64,000 nucleotides of DNA from Gonapodya prolifera JEL478 (taxonomy: Eukaryota > Monoblepharomycota > Monoblepharidomycetes > Monoblepharidales > Gonapodyaceae), in NCBI GenBank assembly GCA_001574975.1, contig KQ965765.1, positions 125,899 through 189,898 on the forward strand, read 5' to 3'. The notes beneath the pieces are model-generated. The model had not been told where the DNA came from. It did no database searches and saw only the letters and a program-made list of their open reading frames with translations. The stretch's first letter is position 1. Each line of letters begins with the position of its first letter. A program made the position numbers and the translations under genes. Of this stretch, positions 1 through 64,000 are shown piece by piece.

Positions 1-737
1 CTGGAATGACACTGGTTGGTGAGGAAGGGACGCTGGAAATTGTGTGGCAGAGACGAAAACATCTTCGAGTGGATCAGTCGACGATAAAGCGGAAGGTGAA
101 ATGGTGTAGCTTGGTTGTGTGCTTGATTTTCGAGCGACGGGAAGAGGCGGGTTCCGGGGCAGTTGCTCAACGGCTCCATCGGACGCATCCACTGCTCCGT
201 CGTGGGCGCCGTCCGCTACGTAAAGATCGATGTCGCCCTTCATAGCCGCCATTTCCATGGATTCACCATCTCCACCCATTCCGAGCCGCAGCTGGTCAAA
301 GGTGTCTTGATCGAGGACGACTTCCGAAGGACTTCCATTGCTCAAGAGTTCAGGGTGGTGCTGTTGGTTGTGCGACACGAGCTCATGAAAGTCGAAGGAT
401 GTCCCGCAGCAGTTGAACGACCGTATGTATGAGGATTCGTCAAAACTGGTGTTGGAGTTGCCGGTGTGAGCGAGCGCAGCGGGACCAGCACGCATCATGT
501 TCACTGAGCTCGAGGAGTTGGAAAAGGCGTACATGGCGTTGAGAGAAAGGGGTGATATTGAAGATGATGCAAGCAGATTTGAAGTCGACGAATCCATGTT
601 GAAACCAATGGGCGATTGCCCTTCAATCTGACCCTCACTGAATAAAAATCACAAAATCTTTCAGTACCTTTCCTTCAAGACCATTAAGAACAATCATACC
701 TGGAAACCTCCATCACACTCTCTGTCCGATCCTCCAT
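1..737 (-). CDS. Sfp1-like C2H2 transcription factor, 5' part
   Basis: The gene runs off the left edge, so only the N-terminal half is visible. Exon 1 is 737-700 (ATG at 737). An intron with donor GTATG ends in CAG at 638, and exon 2 runs from 637 past base 1. The join keeps frame and gives MEDRTESVMEVSSEG. Around residues 60-80 of exon 2 lies CCGTSFDFHELVSHNQQHH, a Cys-Cys, His-His zinc finger of the type found at the start of the Sfp1-like fungal zinc-finger region. Family knowledge: such proteins are nuclear regulators of ribosome and growth genes. The rest is Ser- and Asn-rich linker. The paired C-terminal fingers expected for the family would lie outside the window, so the exact orthology is inferred. 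An internal ATG at 597 is a less likely start because the spliced upstream exon fits. Confidence 0.75.
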
Positions 738-1555
738 AATCAATTGAATACTGTGATAAAGTTTAAAGGAGAGCTTGAGAAGGGCAAGCATCAGTCATAA
801 ATGCGGGGTGTGGGGGCATTGTCAAACGATGTAATGCGCGACGATTAAGGAGCCAAGCTTGATCTTATCCGCGCGGAAGTGAACTGTCCCCCACATCCCC
901 AATTCCTTACAATCCAGCAACGATCGTGGACTCGAGCAGTCATACTCTATCCCCAAAGATATATTATTTGGTCCAATGGGCCTTTCGTGGGGTGTTTCAA
1001 CCGTCCCAGCAACCCACTCGAATTCGCTGAGACAGGGCATTCACCCGCCCAATGCCGCCGTCCTGATCGACATGAAGAAACACCACTACATCCATGCTTC
1101 CAACCGATTGCCGCTTTCTTCTACTGAAGCCTGCTTCCGGATGACAGCTACTGAAGTTCACATGCCGAGGATGGAGTCCTCACCTGGACCAGTTCTGTCT
1201 CCCTGATTCGACTCGGTTCGAAATGTATTCCGGTAATAGAGCAGCAGCAAGAGTGTGATTCGCAGTCTCGGATAGTGGTTGAGGATAAGCAGTCAATTTG
1301 TCGGTGCCACGAATCTTGTGAGGGTTTGGGTCTATGACCACAATAAACAACGACCCCAAACACCGCATAGTACGAATTGAAGAAAGCTTTTTGTACGAAA
1401 AAGAAAAGCTTCGGAATGTACCAACTGATTCTTGTCAGCTCTTCGGGTGGTGGCACCGCGTTTGCGAAGGGACCGGCATTCGCAGACACGTTTGTGGCCG
1501 TCGCCAGGTGCCAGGTAGCGACTCTCCTACCCTTCCTTTAATTTCTTCGTTCTTC
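738..1555. other. intergenic, no gene seen
   Basis: This 0.8 kb lies between the start of the Sfp1-like gene and the stop of the SGNH hydrolase. Short open frames occur on both strands, but none has a recognisable motif or splice structure. It probably holds the promoter and 5' leader of the Sfp1-like gene and the 3' end of the hydrolase. Confidence 0.5.
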
Positions 1556-2584
1556 TCATTTCCTACTGCGGAATTCGCTTACAATCGTGTTTCCTACAAG
1601 TTCCCCTAATGCGTCGTACCCCACTCGCCTGGGATGAACACCGTCCGCCTGCCACAGCTCTTTCCTCTTGGCGTCTGGGAGTGATGTGAGAGGGTACTTC
1701 CGGTCAAGGTCCAGAAGCTTAAGGCGAGGGTGGAAGCCGTTGCAATATCCGCGAATAAGTTTGTTGAGCTTCTCCCGAAGAGGAATGAGATCGGCATACT
1801 CCTCATTGCCGGGATTCTAAAAACGAAGTAAAATAGGTTTGTCAGTGTCAGGCTACCACTGTTGTGGGGGAATCTGCAAACATCACAGCTCACAGCAATC
1901 TCCGGCAAAGTGCACCCAAACACCCGCGTTTCCTCTCCGTGCAACAGCGCTGACTCCCACAGTCCCTTCAACTCCTGGAAGACATCCTCGGGTTTCTCCT
2001 GCCACTCCACGAGGTCGTTCAACCCGCCAAGAACGATCACATGCGAGTACTCCTTCTTTTCCTTCTCTGCTTTCGAGAGCGAAGCGCTGAGTCGAGTCCG
2101 AAACTTGCCGTCGGAGGGGTGGACGCAGTCTCCAGAAACGGCGTTGATGTCTTGCGAGTGAATCCGATTCCATGTCGATACGTTACAATTCAGTCTGCAT
2201 CCGACGTACACAGGGGCAACGAGATTGCCTCACCGACTCTCACATTCCACCCGAGCTCCTTGTTCAAGACGTCCCTCATTTTCATTGCGTACGGGTGCGG
2301 ACTGTGCCGATTGCAAGTCCATCACAACGGGAGCCAAGTTTGAGTCCGACCAGAGGACATTCCGCCGATCGCAGACACGATTCAGCCATATAATCAAACC
2401 CGCTGAACGTGTCAAAGAGTACTCACTTTGTCATAACCCACTGGCCCTTGCCGTCCTCCCCCTCGATCTCAAACACCGAGTCCTCGCACAGACCTTCCGT
2501 CCACGAATCCCCGAGGCACAGAATGCGCGCATCGTACTGGAGTGATTCGAGTGTCTTCTCGTCGACGACGTCGGAGTTGGACAT
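1556..2584 (-). CDS. SGNH/GDSL-family hydrolase
   Basis: Four exons (2584-2427, 2301-2234, 2150-1894, 1816-1556) join to 744 nt, a closed frame of 247 residues. Block I is ILCLGDSWTEGL near residue 20, with the nucleophile Ser in GDSx. Then come HPYAMKMRDVL and an invariant-Asn-type block VDINAVSGDCV. ILGGLND follows, with Gly and Asn of the oxyanion hole, and DGVHPRRVGYDALG near the C terminus supplies the catalytic Asp and His. The length fits small single-domain SGNH esterases or lipases. No signal peptide is evident, so an intracellular esterase is likely; the substrate cannot be told. The start at 2584 is the first Met of the conserved exon. The gene is divergent from the LtrA-type gene, 1.2 kb away. 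Confidence 0.85.
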
Positions 2585-3800
2585 GTGGTGGTAGGCGTGT
2601 CGGAAGCTGGGTGAATTACGGCTTTAGTTGGTGGGAGCGGAATCAATGTCTGCCGATTTCCAGAATTATAATTGCAACTCAGGTCTCCCCCCTCTCGTGC
2701 TCTTAATTGCACACATGTTCCTTGCTGTTCAGAAATATTTCGTATTGTTACTATGGAGACGTGTACTGAATTGATACAGGGAAGAGTCGATCACAAATGT
2801 AGTTTCAATTGTTACAGGAGCACTCCAAAAACTCGCGACTTTCAAACAATCATTATGGGTACGCTGTATCTCCTGAGTGCAGTCTTCTGCATATTTGAGT
2901 ATGATTGGAACCCGACAGTATGTAAGGCTCTTCATGGAACATAAACCCGGGATGTCGCATTTGATTTCAGTTGACGTATGTAACGAACGTCCAGTTCGGT
3001 TTTTGGTTACGGATTCCCCTCGCGGACACCCAGAATCGAGCCACGAACTTTCATTGGTTTCAGTTTGAATTAAAAAGGGAGAAACGTCGCCATCGAGTGG
3101 TGTATAGTCCTCATCGAGTCACAACGCGAACGAGGAAGGCAAACCCTCCCCGCCCGCACTGCTCGGCAGATTTGCACTCAAAGAATTTCGCGTCCCGGGA
3201 CTCTTCCAACCGCAGGGAAACCCCCAGAGAGCCTGGAGCGTCCCATCAAAGTGCGGGATGTTTCTGGTGAGCCGTAGCACCTCTCTGTGCTTGTTCACTA
3301 GAACTGTTGGCGAGGCGGATGCGAAGACCTTCACCCCCAGCTCGAAAGAAGGCGGGCACAGGACCTTAAGCCTTCGCGGGGGCGCGTGGCGCGGCGCCCG
3401 CGAAGGCGGCACAGGTTCACGACAGAGTCGATCATCACCGTGAGCCCACCTCCCGTTTGTTTTGCGGGAATTGCCGAGTACCGATCGACAGCGAAGGTTG
3501 GAGAAAAGTTGGGCCGCAAAAGAAAAAGGCCACCCTGCCACGCAGAGCCACAATTCGAAAAGGACCTCTCTCGCAGACTTTCGGCAGCCAGAATTTGAAC
3601 TACAAAGCCTTAAGAGTCACTGGCTCCTATGTATTCTATGTTTCTCAAGTAATCCAAATTGTTCAACTACTCCAGCGCAGGGCAACCGTATGACATTTCT
3701 TCTTGACAATGACCCAGAAAATGGAGAGTTATTTCGATTTTAGCTTTAGATCAGGTTTGGATGAGGGGTTGCAGGCAAGGCTTCACATCTCAGCGAATTC
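2585..3800. other. divergent intergenic region with a GC hairpin
   Basis: This 1.2 kb separates the SGNH hydrolase (-) and the LtrA-type gene (+), so it should carry both promoters. I see no supportable gene. It contains a strong palindrome at 3370-3407 (listed separately). Several short frames are open on both strands around 3120-3550, but they lack splice logic or known motifs. Confidence 0.45.
3370..3407. repeat. perfect 11-bp inverted repeat, GC hairpin
   Basis: The left arm gccttcgcggg (3370-3380) is exactly complementary to cccgcgaaggc (3397-3407), with a 16-nt GC-rich loop. It stands alone in a divergent intergenic region. It could be an operator-like site, an RNA hairpin in a leader, or the relic of a small insertion; the sequence does not decide. 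Confidence 0.8.
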
Positions 3801-6800
3801 ATGAACCCACTTGTGGACAAACCGCTCGATCGTTCGCGAGATGGCGACCCCCAATCTACGCGGACACTTTCTCCCATCGACTTTCTCTCCATGCCCCCGC
3901 CTCCCTCGATCCTTGTACGACCACGTGACTCGGCAGTTCCACCGTCGAGTACGGACGGATCATCAGACCAGCCGGGAGCGAATCAACTCGATCAGAGTCA
4001 CTCATCGAATGATGCGATCTTGAAGTCGAGTCCTAGTAACGTCGTAAAGACTCTGGACGGCTCTGTCGTGATCACCTCGACGCGACCGGTTTCGGTCTTA
4101 GGAGGTCCAACCTTTCTGACACCACCGACCCGCATTGGGTTCACCGAGGACTCTACCGGCATTGGGGATCAGCGCTCATTGGTTGATTCCCCTGGGAAGG
4201 TTTCTGATGTCCCAAACCCACGGCAAGATCTCCTCCTTGGCATTCTTTCCGACCAGAATGCCACCCCTAACAGCGACTCTGCGGGCATGGGCATTGGCGT
4301 CACCTTTCACCCGACAGTCTCCATGGTGTCTACTGCGCAAACTCGACCTCGGTTCGGGAACGGAGCTGGTGTTCCGAACTTGGCTCTCCTTCGCCGCCAA
4401 GGCATCTTCGGCGTTGGATCAGTCCCACGAACACTCTCGATTGACTCAAGCATGACCACTCACTCTCATCGGTCTTACTTTTCTCTCAAAAAGGAGTTTG
4501 AGCGAATAGCGAAGAATTCCCCTCAACCGTTTTACCGAAAACGTCACATATTTCGGTTTCCCATGCTGCTCTTCGACTTTGGGGAAGAAGATCAGGAGCA
4601 TAGAGCAAGTTGGGAAGGTGGGATACCGTTGTACTCTACTGTCGCGCTTGCAGCTCTGGACCCCTTCACCCTGTGTTCGTCCAGAATTGTTTTACGACCT
4701 GCTCTACGTTGGCGCCATCATCCGCGTGGACGTCATATTCGGCTACGAGCCAACTCTCCACGGGATCGTTGTCGTCGCTGTCTACTTCCTCATATTTTGG
4801 TGGTCGTGGAATCTTGTCAACGGGTACTATTCCCGGTTCTCCGCAAACGACAGGATCCATGGACTGCTAAACTGGATCCACATGCTCGTGAGTACTCCGA
4901 ACGCGCATCAAATGAGATGAAGGATCATTCTGAGAAACGTTTCTTTTGATTCAAGGGTGTTATGGCAAGTCCGTTTCTTTCACCAGCACGAATTTGACGA
5001 CTGAGAGTAACAAATAAGCTTTTGACCGCACAACAGTGGGACTGACGTCGCAACTGCCATTCAACTATAAGCAACAGTTCAGCATCGCTTGCATTGTTTC
5101 CCGAGTAGGTGACGTTCCCATTCAAAGTCGTTCTAATCTGTGGCTGATCATATTCTTTAGATACCCATCTTGCTCATGTACCTCATGGTCCAAGGAGGAA
5201 TACCTCGCGCCCGAGTGTACTCCGTCTACGCCATCGCCGGGCTCACAATCTCCATCGCTCTCTTCACCGCCGCCGCATGCCTTCCTCGCACCAAAAACGG
5301 TTTCATTCCCGCCACACGTAGTTCGTCTGACAGTCCCGTCGGCTATGTCGGCACGCTCGGGAATGGCACCACCTCAGGACTACCCACAACTGCTGATCTC
5401 TCAGCCGTTCCCGCTGCCGACGTTTTGGCAATGGTGCTCTGGCTCCTCGCTGTTATGGCAGAAATGGTGGGAACGCTATTTGTGACCAAGAAGCGTAATC
5501 GGATCCGCATTCACGTCGGACACGTGGCGGAGCGGCATGGACTATTTGTGATTTTGCTTCTTGGGGAGAGCGTTGTGAACCTCATCACGGGTCCTCTCCC
5601 AGTGGTACGTCTTGTTCTCTGCTCGGTATTCGATGCTTTTTGAGCAACGATTGTGTTGAAGCTCCCAGAACACTGGTTCTACCACCTCTTCTCGTTTCTC
5701 ACCGCCTGGTGTCTCATGCTGCAATACTTCGACACCCAGCCCTTCGATGCGTCTACTCACATCATGTCCCGCTCTCGGTGGGGAGGTAGAGCGATCATCG
5801 CGTTACACTTTCTCCTGTCGTGTGGAATCCTGAGCTTAAGCGTAGGGAACAGGATGCTCTCCTATGCCGCGATGTGAGTGAAGCTCCATTATCTTTGCTT
5901 ACAGAGCAATTTAAAAAGTTTACCATGCCGTCATTTCAGATGCCCTCACATTCCGGACGCCAATGCTTGCGTTTCGAACTTTTGGACAGTCGACCAATTC
6001 CCCTATGTGGTTCTTCTATGCGCTGGGGCGTCGATTTCGTTCTTCATCTCCCAAGTCATTCGCGCGATACACCAAGGAATTCCAGACAATCGTCAAGGCC
6101 GCATCCTCGTCGGTTTGCGCGTCATACTCTCTCTCTGCATGCTCCTAGTGCCATGGTTTGCGGGAGACTGGGAGGCAACCTGGTCCGCCGCTATCATTGC
6201 AATCATGGCGACGTTACAGATCTTGTCTGACCATTTGTCAACGGAAGGAGCTGAAGATTGGGAAGCCGAGCTCGTCAAAGAACGAGAGGAGCGCGGAATG
6301 GAGCGTTTGGAACGAGATTTGGAAAGAGCGAGAATGAGGGCTGTGAGGCTGGGACTTGAGACGGGACTTGCAGATGCTTCCGGGCAGGAACAGGAGAGGG
6401 GAGTCTTCGGTCTCGACACACTCGACGACTACGATGGTTCAGACTCCGAGATAAGTCATGATTTGGAGACTGGGTTCTTCGAAGAGGACTCTCGAGAATC
6501 GCCAACACCAGCTGAGCACGGCGGCGACGGTTCCACAGAGGAGAATGGCAGTAGCGACCACCACAACAGTCCTCGTATGATCAACCACTCAGAAATGGCA
6601 GAGCGTAGAGCGATGAGCGGGTTTGACGCCGACGCCGACAAACGTGACCCAGACTTTCTCCGATCAACGGACGAGCTGCTTGTGAAAGGGTTCACCTTTG
6701 CACCTCCGAAAATCGTCGAACCAACGACTCAACAGTCAAGTATCCGACGAAGAAGCACGTCGTTTGCCCCTCATACAATGGACAGCCAAGAGCGAAGAAT

Positions 6801-6993
6801 GTCACGCCATACTTCGCATTCTCCATCGAGACTTCGATCACGTACACCCTCTAATACCACTGTTCGAAGTCGATCACATCGTCGTGAATACTCTCACAAC
6901 GGTGAAATGTACCATAGTGACTTGGATTCGGACGAGGCTAGCGCTCGGTCAATTCGATCTCAAGCGCATACCAGCTCGAGTGTTAGTTTATAG
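3801..6993 (+). CDS. LtrA-family (low temperature requirement A) membrane protein
   Basis: Seven exons (3801-4617, 4685-4887, 4956-4968, 5037-5104, 5161-5604, 5662-5873, 5940-6993) sum to 2811 nt and 936 residues with phase closed. A Ser/Pro-rich cytosolic N terminus (about 270 residues) precedes the family block WEELFYDLLYVGAIIR. Many hydrophobic segments follow (VVAVYFLIFWWSWNLV, IPILLMYLMVQ, LLLGESVVNLITGP). After the last membrane segment there is a charged, coiled-coil-like stretch (KEREERGMERLERDLER) and a long acidic then Arg/Ser-rich tail. LtrA proteins (PF06772) are polytopic membrane proteins of unclear biochemical role. Exon 3 is only 13 nt, and it is needed to keep the frame through MLGVMAMGLTSQLPF. 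The long tails are typical of fungal members and may be phosphorylated. Confidence 0.85.
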
Positions 6994-7285
6994 AAAGGAC
7001 CAAGTAAGGAACAGTACTGCATAGACGCACTCTATTACTGTACATATGCATATCGCTTAGAAAAACGAACGAACGCATGTCCCAAATGGTGTTTGCAATT
7101 TACAGTGGCTTCTTGTGTCGGGCTTTGCTCCAGCGTTATTGGGTATTTTTGACAGTTTCATAAATTTCTCAATGTTCACAGTCTCTCAATGAAAACACCC
7201 TTTATTTCTGAGGGTATGAAAATTTCAAAGCATCCCATGCGCGAAGTTCCCCAGCTCAAAACTTGATACAACCTAAACCCCTGAA

Positions 7286-10200
7286 TCAAATGTAGTATAT
7301 CATTTTGTTCCAACCTAACATGCACGGGGTATCAATGATGATTGTACAAGCTTGATTGTGGATCGCTCTACTGTACTCACCAGTTTGTAAGTTTGGACCG
7401 ACTGGTACAAGATTTTTGTTGAACTTGAATAACTCAGGAGGCACTAAAACAGCAGCGAACGGTGTTATGATCCCGAGCGACCCACTATGCGAGCAATGAT
7501 TCTTACGTTCTCCTTTGTTGACGTACATTCGAGCTCGATCTGGCACACATCAATCAAATGTGGGCGACTTTTCAACCGTCATCGCTCATTCGAAAACTTA
7601 CATGCCAAGAGATGAGCGTAGTACGTCGGAGGCACAGGCGAGACAGACCTCGTAGCTCTTGCATATGCATGGCAGAGGCTGTGAGTGAACTGCACTCCGA
7701 TAATGTTAGTTAAACATTGCGGTTGCCAGTATGTTCCGGAGCTCACCCCTTCCAGCACGGCTTGAGACGGGTTGTTTTCGTCGAGAAGCACATAATAATG
7801 AGTTGGGCGAGTTGTTCCTTGAATTCCAGCGTGGGAGACGAGGTAGAAATCCCATTCGAAAGGGTGCGTCACAACTGGAGAATGCAAGATATCAATCAGG
7901 TACTCCTTGAGAGATGCATAGCCAGTATTACTCACCAGAGTCCACCACCGTTCCAGCGAGACCTTGGCAACATATTAATATGGTGAAACAACCTTGTTGA
8001 ATGTGTATACTCACGTTGCCGTTGCGGTCTCCGTCTCGCGAGTTTTCCACGAATACCTGTGGTCATGTTGGTAAGCCATAGACTGATGATGGCTGTTAAT
8101 ATAGTGTGTATGAACAAAACTGACCTTGGTGTGGTGTCGCTTGGTCTGTACGATGAACGTAATCTTGGGACTCTGTAGTATTACGTGTGTACCGCTAGCT
8201 GGGGCATAAACAGATGAAGAAGCACTCACGTAACCCTTCTCGAGCTTCATACATGCAGGCTTAATCTGAAGAACTTCATGCTCGAACACCGGCTCAAATT
8301 GGCCCTCTGAGACACCATCTCAATAGAAGATGAGCCGCTCTGGCTTGATGCAATTGAATGCAAAGAACGCGATGAGAGACTCGCGAACAATTTCCTCGAC
8401 ATTGACAATGATCTCATTCTTCGGGGCTTGAAGCTTGATCGTAGGGTAGTATCTGTGTGTATGCCGATGAGGAAAGATAGATGGACATACGCTAGACAGA
8501 TGTCACTTTGCTCATCTCCCGATTCAGCGTGGCGACCACTGCGGCGAAGGAGGGAATGGACTCTGACTGGGCAGTGTAGTGACTGACCACCATAGTAGGT
8601 GCGTTTGCGACGAAGGGTGCTGGTGGATCCTTGAGCTGTAGAGCGATGCAAAATGAGTTGATCAAGACAAATGATTGATTCATTGAAGCGCCAAATATTT
8701 CTCACAGTCTTAATATGCCACCAAGCTTCGTGTTGACTTTCAAAGCCACATCGTTGAGGTACTACGAGAGCTAGAGATGCATAAATCAGATGAACAAATA
8801 TTGTGAGGAGAACTGCGGTTACCTGAAGTTTGACTTGTCTCTCACCTTGTTTCCCGATTGACGAATGTTTTTAAGCTGGAGCACTTGACTGTTTTCGATT
8901 CTCTGTGAATTGTGTAATTGGTGAACGATCTAATGCAACTAAACTTCACCTTGGGACACCGAGATGCACGTCCATGAGGTCTTTCAAGTCTGTGTAATAC
9001 TCGCCCCGACTAGGAACAACGAAAAAATGATGACCGGGTCTGCACCAAACTTGTTTTGGCACTTCAAACGCTGTCAAAACTTAGCACTTCGGGTAAAGTA
9101 TTGGACTTTTGCTTGTAAGTTAACTCACGTTGCGACGGATGTTCCCTATGACCGTCTCAATGTTCCTGCACTCATTCCGGCAGTACTCCAATGCCATGTC
9201 CTCCACTCGAGTGAAGCCGATACCAGTGTCTCCAAAGTTCTGGCGCATTGCTCCATCGAACTGAAAAAGGAGAGTGTCAAATATGCCGGGTTGTCTGGTG
9301 AGATTTTACTCACCTCCCACAGCTGCTCGCCGCTCAGCTCGCGCGCTTGGAACATGAGAACGTATCCATACGAAGTCATCTGCACAGGAGTGTAAAACTA
9401 TTCGAAGAATGAATCATGATTAGTACCAACCTGCTAACAACTGGAAAAATGGAGTAAATAAACCTTGATGGGGCGTCCACTGCCCAGCAAGTTCCATACG
9501 CAGTCTCGAGGTTGAGTACCTAAGAAGTCGCCGATGGCTGTTGAGAATTATTATCTAAAGCGTTGAAGGAACTTCTAAAACATAGCGCTTGCGATCCGTA
9601 GAGAAGATCAGGTGCAGGAAGCACCCGTCCTGGAACCCTTACCATGTTTTCATCCACATGCATGTTGGGATCTCAAAGTTCAGGGTTCCGTGCGTATTTC
9701 AGGTTTGCAAACTACAAAGACGACGAGATGGAAATGACAATCACTTGATGGCGCAGTACCGCCTAAATACGTGCCACTCACGCATGTACGAACAGCTTCC
9801 TTGCGCATTTGAGCCTTCTGCGCGGTCGCCCGAGTCATTTCTACATTGGGAAACGTCAACAATCGAAACAGAGCTCAGAATTATCCCAGAATGTACTCAC
9901 TCGTCCTTTCGTTGTTGTTCATCAGTCCCGTGAAGCGAGTCCCAGCTACGATCTTGCATATTTCCATGGGAAAGAAAACGGCTCCCAAAGCACCGGTCAA
10001 TATGAGCAATTGGAGTTTTGGGTATCTAAGTGAGAGGGTCGAGAAAGGTCTTCTGTCAGAATTAAAATGCGTTCTTATGTTGCGAAGTATAACTCACTTG
10101 ATGGTACAGTTGTACTCGTTCTTGAAGAAGTTGACTACGTTGACCTTCCGACCATCTCTCAGCTCAAAGCTGTCGGCATATTCCGTTAATTCTATAAAAC

Positions 10201-11400
10201 TATAACGAAATATTGATCCCTCGACGCTTACCTGTACTCAAAAGCGTTCATATCAGAGACACCTCGAATAGCCTTCCGTATCACGATGTCTTGAGATTTG
10301 CGGTGCTCGAGCTCCACCCTCATGTTCCTGATCCGGGACTCAAGTCTCGCTTGGTCAATAGTTCCCAGTTTCTGTTCCTTCTAGTTGCTGTTTCCGGCAA
10401 CGCCTAGAAGTACCTCTTCAACGAACTTGAGAACTGTCATGTCTCCGCAGAATACTTTTGAATTGAAAGCGAAAGATAAGGCTCAAAGTCCAGACGACAT
10501 GAAAAATCAAGTGCTCACGTTGCACTGAGGTCCACGTTCACCATCACTTTGCCTTTACCAGGTTGCCCACCATCCGTTGGCCGAACACTCTGGTAGAATC
10601 CTCAAATGTCAACACCGCCACCGATGGCGATGTTCTGATCCGGAAAGTAGAGCAATCTTCTGAAAAACGGTATTAAATCATCACTGATCTACCACGGGAT
10701 AAACATTTGGGAACTTACGGTGCCCTCCCTTTCGCGGCGCTCAGATACTCTTGTATCTTGCCAAGCTGCAGGTTGTCTTTTGCCTTTTTGACGACTGTTT
10801 GGAGTGTTGTGAATCAAAGGATGACGCAAGCAGTAAAACAACGCCTGCATGGTCGTACCAATCGTTTAGACCCCGACGTTTTCTGGATCATCGTTCAGAT
10901 TCACAGCATCCTCATAAAATGGAGACATAAACTCTTGGACGCTGTAGAGGTTATTGCGACCATCATATGGTGGTAGCTGACTCTCCAAGTATGCCTTTTG
11001 CTGTTGAGTGAAGTGCTCAACAACAGCCCTGGCAATTTTTATAGGCATTAGTGTTCTGTGCACCACCAAAGCAAAGGACTTACTTGTTCTTCTTGCTTTG
11101 GGTGACTTCTTTGTTCTTTTTGTCCAAATGGTGACATCAAACTTCATTCCAAAACGAGACCAATGCATTAGACAGTCAGTTAAAAAGAGATTAGAAGTTA
11201 TTTCAGAGCCTCACGTGGAAGACAAGAGCGGTGGGCACTTCCTTGAGCTTTGTGTTGTGAGAAAAGGGTCACCCAACCCATACGAAAGTAAACTCAAAGG
11301 GGGCTCCTGTGAGCACATACCAGACAGTAGCTCGCAACCAAAGGGACTGGTCTTCCTTCCCTTGCTGGGTCTGGTCTTGATGGGAAAGTGGTGGGAGTAG
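7286..11400 (-). pseudogene. decayed Argonaute gene (N, PAZ, MID, PIWI remains)
   Basis: Reading the minus strand gives an ordered set of Argonaute segments in many short exons. The N domain has GREGRPV-like residues, FDVTIW, LPPYDGRNNLYSVQEF and VVKKAKDNLQLGKI. PAZ has DGRKVNVVNFFKNEYNC and FPMEICKIVAGTRF. MID has VPGRVLPAPDLLYG and LNDVALKVNTKLGG. PIWI has [49 protein letters not shown] and [18 protein letters not shown], ending in NKMIYYI at 7288. It is broken: stops interrupt strongly conserved blocks (after GGGVDI, after GVAGNSN, after YARNPEL, and at FY*DGVSEG). The catalytic GADVTHP segment is missing between TMVV and IPSFAAVV. Some exon joins do not close in phase. The 5' end abuts a Harbinger element. 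A functional protein is very unlikely. Confidence 0.85.
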
Positions 11401-11589
11401 AGTAGCTGAACTGCACTGACATCAACTCTGCAAGCGCCTCCACATGCTGAGGCATGGCGTAGCAAATATTCTCCATCAAAACAGCTATAACGTCTCCATA
11501 TCACCACCTGTAAATATGTGTTTGAGGAAAGATTTAGTGATGTGGTGACTTCAACCTTTACAAAGGGCGGGCAATTGCAGTGGTGCCTG

Positions 11590-12705
11590 TTGTCCACGAT
11601 TCTGCATTGCGGGGTGAGGACTATATTGGGAGATTTGCAATGGTGATAGTGCATGGGCTAGGAGGTTGTTGCGTATGGAGGTCCATACTTTTAGGGGTTT
11701 AGCCCGCACCCTCTGCTACCCAACAGGACCACTTTGGGACATGAAACATATCTTATTGGAGCAGCAGTTGTTTATTTTCCTGTGCTGGGTTGGGAGGAAT
11801 GAAACAACTGCAGATCTCATTGATCGATTCCAGCACAGTGGTTGAACCATTTCGACATATTTACATAGAGTCCTATTGGCAGTTGTTGGACTTACTGGAG
11901 AGTATCTGATGCAGCGGACTGGTGATGAGCCTTTGCACCCTTGCATTTGGCGCAACTGGAAATTCTCCCCATACTTTGACAGCTGCCTTGGGGCTTTGGA
12001 CAGCAATTAAAGTGCACATTCCAGTGGCTGCACAGGCTCCATTTTGGGATAGGAAGGGGCACTTGAGCCAGAATGTTCTGGTTGCAGTCAACTTCAATGG
12101 ATTATTCAGATTTGTATTACCCGGATGGGAAGGTTCCGCTCATGATGGAGTTGTATTTTGTGACACAATCATGAAGGGACTTGCAATCCTGGATGGGAGG
12201 TTCTATCTCACTGATGCTGGCTATGGTGGAGACCCCTGCCTTCTCATCCCATACAAGACAGTTTGATATCACCTTTGGGAATGAGAATTGGCTAATCAAA
12301 GGTGAGTGCATTTGTTGAATTTTTGATTACATTTGCCCATATCTTCTAACTGTTCCACACAGACCATCAAATCTCAAGGAACTCTACAATCTTCAACATT
12401 CATCCCTTCAAAACATTGTCAAACGCACGATTGGCATCCTGAAGAATCAATTTTTGATTCTCCATACTGTCGCCCTTGTTGATTTTCCAACTCAAGTCCA
12501 ACTTGTGGTTGCCCTAACTGGGCTACACAACTTCATTAGGATGGAGGGAGATGATATAGATGATTGGCTTGCAAAAAGGTGGGATGAAGGGGCTCAGAGG
12601 GCACCTGTTGGAGTGGCATGGGTGGACTACATCCCCCCAGTACCAGGTGTGGCAGAGGCCTTGAATGACCTCCGTGAATGTATTGTGATGGATATGTGGG
12701 CGTAG
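11590..12705 (+). pseudogene. PIF/Harbinger transposase (DDE), broken
   Basis: Family blocks appear in order: an N-terminal RMEVHTFRGLARTLC, QLFIFLCWVGRNETTADL, RFQHSG*TIS, PYFDSCLGALD (first catalytic Asp), RKGHLSQNVL, PGWEGSAHDG (second Asp region), LTDAGYGGDPCLLIPYKT, then ELYNLQHSSLQNIVKRTIG and ALTGLHNFIRMEGDD. An intron at about 12302-12362 is plausible. Several lesions are visible: a stop inside the HSG(E)TIS block, a frame change just after GALD, and stops between PYKT and the intron. In the third catalytic block the Glu expected in NVIER-type sequences is Lys (IVKRT), a change explained by one G-to-A substitution. The enzyme is therefore dead on several counts. Confidence 0.85.
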
Positions 12706-12839
12706 TACCGGAATGTGGTACAATTTTGGAGTGACAGAATGGAGTGTGTGCATTAGGCAAATTGTGCAAATGGAATACAGACAAGTATTTATTAGCTTTA
12801 ATAATGTCTATTAGTTCTAGGCATGAAATAAGTCACTTG

Positions 12840-14169
12840 CTAAATAAAACTACATTCAATGTCCAGGATCCCATGATACTGTCCCACAACTCCAAACCCA
12901 GGTATGTGAAGAGCAGTTGGGTCATAGTTACCCCACTGGCCCACACCCATCTGCCCCTGCATCATATATCTAACCCCATTTACTGTCATTCCCAGTGCTC
13001 CATGGGCTAGCTTCTGCTCCGCAATATTCTGCTCCAACCACTTCCTCCGCAAGTCTTGGGAGTGCAATGCAACAAAAGTCATTGTGTTTGCCAACTCCCT
13101 GAAGACTTCTATTGCTTCCAATAGCACCTCATCATCCAATTCATCTGCCTGAGCAATGTCCAATGCATCCTGCAGCCTGGTCTCCATCCTCTTGTCCACC
13201 AACATCGCTCCTTCCTGGCAGTGTTTTGCAATGCTGCTGACCCGTATCTCCTCCACCAGTGCACCAGCCATGTCCTTAAGTCCACACAGCTCAGCAATTG
13301 CAGTCACGCCCCTGCTAGGGATTTAACTGCAACTGCTGCTGTGGGAGTAGCTGGAGACTGTCAAAAGAGGCAATTTGGCCCTCCCAACTCCTGTTTACAG
13401 TCACAGAAATTAATCATGTGTATCAAGAACAAAATTGCATGCCATCATTACTCACCTGCGGCTTCATCTGCTTCCTCTTCGTCCAATGTAATTTCCAACA
13501 TCCGCATCTCTGCACACTTCTGCTTCTGTCCTGCCTATGCACTTGTATTCTCCAGTGCCTTTGAAGCATCTTGAACAGCCTGGCTGATGGTGATGGTGTG
13601 TGCTCCCATTACAATGTGACCAGAAAAAATCTCATTGCAGGTGTCCCACAACAGGAATCCGCCTTGGCGGATCTTTGAGATCCTCTGTTGCTCATCTGTG
13701 ACCTTACCAGAAACAGTGCTGTGAGCCTGCCAATGAAATAGAAGGAAAATCAAAGTGAAATGTTTCAGCAGCAGAAAATGGAGCAAATGTCACCTTACCA
13801 TGATTTCTGCATCCCACACAACATCATCTGCTAGAAGCTGGCGTCATCCCATCCCCATCCACTGCATCTCTTCAGCTGTGAGCATGTCTTAAAGAGAGCT
13901 TGAATCTGGTAGTAGTGAGACTTGACCTTATTCATGTTGTAATGATCCCCTACAGCAGCCGCTGCCTTGAAAGCAATGGTTGCAAGGGTTTATCCTTATG
14001 GTTGGAGTCCACTGTTGCTCCTCTTTCCTTCCTGCACTTGAAATAGGAGGGCATTGACAAGGATAGAGTCCAGGGTGGCATTCCATGTTGCACTAGGTCC
14101 ACGAGTATTCGCTCTTGATGATGCTGAGCCATTTGCAATGGGGTTTGAGATCTCAAGAGTGTCTGCCAT
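12840..14169 (-). pseudogene. Myb/SANT-like partner protein of the Harbinger element
   Basis: The likely start is at 14169 (MADTLEISNP). SATWNATLDSILVNALLFQV then EGKRSNSGLQ follow, the first helix of the Myb/SANT-like DNA-binding domain common in Harbinger partners. NMNKVKSHYYQIQALFKTCS and GWGWDDASF match the end of that domain. A C-terminal conserved tail follows (GGFLLWDTCNEIFSGHIVMG, and DMAGALVEEIRVSSIAKHC) ending at 12840. Such partners are thought to guide the transposase to terminal repeats. A stop after DDASF and unclear exon joins suggest the gene is broken, although one or two extra introns could rescue parts. It lies convergent with the transposase. Confidence 0.7.
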
Positions 14170-14743
14170 TGTCAATGTGGTTTCAGAGCTTTTTGAAAAA
14201 GAGGCCTGGACCTCTTTTTCAAAAAGCTCCAACTCTGCAATTTTTTGAAGTCTTTTCTCTCTCAAAATGAACAGACTGAACGCACTTCTAACTTTACATC
14301 TGTTAAAAGACCTTTTTTAGATCCTTTTAGAGCCTTGTAGAACCCTTAAATGATTTTTAGTGCCAGACCCGCGTTTTATCCTCTAACTCTATTTCAGGCA
14401 AAAGATAGGGATTTAAAGAGTTAGATCGCCTCTTTTAGAGGCTGACCAAACACAACCGCAGCTACCACCACAAACCCCCGAACAGACAGATCAGGTAAAA
14501 CGGCCTTTTTGAGATAGAATAAATACAATCTAAAGTACCCTACTTAGGACATCAAACTGCTGCGTTGCAGTGGTGAAACTTTCCGAAAATCACCCTCAGT
14601 TTCAGATACAGCCAGCTCGCTAACAGCCCTAGATAGTTTGGACCGTCTCCAATTCGGTCTTAAGGTGTGTTCATATTGTTCTTGTATACAGCCGCTTCTT
14701 TTAAAATGGCTTTGGCACCCCGTCTCCTCTTGACGTCTTCAAC

Positions 14744-15180
14744 ATGAAGCCGGGATTCAACATCGTAACGTCGCGAAACATTCTTGTAGGGTCAGGTGGA
14801 GAACCTGTTCCAAAGAGCAGGTACAAGCTTCAGATCAGATACGACGACATCCCTGTCCATCTCACTCCGAGAAAACTTTCACGTGCGTGGATTGAGAACA
14901 ATGACCTGGTGTACCCCCTCTTTTGCGTACAGAAAGACGTTGTTGATTGTGAAAACAAGGCATATGCCTTTTCACGCTATTTTGATCCAAACCACCCCTA
15001 CAGTTCTGGGGCAGTTGCCGAATGTGGGATTGTTGCATGTTTGCGTTTTTACTACAAGTAGCTTGAATATGGTGAATCCCCCGTGTGGACGGTTCGCAAT
15101 CTACAAGAGCTGGCTTTGCGTGAAGTAGAGAGAGCACTTGGCGTGCCGCCGAGGGGTATTTGGAGTATATTCTGACCCCT
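14744..15180 (+). other. unidentified broken reading frame
   Basis: An open frame of 105 codons (ending in ACLRFYYK, TAG at 15059-15061) continues in the same frame after the stop with LEYGESPVWTVRNLQELALR and then VERALGVPPRGIW. The second segment looks like real protein (amphipathic helix, low stop density), so this may be an old gene split by a nonsense change. I do not recognise the family. It overlaps the far 3' end of the DUF1264 pseudogene on the other strand, so part of the coding look could be a shadow. Confidence 0.3.
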
Positions 15181-15249
15181 GATCTGGATAAACCCGAGAT
15201 GCTATTGGACATTACTTTCTATACAACGACTGTTATTGTAGTCGGGAGC

Positions 15250-15960
15250 TCACAACATTATGTGTGAACTCTCTTGCCATACGTTCCGACCAGCTTTAAA
15301 GGACATTATTCAGAATTTATCTCGACTTGAACTCTATATCGCACATTGCAATACACTATCCTCCTCGACACGTACTTGTTGCATTACTTGGATCTCGGCT
15401 TTGTCTCTCGCAACTTCTGGAACAAATTTGGATGTCGGAGTCGTGATCACTCCACCCATGACCTCGTACACGTGTGAGTGTCAAAATCTTTTCTGAATCG
15501 GGAAGATCTGAAAGAGGAAAAACGGGTTACGTCAGGGGATTCGGCATGGAAGGACGGTCTAATGAACAACTCACTTCGAAAGAGTCGCTCCGATATGATT
15601 ACTCAACACCAATCAGCCTTGCGTCTTGCGGAGATCCGCCGTAGATGATACACTGGCGGATATCCTCATTCATGTGCAAACAGAAGTGGTATGCCTCCAC
15701 CTGTAAAGTTTGAATCACCCAAGAAACCATTCCATCATCCACAAAACAAGACAAATGTACTCCGAACCGCCAACCTGCTTTCCAAGATCCCCACTGTATA
15801 AATAAAAACCGCAAACGTGTTCGTGGATCTTTTTGATCGGAGAAAAGGTCTGAATGACGGTCGATCCTGCTTCCAGAAGGCTGGACTTTGGAGTTTTGGG
15901 GTCACCAGGAATGGCACTCCCAATAGACTGTTTGACAGTCGAGCGTTTTGAAGAACGGTG
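15250..15960 (-). pseudogene. decayed DUF1264 / oil-body-associated protein 1-like gene
   Basis: Exon-like segments on the minus strand match the DUF1264 (OBAP1) family: [40 protein letters not shown], an intron ending TTTACAG, then [20 protein letters not shown] and [13 protein letters not shown]. The next family block (Y-M/I-I-S-E-x-L-F-R) is present only after a one-base frame change (about 15598). HSHVYEVMGGVITTP is preceded by TGA where the family has Trp and by another frame shift. LVGTYGKRVHT near 15290 is the C-terminal YGK block. At least three lesions make this a pseudogene. In plants OBAP1 binds oil bodies; the fungal role is unknown. The start codon was not located. Confidence 0.75.
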
Positions 15961-16041
15961 ATCGAGACAATGATAGAAAGACAAACGAATCAATTTCGTC
16001 GAAGTTTTACACATTTTAAACCTCGATCGTGGAATCCCTCC

Positions 16042-16573
16042 TCAACGACGCACCGTCGGCGGTCCTCCACCATCTCTCGCACCCTCCAAGCTCAACGCAG
16101 CTTTGAGCGATTTCACAGCTCCGCCTCCGTTCACGCCCCGATCCACATCCTTCCCCAAGGGGGTGATCCCAACACCTGCTTCAGAGCTTTTACTGGATGT
16201 GTCGGCAGTGGCGTATCCAGTAGCGAAGCCTGCGGTCTAGGAAGTCGAACAATAAGGGAAATAGAATGAATGCCCACCGATCGAAAAGAAAGCTCCACTG
16301 GAATGACATCAGCCAAAGGCGCCCAGCTGAAAAACTCACCGCCAGTCCCAAAAAGATCCCAACCCAAGACACCCACGGCCTCTTATCCTTTTGTTCCGCC
16401 GGGGCAGTCTTGGTCGCGGAATCGCCTCCAGGCCGGCCCGTGGCGACCGTCTGGGGCTTCACGTGGGGTGACGTGGTGTACCGAAGGCGGCGGAAAGAGG
16501 GGAATGGGAGCGAGCGGGACTTGAGAGCGGTGCGCTTGGTAAGAAGAATGCGTGTTTGGGAATGTGCAAGCAT
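16042..16573 (-). CDS. small protein with mitochondrial-type N terminus
   Basis: Two exons (16573-16340 and 16236-16042) give 429 nt, 142 residues, with phase closed. The N terminus (MLAHSQTRILLTKRTALKSR) is rich in Arg, Lys and Ser and has no acidic residue, like a mitochondrial presequence. One hydrophobic helix follows (WVSWVGIFLGLATAGFATGY), then a soluble tail with GITPLGKDVDRGVNGGG. I do not recognise the family. It could be an inner-membrane anchored protein or the N-terminal module of a larger mitochondrial enzyme. A longer in-frame start at 16639 exists but extends past the basic presequence. It is divergent from the HSDL2-like gene with 273 nt between starts, so the two may share control sequences. 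Confidence 0.6.
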
Positions 16574-16846
16574 TTCGAGAAAGTGGACAAGAGGTTGGGT
16601 TCTTGGGTGGAACTGTGAAGGAGTCAGCTTTGAATTCACTTGCGACTAAATCTAGTCTTTCCACTCAACGCGAATTTTACTTTGGCAACTAGCTCTCTGA
16701 ATAACAGAGCGCAATGTCCTCTTTGGAACAAACGAAAAATCCGGCGGCACCTCATTCTGCCGTTCCCGGGATCCATTTCCCCCATCGGCAAAGCTCTTCT
16801 GTTCCCGCACTCATCCACCTCCAAACACATCCACACACCCACAGAA

Positions 16847-18493
16847 ATGTCCATGAAAGGCAAAGTCGTCTTCGTATCGTGAGTGTCGCTTCACGCTCTC
16901 TCCTTCGCTTCCCAAACCTGAGCGCCATCAATCCACACTCTCCCAGCGGCGGATCGCGCGGAATCGGGCTCGCGACCGCCATCCGCTTCTCCCGCGAAGG
17001 ATGCAACATCGTCATCACCGGTTCGTTCCCTGTTCCCTGTTGCCCTTCCCAACGCTTTCCCTCCAATCGGGATTTCGGAACCCTCACTCCCGCAGGCAAA
17101 ACCTCCACCACGCACCCCAAACTCCCCGGGACGATCCACTCGGCTGCTCAAGAATGTCTCGACAACGGAGCGTCGGGGGCTCTTGCGGTGCCTTGCGATA
17201 TTAGGGACGAGAAGCAGGTTGTGGAGGCGGTCGCCAAGGCTGTGGAGAGGTTTGGTGGGATTGATGTGTTGTTGAATAATGCGAGTGCGATCAGTGAGTC
17301 TCTTTCCTTGCGGACGAACTCGGGCCTTACAGAATGAATAAGTTTGATGAACATTTGCCGGCAGGTTTGACCCCGACGACCGAGACGGACTCCAAGATGT
17401 TCGACCTCATGAACCAGATCAACTTGAGGGGGACTTGGTGAGTACTCGTTTGTTCCGCTGTATGTACAGGGTCTTCCCCAATGCATGGATCTCACCACGT
17501 TTCGAAAACGCATGCAGGCTCGTCACCAAATACTGCATTCCGCATCTTATAGCGTCTGCCAAGCGAGGACGGAACCCGTGAGTGTATGTTATACCTTGGC
17601 GAACGATACAACAGGTGTCCGGATCCTTGAATTTCTCAAACTTCACCGTCAACCTGTCGCTCGACTCAACAAAAAAAAAAAGACACGTCGTCAACATGTG
17701 TCCGCCCATTACGCTCGAGCCCGAGACGATCGGCGGGAAGACTGCGTACATGATGGCCAAATACGGAAGTAAGTCGACTTGCAGTTTTCGACCATTGTTC
17801 TGCGGGCCGTCTTCGTCGAACTTAACAAGATTTCCCGGGCGTCTAGTGTCGCTCCAGGTCCTCGGCCACTCGGTTGAGCTGAAGGAGCACGGTGTGGGCG
17901 TGAATGGAATCTGGGTGCGTATTTCAAGCATTAGACTATCACGCATGCACAATTGGCTGACATCACTTGTCCACGGCACTTTGCAGCCAATGTACCCCAT
18001 TTGGACCGCGGCGCTCAAGAACAGACTGGGCATGGAAGCGTCGTGGGCTATGAAGCCGGATATCCGTAAGTTCTGAACGAAGTTACGCTTGAGCCATATT
18101 ATGGTCTGATCAGCAGTATATGTGGTCGGAAACTTGCAACGGCGACAACTTCAGACGCAGATGCCATCTACACCATTGTCAACCAGCCGTCGACGGAATA
18201 CACTGTGAGCCGACATTCAGCCCTCCCACCTCCTTCGATCTCATGAATTCACATTCTGTCTCGACATTCACCCTCATTAATTACAGGGCAACCTCACGAT
18301 CGACACCGCCATCCTGGCCTCACAAGGCATCACTGACCTGACGCCGTACCAGATCGACCCTACGCGGTCAGCCCCCTCGCTTGAAGAGGCGCGCTTCGGA
18401 GCGAGTAAAGCACATACGTTCGCATTGCCGGGGAAGAAGGTGCTGCTGAGGCCGAGTACGGATTTGTTGGCGAGGAGTAGGAGTTCGTTGTAG
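16847..18493 (+). CDS. HSDL2-like short-chain dehydrogenase
   Basis: Ten short exons (16847-16878, 16947-17020, 17096-17293, 17365-17437, 17518-17577, 17683-17768, 17847-17914, 17987-18065, 18155-18204, 18287-18493) sum to 927 nt, 308 residues, phase closed. The protein reads like the hydroxysteroid dehydrogenase-like 2 family. It has the cofactor loop SGGSRGIGLATA, the signature KTSTTHPKLPGTIHSAAQE, DVLLNNASAI, PHVVNMCPPITL and AYMMAKYGMS (Tyr-x3-Lys catalytic pair), then ADAIYTIVNQPS near the end. HSDL2-type enzymes are NADP-dependent and usually peroxisomal or mitochondrial, linked to fatty acid metabolism. This protein lacks the C-terminal SCP2 domain of animal HSDL2. One acceptor site follows a run of 11 or more A, which is unusual. 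Confidence 0.88.
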
Positions 18494-19032
18494 GGGTGTG
18501 GGTGTGCTTAGAAGTTTGTTTTGGGTCCTGAGCAGTCAAGTATTTGAAATGGCAAGATTGATGCATTTTAAATCTCAAACGGTGGAGTCCTTTGTACTCG
18601 ATCTCGAGGACGTCGGAGCGATGAGTGCCATTGTTTTTGGTTCGATGTAAGGTTGGGTGTGGGACCTCAACCGCGACGGATGAAGCCGACATAGAATGTG
18701 AGATACTGTCCAGTGAAGCTCCACCATTAGTATTGTAGCCCTACTATACTGCTAGGTTTCATTAGCATTACAATGACCGCGGAAAGGGCGGGACCGGACC
18801 TCGTTCCGCCACGCGCCACACCACCTCTGAAGGATCTCCGTAAACGACCGAGAGGACTCCGCACGCTCAACACCCCGCGCTCTCGCTGCGCAATCGTCCC
18901 TTGTGCCCGTCGTCCCCTCTTTTCCGTCTTCCGCCAACCCGGAGTGCGATCGCAGCAGCAGCGAGGACAGCGGGATTACCACTCGACACCCTCGCACGGC
19001 CACGCCCTCACAGGTCAGCGGCAGGACGTGCA
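18494..19032. other. intergenic, no gene seen
   Basis: About 0.54 kb between the HSDL2-like stop and the start of the Pro/Ser-rich orphan. GC content rises sharply from about 18.8 kb into the next gene. Open frames here are compositional. Confidence 0.4.
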
Positions 19033-21622
19033 ATGTCGTGCTGTTTCGGCGAGGAGGAGGATCCGCGCGAGAAGCTGCGGAACGCGATCAAGGCGGGCGC
19101 GATTCGGGTCACGGTGTGTGGCGGTAGTTTCCCGGGGATGTCGTGATACCCTGCTAACGAGAGAATCTACCCCTACGTACCGCTTTGCGTCGCTTTGTTC
19201 GCGTGGTTCCGTGGTTCCGTGGTTCCGTGGTTCTTTGCGGGAGGATAGGTTCGGCAGGATACGTTCCAGGCGAGTCGAGTCGTCGGCCAGTGGAGTTGGA
19301 GAGCACCTGGGCTAACCTCTCCACCCCGATTATTTCACTGGCATGCTAGCATGTTTCTCATATGGACGCCGGAGACTCCAAACCCCACCCGTTAGGCGGT
19401 GTTGGGTCGCCCTTGAACTTGAAAGCTCTCGACGTAAGTCGCTTTTGTGGGAGCTCTAGACAAGGTCGGCAGAAGAGAATAATTCAATTTTATTTGAAAC
19501 TAGACCGAAACGTACAACCACGTGCGGTCGCTTCAGGAATATGCTGCTGGTGTTTTACGAAATGGTGAGTCGACCCGTGGATGTGGGAGACATGGAAGGG
19601 ACCATTGCGCGGGACGGACACAACACCAACGCTCGCCAAAGGGTCCGATCTCTGTGCAATTTTAGCCGTGCTGAGTTTGCGCAACTACATTTGGTTGCGT
19701 TAGCTTGACCTTCAGGAGACGTGTCAGCTTGATACACAGGATGTGAATCTCAACTGCCTCCTCTTCCTTCAACCCCTCAAGACACCTACCCCTCCACACT
19801 CCCACCCGCCATCCCCTCTCAAGCCCACCTCTCACCTTCTTCGGGCGCCGGTGGGGCGGGTCGGCGCTCCCTCTCGCGTGACCGTGGCGGCGAGCACCAC
19901 TACACCTCATCCGGGTCCCTGACCGCTGCAAGCCCGTTGCGAGAAACGCGGTACGGCCGAGGGTCCAAGGACGGCAGCGGCAGCGGCGGGGACTCGAGCA
20001 GTCCGACCAGCACGGAGAACGGGACCGAGTCGAGCCTCGTCAACGGGAACGCGGGTGTATACGCCATGACGTCGATATCCAAGCAGAACGGCAGCTCCTA
20101 CCCACACCAACACCCAGGCAACGAACCCTCATGGGACGCCTCGACATCCACCGCCACGGGCACGACGACGCTCGCCCGGATGCGGCACTCGGTGTTTCCG
20201 ATGGAAGCTACGGGGGACGCCATGCTAAGCGTGCGGGCATTGGACGCGCTGGGTACACAATCAGTCACGCTCGGAAGCTTCCACGCCGCCAACGCCGCCG
20301 AACTCGCGCCAGAAGAGCGGCCCCTCTCCCCCGAGCAGCCCGACCCCGTAACAAGCCACGTCCTCCCCTCAACCACCACACCGGCGCGCCCCATCTCACC
20401 CTCGGCCGAATCCACCATCACGACCACCACCACCAACAACCCATACCCCCTGCGCTCATCCTCGGCTGCCGGGTCGACTTCGGCAGACCTGACCCGGTCG
20501 CCGAGCATTTTGTCGGGGCCGAGCACGTACAGCTCCGTTGCGGGGTCATACGCTTCGACCATGGGAGCGGGTGGGCAAGCGACAAGGCAGCAGCAGAGTG
20601 GGTCGGCGTTCCCCCCGCCGGCGAGGAGGGGAAGTCCAGGGCCGGGGAACGCGGATACGTTCCCTCGCCGTAGTGATCCGGCGGCGTCACGAGCTCCACC
20701 GAGCAGCACGCCCACCTCAGGCACCAACAACACCTACGGAACAGAATCCCTCGGCCGGCGGTTACCAAGCCTGACCTCTCTCTCGTCCACCACAACTTCC
20801 TCAACCATCAGCGCGGCTCCGATCAACCCCTACACCTCAGGAGCAGGAGCAGGAGGGGGCCAGCGCGCAGTGTACTCCAAACCCCCCGCCGAGTTCCTCG
20901 CCGACCAGCCTAAACGCATCGCTGCACCCGCAGTACCCGTCTCGCCTCAACTACCGCGCTCGCCGCAGATGATGCCTCCTCCCAACTCGCCCACATCGTC
21001 CGTGTCGTCGTATGGGTCGGGCTTTGCGGGTGGAAGGATGGAACCTCCCGGCCGGTCGCCCATGCTGAGACCCGCTACGGCGGCACCCTTACCCGTACGG
21101 CCTGCGCCTGGTCGACCGCGGCCGGGCGGACAGGGCGGAGGTCTGTGGTCGCAAGCCGCAAGCGGCGGGGCGGGCGTGGGTGACATGGACACGGCGTCGG
21201 TGTTGTCGGGGTCCGACGGACTTCCGGTGTCCGAAGAGCGCCCGCTCTCACCGACCGCCCCGCCGTCGATTTCGTCGCTCGCCTCGCTCGCCCGCCGACC
21301 TATCATGCCCACGGCCGCGTCTCCACCACCTCCCGTGCCCGTTCCCACATCACCGCGGGGCCCGCAACCTACGCAAGACTACTTCGTGCCCATGAAAGGG
21401 GTTGACGACGACAGCGGCGGCGGCGGCGGGGTGAAACGCAACGCGAGCATGAAAGCCGAAGTGGAGTCCCTCGCGCCCACGGTGCTGTTCAGGAACATGC
21501 CCGCCGTGACTGTGCATGCCGGGACGAACGGGACGGGGCGGAGCTTTCCGGCGGCGGCGGTCAAGGTGAATGTGAATGTGGCCCCGGGGCAGGCGGCGGC
21601 GTTTGTGCCGTGGGGGAATTGA
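19033..21622 (+). CDS. Pro/Ser-rich orphan protein, 702 residues
   Basis: My model has four exons (19033-19113, 19350-19433, 19504-19564, 19740-21622), 2109 nt, phase closed. It starts MSCCFGEEEDPREKLR, where the Cys pair near the N terminus could be lipidated. A short folded-looking part follows (LKALDTETYNHVRSLQEYAA), then about 600 residues of low complexity rich in Ser, Pro, Thr, Gly and Ala. That part includes two copies of an EERPLSP motif and several SPR or SPQ proline motifs, ending PGQAAAFVPWGN. I recognise no domain. The exon 1 join is the least sure part; an alternative start is the ATG at 19362. A disordered signalling or cytoskeletal adaptor is possible but is only inference. Confidence 0.6.
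19203..19234. repeat. tandem repeat, 8-bp unit x4
   Basis: The unit gtggttcc is repeated four times in a row, the last copy with one change, inside the first intron of the Pro/Ser-rich gene model. It is a simple slippage-type repeat. Confidence 0.85.
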
Positions 21623-23439
21623 GGTGTATTGTGTGTGAGGGTGGGAGGTTGGAGGACAGAGACCCGGCTGCGTTGTATTTAATCAACGCCTATGTGGACA
21701 CGTACGGTCGGTCAAGGGAATTGTTCTTCCACGGTGACATTTTTTATCGGAATGGTGATGCGTAAGGTAACGGCCGGTGGGGAGGAGGATGTGTGGATGT
21801 GCACAAGTATGAGCATGCAGATGTACTTTTGATATACATTCGTCTGTGTTATGGATTTTTTTTTTTTCCTCTTCTCGGCTCTCATCACAAGGCAGGGTAG
21901 CTGATTCGTTGGGGTTCGTGGCGAAATGCGTGGGGCAGTGAAGGGAAGTTCGAAATACATGTCTCTGGCACGCTCATCAACCTGCGCCACCCACCCGACT
22001 TGGTAGAGGTGGGATGCAGGCCGTTGATAAATCAATGGCACGAAATTCCACACCACTCACGCCACAACCACGCACCGCAATGTGAAAATCTCTACCCTCA
22101 TGCGCCACACACAGAAAAAGGCGCCCTTATTGGGCAAAGATGCTTCATATTCTGTGATAATCATCAAAGGAAGAACAGTTGGTGGTCGACCACAAGGAGC
22201 AGCTGATCAAGATACTATCTCTCGCGTAAAGCGTCCCCACTGCGTTAAGCCGTTGTATCGACCGATGGTTGAGCGGTCGGACAAAATATTCCTTTAACAT
22301 AGCGAACGTAGTGCCGTGACAGTTACCTCACTGCTTTTTCCAAGTACACGAACAAATAGGAAGCATAGTCTTGTCAAATGCGAGACAAATGAAACGGTAA
22401 ACTGATGGTGTGGGGTAACAGGGCGGTGGGAGCCGTGGGGTGTGGAGAGAAAGCAACTCGAAGTGATTGTGCATGACGGCAGCTCCTGAACGGTCGTAAC
22501 CTGAATGACGTCAACAAATTCATGCCAAAGTATTATAAGAAACACGAAGCTTTCTAATTGACAAACGTGGAGTGATGTCACTGTTGATGAAGTCTGGTAC
22601 AATCTGCGCCTCCACTTACATTTATCTGAACTAGCCTGTGTGATCGTAAAACCGACGTCTTGGCTTGTTGAGCAAACCTCAGCATATTTGCTTGAGCATT
22701 ATGTACAGCGCTGACAGTGAGAGATGTACGGTTGGTTGTTGCAAGGAGATTGCGTCATGTCCAGATTATCCTTTCGCATCATCTTTCACTTACAATTGTC
22801 AAACCTACAACAACTAGACTACAGTCAGTGAGTTTTGCGACCGCGCTCGTATGTGACAGGTATCCCAGCCGTCGTTTTGGAACATTGCAAAATATGTCAT
22901 TGAAACCAGTCAACCTAAACCGCGCAGAAAGCACATTTCATATCCTCTTCATAGAGGTGTATCCACAAACCGAGGTGATTTACACGTTCAACGTGGAGTG
23001 ACACCCCTGTAAGGACCGCTCTACTGCCATCACATGATCTTCGCGACTCAGCGGACTCAACTAGCATACGTTATTGCAATGCCGATGGCGTAGCTTGTTG
23101 GGCAAAATCTAACACGTGCGCATGTGAACTATGCACAAAGCGGGCCGTGGGATATTATGCTCAAAATGCACCATGTTGCTGAGTTGCGGGGAGACTTTGG
23201 AGAGCACAGTCGTACCATATCTGATGTGGATCGACGAATTTGAGCAAGATGACTTCAGACTCCAGACACTCCGACCTTCTCAGCCCATTTCTCCATATAG
23301 TCAAGCTATGGTATGGGTAATGGGACAAAAGAATTTATTTGCCACAAAGCAGGACTATCATACTCCTTCTGAAGGGAAGACTGCCTTGCACTCCTCTACG
23401 AGAACAAAGAGTAAATAAGAGTCCGAGGTAGGCAACAAT
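21623..23439. other. intergenic, no gene seen
   Basis: About 1.8 kb after the Pro/Ser-rich gene. It starts with a probable 3' UTR and has a short T run at about 21855. No frame above 114 codons has recognisable protein sequence. Stretches near 22450-22600 resemble parts of the dispersed repeat that follows, but too weakly to annotate. Confidence 0.4.
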
Positions 23440-23950
23440 GAGCTGCTGCATTACGTGTGCAGGACTGCCATCAACAGTACTGTTGGGAATTTGTTACGAA
23501 AGCTCAAGAGATGACCTACCACTCAAATGGTATCTGGAAAGAGCGCGTCCAAAAAGCATATCAAAATTGCAAGGCTTGCGAACATCACAAATGGGGAGTG
23601 GTGCCCTTTTGTATATCGTGCTGCTCTTGCATCTAAACACATTCAATGACAGGTGGCCTCTATCTCAAACTCCTTCGCGCCAATGTGACACCAATGGAGT
23701 GGCAGAATGAGTAAAATGTGGCAAGTGTGTGTATGTGCGTTGTAGCGTATGTATTGTGTGCAAAGGGCAGAATGGGTGATGGAAGGTGACCTCATGTTAC
23801 CATGTAACATAGGTCATGACGCATAAGAGCAGTTGTACACTGCTCCCTGTCTCGTTTAGACGTTTTGAAGATTGTAGTGCGAAGCCCCCTCTGAAAACAG
23901 TTACATAAACAACCGTACAGGAAGCATCATTCATAAGTTACATACTTACT
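23440..23950 (+). repeat. unclassified dispersed repeat, copy 1
   Basis: This copy shares an ordered series of blocks with copies at 24.0, 25.1, 26.3 and 41.9 kb: gagcgcgtccaaa, then aaggcttgcgaac, then gtggtgcccttttg, a middle part around cagaatgagtaaaatgtg, and tgtattgtgtgcaaagggca. A frame is partly conserved between copies, so it is probably a degraded coding element rather than a satellite. It ends near acaggaagcatcattcat, which is matched by copy 5. I cannot assign a family. Confidence 0.7.
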
Positions 23951-23989
23951 AGAGGGAAAAAACCAAAAGCAAAACGAGCAACGTCGGGC

Positions 23990-24930
23990 TGCTGCGTTCC
24001 ATGTGGCTTTTTGGAACCTCTCCCTCATGACGTCAGTTCATTGCACTCAAATGACATCTGGAAAGAGCGCGTCCAAAGTTTCAAGGCTTGCGTGCTTCAG
24101 AAACGGGAAGTGGTGCCCCATTTTTATGCTCCTCTTGCATAAAACGACAGGGAAGGATCTCAAACACATGACACCATCGTGGCACCAATGGCATGGTAGA
24201 GTGAGCGAAACGAGGTGGGTGTATATTCGCGTAGGTGCATGCCGCGTATGTATTGTGGGCAACGAGTAAAGGGAGAGCGGGAGACAATGAAAGGGCACAT
24301 CATGTAAAGTAGGTAATGACGAAAATGAACGCATATTACCAGCCGCCTTCTACCAAACGTGAGGAATGATACAACAGAAAGGACAAAATGAAAAAAAGAC
24401 TCGGACTTTGTAGACCAACACCAATGCTCTGACAGAATTGATACCATTCAACGATTGGTGAATGGCACTTCGCGGCACAATGGAAAAAGACTGAAGCTTC
24501 TCCTGCATTCTTGCACCTTCGTCCTTCACTTACATTCTTCTTGCATTTGCCATAAGGTCATTGAGGAGACAAAGATACGTTGTTTTGTACAGCTTTGTGA
24601 CGTAGACTTTGTGCCAATTGTGCCGCTTCTCATCGCGTTTGTGTCCTTTGACGATTTTGGAGGTAGTCACCAAATCTTGTCGCACAAACAGCAGTCTGCA
24701 CGGCTCAGCAAGTAAGCTCACACGGAGGCCGGAGCGATGTCGCATTAACAAAAAGTTCAACTCCCAACTTCTCCTGTTTCGTCCTTGCGTTGACGGCGAG
24801 GTCTTTATGGAGACAAAACTTCGTTTTTGGAAAGCTTGCGCCGCCTTTGGTCTCCGGTCTCGCTTTATACCTTGCAAAATTTTAGCGGGAAGAAGACTTC
24901 GGAGTTCGGCATATTACTTAAACCAGCAAA
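23990..24930 (+). repeat. unclassified dispersed repeat, copy 2 (longest)
   Basis: It lies head to tail directly behind copy 1. It carries the same first half (caaatgacatctggaaagag, gcgtccaaa, caaggcttgcg, gtggtgcccc) and then a second half that copy 1 lacks. The second half holds taccagccgccttctaccaa and a block near 24770-24830 (cttgcgttgacggcgaggtc, then ttatggagacaaaact), both also found in copy 5. No complete open frame survives. Confidence 0.7.
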
Positions 24931-25079
24931 CTAAAATCAGTCAAACTAAAATCCCCGCAGGACGAATCACCCAAATACCCCATCACTTAGAAGGATCATA
25001 AGCAAACCATGGCATTGTCTTACGATGACATGAGCTAGTTAAGACATCCTCTTCTCACGTCGTGCGAAACATGTTGTAT

Positions 25080-25800
25080 TACTGGAGCGGTCCAAACAGG
25101 AGCGTCACTTCACGTTCCGGGTGCAAATTGTCTTGGCCTCTCAATTGCTTAGATAATGAGTAGGATCAGAGTGATTCTTTCTCTGCCTGTTTGCTTGACT
25201 GGTTTTGGTGACATCTTTTCCCATTATCGAAATCAAAATGCTGGGCTGCCCAGATCACGGAGGGTGCGGAAGTGGATTTCGTTGTCCAAGTGCGCATTTT
25301 GTCTCCGAAATGACCTTGCGAACTGCCGTAAACGCAGTCTGGAGAATCACATATCAAACACCATTCCGCTCCCGTGCGACGCTTGTTGCACATCGCTCCC
25401 CGCCTTCGGCCGCGAGTCGTCCCAGGAGTTGGCGTGGATCTCCGATAATGACTAGAGCTCTTTTAATTTTGCCTCTTTTGTCGCCATTGCTTGCGCTTGG
25501 TGAACGACTGTTGGTAACAAATGTGTGAAGGTATCTTTCCAAGTTTACTGCCCTTCCAACTCCCACACTTCCCTTTGCACGCAATACATCTGCATCTTCG
25601 CACACACACGTGTGTCTCATATTGTCCATTCTGCCACGCCGTTGGTGTCGCAATTGCGCTGGGTAGTTCGAGATCATCAATCCCAGTTCTGTAAGAGCAG
25701 CATACAAAAGGACACCACTCTCCGTTTGTGACGTTCACAAGTCTTACGACCTTAATGGTGCTTTGCTTTTTGGACGCACTCTTTTCAAATGATATTCGAG
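25080..25800 (-). repeat. unclassified dispersed repeat, copy 3, inverted
   Basis: Read on the minus strand, it begins with agagtgcgtccaaaaagc (25770s) and continues with AACGTCACAAACGGAGAGTG. It then has the accaacagtcgttcaccaag / cgcaagcaatggcgac block (25490-25520) that matches copy 5, and later gacaaaatgcgcacttgg. The first part still encodes 91 open codons (NVTNGEWCPFVCCSY, then CRCIACKGKCGSW), hinting at a Cys-rich domain in the ancestral protein. Confidence 0.7.
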
Positions 25801-26289
25801 CGGAAAGTCATCACTTGAGCTGACGGCACCGGCCGGTTTCTGCACGCGGTCCTGCACACTGAACGCAATAATTGATTGTTGCATGCCACCTCCTCTTATT
25901 TACTCCATTTTCTCGCAGAGGAGTCCAGGGAAGTATTTCCGTCGGGCAAAGTATACTCCGGCATTGTGGCAAATAGAAATATTTGTCTCAGTACCAACCA
26001 CACCGTAGCTTGATTCTGCTGAGAGAATGGGCTGGGAAGTTTGTTCATTAGTGACTGCAGAGTCTGAAGACATCTTGCCTATTTTTTTTTTTTTGATCAA
26101 CGTCCACTGTGTGATATGCCCTTCACAGTCATCCCAGCAACTCAGAACGTTGGAGTACTATTTTGAGCATAATATCCCACCGTCATGTACGCAATGCTCA
26201 AATCCGCATGTTAAACTTTGCCCAACACGCTATCGCACCGTCTTCATGATGACTCAGGCAAGTTGAGAATGGGCCGTTGACTCTCGACG

Positions 26290-26660
26290 CGTTGAAGTAA
26301 TACTGGAGCGGCCAGCTAGAACGGCGACACGACCCGTTACACGCGAATATTGTCATAGCGCGCTAAATTAGCCCTGTAACGAGGATGAAGGTGACGCAAC
26401 CATTGTGGTTTTGTGTGACTGGTTTTGACGTCTTCACCGCATGTTTCCAATCAAAGACCTTGATACCCAGGTTACAATTTACGTACCCTGAAACGGAACT
26501 CCCTAAGTACGTCTTTTGTCTCCGACACAACCTTGCCGTAAATGCAAGAAGCTGGAGAATGAGTCCATAAGCTCAAAAGGTACGCAGCTTGATAGCATTT
26601 CGTCCTTTCTGTCAGTGCTTGCGCTTGGAGAATGACTGTGCATAAGGAACGTCCCGCGTC
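26290..26660 (-). repeat. unclassified dispersed repeat, copy 4, inverted, partial
   Basis: It is a direct copy of the second half of copy 3, about 1.2 kb away. Matching plus-strand stretches are tactggagcgg at the low end, cttttgtctccgacacaacc (against attttgtctccgaaatgacc in copy 3), cgtaaatgcaag with ctggagaatga, and cagtgcttgcgcttgg. It is diverged, with indels. Confidence 0.65.
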
Positions 26661-27664
26661 GGCATCTCCTTTCCAGGACGCCAGGAAGGCGATGTCACAT
26701 GAAGTCCAGGATTCCATTGCACCTTGTTCCAGCGCGGACACGATCCTAAAGAAAGTATCTTTCAGCCCTGACAACCACGCTCTTCTCACATACTTTTATG
26801 TCGTGCACACTTCGTCACTCTGATTGTTGTTCTTTGCGGGTTGTGGTGATGACGAATACCATTACGAGGGTGTCTGATCGACACATGGATGACAAGGTTA
26901 ATTTGACACTTTTCATTGAGATCTTGCTCAGGAATACCACCAAAAATGACCGACGTGAAGAGTCTGCTGCTGCCCGTAGGCCATGATTATGTATGCAAAA
27001 TCAGCTTGCTTCAATGCAACTGTCATACGTTATATTTTGATGTGGTTATTGTGAAAACCTGTTTCTGCACCAAAAGCGTCGATCCTTCTTCCGAGTTTGA
27101 ACAACGTGATTCCAAACTGCTTACACGTCAATCGCCACACAAGAGAGCAAATACAGGTATCAAAATTCCAACAGTCTTTCCATTGATGCAAGAAACAGCA
27201 GATTTCTGAGTAGAAATGCTTATGACATGAAAGGGAAAGAGTCCAATGCGTGTGGCGGTCAAGCGAAGGTCTCAATGCGGCATCTAGTACCTTACTGTAA
27301 AGAGTGGTTCAGAGGCCTGTCGATTCCAACTGCCGAGATGACAAGGCTTTAGACAGCCTTTTCGCAGAACGGGCGAGGGGGGGGAGGAGGGGGAAGGAGG
27401 GAAGGGATGCAACACGCGTCTCTTCACAAGTTAGAGGAGATAGGTCGCCAGGTCAGAACGTGGCTGAAAAGCAATGTAATTTCCTTTCTTTGTTGGGTGG
27501 CAGATCTCAAGTGATCTGAATTTACCCGGGTCCCTGCACCCTCACACCTGGACATGGGTCCCTGCGAAAACGGCATCTGTCCGAACTCTCCGACGCTCCT
27601 TTCACTTCAAGTGTCTCCCTCGCCCTCTCCACTGCTGTGAATTCCACTCCCCAAGGCATCGGCG
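26661..27664. other. intergenic with a purine-rich tract
   Basis: There is no gene here. A G-rich run lies at 27371-27408 (long G tracts separated by single A), about 260 nt upstream of the phosphoesterase start. The last few hundred bases should hold its promoter. Confidence 0.4.
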
Positions 27665-29109
27665 ATGCGCTCCTCCACGCGACTTCTGGCGCTGGCTGCG
27701 TTTGCCGCCCTCCTCGGCTTCCCATCGCGTGTTTCCGCCGCCGGGAAGTGGTTCGACAATCTCTTCGTCATCATCATGGGTAAGTCGATGCATCCAGTCC
27801 CCTCTGGGTCTGCGCTGCAATCTCTTTGGTTGGGACCACGAATGGACATCCCCCCACCCGTCTCGTCAGAAAACACCGACCTGTCCACCGCCACGGGCCT
27901 GTCCTACATGGGAAAGCTCACGAAACGACCCGATGCGAGACTCTACACCAACTACCAGTGCGTCGCGAGGCCCAGTCAGCCCAATTATATTGGGATGGTG
28001 TGAGTTGTCTGCGAGGCCTGGAGTGCGAAGCACTGAAGACCGAGCTGTCTGACGGAGCGAGCAAAGCGAGCGGAGGAAGGTCTCCGAAGCCTAGGCGCGA
28101 CAGCGCTGACCGAGGCTGTCCGATGGTCTGCGCGATTAAGCGCGCATGCGCGAATGATATGTGCAGCGCAGAGCGCATATTCCCGCCGGAGACGAATTCA
28201 CCTGAAGGTTATACACACTCAACAAATCTCCCTTGTATTTCCCCGTGACAGGTACGGCTCCACCTTCGGCGTCACAGACGACAACTACGTCGACGTCACG
28301 GGCGCCAACCTGTTCGACTTGCTCGAGGCCAAGGGCATCTCTTGGAAATTGTACGCTGAGAACTGGGTGAGTGCTTCCTTCCTTCTTCGCGCCCCACTTG
28401 GCAGGTGCAAACTGACAGTGTCACTCCGGGGTTCACTGATTCCAGCCAGGCGACTGCTCTGACAAGGAAACCACGGGCATCTACGCATATGCACGTAAAC
28501 ATAACCCCGCCATCATCATGAACTCCGTCAGGTACGCTTTTGTTCCAAGAAACGTTACAAAAAACGTTGACTCAACACTTACACCTCATCAAGGACAAAC
28601 GCCACCCGCTGTGCCAAAATCGTGCACGCGGACCAACTCGCGGCGGACCTCGCAAGCCCGGCCACGTTCCCGAGCGTGGCGTTTTACATTCCGAATCAGT
28701 GGAATGACGGTGAGGATGCACTTCGCTCTTCCCTGTGCGACGTACTCAATTTTATGCTTGCTTAACGTTCAACACCCCACGGCCGTTCGCTCTTCGTCTT
28801 CGTCGTACGACCCCAGGCCACAACTTCGGCATCGGCGTAGGCGACATCTGGATGTCCTCCTTCATCCCCAAAACCCTCCCCTCGCTCCCCGCCTCCACGC
28901 TCACGCTCATCACATTCGACGAACCCGGCAAGAACTCAGCCGACACCACCCCGATTTACACCCTGGCGATTGGGGCAAAGGTCAAGGCGGGAACGGACGC
29001 GGCGGCGTATAATCATTATAGCTTCTTGAAGACTGTGGAAGAGAATTGGGCGTTGGGGAATGTGGGTAGGGGTGATGTGACGGCAGTGCCTTTGGCGGGA
29101 TTGGCATAG
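27665..29109 (+). CDS. secreted phosphoesterase-family protein (acid phosphatase / phospholipase C-like)
   Basis: Six exons (27665-27779, 27870-27999, 28252-28366, 28446-28531, 28594-28709, 28817-29109) give 855 nt, 284 residues, phase closed. A signal peptide is clear (MRSSTRLLALAAFAALLGF, cleavage after VSA). The PF04185 fold follows: FDNLFVIIMENTD (metal-binding region), YTNYQCVARPSQPNY (the HPSQPN-type motif, here RPSQPN), SWKLYAENW, NSVRTNATRCAKIV and LITFDEP near the C terminus. The family hydrolyses phosphate esters or phospholipids outside the cell. The usual HPSQPNY His is Arg here, which could affect activity. Intron 2 (28000-28251) is far longer than the others and is GC-rich with inverted motifs. 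Confidence 0.85.
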
Positions 29110-29245
29110 TCCGGACAACGTTACTTTTTTCGTAGAGTATATATGAACGTACAGTTTTGCTGAACCTGATGCAAAAATCCCAATGATCCAAGCCGAAAAA
29201 GAGCCGTGCTGAGATTACCCAGTCCCCCCGACCCCAAACCACGCA

Positions 29246-31099
29246 ATGTCCCTCGTCAAATCCCTCCACTCGGACGCAGAATTCAAGCAGCTACTGTCCG
29301 GCGCGGACCCGAAGAAGCTGGTGGGCACGGACGTCGACGGGGGGAGGAGCTGAAGCTTTTGCTCGAAACACGAAACGCGAAAGGGATGAGAGATTGATTC
29401 ATCGCTGTCTCCCTCCCCGCCCCTCTGCGTCGCTTCTCGGATGAAATGAATGAAAACCGTAACCGGCTCGATTCGCTGCGGGCGTGGGCGTGGATGTGCT
29501 TGTGGTTCGAAAAGATCGTGGTGGACTTCACGGCGACATGTAAGCCTTTCCCTGCGCGTTGAGCTTCTTCGCTTTTCTTCTAACCTATTGTGAACTGTCG
29601 GCACGCTCCAGGGTGTGGTAAGCACGCTACGCTCTTCCCCCGCAGTTCCATTCCATTCACCTAAATTCTTCACCAACAACCCCTCTCGTAAACGGACAGG
29701 CCCCTGCCAAATGATCGCTCCCGTTGTGGCCCAACTCTCGACAAAGTACCGGCACGTTGATTTCGCAAAGGTACCGTTGCACCATCGAATTGCCTCGCAG
29801 AGAGTGGAACACTGAAGCGGACCCCAATTTCGGCCCGCCCCGCAGCTTGACGTGGACGAGGTGCAAGAGACGGCCGCGGCGTGTGGTGTCACGGCGATGC
29901 CTACTTTCCAGGTGAATGCTCTCTCAGGCTTCCAAGTACACCTAGGTGGTTACGCAACTCATTTCAACTCACGCACCTCCCCTCCCTCCCCTCCCTCCCC
30001 ACCCCGCCCCCACATCCTCTCCCTTCCCCCCTCCAACCCCACACAGTTCTACAAAGCCAACCGCAAAATCGCCGAGCTCAAGGGCGCCAACCAGGGAGGG
30101 CTGGAGCAGCTCGTGAAGCAGTACCAGGGGCCCGTGGAGGCGAGCGAGGGTGGGGCGTTGGGGGCACCGGCGGGTCATGTTAGTTGAGTGGTTGGGTCGT
30201 GGGGGGGNGTTGGCTTTGGGAACTGTTGCTTCGTGAGACTCCGTGGTGGGAGTGCTCCACCAGTGGAATAACTGAGACATCCTTTCGCACCCACCCACAC
30301 CACCTCCCGCACACCACCTCAGTCGGACCTCACCTCCTACGTCCAGCTGGCCCAACTCGAGTGTCTCAACCAGAGCCCGCAACACACGGTCCGCGGGGCT
30401 TTTGTGGAGGACGCGTCTTACCTCGAGTCCGACTCGGACGAACAGCTTATTGTGGTGGTGCCGTTTAACCAGAACGTGCGCGTGCATTCGATGAGGGTTA
30501 CGGGACCCAAGGGTGAGTGATGCAAACCTGGGCACGGGGCGCCCGTGAGGAAGGAGTTAAAAATACACGGACTGCACCCCCGCAACTGTAGACAAGGTCC
30601 CCCGCACCTTCAAGACCTACGTGAACCGCACCAACCTTGGCTTCGACGAGGCGGATTCGGGCGGTGTGGCCGAGACCGAGGTGCTGACGTTGCCGGAGAA
30701 GGACTACGTTCCGGCCGGCGAAGGTGATCTCGTGACGGCGTTGGTTGGGTTGCGGTACGTAAGGTACCAGAACGGTGGGTTGGGCTGAACTTGGAAAGGG
30801 GTGTAAAGTGGTTCTGATCTGGTTATGACGGCGACTTGACTTTTTGCAGTCCAATCAGTGATTCTTTTCATTAAGGACAATATGGGTGACGAAGAGACAA
30901 CTCAAGTGAACAGGATCGTGTTCTATGGGACGCCGGTTGAGACTACAAAGGTGCGTGATCGAACGGTTGTCGTGGGGGATCAAGCAACTACAACTCGGCC
31001 TTCGTTACCTTGCGACCTCCACCATAGATGTCGGACCTCCGAAAGATGGATCACGGGGAAGGATCTGCGGCTGGACCAGCTGCTGCAAAGAAGCCGTGA
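29246..31099 (+). CDS. thioredoxin-like protein with PITH domain (TXNL1 type)
   Basis: Ten exons sum to 921 nt, 306 residues, phase closed. The thioredoxin domain occupies about residues 1-105: VVDFTATWCGPCQMIAPVVA with a full CGPC active site, DVDEVQETAAACGVTAMPTF with the cis-Pro, and FYKANRKIAELKGA. The PITH domain (about 130-290) contains LECLNQSPQHTV, ESDSDEQLIVVVPF, VKTYVN-like FKTYVNRTNLGF and VNRIVFYGTP. In other eukaryotes this protein associates with the 26S proteasome as a redox-active cofactor. Exon 3 is a microexon of six bases (29612-29617) that encodes the bases around WCG, and removing it would destroy the frame and active site. The gene is convergent with the dehydrogenase downstream. 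Confidence 0.9.
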
Positions 31100-31290
31100 G
31101 GTGATGTCCGGTACCAGACGGCGAAAAATATGGAGACGAAGTATATAACTCATATCACAACAACACGAGACGGCAAAAGATACTGCAAAGCACCACTTTG
31201 TTTTTCGTTGATACACGGATTGCATTTCACAGTCCCAACTAAAACAAGCACTTGAAACGTCACAAAAATGTATAACGACGTGTACAGACA

Positions 31291-32134
31291 CTAAACGAAG
31301 CCCGCATCGACTTTGAATTCCTGCGCCGTGCACGCCCGACTGTCGTCGCTCGCGAGGAAAAGGACCATTCTGGCAATGTCCAGGGGAACAACGGTAATGG
31401 GAAGACACTGGGCGGCGTCGATCTCCTTGAGCGCCTCCGGGGTGAGCCACAGCTTTCGCTGCCTCTCAGTGGAGACCGCCCCTGGGGTCACGGTGTTGAT
31501 TCGGATCTTGTCCCGTCCGAGGGTCCGTGACAGACCCCGTGTGAGACCGTCGACGGCACTTTTGGCGATCATATAGCAGGCCATGTTCTCCATCTTGGCC
31601 TGCCACGAAATGGAGCCGAAGTTGATGATGGAGCCCCCGCCGAGGCGCTTCATGCCGGGCGTCACGGCTTGAATGGCGAACAGAGCGGGGCGTTGGTTGA
31701 TGCCGATGCGGTTGTCGTAGTATTCGGCGGTGATGTCCTCCAGTTTGTGTCTATCGTCGTTTGCCTGAGCAAGGCGGTCGAGCGTGTTGAGAAACCGAGA
31801 AACGGCTGCCAAAGTACACCAAAAATGAACGCACGACATTGTTCACGAGCACATTGAAATCCCCGAGCTCTTCCGCTGCCTCACGGATAGCAGTCTGCAG
31901 CGCCGCAATGTCGCGAACGTCGACCTTTCTGAACCAAGCGTTGACCTTTGTGGCGAGGGCCTTGCCTTCGGCTTCGGCAATGTCGACAAAGGCCACCTTG
32001 GCACCCTGGGCAGCGAATTCTTGCACGAGGGTCTCTCCGATTCCAGTCGCTCCGCCCGTAATGAACACGCGGCGGTCCCGAAGAGAGGGGTAGGAGGCAA
32101 GCGAGGTGCTCGATGTTTCAGAGTCGACGGTCAT
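31291..32134 (-). CDS. short-chain dehydrogenase/reductase
   Basis: Two exons (32134-31838, 31764-31291) form 771 nt, 256 residues, phase closed. Classical SDR motifs are complete: the Rossmann loop TGGATGIGE, NVLVNNAND (NNAG-type motif), INFGSISW with the catalytic Ser, YMIAKSAVDG (Tyr-x3-Lys) and INTVTPGAV. NINQ-like INQRPALFAIQ is typical of bacterial-like fungal SDRs. The C terminus KVDAGFV matches the common DGG-type ending loosely. The substrate is unknown. The protein is unrelated in detail to the HSDL2-like enzyme at 16.8 kb. It is convergent with the thioredoxin gene (191 nt between stops). Confidence 0.88.
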
Positions 32135-32740
32135 TTATTGCTTGTCAGGTTTCGGGAATCGGACGATTCGGTGGATTCGAAGACTCAGAAGCTAAAGGTT
32201 TATGTACCGGAGATTTCGTATGGCAAGGACGAGCGGGAGACGTTGTCTGAGTTGTAGTTCGGCATTCTCGGGCCGGATGAATTCGGTCATTTTCTTGCAG
32301 TGATGGAGTGAAATGAAATGTAGCGCGATAAAGTGCACAGTCGAAGAGTGATAGTTCGTTGTGCAACAGCAATCATGTATGAATTTAGTCTGACAAGTCT
32401 GGTGTATGAGGTCGTTTGACATCAATATCGATGCTCGCCACCAAACGGCAATTATGTGGCTAAATTACTACTGCGCGGGACCGTTTTCAATAATGCGTTT
32501 CCACCCAGCTTTATAGTTGTAGGGCTCCGCACTTTCACGATGGTAACACTCGGAGCAAAGAAGTTGCCTAACTCAGCAGGCACGGTGTAACACCTTTCTG
32601 CACCGTTGTTATATAAAGAAGCGACATGACTGAAAGAAAGTACAATCAGAACGAAATACATGTAGAAAACGGATTAGGGGACAACGACTCTCTGCTGGCT
32701 CAGGCCCGTAATGTATGAAGTCAACTTTCGTTCTGGCCGG
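32135..32740. other. intergenic, no gene seen
   Basis: About 0.6 kb upstream of the dehydrogenase. It should include its promoter. No other feature is supported until the inverted-repeat arm begins. Confidence 0.4.
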
Positions 32741-32810
32741 CTCCACAATGTCACGAATAGACAGAAATGGAATATCGAGCAACTTGCATATTGGACAAGA
32801 AATGATAGAT
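32735..32810 (-). repeat. left arm of a diverged inverted repeat
   Basis: Read on the minus strand, this arm (tcttgtccaatatgcaagtt, then gctcgatattcc, and cgaaagttgacttcat) resembles the plus strand at about 35165-35265 (atcttgtgcgatatgcaatt, gctcggtattcc, cgaaagttgactttta). The two arms bracket the zinc-finger/PKA-R chimera. Both can encode a short SC-x-IC-x-LL-x-IP peptide, so they may be remnants of a duplicated coding segment. Confidence 0.6.
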
Positions 32811-32888
32811 TTAAAGCATTCTGCTACATCAAAGGTAGCAAAACTGGTGGACTTTTCGAGGAAGTGAAACCAGGATAGTTCGCATCCT

Positions 32889-34990
32889 TCAGTCTTGGTG
32901 CAGTAATTTGACCGACTCGAGGTTGTCTGCCATTTTGAGCCTTTCGTACGACTCAAGGGAGATGAGAAGTGGAACTTCCGAGAGGAAGGTTTCGTAAATG
33001 TGTCGCTTCTTCGAGGTGTTCTCCATCAGGATGCGACGGAAAGTGCCCCGATTAAGAGCCCAGAGTACCGAGTCGGACGTAGCTGTCACGGTCGCAACAC
33101 GGGGAGCGTTGTACATGAGTGCCAGCTCTCCAAACGATTGGCCCGCTCCAGACGAGGCTACCTTGATGGCGGACTTTCCCTCGTTGCACACGAAGATGTC
33201 AAAGGTTCCTGACTCCACGACGTACCAGAAGTCCCCAACGGCACCCTGGGTGATGATGCCGTGACCGGTCGGGCAGTTGACCTCCGCCATCGCATTGACC
33301 ACCATCCCCGCGTTGGTCCTCGTCAAGGTTGTGGAAAAGGATGTGGTCTCGCACGGCGGCTCCAATTCGCTCAAGCTGCTCAGGGGATTTGTTGATGTTT
33401 ATCGTCTCATACGGATCTTGTTGGGTGAAGGTAGGGGGATCGGAGGCCTCGGCATCTGCAGGGAGGTTCGGTGGAACGTGGAGTTGACCGGATCGGGCAA
33501 GCTGAGCAGTTCCTGCAGCAGCCTGGTTCCAGCCCACTGCCCTTTTCGGAGGTGTGGCAACCCGCTGGTCGTGTACAGGTACGACTTCTGCTTCAGCGAC
33601 GGAGCCAATGGCGACCAGGGGAAGTGGTGGCTCTGGCAAAGATGCCCGACGGTTTGGCTAAGACAGGTAGGATCACTGAGCGAGCTTGTTGGAGCATTTG
33701 TGGTATTGGACGTACCATGGTTTGTTGGGAGGGTCCAACATTGCCAGTTGGAAGGGCTTTACTTTCCACCCACTCCGCAAATCCGACCCACTTCACGTTT
33801 TGCTGTCCTTCGCGTCTGAGAACAAGCTTGTTGTTAATCGGCTCGTGATGGTCTTTGAGGTGCCGCTTCTAATCCGAGGCACATAATGTGAGCAATGTTA
33901 AATCAACCATTTGATTTTCGGCGTGGATTTGAAACTCACGAGGCCGTTCTCGGATTCGTACAGTCTCGTGCAGCCACGAGCGCGGCAGCGAATTGTTTTA
34001 CTGGACGTCGTTGGGCGTGTTGGGGGAAGAGATCGCTCGCTCGATGCAGCCGCCACAATGCCTGCTCCAGGTACCAATTCTTGATCCGCCGGACTAGCGT
34101 TAGCCTCGCTTACTTCTGGAGGACGACCAGTGTGGAGCCATTGGGAGAGGTGAAGCCAGAGCTCTTTGCCGTTCCTGTCCACGACGAGACGTTGGTGTAT
34201 TTCGGGGTGTTCTGCCGTTATATGATGGTGCTGACGGGTGTGGCCAAAATTGTAAGAATACGTCAAATGCGCCAGAAATGAAGTCATTCATCGTACCAGA
34301 CGACCCGTGAGGTTAAAGACCATCGAACAGCCGGGAGCGCGACAAGCACACGCTGAAGGAGAGCCAAGAGGACGTTCACTTGATTTGGGCGGGACCAAGA
34401 CGTGGTGAGCAGATACGCCTCCAGAAACCGTTTGGTGAGAGGGGGTGACGTCCGTCTTTGGTGGAGAACTAGCCGGATCAGCAGAGGTCGGTTCAGCCTG
34501 TAGAGCTGGAGTTATCACTGTGAGAGGATTCAAAACAATCAAAGGTTTGCTTTGTTCTCCACGCAAAAGGACGATTCGCGACGTCTCAACACTTGACGTC
34601 ATCACGTACAGCAAGGAAAACGAACAAAGCTCATCCTCGGCAGCACCTTGAGCCACATGCGCTTCCAGCTCGGTGGGTTTCTGCTTAAATTGCTCTCTTC
34701 GTCCTCCTTTTACTCACCTTCTTCGCCACGCACGTCAATCAACGTCGCGACGGTTTCCGGGTCCTTGAGACTCTCATTCTCGTTACCGTGCTTGGAACCA
34801 AGTGAATCCTCTGCAGAGTTCTTGTGTCGCGACAAGGGCGAGAATGAATTGGGAACACCATATATTACGGAGGTGAGCCCAAAGAACACCGCAAACAACA
34901 AACTCACCCGAAATGTCTCCTGGGCCGCTCTCGCCTTTCCTCCCAACTTTGCAGCTGCGCGCTTTGCCGCCAGCTGCGAAAAGTAAAGAG
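32889..34990 (-). pseudogene. C2H2 zinc-finger / cyclic-nucleotide-binding chimera, frameshifted partial copy of PKA-R
   Basis: The 5' part encodes two spliced C2H2 fingers: CRAPGCSMVFNLTGRL joined to HHHITAEHPEIH, and CRARGCTRLYESENGL joined to KRHLKDHHEP. Then follow PNRRASLPEP, a linker unlike the true PKA-R, and a close copy of the PKA regulatory subunit first cyclic-nucleotide domain (ININKSPEQLERIGAAVRDH, HNLDEDQRGD, then GDFWYVVESGTFDIFV, GQSFGELALMYNAPR). Relative to the gene at 59.8 kb there is one extra base near 33299, so the frame shifts right after DQRGD. Homology stops after ADNLESV, so the second cyclic-nucleotide domain is absent. The N-terminal exon joins (34660-34990) are uncertain. 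The 155 codons after the shift are still open, which suggests a young break or an assembly error. Confidence 0.65.
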
Positions 34991-35164
34991 TTCAGGTCGA
35001 ACTCCCGAGCGTTCCAACACTGCGTCGATAAGGTATGTGGGCTCTTTGCCGTACCGAAAACCCGATGGAGAATTGCCGTCTCTCTTCTCGACTCGGCGAG
35101 GGGATGGAGGATGGGGGATTTGGGGGTGTCAGTAGTCCACGGAAGCGGAGGGCGCTACGTGGCT

Positions 35165-35265
35165 CCGTGTTGATAGTTATTCTATCTTGTGCGATATGCA
35201 ATTTGCTCGGTATTCCCTAGTCTTTCTATCGGAGTCGTTGTGAATGATCGAAAGTTGACTTTTAC
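35165..35265 (+). repeat. right arm of a diverged inverted repeat
   Basis: This is the partner of the arm at 32735-32810, in opposite orientation about 2.4 kb away. Identity is patchy but collinear over about 80-100 bases. Confidence 0.6.
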
Positions 35266-35735
35266 GGGGGGTCAGCGTAGCAAGCACCTCAAGTCGTCGT
35301 CTCTGATACAGTATCGTTCATTGCCCTCTTGAGAGTATACTCTCGTGATTGGCACTTCCTGTAGTCCCACATGATTTGATTCGATAATCGATAATTACTG
35401 AAGCTCCGTCTCCACTTAAACCACCCCGCCCACAGAAAAGGGTTTGTCAACGTTCTCAGATCATGAAAAGTCAGTATTTTTTGTACCGTAAACCGCAGTA
35501 CATCCAAATAAAGTTCAACTGCTAAAGCAAAAAGGAAAAAAACAGACGAAATCGCCTGCTTGGAAACAAGGCAAACGTGGGAACGCAATGCAAGTATCGT
35601 GATGTTGGATCATCGACAAGTGGGGAATCAAAACGGGGATTGCACAGGCGCGCGACCATCGTTGTACGTCCAACAAGCACGGCCTTGGAGAGTCAGATCG
35701 ATATCAACGAACCTCGAGACTGCCGATCTTTGAAT
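35266..35735. other. intergenic, no gene seen
   Basis: About 0.5 kb between the inverted-repeat arm and the 3' end of LMBD1, probably including the LMBD1 3' UTR. Confidence 0.4.
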
Positions 35736-38713
35736 TCACTCCCTCCAGCCAAACCACGCTCCAACAGATCCTGCCGTGTCGGACCTCCGTGCACCAAGCT
35801 GACGCGCCGTCGTCGAGGTCGTGCTGCCATCGACGGAGACGACCGACAAACTGTCCCTGCTGTTCTGCCTCGACCTCCCGAGCCGTCCACTTCCACCCAC
35901 TGCGCCGCGGCTTCCGGTCCTCCCTTGAAACATCCGTACTGATGGTGACGGTGGTCGTCCCCGCACTACACCCCCGTGCAATCGATCGGTGGAGGCAGGC
36001 ACACACGCTCCGTCGTACCGGGCCGCGGGTGGGGACGACGCCATGAGAGGACGTTCCTCATCCGTGTCGTCGGCGGGGTATCGATCGTCCTCCTCGTCGT
36101 CGTCCGAGTCAGAGTCGGAGCTGGTAGATAAGGAGAAGAGACGGGGAGAGTGACCAGCGAATCGGCGGGCGAGGATGATGATGACGGAGAGCATGAAGAG
36201 CGAAGAGAGCAAGAACTGAACAGAAGGATCAGTGGAACGCCTTGTGCCTTGAATGTAAAACAAACCTCACCTGGGCACCCATAACAATACCTCCCATGAC
36301 ACCTCCATCCGACCCAGCCCTCTCCAAGATTCTCCCAAACGCAGAGCGCGTGCACACTCCATCCGGTGCGTCGAATGAGCAGGGGACGACGCAGTCCGCG
36401 TTTTCTCGACATGCAGAGAGAAGCGACCAGTTGGAAACGGAAGGGAAGGGCCGGGTCACGATGTCTTGGTCCAGGATGAAAAGGTATGAGTCATTCGATG
36501 GATTCGGAAGGGCCGTGATATTGCACTGATCGTCGTCGGGATGTCAGTCGGAAGTTCATCACAATCACCCATCCCACTCACCCATCTCTGCCCTCCCCAA
36601 TCGCTCCACTCTCCCGCAGCCCACTTCCATCCCGTCCCCATGGCCAGAGTCGCCACCGTCAGGACGACTCCGGCCACCAGCATCACCTGGGCCGCAGTTG
36701 CGCCTGGGCGGAGAGGGTACAGCCGCACGCAGAGGAGGCGCAGCCCGAGACGCGCGAGGGAGGAGAAAGTGCAGAGAAGGATGTGTAGGACGAGGAGGGC
36801 GAAAAGGATTGAAGGTAGGGTTGGGGAGATCTTCGGATGCGGGAACGGAGTTATGAACACGTTTCGTCAGGCTGTTCTTCACCGAGGGCACTGATATTTG
36901 AAAAGTACCTTTCCAGTCTCCTCCATCAACCGCTCGATCGGTCCCCGCCAGGCGCCCTCTCCTGCGGGAAGCTCGAACCCGCACGCAGAGCCGCATTTGG
37001 AGTGGGAGAACCGGTCGATGGAGGTTGAGAGGACGGATGCGACGTAAGTGAAGGAGAGGGCGAGGGAGAACAATGCGAGGAGGGACTGGGTGGACGGTTC
37101 GAAACCCGGCCGGTGAAGTGAGGGTGGGTGGAGGAGGGTGGTTGGGTAAAAGCACGAACGAACCTTGGCCACCGTCGCAACCCCACTCAAGAACCCAATC
37201 CACCCTCCCAGACTCTTGGCCTCGACTTGGTTCTCAACCTCCTCCTTCCTCCTCTCGATCCGTCTCGCCCTGCTCTCCATCTCCTCCACGAGTAGTCTGT
37301 CCCTCTTGCGCATATCGTCCCCCGGTGCGTATTTGGCGCGCACGACGCGTACGCGTTCGCGGAGGATCGCGAGGTCGGAGGAGAGTGAGAGGAGGTGCGC
37401 GTGTAGGAGGGAGGTTGAGGGTGGGGGGAGGAGGAGGAGGAGGGGGAGGTGGGAGAGGCCATGGGCCTGAGAGAGGGAATAGATAAGGAGATTAGGTGGG
37501 AAAGGGGTTGAAAAGGGGTTGAATAGGTAGGACGAACCGTGTATGTGACGTAGGCGAACAGCCCGGCGATGGTGAGGAAAGTGAGGACAAAGAGAAGTGC
37601 TCGTTCAGCACCTAGGCGGTCGTTCAAAGTGTCGTTTCGTGGGTTTGATCCAACATAATAATGTTCAAGGGAGGACATTTGCGTCAATTATCATGGTGAC
37701 GAAGAATCCAACCTGTACCGATTGATCAGAACTCACCCTCCACGCTCGCCATCCGCCTCCACCAGTCCAGATCCGGCCTCTCCCTCGCCCGAGCAATTAG
37801 TCCAATCGCGATGAGAATGAACAGCGTGATGACAAAGAAGGACATGTATTTGAAGGATGCCAGGAGACGCTAGGTTTCAGGTTGGTGGAGGACCGTGGCC
37901 GGAAACTGTGAGCGACAGAGTGGAAAGAAGAAAAAAGGCTGAAAGGACACCATGCGTACCTTGCTCATGGTTTGGTCGTCGTCGTACTCCTCGAAGTAGA
38001 AGTAGGAGAATGGAACGACAATGAAGACGAGAATGGCGAGGAGGAAGAACAGGACTGTGGAGAGACCAAGGTTACCGATTACTTGGCATCAGTGTACAGC
38101 AGACGGGAACTTTGCGCGTTGCAGGCTTGGGGAAGTCGGTGCTAAGACCGGGCTTCCACCATATTCCGTTCGTGATCTTCCGCATTGTGTTCCCGAAAGG
38201 AAGAGGAATCAACCCACCATAGTAAATCACCGTCAGTGCGTATACTACGCCCTGCACAGCTTCCTGTGTGGCCCATTCGTTCCGCAGTCCCGAACCCATA
38301 TCCATTGTCTGACCGACAACGTAGACATCGACTGGAACGATAAGCGCAGCGGTCTGTGCAGTGTTATGGAAAGAATATCAGAGTTCTGCCGAGGCCATAG
38401 AAGAAATCCCAAGGTCGGCAGCCCGATTGGCTCGTGACTAGTCGAGTCACTACTCACGAGGCTTGTGGTGAGGGTCAGGATGGTGACCACCGTCGCCAGG
38501 GCCTCTTTATCGAGTCTGTGCTGGAAAAAGGAGGTAAACGTCGTGGAGAAGAGGAGACATGACTTGATGGCACAACCGTTTCGGCGGAAGTCACGGGATT
38601 CGGAAACGAGTGATGGCGATGAGAGGGCGCAGAGAGGCGCAGGCAGCGTCTTCACACACCAGAAATATGACAGCTATTGCCGAGTACGCGAACGCAACGA
38701 CGTCCTGCTCCAT
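35736..38713 (-). CDS. LMBD1-like (LMBR1-domain) membrane protein
   Basis: About nine exons on the minus strand, starting MEQDVVAFAYSAIAVIF. The first part matches the LMBD1 family: ATVVTILTLTTSLTAALIVP, VDVYVVGQTMD, then FIVVPFSYFYFEEYDDDQ, the acidic FYxEExDDD stretch that marks the family. Further helices follow (FFVITLFILIAIGLIARA, LLFVLTFLTIAGLFAYVTYT), a long coiled-coil-like cytosolic loop (RKRDRLLVEEMESRARRIER), and helices near SILFALLVLHILLCTF. The tail is acidic and Ser-rich (DSDSDDDEEDDRY) and ends AWFGWRE. In animals LMBD1 helps export cobalamin from lysosomes; in fungi the role is open. Length and topology fit a full gene. Exact exon edges were not all checked. Confidence 0.8.
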
Positions 38714-39126
38714 CAGCAATGACCGTGTTTGGGCGAATTCGATGTAGTGGATGCCTGCCGTGGTCCGGCTAAAGGCTTAAAACCTGCACAACAAAAATTA
38801 AATGGACTGGTACACCCCACGATCTAATGAACTTTACTTGTTCTCGCTGCGTTTGCTACTTTACAGATTTCGGAAACGAGTGTAGACATCTTCAAATGGA
38901 CGCATAAATCCGCGTAAGCAAGGAAGATTCAATTTGCCCTCTTTCTAAAATACACAGAGTTGCAATTTCAAGTTCAAGAGTCAGCTCTGCTCACTGAGTA
39001 TCACGTGCGTTGACTCGGGCGAGGGTTGTTCCAAATTCCGACAGACACTTGTCAGAGGCTACTTGAAAGCCAGTCAGCCCAATCGAGCTCCTAATACTCC
39101 CCACTGCAGAGAATCTCGGACAATCG
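38714..39126. other. intergenic, divergent promoter region
   Basis: About 0.4 kb between LMBD1 (-) and the dead sulfite-oxidase-type gene (+). No feature is recognised. Confidence 0.4.
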
Positions 39127-40795
39127 ATGCCTTTGAGCTCAGCAGTTCCCAATCCTGGCGCGGATCGATCGTTCTTCAAGCCGGCACCGAGAGACCACAT
39201 CGATGAACACGATTGGTTCAGAAAGGAGGAGCTGATGCTTGCTTTTCGAAATAGGGGAATGCCCTTGTGAGTTTGCATTTCCTCGTGAAATGATTGTGTC
39301 AGAATTGGAACCGGATGCGGGTGGTCAAATATCAAGGTCTATTTGAATACTTAATGTCGGTGATAGGGTTTCTTGTTGTTGCATTGTAATTGATTTCGAT
39401 TTTTTCATTCAATCTCCCTTCCGAAATCGGGATTCGTGATGCCACACTGCTGATGATAACCTTCCGGAAATCATCTCATTCCCCAGAGAAGCCCTCCGCT
39501 ATCCCGTGACTCCATCTTCTATGCACTACTCTCTGGTCCACTACGACATACCCAACATTCCCCTCGACATCCCAGACGACGAGTACAAGATAAAAATCAC
39601 GGGATCCTGGAACCGATGCATTGGAGACACGAAGGAGCTCCAAGTTTCACTGTGCGAGATCAAGAAGCTGCCATAAAAGTGTGACCGTCACTTTGGAGTG
39701 CGCTGGAAGCGATGAGTCCTTCTATTTTTCCCCGGCTGTTAGACCCCCGGCTCATCGAACAGCTCATGGTCCCCCAAAAGGCCGCGCCGTCCGCCGTCCC
39801 CCACCCGGCCGCTGGCCCAGTCAGCCCTGGCACCATATCGGCGTCTCGACCGGTTCCACGTCCGGGTGCACGCTGACCTCCCTCTTCTCGTTTCTCGGCG
39901 GTCTCCACGATTCGTGCGTGGACGTCGCGTTCCAGGGCCTGGACGGCGGGTGTGATAAGGGCGAGTTCGAGGACGGGTTCGAAAGAGCGCTGAGTAAAGA
40001 CGTGGTGGAGGGGTTGAGAGAGGATATTGTCGTGGCGTAGGAGATGAAGTGAGGCCCTCGCTCTCGTCTACCCCACTTTCATCACATTTAGCACCCAATC
40101 AAAACCTTCTCAGCGGCCTCCCCCTCCCCCCAATTTACGGCTTCTCTCTCCACCTCGTCGTTCCCGCCTGGTAGGGCCTGACCTCCGTCAAATGGCTTCA
40201 CCGGATCACTGCCCTCCCCAATCCCTTCGAGGGCCGCCAGCACCGGGCGTACCGGTACCGCGCCTCCAAAGAGGACGCGGGAGTACCCGCGGACCACGTA
40301 CGCGTGAAGAGCTTGATGAGCCCCCGGGCGTGCCGGATTGGCGGAGTGGCGAGCTGTGTCTGGAGGTGGGGAAGGGACGACGTCAGGACGGCGGCGCCGA
40401 GACTGGAGATGGTGAGGGTACTGGGGTGGAGGTCGAAGGACGAGCGTGGGCTGGTGCACGCCGGAGGGTCGTCAATGTTGACCTCGGCGTAATACGACGA
40501 ACCCGAACAGAAACCATCGAACCTTCCAGGGGCACCAACGACTCTCCCAACTTCTCCCCGGCACCTTCTTACACCTGGCACCCCTGCACAATCTCCCCTT
40601 CATCCTCTCCCTTCGCATGGACGCACTGGCTGGCGATATGGCGCCCTTCGTCACCCGGCGACTACGTGTTGGTGTGTAGGGCGACCGACGAGGCGGGGAA
40701 TGTGTGCAGCCGATGCAGCCGGATGAGTGGGATGTTGGTGGGTTTGGGAATAATGCCGTGCAGGAGGTGCAAGTTACTGTGGTGTGATCAATGGG
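39127..40795 (+). pseudogene. sulfite-oxidase-type molybdopterin enzyme, broken
   Basis: Collinear family blocks are present: DHIDEHDWFRKEELMLAFRN, RGMPL joined over an intron to EALRYPVTPSSMHYSLVHYD, then SVTVTLECAG (with the Mo-ligand Cys), VDVAFQGLDGGCDKGEFED, EM(N), GFSLHLVVPAW, GLTSVKWLHRITALP, RYRASKEDAGV, PPGVPDW and LVCRATDEAGNV, ending GGFGNNAVQEVQVTVV. Many lesions interrupt them. There is a stop and frame change just before SVTVTLECAG, stops in place of Tyr in AYEMN and WYG, a frame change between KSLM and PPGVP, and an inserted dinucleotide after RATDEAGNV. The enzyme would oxidise sulfite or a related substrate with a molybdenum cofactor. It is certainly non-functional here if the assembly is right. 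Confidence 0.85.
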
Positions 40796-41859
40796 ATGAA
40801 GTAAACCATATATGAATTTCTGATGATGTTTGCTGTTTCTCACGTGTATGTTGGGATTGTTAGGAATTTAATGAATGTATATGGCACGTACCAATCGTTC
40901 AAGATCCGCAAATCAAGCTCTGTGAGGAGCGGTACGAGCAAACTCTCAAGAATCAGAGGGCGCCGTTGTCAACGCTCCGAACAACCATTAACAACCATTA
41001 ACGTGACACAGTGTGCCTGACGTAAAAATTTGACTGACATGGTAACACCAGTGGTGATAGTGCTTTTTTCTGTCAAATATGAATTCTGCTGCTTCTTTCG
41101 TTGGCTCAAAATTTATGGGCGTTTATAAACCGTTTGCGTTGTCCAAGCTCTACGTGGATGCCTTTTTTTTTTTTTGAGGTAGATACAGCCGTAGTATACC
41201 ATAACCTCGCCAAAATAGAATGGCACTATAAATACACCAAAACAACGCAATTTTGCTTTGAAACCTTTCATTAAACCGCTATCTCTGCACAGCGCAGCCA
41301 TGGCCTTGGTTGGGCATTTGTCACTACACCCCGCAAGAGTCACGGAGTGTGCATGACGCAAAAAGTAAGTCAGAAGGATACGTTGGACATGTCCGAGAGA
41401 TCCTTTCCATAACAATCTTGTGCAGACTCAGGTGGAAGCGACTCAATCTGACTTGTGACACCACTTACTTGGTTTGGCTTGACGCTAACAACAATTGAGG
41501 ACATGCCCAAAAAGAGAGATCAGTGGCACCAACTTACACATCACTTGAACTCTGCGCTTTTGGGTCCGTCCTAGCACAGCAGACCATGAAACCAAAGCAT
41601 ATAAACATTCCCACCAGCACACCCGATTTACCAAGAAAAGGGTACTTATGGTTGGTCATAAAGATGCACGTGTCTGCGATGATTACACGTGATGAGAATG
41701 TGACTTGCAAAGTTGGTGATGACAAGGAGCAGCCGATCAAAACGCCATTCTCACACCAAGCTTCCCAACCGTGGTACACCACGGAAGCAACTCATTGCAG
41801 GGGGGTGCGACAAATTTTTCTTCAATTATGCGACAAGAGGACAATAAGCAAAAGAGATG
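40796..41859. other. intergenic, no gene seen
   Basis: About 1 kb, AT-richer than the flanks, with a T run at 41164-41175. No convincing coding frame is present. Confidence 0.4.
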
Positions 41860-42510
41860 CTGTGTTGCGTGTGTAGGATGTTTCAGTGGCAGGGTGACGT
41901 CAACTCAAGTGTTGTTTTTCCACCCAAATGTCACCCGGAAAGAGCACGTCCAAAATATTATCGAAGCCGCAAGGCTTGCGAACTTCACAAACGTGGAGCG
42001 GTGCCCCTTTTGGTGCACCGCTGGCATTCTGTAATATCTCAAACTAAACTACCCTGCACCACCGTGACACCGACAGAGGGGCAGAATGAGCAAAATGTGT
42101 CAGGTGTGTATGCGGAGATGCATAGGTATTGTGCACAAAGGGGAGAGTGAGTGATAGTTGTAAACTTACGTAAAAAGGTGTCACAAAGAAAACCCAAGTG
42201 TTACCAACCGTCTTTCACCAAGCGCAAGCAATGGTGCGACAGGAGGGACATATCATAAAAGACTCTTTCGATTATCCGGGGTCCACGCCGATGCTGGCGA
42301 TACACCAAATATGGTAGAGCTTCTCCTCTTTCTTGGCGCATGCGTCAACGGCAAAGCCTTTATGGAGATAAAATATAGGTTTTTGTTTAGCGAGTGTCGC
42401 TTACGGTCTCGTTTGTGACCTGTGAAAATTTCGGTCCGAATGAAGCTGTCCGAAACTTAGCACACAAACCGCTCAGGAAGCGTCACTCACACTCTTTCAT
42501 GAAGAATAAG
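41860..42510 (+). repeat. unclassified dispersed repeat, copy 5
   Basis: This is the best preserved distant copy, 17 kb from the others. Collinear with copy 2 are aaatgtcacccggaaagagc, acgtccaaaatatt, gcaaggcttgcgaacttcac, gtgccccttttg, gaggggcagaatgagcaaaa, taccaaccgtctttcacc, gcgcaagcaatggtgcgaca, and a late block (ttatggagataaaat). Its end, gctcaggaagcgtcactcac, parallels the end of copy 1. Confidence 0.7.
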
Positions 42511-42592
42511 TTTATATTCACATGGCAAAACAAACTACTCATGCAACATGTCCTCATAACCCCAAACGGCGCGATCTCTGCCTGCTTGATCC

Positions 42593-44030
42593 TTAGTCCT
42601 GAGCCCCCTTTCCACGTCCACCATCCCCCTCATCCTCCTCATCCCTCATCAAAAAGTCCACCACCTTCTCCATCTCCTCGCTGACCGCCTCCACCGTCTC
42701 CACCATATGAGCCTCCCTGATCACCAAATACGTCGCACACCCTCTCATCACGTCCCTTCCCTCTCTTGTCGTCGCCAGAAGAAGAAGACACTCGACGAGC
42801 ATCCGCCGCAGAACAGGGTCCGGTTCACGGGCTTTGGTGGGTTCGAGGAGTTGCAGTTCGGGCGGGAGGTCCAGCGACTGCGGGTCTTCGGAGAGGTCTT
42901 CGGGTCCGGCGAGCGGGAGGAGGAGACGCGGGATTAGGTTGTATGGGCCGGAGGGCGAGAGGAGGGAAGGGTGGGATGAGATGTCGAAGAGGCAGTTTCT
43001 GGGTTGTGCCCGTGACGTGGTTAAACAGATGCAAATGATTCGCTAATCAAAGGGAGACAAGACGTACTTTATGGTGGAAATGACTCCTCCACGACGGATA
43101 ATGTCGGGGTGTTCAACGAATGGTGCGAGGTCGGCGAGAAGAGGTACTGGGGTTTCGGTCCCTTGCTGTGTTGGAGGTTCTGCAAGGAACAGTGCCCTTC
43201 CTTCAGAGGTCTTTTCAAAGAGCACGCCGATTGAAGTGAGTGCGAAATGAAGGGAACGGAAGACATGGTGCACTTGAAGACACGTACCACGGTGACGTTT
43301 GCAAACACGTTTGCCAAAAAGTTGAACTCTGCCTTCAAGTTGTACTTCTTGCCCTCTCCCTTCACAAACACGTCCACCAGCGCGGCGACATGGCTCGTTG
43401 TCTTGCCGCCCTTCTTGCGTCCCTTGACGAGCATCGCAGCGATCTCGCTGCCCTTGGTCGCATTCGAGAGTGCCATGCAAGCCAAGTCGGCCAGGACAGA
43501 TGTGGGTACGACCGTGAGAGTTACGAGCGTGATGAGGTAGGATTCGTCCCGGAGTTCGGTTAGGATGGGTGCGTTGAGGGAGAGGTTGATGAGGGATTTG
43601 AGGGCATCGTGGGCAACGAGCTGTAATTGGGGATGTTGGGAGAGAATTATGGCGTGACTGTTACATCGCGGCTAGAGTGAAGAGCTCACCGGAGCGTCCG
43701 TGAGTAGCTTCTTCAGATCCCTCACGACCGTTTTCTTGCTCTTCTCAAAGACGGGAATGAACTGCTGCGATGTCGAGAACGATAGGACTGCAGGGCCGGA
43801 GGCCGTCGAGCCATGAAGCCCGTCAGTGAGCATCGTCTTCTTCTCCGTGCGGTCATCAGCAGTAAAAGCGCCCACCGTGTTCCACTGCAAGTTTCCTGAC
43901 CTCCTGCTTCGGATCGCGAAGAAACGGAAACAGCTACGCCAATAGCGTGGGAATTTCTTGGTCAGAAATGGAGTCGTAGTAGTAATTGCAGAGTAGTGAG
44001 GCCAATCACCTCCTCCAGCTGCTCCTCCAT
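42593..44030 (-). CDS. HGH1: HGH1-family armadillo protein
   Basis: Start MEEQLEELFPFLRDPKQEVR is built from exon 1 and an exon ending at a GTGGGC donor. The next exon gives VEHVLSFSTSQQFIPVF and KTVVRDLKKLLTDAP. Then come HDALKSLINLSLNAP, ADLACMALSNATKGSEIAAM, NLKAEFNFLANVFANVT, PLLADLAPFVEHPDIIRRGG, NCLFDISSHPSLL, and the last exon RRMLVECLLLLATTREGRDV with a C-terminal VVDFLMRDEEDEG. This matches HGH1 (DUF383/DUF384) from end to end. HGH1 is a chaperone that works with the TRiC/CCT folding machinery on translation elongation factor 2. About six exons. The acidic C-terminal end is typical. Confidence 0.85.
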
Positions 44031-44201
44031 GGTGTCCGATGTCAGCAAGGAAAATCTTTCAACCGACCGCAGCAATCGAATTGAAGACATTCCTTCGCTT
44101 GATTTCCAGAGACCCCTCCTTCCACTCCACCGATCCTACATTTCAAGATGTAATATATACGAATGCCTCCATTACATATCCCGTCGACACGAACGATGAA
44201 T

Positions 44202-45520
44202 TCAGGCCACAACCGGCACACCATTCGTGCCCTCCAAGATAGCCATCTTATCCCTCTCATACATCTCCCTTAGCTCCTCATAGCTGTGTCTGTACCTGTT
44301 CATCAAGTGCTGCTTCACATCGATCTTATCAAAAAGTCTCTTCCCACCTGTCGCCTCCACACATGTCGGCATGGGTTGGTCCAGGTTTCCCTCGTTGAAG
44401 AAAGGCGATTGAAAATCGGTGTATGCCAGAAGAATTGATGACGCGTTGGAATGTGGACCCGTATAGGCAGTTGGTCCAGAGTTCCATGAAGTCGCCCGGT
44501 CATAAGTGGGGTCAACGCTGCATGATGAAAGTAGCAGAGGTAAAGAAATGCTCTTACCAATGTTGCAAACAATGGTAGCCTGGGCAAAGTTTGGTGTCAC
44601 GTCGTGCCAAGCACTTTCGTCGGTTATATTGCCCGAGGGGCACACTTGAAGACCACCTGTGCCATCTTGAAGGAGTAGAGTGAGTGCACCAAAATCTGTC
44701 AAGGTGAAATGGTATGAGTGTCTCTCGCTGAAGTGGCCTCGTCATTCTGACTCGTCCACTCTATTCCACGAACCTGTGTGAGCACCAACACCTCGTTGAT
44801 TTTTCGGAGCATTAGGTGGCATTGGTGGGTAGTGAATAAATCGTGCGAGCGGGACTTCATCTTTCAAAAAGGCGTCAAAATGGTCCTCTGGAAGCGATAA
44901 GGAGAGAGCGACGAGGGAGAACATCTTTCAGGAGAGGAGGAGGAGTTGACGGTTGTATGAGAGTAGAGTTTCCTTGAAATCGGAAGAAATTGTGGCTGGC
45001 GAGAGATGTTCATGCCGGTTGGAGTGTTTTGTGCGTTGTGCGTTTCGTTCAAAGTCTGCCAAAGTTCCCTCACATTCGTCGGCAGGCCACTGGTTGTCTC
45101 CAAACTTCTTCCCGGTGAACGCCCTCCCCTCTTCGCCAACGTACAGGCTTTCTTTCAGTTCAGGGAGCGTCCCCACTTCAATCAGCTGGCTGCCCATCGT
45201 CTAATACCTTTGTCGGTACCAACATCTTCAGGCGAGGACGGAGTCACCCCGGAAACGTATTACGGGATGATCAATCGTGGTCTCATTTTATTGATTTACA
45301 TTACTAGACTGAGGGGCTTTTGATCCATATTATGGCGTTGTGGACCTCTCGAAACGTGGTCAAGATGAAGGGGGTTCTTCTCCATTTGCCTGGAATTTCG
45401 AGAGAAAAATTGCTGAACGTTCGTTAGGTTCCCTTGCAGGAGCAACCCGATGCTCTCACTGCCGTTCGGACCTCCCGAAACCCCAGAATCGCGGGTTGAC
45501 TGTGTTCTCCCTGGTATCTG
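44202..45520 (-). pseudogene. isopenicillin-N-synthase-like 2OG-Fe(II) oxygenase, broken
   Basis: Family segments are in order: LKESLYVGEE and NQWPAD in the N-terminal half, FKETLLSYN, MFSLVALSLSLPEDHF, PPMPPNAPKNQRGVGAHT joined over an intron to DFGALTLLLQDGTGGLQV (the His-x-Asp iron ligands), ATIVCNIG, ELWTNCLYGSTFQRVINSSG (other frame, with the distal ligand region), FFNEGNLDQPMPTCVEATGG and RYRHSYEELREMYE at the end. A TGA interrupts the frame just before MFSLVALS. The segment after CNIG lies in a different frame from both neighbours, so two compensating shifts flank it. I call it a pseudogene. The N-terminal exons above 45200 are only partly readable. Confidence 0.7.
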
Positions 45521-45940
45521 CAAAAGTTGTCTAATTCAAAATCCAAGAAGCGGTATTTTCAGATAAGGAAAACGTGCGATGTATAGCTTTCTGCAGCTCA
45601 GTCTTGCATAAAAGCGGTGAAATACTGGAAAGGAACATGAAAACAAAACAGTATAAACAACGAACGTTACAATTCTCCGTCCGCAGCAAAGGGGTTTACC
45701 TGATGGTGGGGAGGCGAGCCCTTTTCTGCAGTCATAGCATTTTGGTCTTTTTTTTTTTTTGTAAACACGTGTACAGTGTCCACGTCGGTACTATTGAAAA
45801 GCTCTCGGGCCTTGGCTGTAAATTGGCAGCGTCACGCAACTCTCGAAAATTACATTGTCCATGCTGAAATACTCTCGGCGTTACAGTGCTGTTGTAGTTG
45901 TTGAACTCTCGTTATGTCAGTACTGCGATGTAAAACTACA
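45521..45940. other. intergenic, no gene seen
   Basis: About 0.4 kb downstream of CWF19 (-). It includes a T run at about 45750-45761. No gene is recognised. Confidence 0.4.
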
Positions 45941-48940
45941 TCACACTTCTTCCTCCAACGCCCGCGTCCAATCAAACGCTTCCCAACCCCACTTCTTCTT
46001 CCATTCTCGCACTCGCTGCTCATTCATCTGTTGGCTCGGATCCAAACGCCGCGGACGGCGGTACTGGTCAGGGGTGAGCTCGAGGATGCCGGCGAGAGTT
46101 TCCTGAAAAATCGAGCACGGACAGTCAGTACTGGAGTGAAGTGAAAACGTCTGAGTGGGCGGAAGGGCAGGCTTACTTTGGCGAAGTAGTCTGGGAAGTT
46201 CTCCGGATCTTCAATGACATGACCGTACCCGTTGGTGGGGTCGAACCAGACGTGGAAATACGGCAGATTCTAAAACAATTCAGCATCACTTCAAATTTTG
46301 CCAAGCTCAACTCGACGCAGCCAACAACACGAGACCCACCTTCACCATACTCCTTCTGAAGCCCCTCTCCCCCGTCTCGATGAGTTTCTTGTGCTGCTGC
46401 CACTCTCCCTCGGCTTGCAGGATACCCTCCTTGAAGTGCGCCCGGGCAACGCCCAAGTCGTCGGGAAGAGGGAAGCACTCGATTACAGTGTGCTTGTTGT
46501 GACGGAGACGAATGACCGTTTCAGTGAAGATGCAGGAGAGTTTGCGTTTGGCGAACATGCGAATGAGGGACTTCATGAAGTTCTGCGAGTGGAAGGCGCG
46601 CAGAGTAGGTGAAGCCGAATCAAACATAGAACCTTCCGCGCCCCTCCAAAACTCACCCGAACTTCCTCCCACCCTCCTTCCTCCATCTCCAACGAATTCT
46701 TCACATGCTCGCGTGGAACAATCGCGCACTGCCCCGGCGCGATCTCCGACGTTCCCGAAAGCGCGAGGAAGCACGACGGCGCAATTGCAACAACGGGGAT
46801 CCGTGGAAGCGATCCTGTAGGACTGTCGGGTGGCGGACAGTAGTTGCACTTGGCCAACGTGTCGTTGAACTTTTGGTTGGCTGTAGGAACGCAACCGGGG
46901 TCACACCCAAAACCTCCACATAAACTGACCGACGAAGCCACGTACCATTCAGCGCATTCCTCATCTTAGCCTCCTCCCTCCTCTCTCTCACCACACCCGC
47001 ACCCGTCACGGCACCCTCAGCGGCCTTATCCACCTGATCCTCCAAATGCTCCATCGTGTCTTTATACCCAGTGTCGGCCGCAATGGTCCCGAACAGCGCC
47101 GAGTCGTACCCGTCGTCGCCCGTGTCGCGCGCCATACGCTCTCGAAGCGCCATTTGGGTGATCGTTTCCTCGGGTTGGCCGGTGGTGCCGGGGGTGGGTT
47201 TGGGTGCGGGCCGGGGGCGGTTGTGATGGGATCGACCGTTTGAAGCGTCAGTTGGGGCAGCTCGGCCGACATCACGCAGCGCACCCGTCGCCGGATCATA
47301 CGCCGAGATCACAACGGGTTCGCTCGCGCTGCTCTCGCCATGCTCCTCCGTGCGCCTCCTCTCTCTTTCCAGCTCCTCCTGCATCTCGGGGTACTTTGGG
47401 TCCTTCATCAGCTTGGCCTTGAGCACTCTCGACGACAGCTTGTTGAGCTCCGCGGTCGACAGTGGGGGTCCGGATGGTGCTTGAGGTGCCGGCGACCGGG
47501 GTAAGGCGGGCGGGACGAACGGGGCGGGGGAGCGAGCAAGCGCGGGAGGAACCAGTGGGGATGAGGGTCTGGTAGTCGCTGGTTTTTTGAGAAGGTGTTC
47601 CATACCGGGTGGTGGCCATACGGGTTTCGCGGGTGCGGGGGCGGGAGGCGCGTCAGGGGCCGGGGAGGCTGGCTTTGGGGAGTCCTGCGACTGAGGTGTT
47701 GAGGGTCGTGAATCCACCTCCATCGCGTCCGGCTTGGGATCCTTGCCCGCACCACCAGGCGTTTCCCGATCCCACCCTCGCCTCTTCATCCACTCCGGCA
47801 TGCCGTCCGTATTGCGCTCTCCGTCATTTCTCACTTCCTCCCCTCCTTCTGCTCTTGCTCCTAACCTGGACCTCTCCCTTGAGTCGTCGCGCCCCCCGCC
47901 GGCATCCGGTCTGCGGAACTTATCTCCGCCAGAAAAAGTGCGGTACGAGCCGCCGGCGGAAAGGCGAGGGGAGTCACGCCCGCCCGAGGGGAATGTCGGC
48001 GTGCCGGCGCGAGGGTGCTTGTCGAGGAACTTGCGCTCTTCGACGGCTTTTTGGAAGTCAGCGATGGACTACGGTGGAGAATTGGCATGAGTGAATCAGA
48101 GCTCACGACCAAACATAACTCACCCCATATCGCTCCAACGCCACCTCTTCCACGCTCCGGCCCTCCTCCTTGGCCATCTCATAGCACTTCCGCAGCTTCA
48201 TCATTCGCCACGCTGACCCTGCATCCCCGAACTCGATCTCCTTTTGCTTCGCAATGGGCGTCGATGTGGATGCGTTGGGGTTGTCCGGGTCGTACCCCAA
48301 TCGAACTGGCTTGTAGCCGTCTGCGGAAAAGGGCGTGGAAGTTTCCGCAGGGCGCGAGAGTCCCCCCTGGTCGGTGTCGGGAAGGAGGACCTTTGGTGCT
48401 TCTGTCTCCGTCGGAGGAGCGAGCATCCAGTCCTCTCGTTTCAATTGCGACTTAGGGGGTTCCTCCACAGGGGGTCCAACGTCTGCAATCTCGTCCTCCT
48501 CGGCTCCCTTCTCTACCCAAAGCGATGCCATTCCGTCGTCCGACTCCGAGCCACTACGTCTCTTCTTCTCTTTCCGGTGCTTTTTGTGTCCCGACCCCTT
48601 GTCCTTCTTCTCCTTTTTCCGTTTCCTGCTTATCGTCGCCACTGGAACGGTCACTTGAATTTGAGTCTGGTGAAGAACCGCGCTGTTTCCGCTTTCGTTT
48701 TCTGTCGTCCGCGTCGTCACGGTCCTTCTTCCTCACGACATCATCCTCCGCCTCCCCATTTCTGTTGCCGATTTCTTTCCTCGACCCGAGAGCGAACGAG
48801 GTTTCGTCTCCAGTCCATTTGACGACCGCGTCGTCCCCACCACCCGTAATTGACGCGTCCTTCCCACCACCACTGTTCTTCTTCCATCGCAGCTTCTTTG
48901 ACGACGATGTATTTCGTGAGTAAATTTCGTCCACCGGCAT
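45941..48940 (-). CDS. CWF19-like splicing and lariat-turnover protein
   Basis: The start MPVDEIYSRNTSSSKKLRWK fits the basic N terminus of the family. An apparent frame change near 48700 is removed by an intron from a GTGAGG donor to CACCAG, giving EDDV then TQIQVTVP. The middle is charged and Pro-rich (KREDWMLAPP, GMPEWMKRRGW). The C-terminal half holds both CwfJ domains: ANQKFNDTLAKCNYCPPPD, CFLALSGTSEIAPGQCAIVP, NKHTVIECFPLPDDLGVA, NLPYFHVWFDPTNGYGHVIE and KKWGWEAFDWTRALEEEV at the stop. CWF19 proteins associate with post-catalytic spliceosomes and help intron lariat turnover, which suits an intron-dense genome. It is divergent from the F-box gene, with 292 nt between starts. Confidence 0.85.
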
Positions 48941-49232
48941 TTTGTGTTGAGTTCTTCAGGTTAGCTGCGGACGGCTTGACTAACACCTCGGATGCTTCCG
49001 AGTTTTTTTCGCGCGAACAGAAGACGAGTCTTCCACGGGGTGCACTCTCGCTGGAGACCGCGCACGTCTTCGTCCTTGGAAAGTGGAATCCGGTGTGCGG
49101 GCAGCGGGCGAGTGATCGGGAAAGGTTCCGGTAGGTGTGTTGCCTCCGGCAAACTGTTTCATCAAAACGAAAGAAACACTGACGTGCGGTCACAGCCAGC
49201 GTTAGAAAACTTCTCGGTCGATTCTAAGCAAA

Positions 49233-50766
49233 ATGCCCGGACGCAGAAGACTTCTTCTGCAGACTCTCGGCTGTGAGTTGAACGTGACAGCTCGGAACAC
49301 GAAATACCGAAAGCCACATTCACTACCCTTCTCGACGTTCAATATCCGCTCTGTACATATCGAATCTGCCGTCTCAAGTCATTGGAGCGCTCTCGGATGA
49401 AGTCCTCCTCGGTATCTTGGAGTGGCTGCCTGTCGTGGACCTCCTCGAGATTCTCCCATTCGTCTCCCAACGGTTTCGTCGACTAGCGAGATACCTCTGC
49501 AACCCCAAAATGGAGCTTGTCTGCAAGGTTCAAGTCCACTTGAATCCTTCAGAGGGGCTGGATTTCGACGCGAGCGGCATGTGCAAGATGATGCATGTGT
49601 CGGATATGGAACATCACAACACTCTTTACCGTCGTCCGGAAAGTTGCCAATCTCAAACCCGTGGTCGGGTCGCACTGACAGCAAGGGTGCATATCGCGGA
49701 CGACATGTTTACCTTCATGAAAACCTCCAGCGACATTCTAAATTCGCTCCACCAAGAAGTCTGGAACGCGTGGCGAGCTGCAGCAGAGTCTCGACGTGAA
49801 CATTGGCGTGGGCGCCGTCGGAGCGTTGGAGGGCAGACTTTCTCGACGAACCACATTACCAACACACCCTGCCCCAAACGCACAGGGACCCTTTCAACAA
49901 CCGTGGACGCCATTCACATCGCGCCATATGTGCAATGGGATCCACTGCAGACCCGATTGATCCACGACTTTATCACCCTCGCTTCGCCAACCACCCTCGC
50001 CGGCTCCTTGGATGCCCTCTGGGAGACACCAGTATCCACCTCGCAATTCCCCGCCACGCATCCCCAAATCCCCTCCGTTACCTCATGCACAATCTCTTCC
50101 GACCCAGGCTACCCCATGACCGGAAACCTCTCCCCTGCCTTCGCAGCGTGCCCCAACCTGACATCCCTACGCATCCACGCTCCGCTCCTGCCCGACACGT
50201 CCATGTTCGCCATGCCGGTACGGTTCAGGGACAAGATCACGGAATTGTCGCTGGCGTCGTCCTACCATAACGTGGAAACCGTCGCGGAACTGTACGACGT
50301 TCTCGCCCTCGTGGCACAGTTTCCAAACCTGCGCAAGTTCGGACAGATCCACCTCCTCCACACCGAACCACAACCATCTCTCCTCTCAGATTTGACGAGA
50401 CTTCAGACTTCTCGCTTGCAAATGGAGAACGTGGAAACATTGGAGCTCGGTATGAGTCTAAGTCACTCACCGATCACACACACCGACGAGACACCTATCG
50501 CCTCCAACGGATCGACCTGGGCAACCCACCTATCCTCCCTCTTCCCCTCCGTATCGACTGTCCAGATCACGCTTTGGAAAAGCCGGCTCCATCCCAGTGC
50601 CAGATCCCCCGCCTTCTTCCAGCACTGGTCACGCTTCGTCGCCGACCTCCCCGGGCACACTGTCGTGTTCAAAGTGCCGCGATCGAAGCGCTCTCGAGGA
50701 GTCGTGGATGCTGTGGTGGAATTGTGTGAGGGGATGGAGAAGAGGGTCGTGGTCGTGCGAGAATAG
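49233..50766 (+). CDS. F-box protein
   Basis: My model has exon 1 49233-49272 and exon 2 49379-50766, 1428 nt, 475 residues, phase closed. The F-box is near the N terminus (ALSDEVLLGILEWLPVVDLL, then EILPFVSQRFRRLARYLCNP). The rest has no clear repeat motif but includes leucine-rich-like turns (NLTSLRIHAPLLPDTSMF, MENVETLELGMSL). F-box proteins recruit substrates to SCF ubiquitin ligases through Skp1. Many fungi, especially basidiomycetes, carry large F-box families with such anonymous C-terminal halves. The start exon is the least sure element, because the intron acceptor is only inferred from phase. Confidence 0.75.
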
Positions 50767-51023
50767 GTGTGGAGATCGGGGGATACTGCGCATGCGTGGA
50801 GCTACCAGTGGATGACTCGGTGTGAAGGAGTACTTGTATAAAGCATCTTGCCTAAGTCTTGCATGGAATCATCGGATCGGCGATTGGTGGCAGGCGAGGT
50901 TTCGGAACGTAAGACGGCACAAATTTTGGAATAAAGAGTGTAGTATTCTTTCTATTCGTCTAAGATATTAAGTAGGCCGAGAACCAGCTCAGGCAATACA
51001 TCACATATAAAAAGTCCAATACT

Positions 51024-52560
51024 TTATCTCGCATCTGCAATCCTCCTAGCGCAGATCAGGAGTCTAGTCGCACACGATACGGCAGGTGGATCCTTGAGGT
51101 GTGGTACCGCCTGTCGTGCGCAGAAGTTGAAGACTGGATCAGAAAATTGCCTGGTCGAAGAGAATTGAAAGCACATTCTCACCGTTTTCCCAGCCGACTT
51201 TGCCACAGAATGGGCACCGAGCCTGCCCGTGAGAAGAAAAAGTAGCGGTTGGAGCGGTATGGGATGATGTAGTGGGTTGAGTCATTGCTGCAGTTTGCAT
51301 GGCGGCTGTGCAGATGAGGGGTGAGACAAGTCGTTAGCACAGAAGTCGGAAGTCTAACTAGTCGCACATACCTTTACCTTGGTTGACGATTCTAGTAGCT
51401 GTGGATTTCCTCGCCGGCATAGTGGTAGGCGGGGTAACGTGCGGCTGCGTTGTCTTCGTGAACGAATGTGCCGACGGGCGAACGGAAACTGGTTGCGCTG
51501 ACGGTTGAGGAGCCTGAACCGGAGGCGGAGTCGGTTGGGGAGCTTGAGGCGGCACAGGCGCAGGCTGTACGGGCTGAGGTTGAGGCTGGATGGGGGCAGG
51601 TTGTACTGGAGCGGGGTTCATGGAGCATTTTATGATCAGAAGGTGGGATGACGTGAAGTTGATGATGTGATCAGAAAAAGTACAGGGTGATTTATAGTAC
51701 GAGAAATGTTAGCAGTATTCACCGCAGAGTGGTGCGTTTGACGTGTATCCAGCGCTAAGAATGCCAAAGTCTTGTGTCCAAGCGTTTCCGGATTGAGCGG
51801 AACCGAAGAGCGCGTAGTTGCCAAGGATGTTCTCGCGGTGACCTTGAGTACAAGAAGAAGGCAAATACGACACGTAAGACAGTACTCCTTTTTATGAAAG
51901 AAAAGAATTCTCCTCACCAGGGCTGTTCATCCACGCCTTTATGACGGCTTACTCGTCGTCGAAGCCGAGTGCCACGTTCTCGGCCATGCCACGCCAGTCT
52001 TGCGGGAACCCAGCTTTGAGCATTCTGTCGAAAGGAGAAGACCCGTCGGAGCCGGTGTGGGACTGAAATGTTCGAGAATGCCTTCGCGTCAATCCGCGCC
52101 CATCACAAGATGTAGAGCGAAGCGGAAGGACGAACCATCATGCCAGTGCGAGCCATATCGTCCGAGTGAGCCTGAGCAGCCACAACGAGAGCGCTGAAAG
52201 AGGTCCAAGCGGAAGGTTAGGTGATGCGGCGTTCGCACATCGTCGCCACAACAATCAAAACACCCATTCCCAAGCATGCGAAGGCTCCCAGAATCGTCCA
52301 TCGCGCTATAAAAGACTTGTACGAACCTGTGAAGAACCATGGGAGGCTTGCCGACCTTCATCCGTTCCATGTTCACGAGACAAAGAAGAGACGCCGGGTC
52401 TGCCGGAACCAGCGGCAAGACGGAGGCGAGGAGAAGGGCTATGGTGCAGGCAAGTGCGATGGAGAAGCGGGGCAGGACGAAGATGTAGCACAGGTTGGGG
52501 TTGCGGTGTGCGGGTGTGGTTTGTGATTGTGGTTGTGACGGCGGAAAGGTCGCTTTTTGA
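51024..52560 (-). pseudogene. CAP/SCP-domain secreted protein, damaged
   Basis: The N terminus looks like a signal peptide (FSIALACTIALLLASVLP) but no ATG lies in frame before it. The CAP domain follows across short exons: LLCLVNMERMKVGKPPMVLH, SALVVAAQAHSDDMARTGMM, SHTGSDGSSPFDRMLKAGF, RGMAENVALGFDDE, then TAA, then AVIKAWMNSPG, HRENILGNYALFGSAQSGN and WTQDFG. A Pro/Gln-rich linker and a CxxC module (RCPFCGKVGWENG) come after. The stop in the middle of the domain would remove the HRENI helix, so the gene looks broken. A strong donor (GTAAGC) overlaps the stop, so an alternative splice that skips 11 codons cannot be excluded. CAP proteins are secreted and bind sterols or act in host and wall interactions. 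Confidence 0.55.
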
Positions 52561-52872
52561 ATGGCCGAGCGGCACTATGGAAGAGGCCTTTCAAACCAGC
52601 ACTGGATGCTTCCGCTCAACTTCCGCTCATCCTGTACAACACATTTGGCTTATTCATTTCTTATAGTGATGTGTAAATACATTATAATGCAGATCTTCCA
52701 GACTTACTTATGGTGACGTCCGTAATGTAGGGCCACGGCGAGCGTAAGATTTTTACGAGGTTGAAAAAATTGATGACAAATGCGTTCAGCTGAAGTCCTC
52801 TTTGAACAGATTCAAGTGAGAACCCGGTGACCATTCATGCAAAGTCGACGTGATTCGATTGCTTCATCGTTG
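52561..52872. other. intergenic, no gene seen
   Basis: About 0.3 kb between the CAP gene remains and the downstream end of the F-box gene. No feature was found. Confidence 0.35.
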
Positions 52873-55068
52873 TCAAGACAATGTACATGATTCAAAATTT
52901 GCGCAATTCTTTACACAGCGCAAGCATAGATTGAAATTTTTCCGTCTTTTTATATAAGTGGCCTTCGATATGGCAGTAGCATCGCCGAGATTGTCAGCAA
53001 CATTTAATCCCGAGCCTGCCACGCTTGTCATTCCCGTCAACTTGCAGGAGGTACACACGTCTCTATGACTTCTGTTACCCATTTCAATCTGGTCAGCGTC
53101 CTGAAGTTGCTGTTCGATTTCCACCTGAATTCTATGCCAGCACGCCAAACAAAAGTTCATGTCACAACAACGACACTTCAGAGGAAACCATGAGTTGGAC
53201 CATAGACGAGATGCCGACCAGTACTGGTGTGTACATTGTGAACAGACAAATCCAAAGTCGAGTGTGCTCGCTGTGGGCATGATACCAGACGTCTCCTGTG
53301 ATACAAAGCATCGCTTCACGAACTCAACGGTCCTCCACTCATCGAAAGGCACGGCTACCAATATCCCAGTGACTGTCAAACTATGATTGAAACCACTCGA
53401 AAACAACCCATGGAGTGTGGCATTGGGGTCCGAAACGTTCCACTGCACAGACGTCCGGCAGTTCATGAACTCAGACCACCACTCTTGACAGAGATTGAAA
53501 TTCGATATGCTACGTAGGGTACCAGGGCATAAGAATACTGAGAGGTAAATTTGAAACGGGTCACTTCAATGTAGCAATTCGAGTGCCCTGGCTTTCACGT
53601 ACTCTGAGATAGTTCTGCGAAGATCTTTGTGTTCAAAATATCCACTGCCGTCACGTTGGGGAGGAGGTGGAGGAGGTGGATAAAATCCTTCGCTCCGATA
53701 TCGGTGCCTCGAACATTGAGTGTCTTCACTACATCTCGGATTTTTTGAGGCAGAGAATTCACGAAACGAATGATAAGCGTCCCGTTTATTCTTGATAGGT
53801 TCAAAGAGCGCTGCAGAAAGAGGGGGGCGCGGGATTGCAGCAGATACAGATCGTGTTCGGTTGCTCCCTGAAGACTTTCATGGGTGCAGCGATACAGATA
53901 TGTGTCGTAAGAATCGCATCCCACAAAATTACGGACAAAGTGTTCAGCAATTGATGACTGCCAATTCACTCTCTTTCCACCTTGTCGTCTCGAAAAGTCC
54001 TGTCGCCGGTGCAAGGGAGCAACATCGAATCGGGATGACCAGATATCCAATGCTTCAAAATAAGAGGGCTGGGACAAAAGAAACATTCTGATCTGCCAGT
54101 TTACGCGTAAGAGTCGGGTTATCGACGAAAGAGGAAGCATGACCAGGATTTCGTGGAGTATTTCCGGAGGTAGAGATGCGAGACCAATTTCCAAAACAGT
54201 GTCTTCGGAGTTGGCGTGAGATGGAAAAGAAGGCATCTTCAGCTCAATTGCCCTTGTTGGTGAAGCAGAAGGGGCAGAAGTCCATGATGGCCAGTTTGCG
54301 AACTTTCCTCCCGCTGAAAACAGATACGTAGGTGGGGGTGAAGCAATGAGAAGACTAAAGGACCAACAGGTCTCACCATCTGTAGACTCTTTTTGCTCGT
54401 CCTGATCCACTTTGCCGAGCAAGATTCCCTTGGTGTTGATCATTCCATTCACCAAACTCCGTAGAGGATACGTGAACAAATGCAGTCCTAGCATCAGACT
54501 GACTCCCATCCTGTCCTGAAAAATATGCACGCAATTTCCTTTACAGTGACAGTTCCCCGACTCATAGTCTCTGAGTCTCAGTTCCTTTGATTGGAAGTTG
54601 GCGCAATTCAGTCTCGGCAATACCGAAAAGAACGATTGCTCACCTCCAAAGATAAGTGCTCGTACTCCCTCATCGTGGTGATAGTCTGCATTGGCTTCGG
54701 AATTCCATCGCCAAAATCATAAATAGGACGGAAGGGAGGGTTGCGAGCTGCTTCCTTGAAAAGGTAATCCTTCCTTCCAGCTTCGTATTCTTTAAGTCTG
54801 AGCTCCTACAACGTGAATGAAGTGAAGCCTTGAGCACCCAAAGTAATGCAAATTCGGCTGGAGCCCGTCCTGCCAGAATCCGCAACGACGCATAAAGACG
54901 AACCTCAAGAGACAACGCCCTGTACTCTTCCATGGCTGTTATGGTCATGAACTGTTCCATTCCGCCAGTATCTGCGGTGACCATCACAGGCTCGAAGTGC
55001 GGTTGATCTTCCACTGTAGCAGTATTTCGAACTAAGAATCCCGCCCACTGGAGCCACTTCTCAATCAT
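52873..55068 (-). CDS. F-box protein with Nup98-like N-terminal repeats and Cys-rich C terminus
   Basis: Exon 1 starts at 55068 (MIEKWLQWAGFLVRN). The first exons encode two related segments, MTITAMEEYRALSLE then ELRLKEYEAGRK, and MQTITTMREYEHLSLE then ELRLRDYESG. They resemble the I-x-A-M-x3-Y-x3-S-x-E-E-L-R-x2-D-Y signature seen in Nup98/Nup145. Each repeat is split exactly at the LSLE/ELRL border by an intron. The F-box follows (LASLPPEILHEILVMLPLSS, ITRLLRVNWQIR), then a leucine-rich part (VVKTLNVRGTDIGAKDFI). After a last intron there is a zinc-ligand-rich tail (CSQCTHQYW, CRCCDMNFCLACW, CTSCKLTG). It probably acts as a ubiquitin-ligase substrate receptor. The frame looks intact. Confidence 0.7.
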
Positions 55069-55492
55069 GCTTCAGCAGTAGATGGTTGGAGAGATCAGCC
55101 CGGGTCGAAAAATGTTGGATGATGTCCAGCCACAGTGAAACGATCGTGAGGAAAGTTGTCGTAAGTTGAGGTCAAGGACTGACAGCGCTCGACAGATTGA
55201 AGCAGCTTCTTTGACGTCCTGACCTCCACGGGATGGAGTAGAACTGCCAACTGTGATTCACGTTCGATCAGTGAAAATTGAAGTGGCTTTTACAGTGAAA
55301 GGTTGTGAAGGGCCACGGGAGGCAACTTCAATTGAATTTCTGTTGTTCGTTCAATGATACAATAAGTATTTGACTGTAAAGAAGTATCAAGGGCTCATTA
55401 AGTTACAATTAAGCTTGGTGCGTACTACGACAATCGTATCCTAGGATTATCCAAACCGTCCCTTCCTTGAGCCCGTCTAAAGGCCAAAAGTT
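55069..55492. other. intergenic, no gene seen
   Basis: About 0.4 kb containing the promoter of the F-box gene and the 3' region of the next gene. No further feature was seen. Confidence 0.4.
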
Positions 55493-56889
55493 TCAGGCCG
55501 CCAACGCTTGTCCTTCTTCGCTGGTGGAACGTTTCTTAGCCACGTACGAACGGGACCCGACAATTGCAAAAGTGCCGAGGAAGGCAGCCTGTGTCGAGGT
55601 GATGATCACGAGCAGATCAAAAACGTCAATGAAAGTGAGGTTGGTCGATTCAAGGTACGCTTACCGCGGCAATGGCAGCTAGATTCAACGGCGAGTGAAA
55701 TTACAAAACAACGGTGAGTCAGATTGAGACTTAATCTCGCCTTGCCCACCTTGACTCACCGACAATAGGTACCCAGGTTGGTGTGGATGGGCCGCTCGAG
55801 CTCGAGGTACCGCCGCTTGTCCCAACGTCTCCTTGGCTCCCTGCAGAAACAGACGGGAGGGCACTTGATGGGCTGCTGCTGGTGGCCACTCCTGATATCG
55901 ATCGAGCTGAGTCTGAAGGAACTGGCGTGGAGGCTGAGGCGGAAAGCGAGGGTGGGTTTCCACGTCTGAGCTTTTATAAAGCAATCTTCAGAGTTGCTCA
56001 CCTGAGGATCCAGAAGCAGTCCCAGCGATCTCCGACGTAGACGTGGCGGCGGGGGCGACAGAACCGGCAATTCCTGAAGCGGTCCCAGCCGCTACTGCGG
56101 AGGTGCCGCCAGAGGGCACGGAAGTGAGAGCAGTGCCCGTGACCGCACTAGGTGCTACCGTGCTTGCAGAGGCAGCGGACGGGATTGAAGGATTCGGGTC
56201 ACCAGTAGACGTCGGTGATGAGCCTGAGGACAATCCTGCCGCACTCGCTGATGTCGAGAGCCGCGAGGTGTCAGTATTCGGCATGGGAGGTACGAGTACG
56301 AGCACCATCTCACACTGAAACATCCCATCTGGCTTAAAGTTCGGCCCTTGTCCCGTCAACGGTACCGCCACAGAACAGTCCACATTTGAGCACCAGTTAT
56401 AGTGGCATTCCCAGTAGCTGTGTTTGTATCAAGGGTGCATGTGAGTCTTCACACAAATGCCTGAGAGATTAAGGTGCGCCGAGACTTACCCCGGTGCGCA
56501 ATTAACGTGGCAGAACCCATCCGGCCCGCAGAAACGGTTCAATTCGTTTAGCTTGGTGTTTGCTGATCCACAAGTGGACGTAGCAGAGCAGGGCTCGCGC
56601 TTGGCGAGATGCGGGGCTGCGGCGGCCAAACCTCACAAGCAAAAGAAGTCCCAAATCGAGACCACCAGCCCGAAATATTGGGAAACGGGTCGATCCTCAC
56701 CAAAGAGAGCAATCAGGAGCAAAGTCGTGGCCCAGAGCGTGCGGATTGAAGCTTGTGGGGAAATAATGTTCCGTCAGGGATCGGTGAATCTTGGAGAGAT
56801 GAAGAGGAGATGGCAGGATCGGCAGCACAAGCAGCGACCTGCTGCGTTTTCAGTGTCTTCTTGATAAACTTACGGGAATCTGCAAACAT
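55493..56889 (-). CDS. mucin-like type I membrane protein
   Basis: The model starts at 56889 with a five-codon exon (MFADS), then SIRTLWATTLLLIALFGLAA (signal peptide). A Kex2-type site LAKR follows, then a Cys-rich domain (EPCSATSTCGSANTKLNELN, FCGPDGFCHVNCAPG, YWECHYNWCSNVDCSVAVPL). Next is a Ser/Thr/Ala/Pro-rich stalk of about 150 residues. Two small exons and a final exon encode a membrane helix and basic tail (PIVAAIAAAAFLGTFAIV, then YVAKKRSTSEEGQALAA) ending at 55493. The layout is that of a cell-surface sensor or mucin. I do not recognise the ectodomain. Exon joins in the stalk were chosen because they keep the Ser-rich frame. Confidence 0.6.
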
Positions 56890-57156
56890 TTTTGACGAAG
56901 CAGTGAGGGGCCTCAGGTTTGTCAATCGAACTGCGCCACCTGCAAGTCATACCTTTTCTGCGTTCCGAATGAACTTTGTGACATTGCGTGGGCAAATAGC
57001 TCTGTTTTCTGTAGATTGCTCAAATCATGACGAAATATATCTCCCAGTGACGCCTATTCTGCACTTCCAAGCTAAAAGCATCAGGGCGTGACAGCATTCC
57101 CGATCAGCTCATTCAAATTGTATGTACAACACTTTGATGACAGATTATCTTGCCGA

Positions 57157-58114
57157 CTACGAAATATCGTCCACTTTGAATTCTCCTCTCATGCCTGCAA
57201 CCTTGCTGCTCGGTCCAACGTCTCGCAGCTTTTTGGCAGGCCTCGTCCCCTGCAAGGGGTGCTCTCCTCCAGCGGAAACGTCAGACGACCCATTACTTCG
57301 CTTCTTCCCATGCTGAGATGTCCTCGAATTTGTGGAGGGAGGGTGGGAGTCGTATTTCGCAGTTTGCAAACTCAAGCGCTTTGTTTCCTCTGCCGCGTTC
57401 GCGTCCCCAACTTCACCGAGGAACCACCCAAACACGCTGTACCGCAATCGTGGCCCTTTCACAAGAAGGACCTCGTGCCACCTAGGTATCCGAAAAGCCA
57501 CGACCGAGTGGAATTCCGGAACGAGGCGGGCGGGTGGATCGACTTGCAGGTCCAGAAGATTGCCGCCGAGATCGTCGTACCAGTCTCGAGTCAAGTAGTA
57601 AATGACTGCGAGGCGCCCTTCACGATACCCCCACCGTCCACCATGACGTCCGCGTAGGCCCTATCGTCGTGCCGAACGATGTGGTGTCCCTCGCCATAGC
57701 GCGCGATAGAGACTGTGTAGGAGAAGGAGTCGGGACGAAGAAGAGAAAATGTCCGGGCCACGAGATATACCAGAGGGTCGGATTTCACCGAGTGGAAGGC
57801 GTGTCGGACCGAGTCGTAGGCAGGGTTAGGTTTCCTGCTGTCTGAATCAAAACTTTTATGACTCATGCCAGCATCCACACAATATGACGACAAGGTGAGC
57901 TCACATCAACCCAAACATCCTTTGAGAACGTTTCAACTTCGTCCAGGAGCCCCTTCGCCACGAAATCGGGAAAGAAACTTCGAACCTTGGCGATTCCGCC
58001 TCCCTCGTCCAGCATCGTCTTCAGGTCGTACTTTCCCATCCAATCTGACACCTTGTCGAACGAATCGAGCCATTTCCTGTGCGGGAGGACCTTGTGCGCT
58101 GGTTTCCTCATCAT
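57157..58114 (-). CDS. prolyl-4-hydroxylase/SM-20-like 2OG-Fe(II) oxygenase, possible frameshift
   Basis: The start is MMRKPAHKVLPHRKWLDSFD at 58114. RSFFPDFVAKGLLDEVETF and, after an intron, YTVSIARYGEGHHIVRHDDR supply the His-x-Asp iron ligands. AVIYYLTRDWYDDLGGNLL, VPEFHSVVAFRIPRWHEVLL (distal His) and RYSVFGWF (2OG-binding Arg) complete the domain. A basic tail follows (QHGKKRSNGSS) to the stop at 57157. Between MVDGG and EGRLAVIYY the frame must change at a run of five G. The shift could be a real lesion or a base-count error in the G run; an intron there would be only 29 nt. The gene is divergent from UreG, with 94 nt between starts. Confidence 0.6.
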
Positions 58115-58208
58115 GATAAAGTTCTTATCAAAATGTGAGGGCCGCAGCTGTTGTTATCAACCCCTTCGTTGGCAACTCATTCGACATCCAACGAATCATC
58201 GATCCTCA

Positions 58209-59429
58209 ATGACATCGCACTCACACTTCCATTCTGGTGACCCAATGGGACACTCCCACGACGGCCACTCTCACGGCGATCACCAACACGAACACGAACA
58301 CCGCGCGGGCCGGTCGGCAGGCGGACACTCGCACGCGCACGACCACGATGCGGGCGTGGCAGCGGATCACGGACACACGCATGAAGTGTTGGAGCACCCG
58401 GGCGTGTTTGAGGAGAGGGAGAAGCCAATCACAGGGCAGTCGAGGAACTATGGGGAGAGGGCGTACACGGTGGGGATTGGAGGGTGAGCCGTGCTTGTTT
58501 TAGATGTAATGTATTCTATGTTGACCATTTTCGATGTCTCGGGGACCATTCAGGCCCGTTGGGTCGGGGAAAACTGCCCTCATGCTAGCTCTTTGTCGCA
58601 AACTGAGGGACAAGTACTCCATCGCGTGCGTCACCAACGACATTTTCACAAAGGAGGACACCGAGTTCCTTGTGAGGAATGACGCGTTACCCGCCGAGAG
58701 GATTCGGGCGATTGAGACGGGAGGTGGGTGAAGAATGAAAGTGTTGCGTTACATGGCGTACATCAGAGCTGACGAATGCTCCTATAAACTACGGTCTGAT
58801 CAATGTCATGTCGATGACAACCAACTGTGATTCCGACTTCTCCCCCCAGGATGCCCGCATGCCGCCATCCGGGAAGACATCTCGGCGAACTTGAACGCGC
58901 TCGAGCAGCTCCACGCCAGATTCCTTCCTCAGATGCTTCTCATAGAATCTGGTGGCGACAATTTGGCGGCCAACTACTCTCGCGAGGTGTGTTTTCACTA
59001 TCTTTTTACTTCAGGCGGTCATGAATATTAAGTTATTTTGACACGTTGATAAAACTTACAAAACGTACCCCAACCTAGCTTGCCGACTACATTATTTACG
59101 TCATCGACGTCGCCGGTGGGGACAAGGTCCCCCGTAAGGGAGGTCCGGGCATCACTCAATCGGACCTCCTCGTCATCAACAAGACGGACCTCGCCCCGGC
59201 TGTCGGAGCAGATCTGGACGTTATGAAACGCGACTCTTTCAAAATGAGGTGGGTTGATAGTACTTGTAAACGGTTCTTCGGGTCAGAAACTAATGTGACC
59301 TGGTTCGATCCATCTTGCAGGGGAACGGGTCCAACTGTGTTCGCGCAAGTCAAGCACGATGTGGCAGTGGACGACATAGTGAACCACATTCTGGCAGGAT
59401 GGAGAGAGAGCGGGGCGGCGAGCGCTTAG
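58209..59429 (+). CDS. ureG: urease accessory GTPase UreG
   Basis: Five exons. The first encodes a His-rich metal-binding N terminus ([29 protein letters not shown]). The P-loop GPVGSGKT is split by intron 1, followed by [35 protein letters not shown] and [20 protein letters not shown] (with the Cys-Pro-His metal motif). Next come [35 protein letters not shown] and VINKTDLAP (guanine-specificity NKxD). The end is [17 protein letters not shown]. UreG delivers nickel to urease in a complex with UreF and UreD and hydrolyses GTP in doing so. All motifs are intact. No other urease gene is in this window. Confidence 0.95.
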
Positions 59430-59779
59430 ATCGCTTCATGATCGAAGGCGCATGACAGTGAAGTTGTTACCCTGATTATTGTGATCTAACATGATCTGTA
59501 TCATCTGGCTCACGGCTTGAGCTGGTGAAGTTGTGTCCTGACCTGGTGCCTGTATCGGGTGCTGTATTGCGTACCCCAACTGACGTGCCTTTCGACCCAC
59601 ACTGGGGGTGATCCAAGCCCATAACTCAACTACTCCTCGACAAGTCACGGTTAGTACATTACAATACTTCTCTTGCGATACCCGGTACTCAGCGAAGGGC
59701 TTGACTTTGAAGTTCCTCCTGTGGCTGTGTGACCGTGCCATATTTCTGAGATCCAACTCAGGCTGCCGGCAGTTCTTCC
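59430..59779. other. intergenic, no gene seen
   Basis: 0.35 kb between UreG and the PKA regulatory subunit, both on the plus strand. It probably holds the UreG 3' UTR and the PKA-R promoter. Confidence 0.4.
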
Positions 59780-61442
59780 ATGCCTCCAGCAATCCCATCC
59801 GTCCCCGCCGGACTGCCCGACATTCTCCGCGAGCTCAACAAGGCCGTCATCGCATCGAACCCCACAGACATTTACGAATTCTGCGCTACTTGGTTCCAAG
59901 GCAAGATCAAGGAACGGGACGCCGGAGAGAGCAAACAGAAAGAAGGTGACGAAGGTGGGTCCGCAGACGAGGGCGTGTGGGGAAGACTGTGGCTTGAAGG
60001 GGGGCGATCGAGAGGATGGGTTCGGAGCGGGTTGACGGATTCACGTTGGTGTGGATTGACCATCCCGTCGGCGGAACATTACAATCATGGATCAGTAGGA
60101 GGCGAGCAGGCGATGTCGCAACAGAGATAGTGTCAATAGGGTGATACTCGTCGATTTGAATGTCTCCGTCATGGAGGAATCATCACATCGTGCGATGAAC
60201 GGGGAGATCCAATACCCCGTCGGCGAATTAATCATGATAGGATTGCTCCTTCCCATTCGAGTCGCCGCAAAAGTGTTCACTTCGTCGCACTCACTCCAGC
60301 GCAACAGAGTTCCTCATCCATCAATTCTGCCCCCATGACCGACGTACTCCCCGAACACTTCGCAACCTCCCGCCCTGGGCCAGAAGAGGACCCGATGCTT
60401 TCCGACTCGGATGAAGAAGAAGAAGAAGACCAAGCCGCTCCTCTCCCTCCCGCTGCCCCTCCCGCGTACGCCAACCGGGGTCGCCGAACCTCGGTGTCTG
60501 CCGAATCCATTACCCCCTCCAACGAGCCCTACGAGAAGATCAACATCCCCAAGTCCCCTGAACAGCGCGAGCGCATCGAAGCCGCCGTGCGGGATCACAT
60601 CCTTTTCCGCAACCTCGACGAAGACCAGCGCGGGGATGTTGTCAACGCGATGGCGGAGGTTCACTGCCCGACCGGTCACAGCATCATCACCCAGGGCGCT
60701 GTGGGCGACTTCTGGTACGTCGTGGAGTCGGGAACCTTCGATATCTTCGTGTCCAAGGAGGGGAAGCCTGCTATTAAAGTGGCCTCGTCCGGAGCGGGCC
60801 AGTCGTTCGGGGAGCTGGCGCTCATGTACAACGCACCCCGTGCTGCGACCGTGACAGCCACCTCGGAGTCGGTGGTGTGGGCCCTGGATCGTGTTACCTT
60901 CCGCCGCATTCTGATGGAGAACACGTCCAAGAAGCGGCGTATGTACGAAACCTTCTTGGAGGAGGTACCCCTCCTCATCTCCCTCGAACCTTACGAGAGG
61001 CACAAAATTGCGGACAACCTCGAGTCGGTCACCTTCGAGGATGGTGGTGTGGTTATCCGGCAGGGCGACAAGGGAGATGCCTTTTACATTATCGAGGCTG
61101 GTGAAGCGAGAGTATTCAAACGCGACCAGGAGGGTGTCGAATACGAGTTTCCTGGTCTCTCTCGGGGGAGCTACTTCGGAGGTACGTCGTCTTTCCTTCA
61201 TTTGTTGTGTTGAACCTCGCTCATTCAACCCAACCCGCTCACCTTTAGAGCTCGCCCTTCTAACCGACAACCCCCGTGCGGCGACCATCGTCGCCAAGGG
61301 CCGTCTCAAAGTCGCCAAGATCGACGCCAAGGCGTTCACGCGCCTGCTGGGTCCGTGCGTCGACATTCTCAAGCGCAACATGAACAACTACGCAAGCGTC
61401 GCGTCAAGGGTCGGCGAGCCGGCGCAGCAGGCGAAGGTGTAA
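59780..61442 (+). CDS. cAMP-dependent protein kinase regulatory subunit
   Basis: Three exons (59780-59945, 60300-61181, 61249-61442) give 1242 nt, 413 residues, phase closed. The RII-type dimerisation/docking domain is at the N terminus (AGLPDILRELNKAVIASNPT, DIYEFCATWFQ). An acidic linker follows, then the inhibitor site RRTSVS, a phosphorylatable (type II) sequence. Two cyclic-nucleotide domains follow. The first has GDFWYVVESGTFDIFV and FGELALMYNAPRAATV (phosphate-binding cassette with Glu and Arg). The second has GDAFYIIEAGEARVF and ELALLTDNPRAATIVA. It binds and silences the PKA catalytic subunit until cAMP rises. The first intron is unusually long (354 nt). A damaged partial paralogue lies at 32.9-33.6 kb. 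Confidence 0.93.
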
Positions 61443-61867
61443 GGCGTTGGAAGGGCTGTGTTGGAGGTTTTGGGTACTTGGAGAAGGGTGTAATTGTATC
61501 ATAGGAAGCACGGCGGTGCGAGGCGGTGGTGGTGTTGTACGTGTTGTGTAAAACTAGCCTACCTTGTTCCCCGAGTCTGCGTGAGATATGTGCAGATCAG
61601 CAGATCGAGCTTCGTGAGCCTCAAGCTCTGAACCCTGTGCTGTCTCAGACAGTACGTAATATGGGGAGTAGAGATATCAGAGATCACTTCTTTTCGATAT
61701 CAATTCTACGAATACCGCTCTACAAAGTAAATACAACCATACGGGATGCTCTTCAACCTATCAGAATGTGGACATCATACCCGCACCAGACCGAGATATG
61801 CCCCATCATATTCAGTCCCGAGGTCCCTCCCTCCCTCAAGTCCAGCACTCCTCTCCCTAAACCAAAA
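61443..61867. other. intergenic between convergent genes
   Basis: About 0.4 kb between the stops of the PKA regulatory subunit and the phosphotransferase. It should contain both 3' UTRs; no gene was seen. Confidence 0.45.
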
Positions 61868-63333
61868 TCACTCCCTCTTGACCCCATTCGCAGTCTTGCG
61901 GGGCGAACTACTCCACCCGGACGGCGGGTACCCGACATACGCGGTCCCCAACACTGACGACGGCGCACCATTCGCCTTAACGGGTGTGCCTTGTCTATCG
62001 CCAGTCTTCCGCGGGCTTGCGGCTTGCTGGGCCACTTTCTGCGAGATGCCGACTTTGGGCTTGATCCTCAAGCACCAAATATCAAACACCTCGCACAGCC
62101 GCTCAATCACGTCCCACGCGAAGTGGGCGTACACGAGCAGCGACGCAGCGAGGTATGCGTACACCAGCGCCGCATGGATGTCCTCCTCGCTCCACCCAGG
62201 TGGGATGGGGATGGCCCCACACGCGATCCCCCATGCAGCTCCTGCGCCCACCCACGTCGCTGTGTACAGGACGTTCCAGAGCGGGAACGGTGCACGGCAG
62301 CAGTGAGCCAAGACCATGAGGCCTACGTGGTACCCAAACGTGAACGAGGTGGCGGCAAGGAAGGGGACGAAGAGGCGGGCGGAGAGGATGGATGGCGTTG
62401 CGAGTGTCCACAGGGCGGTCAGGAGGAGGAAGCACGGGAGGGGGAGGAGAGTGAGAACGGGAGATGGTGTCATTGTGGAGTGCGCGGCGGAGGAGTGGGG
62501 TGGTGGATGGGCAGAGGGTGAAGAGCGTTTGGAGATGGGAGCGATGATGCGTTGGACGTTGTAGAGAGCAGCGAAGATGTTGTACAGCGACGTGGCGATG
62601 GCCATCCCGCCCGCGATATGATTTGCCGAAACTCCACATGGTGCATTCGGGATGATGGAGCAGAGCGGGGCGGTGTAGATGTGCTGGCCGAATATCCCCG
62701 CGACGAGGATAGCGATGATGCTTGAGAGCAACCCCTCGACGGGGCCTGAGAAGGGCGACAAGTAGAGTGTGCCAGTGTGGTACGTTTCCCACGTGGAGCA
62801 GTAAAAGTTGGACAGGAGTGAGGAGAGCACGGCGATGCTCCACCATGAGGTGCCCAGGCCCATGGCTTGCAGGCCGAGGGTCCCACCAATCCCCGTGTTA
62901 AGCGCGTCGCACCCGTGGTCGAAGAGTTCGCCAAGCGGGCTGGCGGAGCCTGTTCGACGCGCCTGTTTGCCGTCGATGGCGTCGAGAGATTGGTAGGCGA
63001 AGAGGCTGAGACCTGTCGAGATGTACAGCCAGCGAGGGGCTGGTTGGTCAAAGTCCGGGACATAAATTATCATGAGAATGAAGTTGATGACGATCAGAGA
63101 GAAGCCGGAGAGGGTGAGGAGGTTGGGGCTGTCGAAAGGATGAGATGGAACAGCATACAAAGCTAACGTGATTGGAGGACTCACGCAACCCAGAGAGGAA
63201 CTTGTTCTACCAGCCAGTTCCAGTACCGTCCGAGCACGTATTTCGACAGGAAACTGTGATCGACACCCGAGTATTTGTGCTCCTTGATGCGGATGGCATC
63301 GTCACGCGAGATATATGACGGTAGGATCGCCAT
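61868..63333 (-). CDS. ethanolamine/choline phosphotransferase (CDP-alcohol phosphatidyltransferase)
   Basis: Two exons (63333-63185, 63128-61868) give 1410 nt, 469 residues, phase closed. The N terminus MAILPSYISRDDAIRIKEHK with HKYSGVDHSFLSKYVL is typical of the EPT1/CPT1 family. The catalytic signature DG-x2-AR-x8-G-x3-D-x3-D is complete: DGKQARRTGSASPLGELFDH followed by GCD. About ten hydrophobic helices follow (LLTLSGFSLIVINFILMIIY and others). The enzyme makes phosphatidylethanolamine and/or phosphatidylcholine from CDP-ethanolamine or CDP-choline and diacylglycerol in the ER or Golgi. Substrate choice cannot be read from sequence by eye. A Pro/Ser loop (residues near 245-260) and a Lys/Ser-rich tail are clade-specific. 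Confidence 0.93.
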
Positions 63334-64000
63334 CCCCGAAGATGGCAAGCGTAGGGGGAGAATTACGTAGAATTTGGTGCGATCCCGTGTTGGTCGTGCG
63401 AAAAGGAGCCGAGCGGGATTTGTTCTCGTTCGTCGAAGTTCGCAACAATGATGGGGTTCTCGGGTTCACTCAAGTCGATCGACTGGTGTTTCTCGCACTC
63501 GGCTGGTCAATTTTCAGAATCCAGGCAGCGTCAATTGAAGAATTGAACTCTCTGGCGGGCAATTGTGACGAGATTCAACCGATGCTGCGGTCAGATGCTC
63601 CCTCATTTTTCAACTCGTCTTAGCATGATTGTCGCGCCACGTCGTTTTCCTCTTTTTGAGCGTTGAAAGTACAAGCATCTGGGCTCCCGGTGACACCGAA
63701 TGCTACCTTTTAATCTCATGGAATGACTATCTTGCAACTTGCTTAGTACCCTTTTTGGCAAAGACAACCCTTTATGGAATTAACCTTTGTGCATTCTTCA
63801 ATCTTCATATTGTATTTTATCATGTTCATCATGCAGCCAAGGCAATATTATGTCAGTAATTACAACCTTACATGTGAAGGAGCACATGATTTTGGTGTGG
63901 TGGTTACACCAAGATAATTGAGTGGTTTTTTTTGTCAGACAGTTTGCAGAATGTGCTTAGTGAATGTTAAACACATTTTAAAGTACTGACATCATCAGTA
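63334..64000. other. intergenic, AT-rich end of window
   Basis: Upstream of the phosphotransferase start. A 102-codon plus-strand frame (63315-63623) overlaps the phosphotransferase start and has no motif, so I do not call it. The last 350 bases are AT-rich with no recognisable feature. Confidence 0.4.

Follow-up and report, generated by a model that had tools for sequence, protein, structure and literature searches.

The window (the whole stretch of 64,000 nucleotides analysed here, positions 125899-189898 of its own contig, designated C35) carries near its start an LtrA-domain gene, the remains of an Argonaute gene and part of a transposon that is probably of Harbinger type, with one end of an inversion lying between the latter two (Table 1). 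Since the Argonaute remains keep their introns and a better-preserved homologue exists in the same genome, on contig C92, they can be classed as a duplicated (non-processed) pseudogene. It is in itself an ordinary pseudogene, but one with an unusually well-preserved history. The span initially proposed for it in a sequence-only reading, 7286-11400, is exact at the 3' end and falls 88 bp short at the 5' end. Further along the window, two cNMP-binding sequences (PF00027, PKA regulatory subunit-like) are found at 32889-33657 (minus strand) and 60140-61442 (plus strand), the former resembling a disrupted duplicate of the latter.

Table 1. Features of the first third of the window, with window coordinates; codons are given as read on the minus strand
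Feature	Position	Strand	Remarks
Inverted segment, part inside the window	1..11568	-	Corresponds to C92:110266-121753 in opposite orientation, 84-87% identity
LtrA-domain gene	3765..6993	+	Pfam LtrA, E 8.3e-12; inside the same inversion
Argonaute pseudogene	7286..11488	-	27 exon remnants, introns retained; spliced alignment, Pfam
End codon TGA	7288-7286	-	
In-frame TGA	8320..8322	-	Directly before the second catalytic Asp; CGA in C92
12-bp in-frame gap	8587..8588	-	First catalytic Asp block deleted
In-frame TAG	8762..8764	-	CAA in C92
In-frame TGA	9673..9675	-	CGA in C92
In-frame TAG	10381..10383	-	TGG in C92
In-frame TGA	10602..10604	-	GVDI-GFYQSVRP block; TGG AGA in C92, 3-bp gap beside
In-frame TAA	10866..10868	-	TAC in C92
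ATA replacing the start codon	11488	-	
Inversion breakpoint	11568..11569	.	Argonaute 5' flank joined to transposon interior; ~80 bp before the lost start codon
3' part of DDE_Tnp_4 (probably Harbinger-type) transposon	11569..14458	+	Cut at 11569
Collinear paired segment, uninverted	15262..21893	+	C92:144390-151052, 82% identity

The nature of the locus is established at several levels. Raw six-frame translation already gives two Piwi matches (E 2.5e-17 and 1.7e-16), so that the Argonaute remains cannot be ascribed to chance, and alignment to the C92 relative with a custom spliced aligner on the minus strand covers all 893 query residues across 26 introns. In the X-masked reading of the pseudogene, Pfam reports ArgoN, ArgoL1, PAZ (E 2e-12), ArgoL2 and Piwi (E 1.4e-73) in this order, as had been proposed from the letters alone, while ArgoMid is not reported by Pfam for this reading. 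That the gene decayed in place, another element of the original proposal, agrees with the retained introns and with the position of the remains in a segment collinear, in inverted orientation, with C92.

Disabling changes are spread over the whole gene. Frame-aware spliced alignment and comparison with C92 at the DNA level find six in-frame stops where several had been claimed, and all three stop codons are represented. Five exon gaps relative to C92 are not multiples of three (~11127, 1 bp; 10453, 2 bp; 9514, 1 bp; 9024, 1 bp; 8715, 1 bp), and the spliced aligner also returns five frameshifts, four of them in common with the DNA-level list, its fifth lying at ~8452 and the frameshift at 9514 being absorbed into an intron boundary. 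Gaps of 3 bp and 12 bp are in frame at the DNA level. Splicing signals are affected as well: the donor of exon 11 has been lost by a change of GT to CT (~9585) and a 72-bp gap at ~10662 removes the beginning of exon 6 together with its acceptor. With its stops, frameshifts, lost start and lost donor, the C35 copy does not yield one open frame after splicing. Hypermutation of the RIP type was not seen when C92 was compared with C35; the unpolarised counts from C92 to C35 are 98 (C>T plus G>A) versus 81 (T>C plus A>G) in exons and 95 versus 112 in introns.

The slicer residues of Argonautes form the set Asp-Glu-Asp-His, and this set is incomplete in the C35 copy. The 12-bp gap deletes four residues, FGCD of the C92 block MVFGCDVSH, which aligns with D597 of human AGO2, whereas the blocks of Glu (NEII), of the second Asp (stop-DGVSEGQF) and of His (YYAHLL) remain; the proposed absence of the GADVTHP block and persistence of the later Asp and His blocks are thus borne out. 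Among relatives of solved structure, human AGO2, a member of the eukaryotic AGO clade, is the best match to the C92 copy, with which it shares the order N, L1, PAZ, L2, Mid and Piwi (residues 36-859 of C92, 504.8 bits), and the C92 copy possesses the blocks at D597 and H807, which we take to belong to the catalytic tetrad. The C35 copy differs from AGO2 in having neither the D597 block nor an open frame.

The sister gene on C92 (C92:110343-114611) keeps its catalytic residues, and parts of the two copies are 83-84% identical. Their differences are distributed unevenly over codon positions 1, 2 and 3 (58/864, 50/865 and 168/863, respectively, with 395/1549 in introns), and the third-position excess implies that constraint acted on both copies through most of their divergence. 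Polarisation of the replacements relies on two other Argonautes of the genome, located on C58 and C5, which agree at 62 of the differing residues: the outgroup residue is kept by C92 at 32, by C35 at 3 and by neither at 27, so that 32 of 35 polarised sites favour C92 (sign-test p 4e-7). Addition of the C151 Argonaute as an outgroup gives the same direction (C92 22, C35 1, neither 10, of 33 sites). This asymmetry indicates that constraint was relaxed on the C35 copy and that the C92 copy evolved under it; a rough estimate, which assumes that the C35 branch took 80-95% of the changes at codon positions 1 and 2, has this branch evolving without constraint during 27-38% of its separate history. 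In exon 8 of the C92 copy itself, within PAZ, 2 bp are missing (C92:111744-111748, GAGA versus GAGAGA) and the frame is broken, whereas the C35 copy is in frame at this position. The gap may reflect a sequencing error or a very recent loss, or splicing may bridge it, although no such bridge was found.

The two Argonautes belong to a larger pairing of C35 with C92 that extends over more than 80 kb at ~82-87% identity, with the inversion in between. Besides the segments listed in Table 1, window positions 45939-54000 correspond to C92:178347-186309 in the same orientation (84%), and on the other side C92:99004-109000 matches C35:90353-100702 in pieces (70-86%). Whole-genome duplication was considered and is unsupported by the genes sampled. 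The RPB2 domain occurs at 3 loci; Cpn60/TCP1 occurs at 11, with those at C39:187k and on C184 looking paired; and proteasome genes occur at 14 (or 16 when neighbours on opposite strands of C35 and C58 are treated as separate loci), with C58/C35 and perhaps C25/C18 looking paired, the pairings in both families being judged by matching exon patterns and not by alignments. A DNA search with 7001 bases found no paired segment for C5. These small samples suggest a regional pairing that leaves part of the genome single; pairs of the C35/C92 type may be haplotypes, hybrid remnants or segmental duplicates.

Both ends of the inversion can be followed to within a few bases. On the near side, C92:110161-110263 corresponds to C35:101651-101755, and from C92:110266, ~77 bp before the start codon of the C92 Argonaute, the match jumps to window position 11568 and runs backwards. 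At the far end, C92:142910-143003 matches C35:105907-106000 in inverted orientation, and synteny resumes at C92:144390 (window 15262). The inversion is deduced from these two ends and one opposite-orientation pair of matches, and the inverted piece spans 32-33 kb of C92; on C35 its length is 32-36 kb, the range reflecting the inclusion or exclusion of 4 kb of transposon-derived DNA. In the matching place on C92 (C92:143003-144390), an ORF resembles a retrotransposon gag by eye.

On C35, the break runs through the transposon. Other copies of this element exist on C43, C83, C92, C138, C85 and C121 (83-92% identity), and its DDE_Tnp_4 nuclease (PF13359) is recognized on two ORFs, both above the cut-off (E 1.6e-9 and 4e-6). 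An ORF at 12840-13322 (minus strand), sought as the Myb-like second ORF, gives only a Dynactin match below the cut-off (E 0.0035). The missing 5' part, 255 bp long, is located at C35:101759-102013 in opposite orientation and is 89-92% identical to the stretch adjoining the window part in the copies on C83, C43 and C92 (177.8k). A repeat search of window 11500-14600, outside which the 5' part of the element sits, found no terminal repeats; by eye, the motif GTGTT(C/T)GGTCA can be picked out close to the 5' ends of three further copies and, in reverse, around window position 14450. A second DDE_Tnp_4 element occupies C35:102014-105906, at the other inversion end, and blastn detects no similarity between it and the window transposon. 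When the inversion is undone in silico, the transposon is rejoined with ~18 bases missing at the joint relative to the C83 copy, and the Argonaute rejoins the C92 5' flank with almost nothing lost. Because undoing the inversion restores both, the C92 gene order can be read as ancestral: judged by these junctions, the C92 arrangement is the older one and the C35 inversion is derived.

Our preferred explanation, to which we give a probability of about 0.6, is that the C35 Argonaute is a dead copy that decayed after the inversion cut its upstream region. The inversion would have broken inside the transposon and just upstream of the Argonaute start, removing the upstream regulatory region and lowering expression. 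With the C92 copy and other Argonautes present, nothing would then have held the C35 copy, which could gather stops, frameshifts and the deletion of the first catalytic Asp. The order of events that we infer is that the inversion may have preceded the first disabling mutation. The reverse order, in which drift had already killed the C35 copy as a redundant gene and the inversion subsequently broke beside it, is a serious alternative that we hold to be clearly less probable. Redundancy alone would be sufficient, given the copies on C92, C58 and C5, and a second pair of segments illustrates the point. The flanks of the C58 Argonaute (C58:220500-228000) match C118 (83501-88500) at 93% and 84%, and the 4110 bp of C58 that contain the intron-rich gene correspond to 78 bp on C118, a change that can be read in either direction; no inversion is seen there, and hence one-sided absence of an Argonaute can arise without an inversion of the C35 type. 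Two observations weigh against death before the inversion. The breakpoint falls within ~80 bp of the start codon, and no decay is seen in the LtrA-domain gene that shares the inversion. In both of its copies the body of the frame is open, differences show a third-position excess and gaps are in frame, single-base gaps being confined to within ~26 bases of the stop-to-stop frame ends, where the true exon limits may differ. The LtrA-domain gene is therefore constrained on both sides, and the decay is not common to this neighbour.

Taken in its strong form, the sequence-only reading would make the locus a sign that the fungus has lost RNAi, or its sole Argonaute. A profile search of the 47.56-Mb, 207-contig assembly, which covered the Argonaute, Dicer and RdRP genes whose search had been recommended, contradicts this. 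Piwi-domain matches occur at eight loci, the C35 pseudogene and seven others; RdRP domains occur at four; and RNase III domains occur on four contigs, one of which, C53, carries two such domains in a Dicer-like locus with a helicase-like SRGRAR stretch visible by eye. The Argonautes of C58 (878 modelled residues, 19 introns) and C5 (864 modelled residues, 17 introns) show intact catalytic blocks and neither stop nor frameshift, in models that leave out the first and last codons. Damage is nevertheless found at other loci and would fit a wider loss: C134 has the C-terminal part only, which aligns with residues 624-867 of the C58 model; the model of C151 contains stops and frameshifts, one TGA being confirmed by eye; and C100 carries a damaged gene related to that of C31 (69% DNA identity). 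C31 (372500-380000) itself holds a distant Piwi gene without the catalytic Asp, Asp and His, its blocks reading GLSISH, YRKGVSE and FYAERI in a weak alignment, and is possibly a non-slicing Argonaute; both C31 and C100 were modelled with a distant query only. Against the open C58 and C5 genes with their intact blocks, the four RdRP loci and the two-RNase III locus, genome-wide loss of RNAi is very improbable and was rejected, and, as far as these gene models tell, RNA interference is probably still present as a pathway.

Errors of the assembly provide another conceivable source of the observations, with base errors generating the stops and frameshifts or the inversion being a misjoin between repeats. 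One junction does lie in a multicopy transposon, and the lone 2-bp gap in the C92 copy resembles an indel error. However, the changes of residues, of splice sites and of the start codon fit a single pattern, biased 32:3 to one copy, and both junctions join unique sequence to the transposon interior at matching points, unlike a repeat misjoin; an artefact is accordingly most unlikely. Continued use of the C35 locus, through stop recoding, a truncated protein or non-coding RNA giving small RNAs against the sister, has a nearly negligible chance: the 83-84% identity to C92 in much of the sequence would be enough for cross-matching small RNAs in places, but the excess of change at conserved sites speaks for a protein under no constraint, and the occurrence of all three stop codons in frame here and of none in the C58 and C5 models makes recoding unlikely and led to rejection of an alternative genetic code.

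Published reports allow the locus to be placed among known cases. According to one of them, Cryptococcus deuterogattii R265 has lost both Argonautes, the RdRP and one Dicer, and other RNAi genes persist there as pseudogenes (PMC4778953); Argonaute loss is common to both fungi, but here it concerns one copy of one Argonaute and the other loci persist. Another describes Dicer and Argonaute in all chytrids investigated and the lack of RdRP in several Rhizophydiales (PMC9926174), from which the present genome differs by its four RdRP loci. A third counts four Argonaute-like genes for C. parasitica and three for M. lusitanicus (PMC7763443), which suggests that several Argonautes per fungus are usual. 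In Drosophila, genes altered at inversion breakpoints are reported from comparison between species (PMC3355041); a breakpoint at a gene is found in both situations, with the difference that here it separates two paired segments of one assembly. The results of our literature search, which extended to inversion breakpoints, named neither this organism nor this locus.

A broader but improbable possibility is that paired Argonaute loci are being reduced, by more than one route, to a single functional copy. In both examined pairs one side is without a readable gene, through decay on C35 and through clean absence on C118, while an LtrA-domain neighbour is intact on both sides. If true, it would point to selection acting against the coexistence of two diverged silencing systems in a single nucleus, as might follow hybridisation, or alternatively to a degenerating, non-recombining inverted haplotype. 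For this fungus, what seemed a loss of RNAi becomes the traceable death of one paired copy, with the breakpoints of its likely cause readable to a few bases. Should one-sided Argonaute loss prove to be the pattern in paired segments across the whole genome, it would be informative about the way in which early-branching fungi resolve diverged silencing systems that result from hybridisation or duplication.
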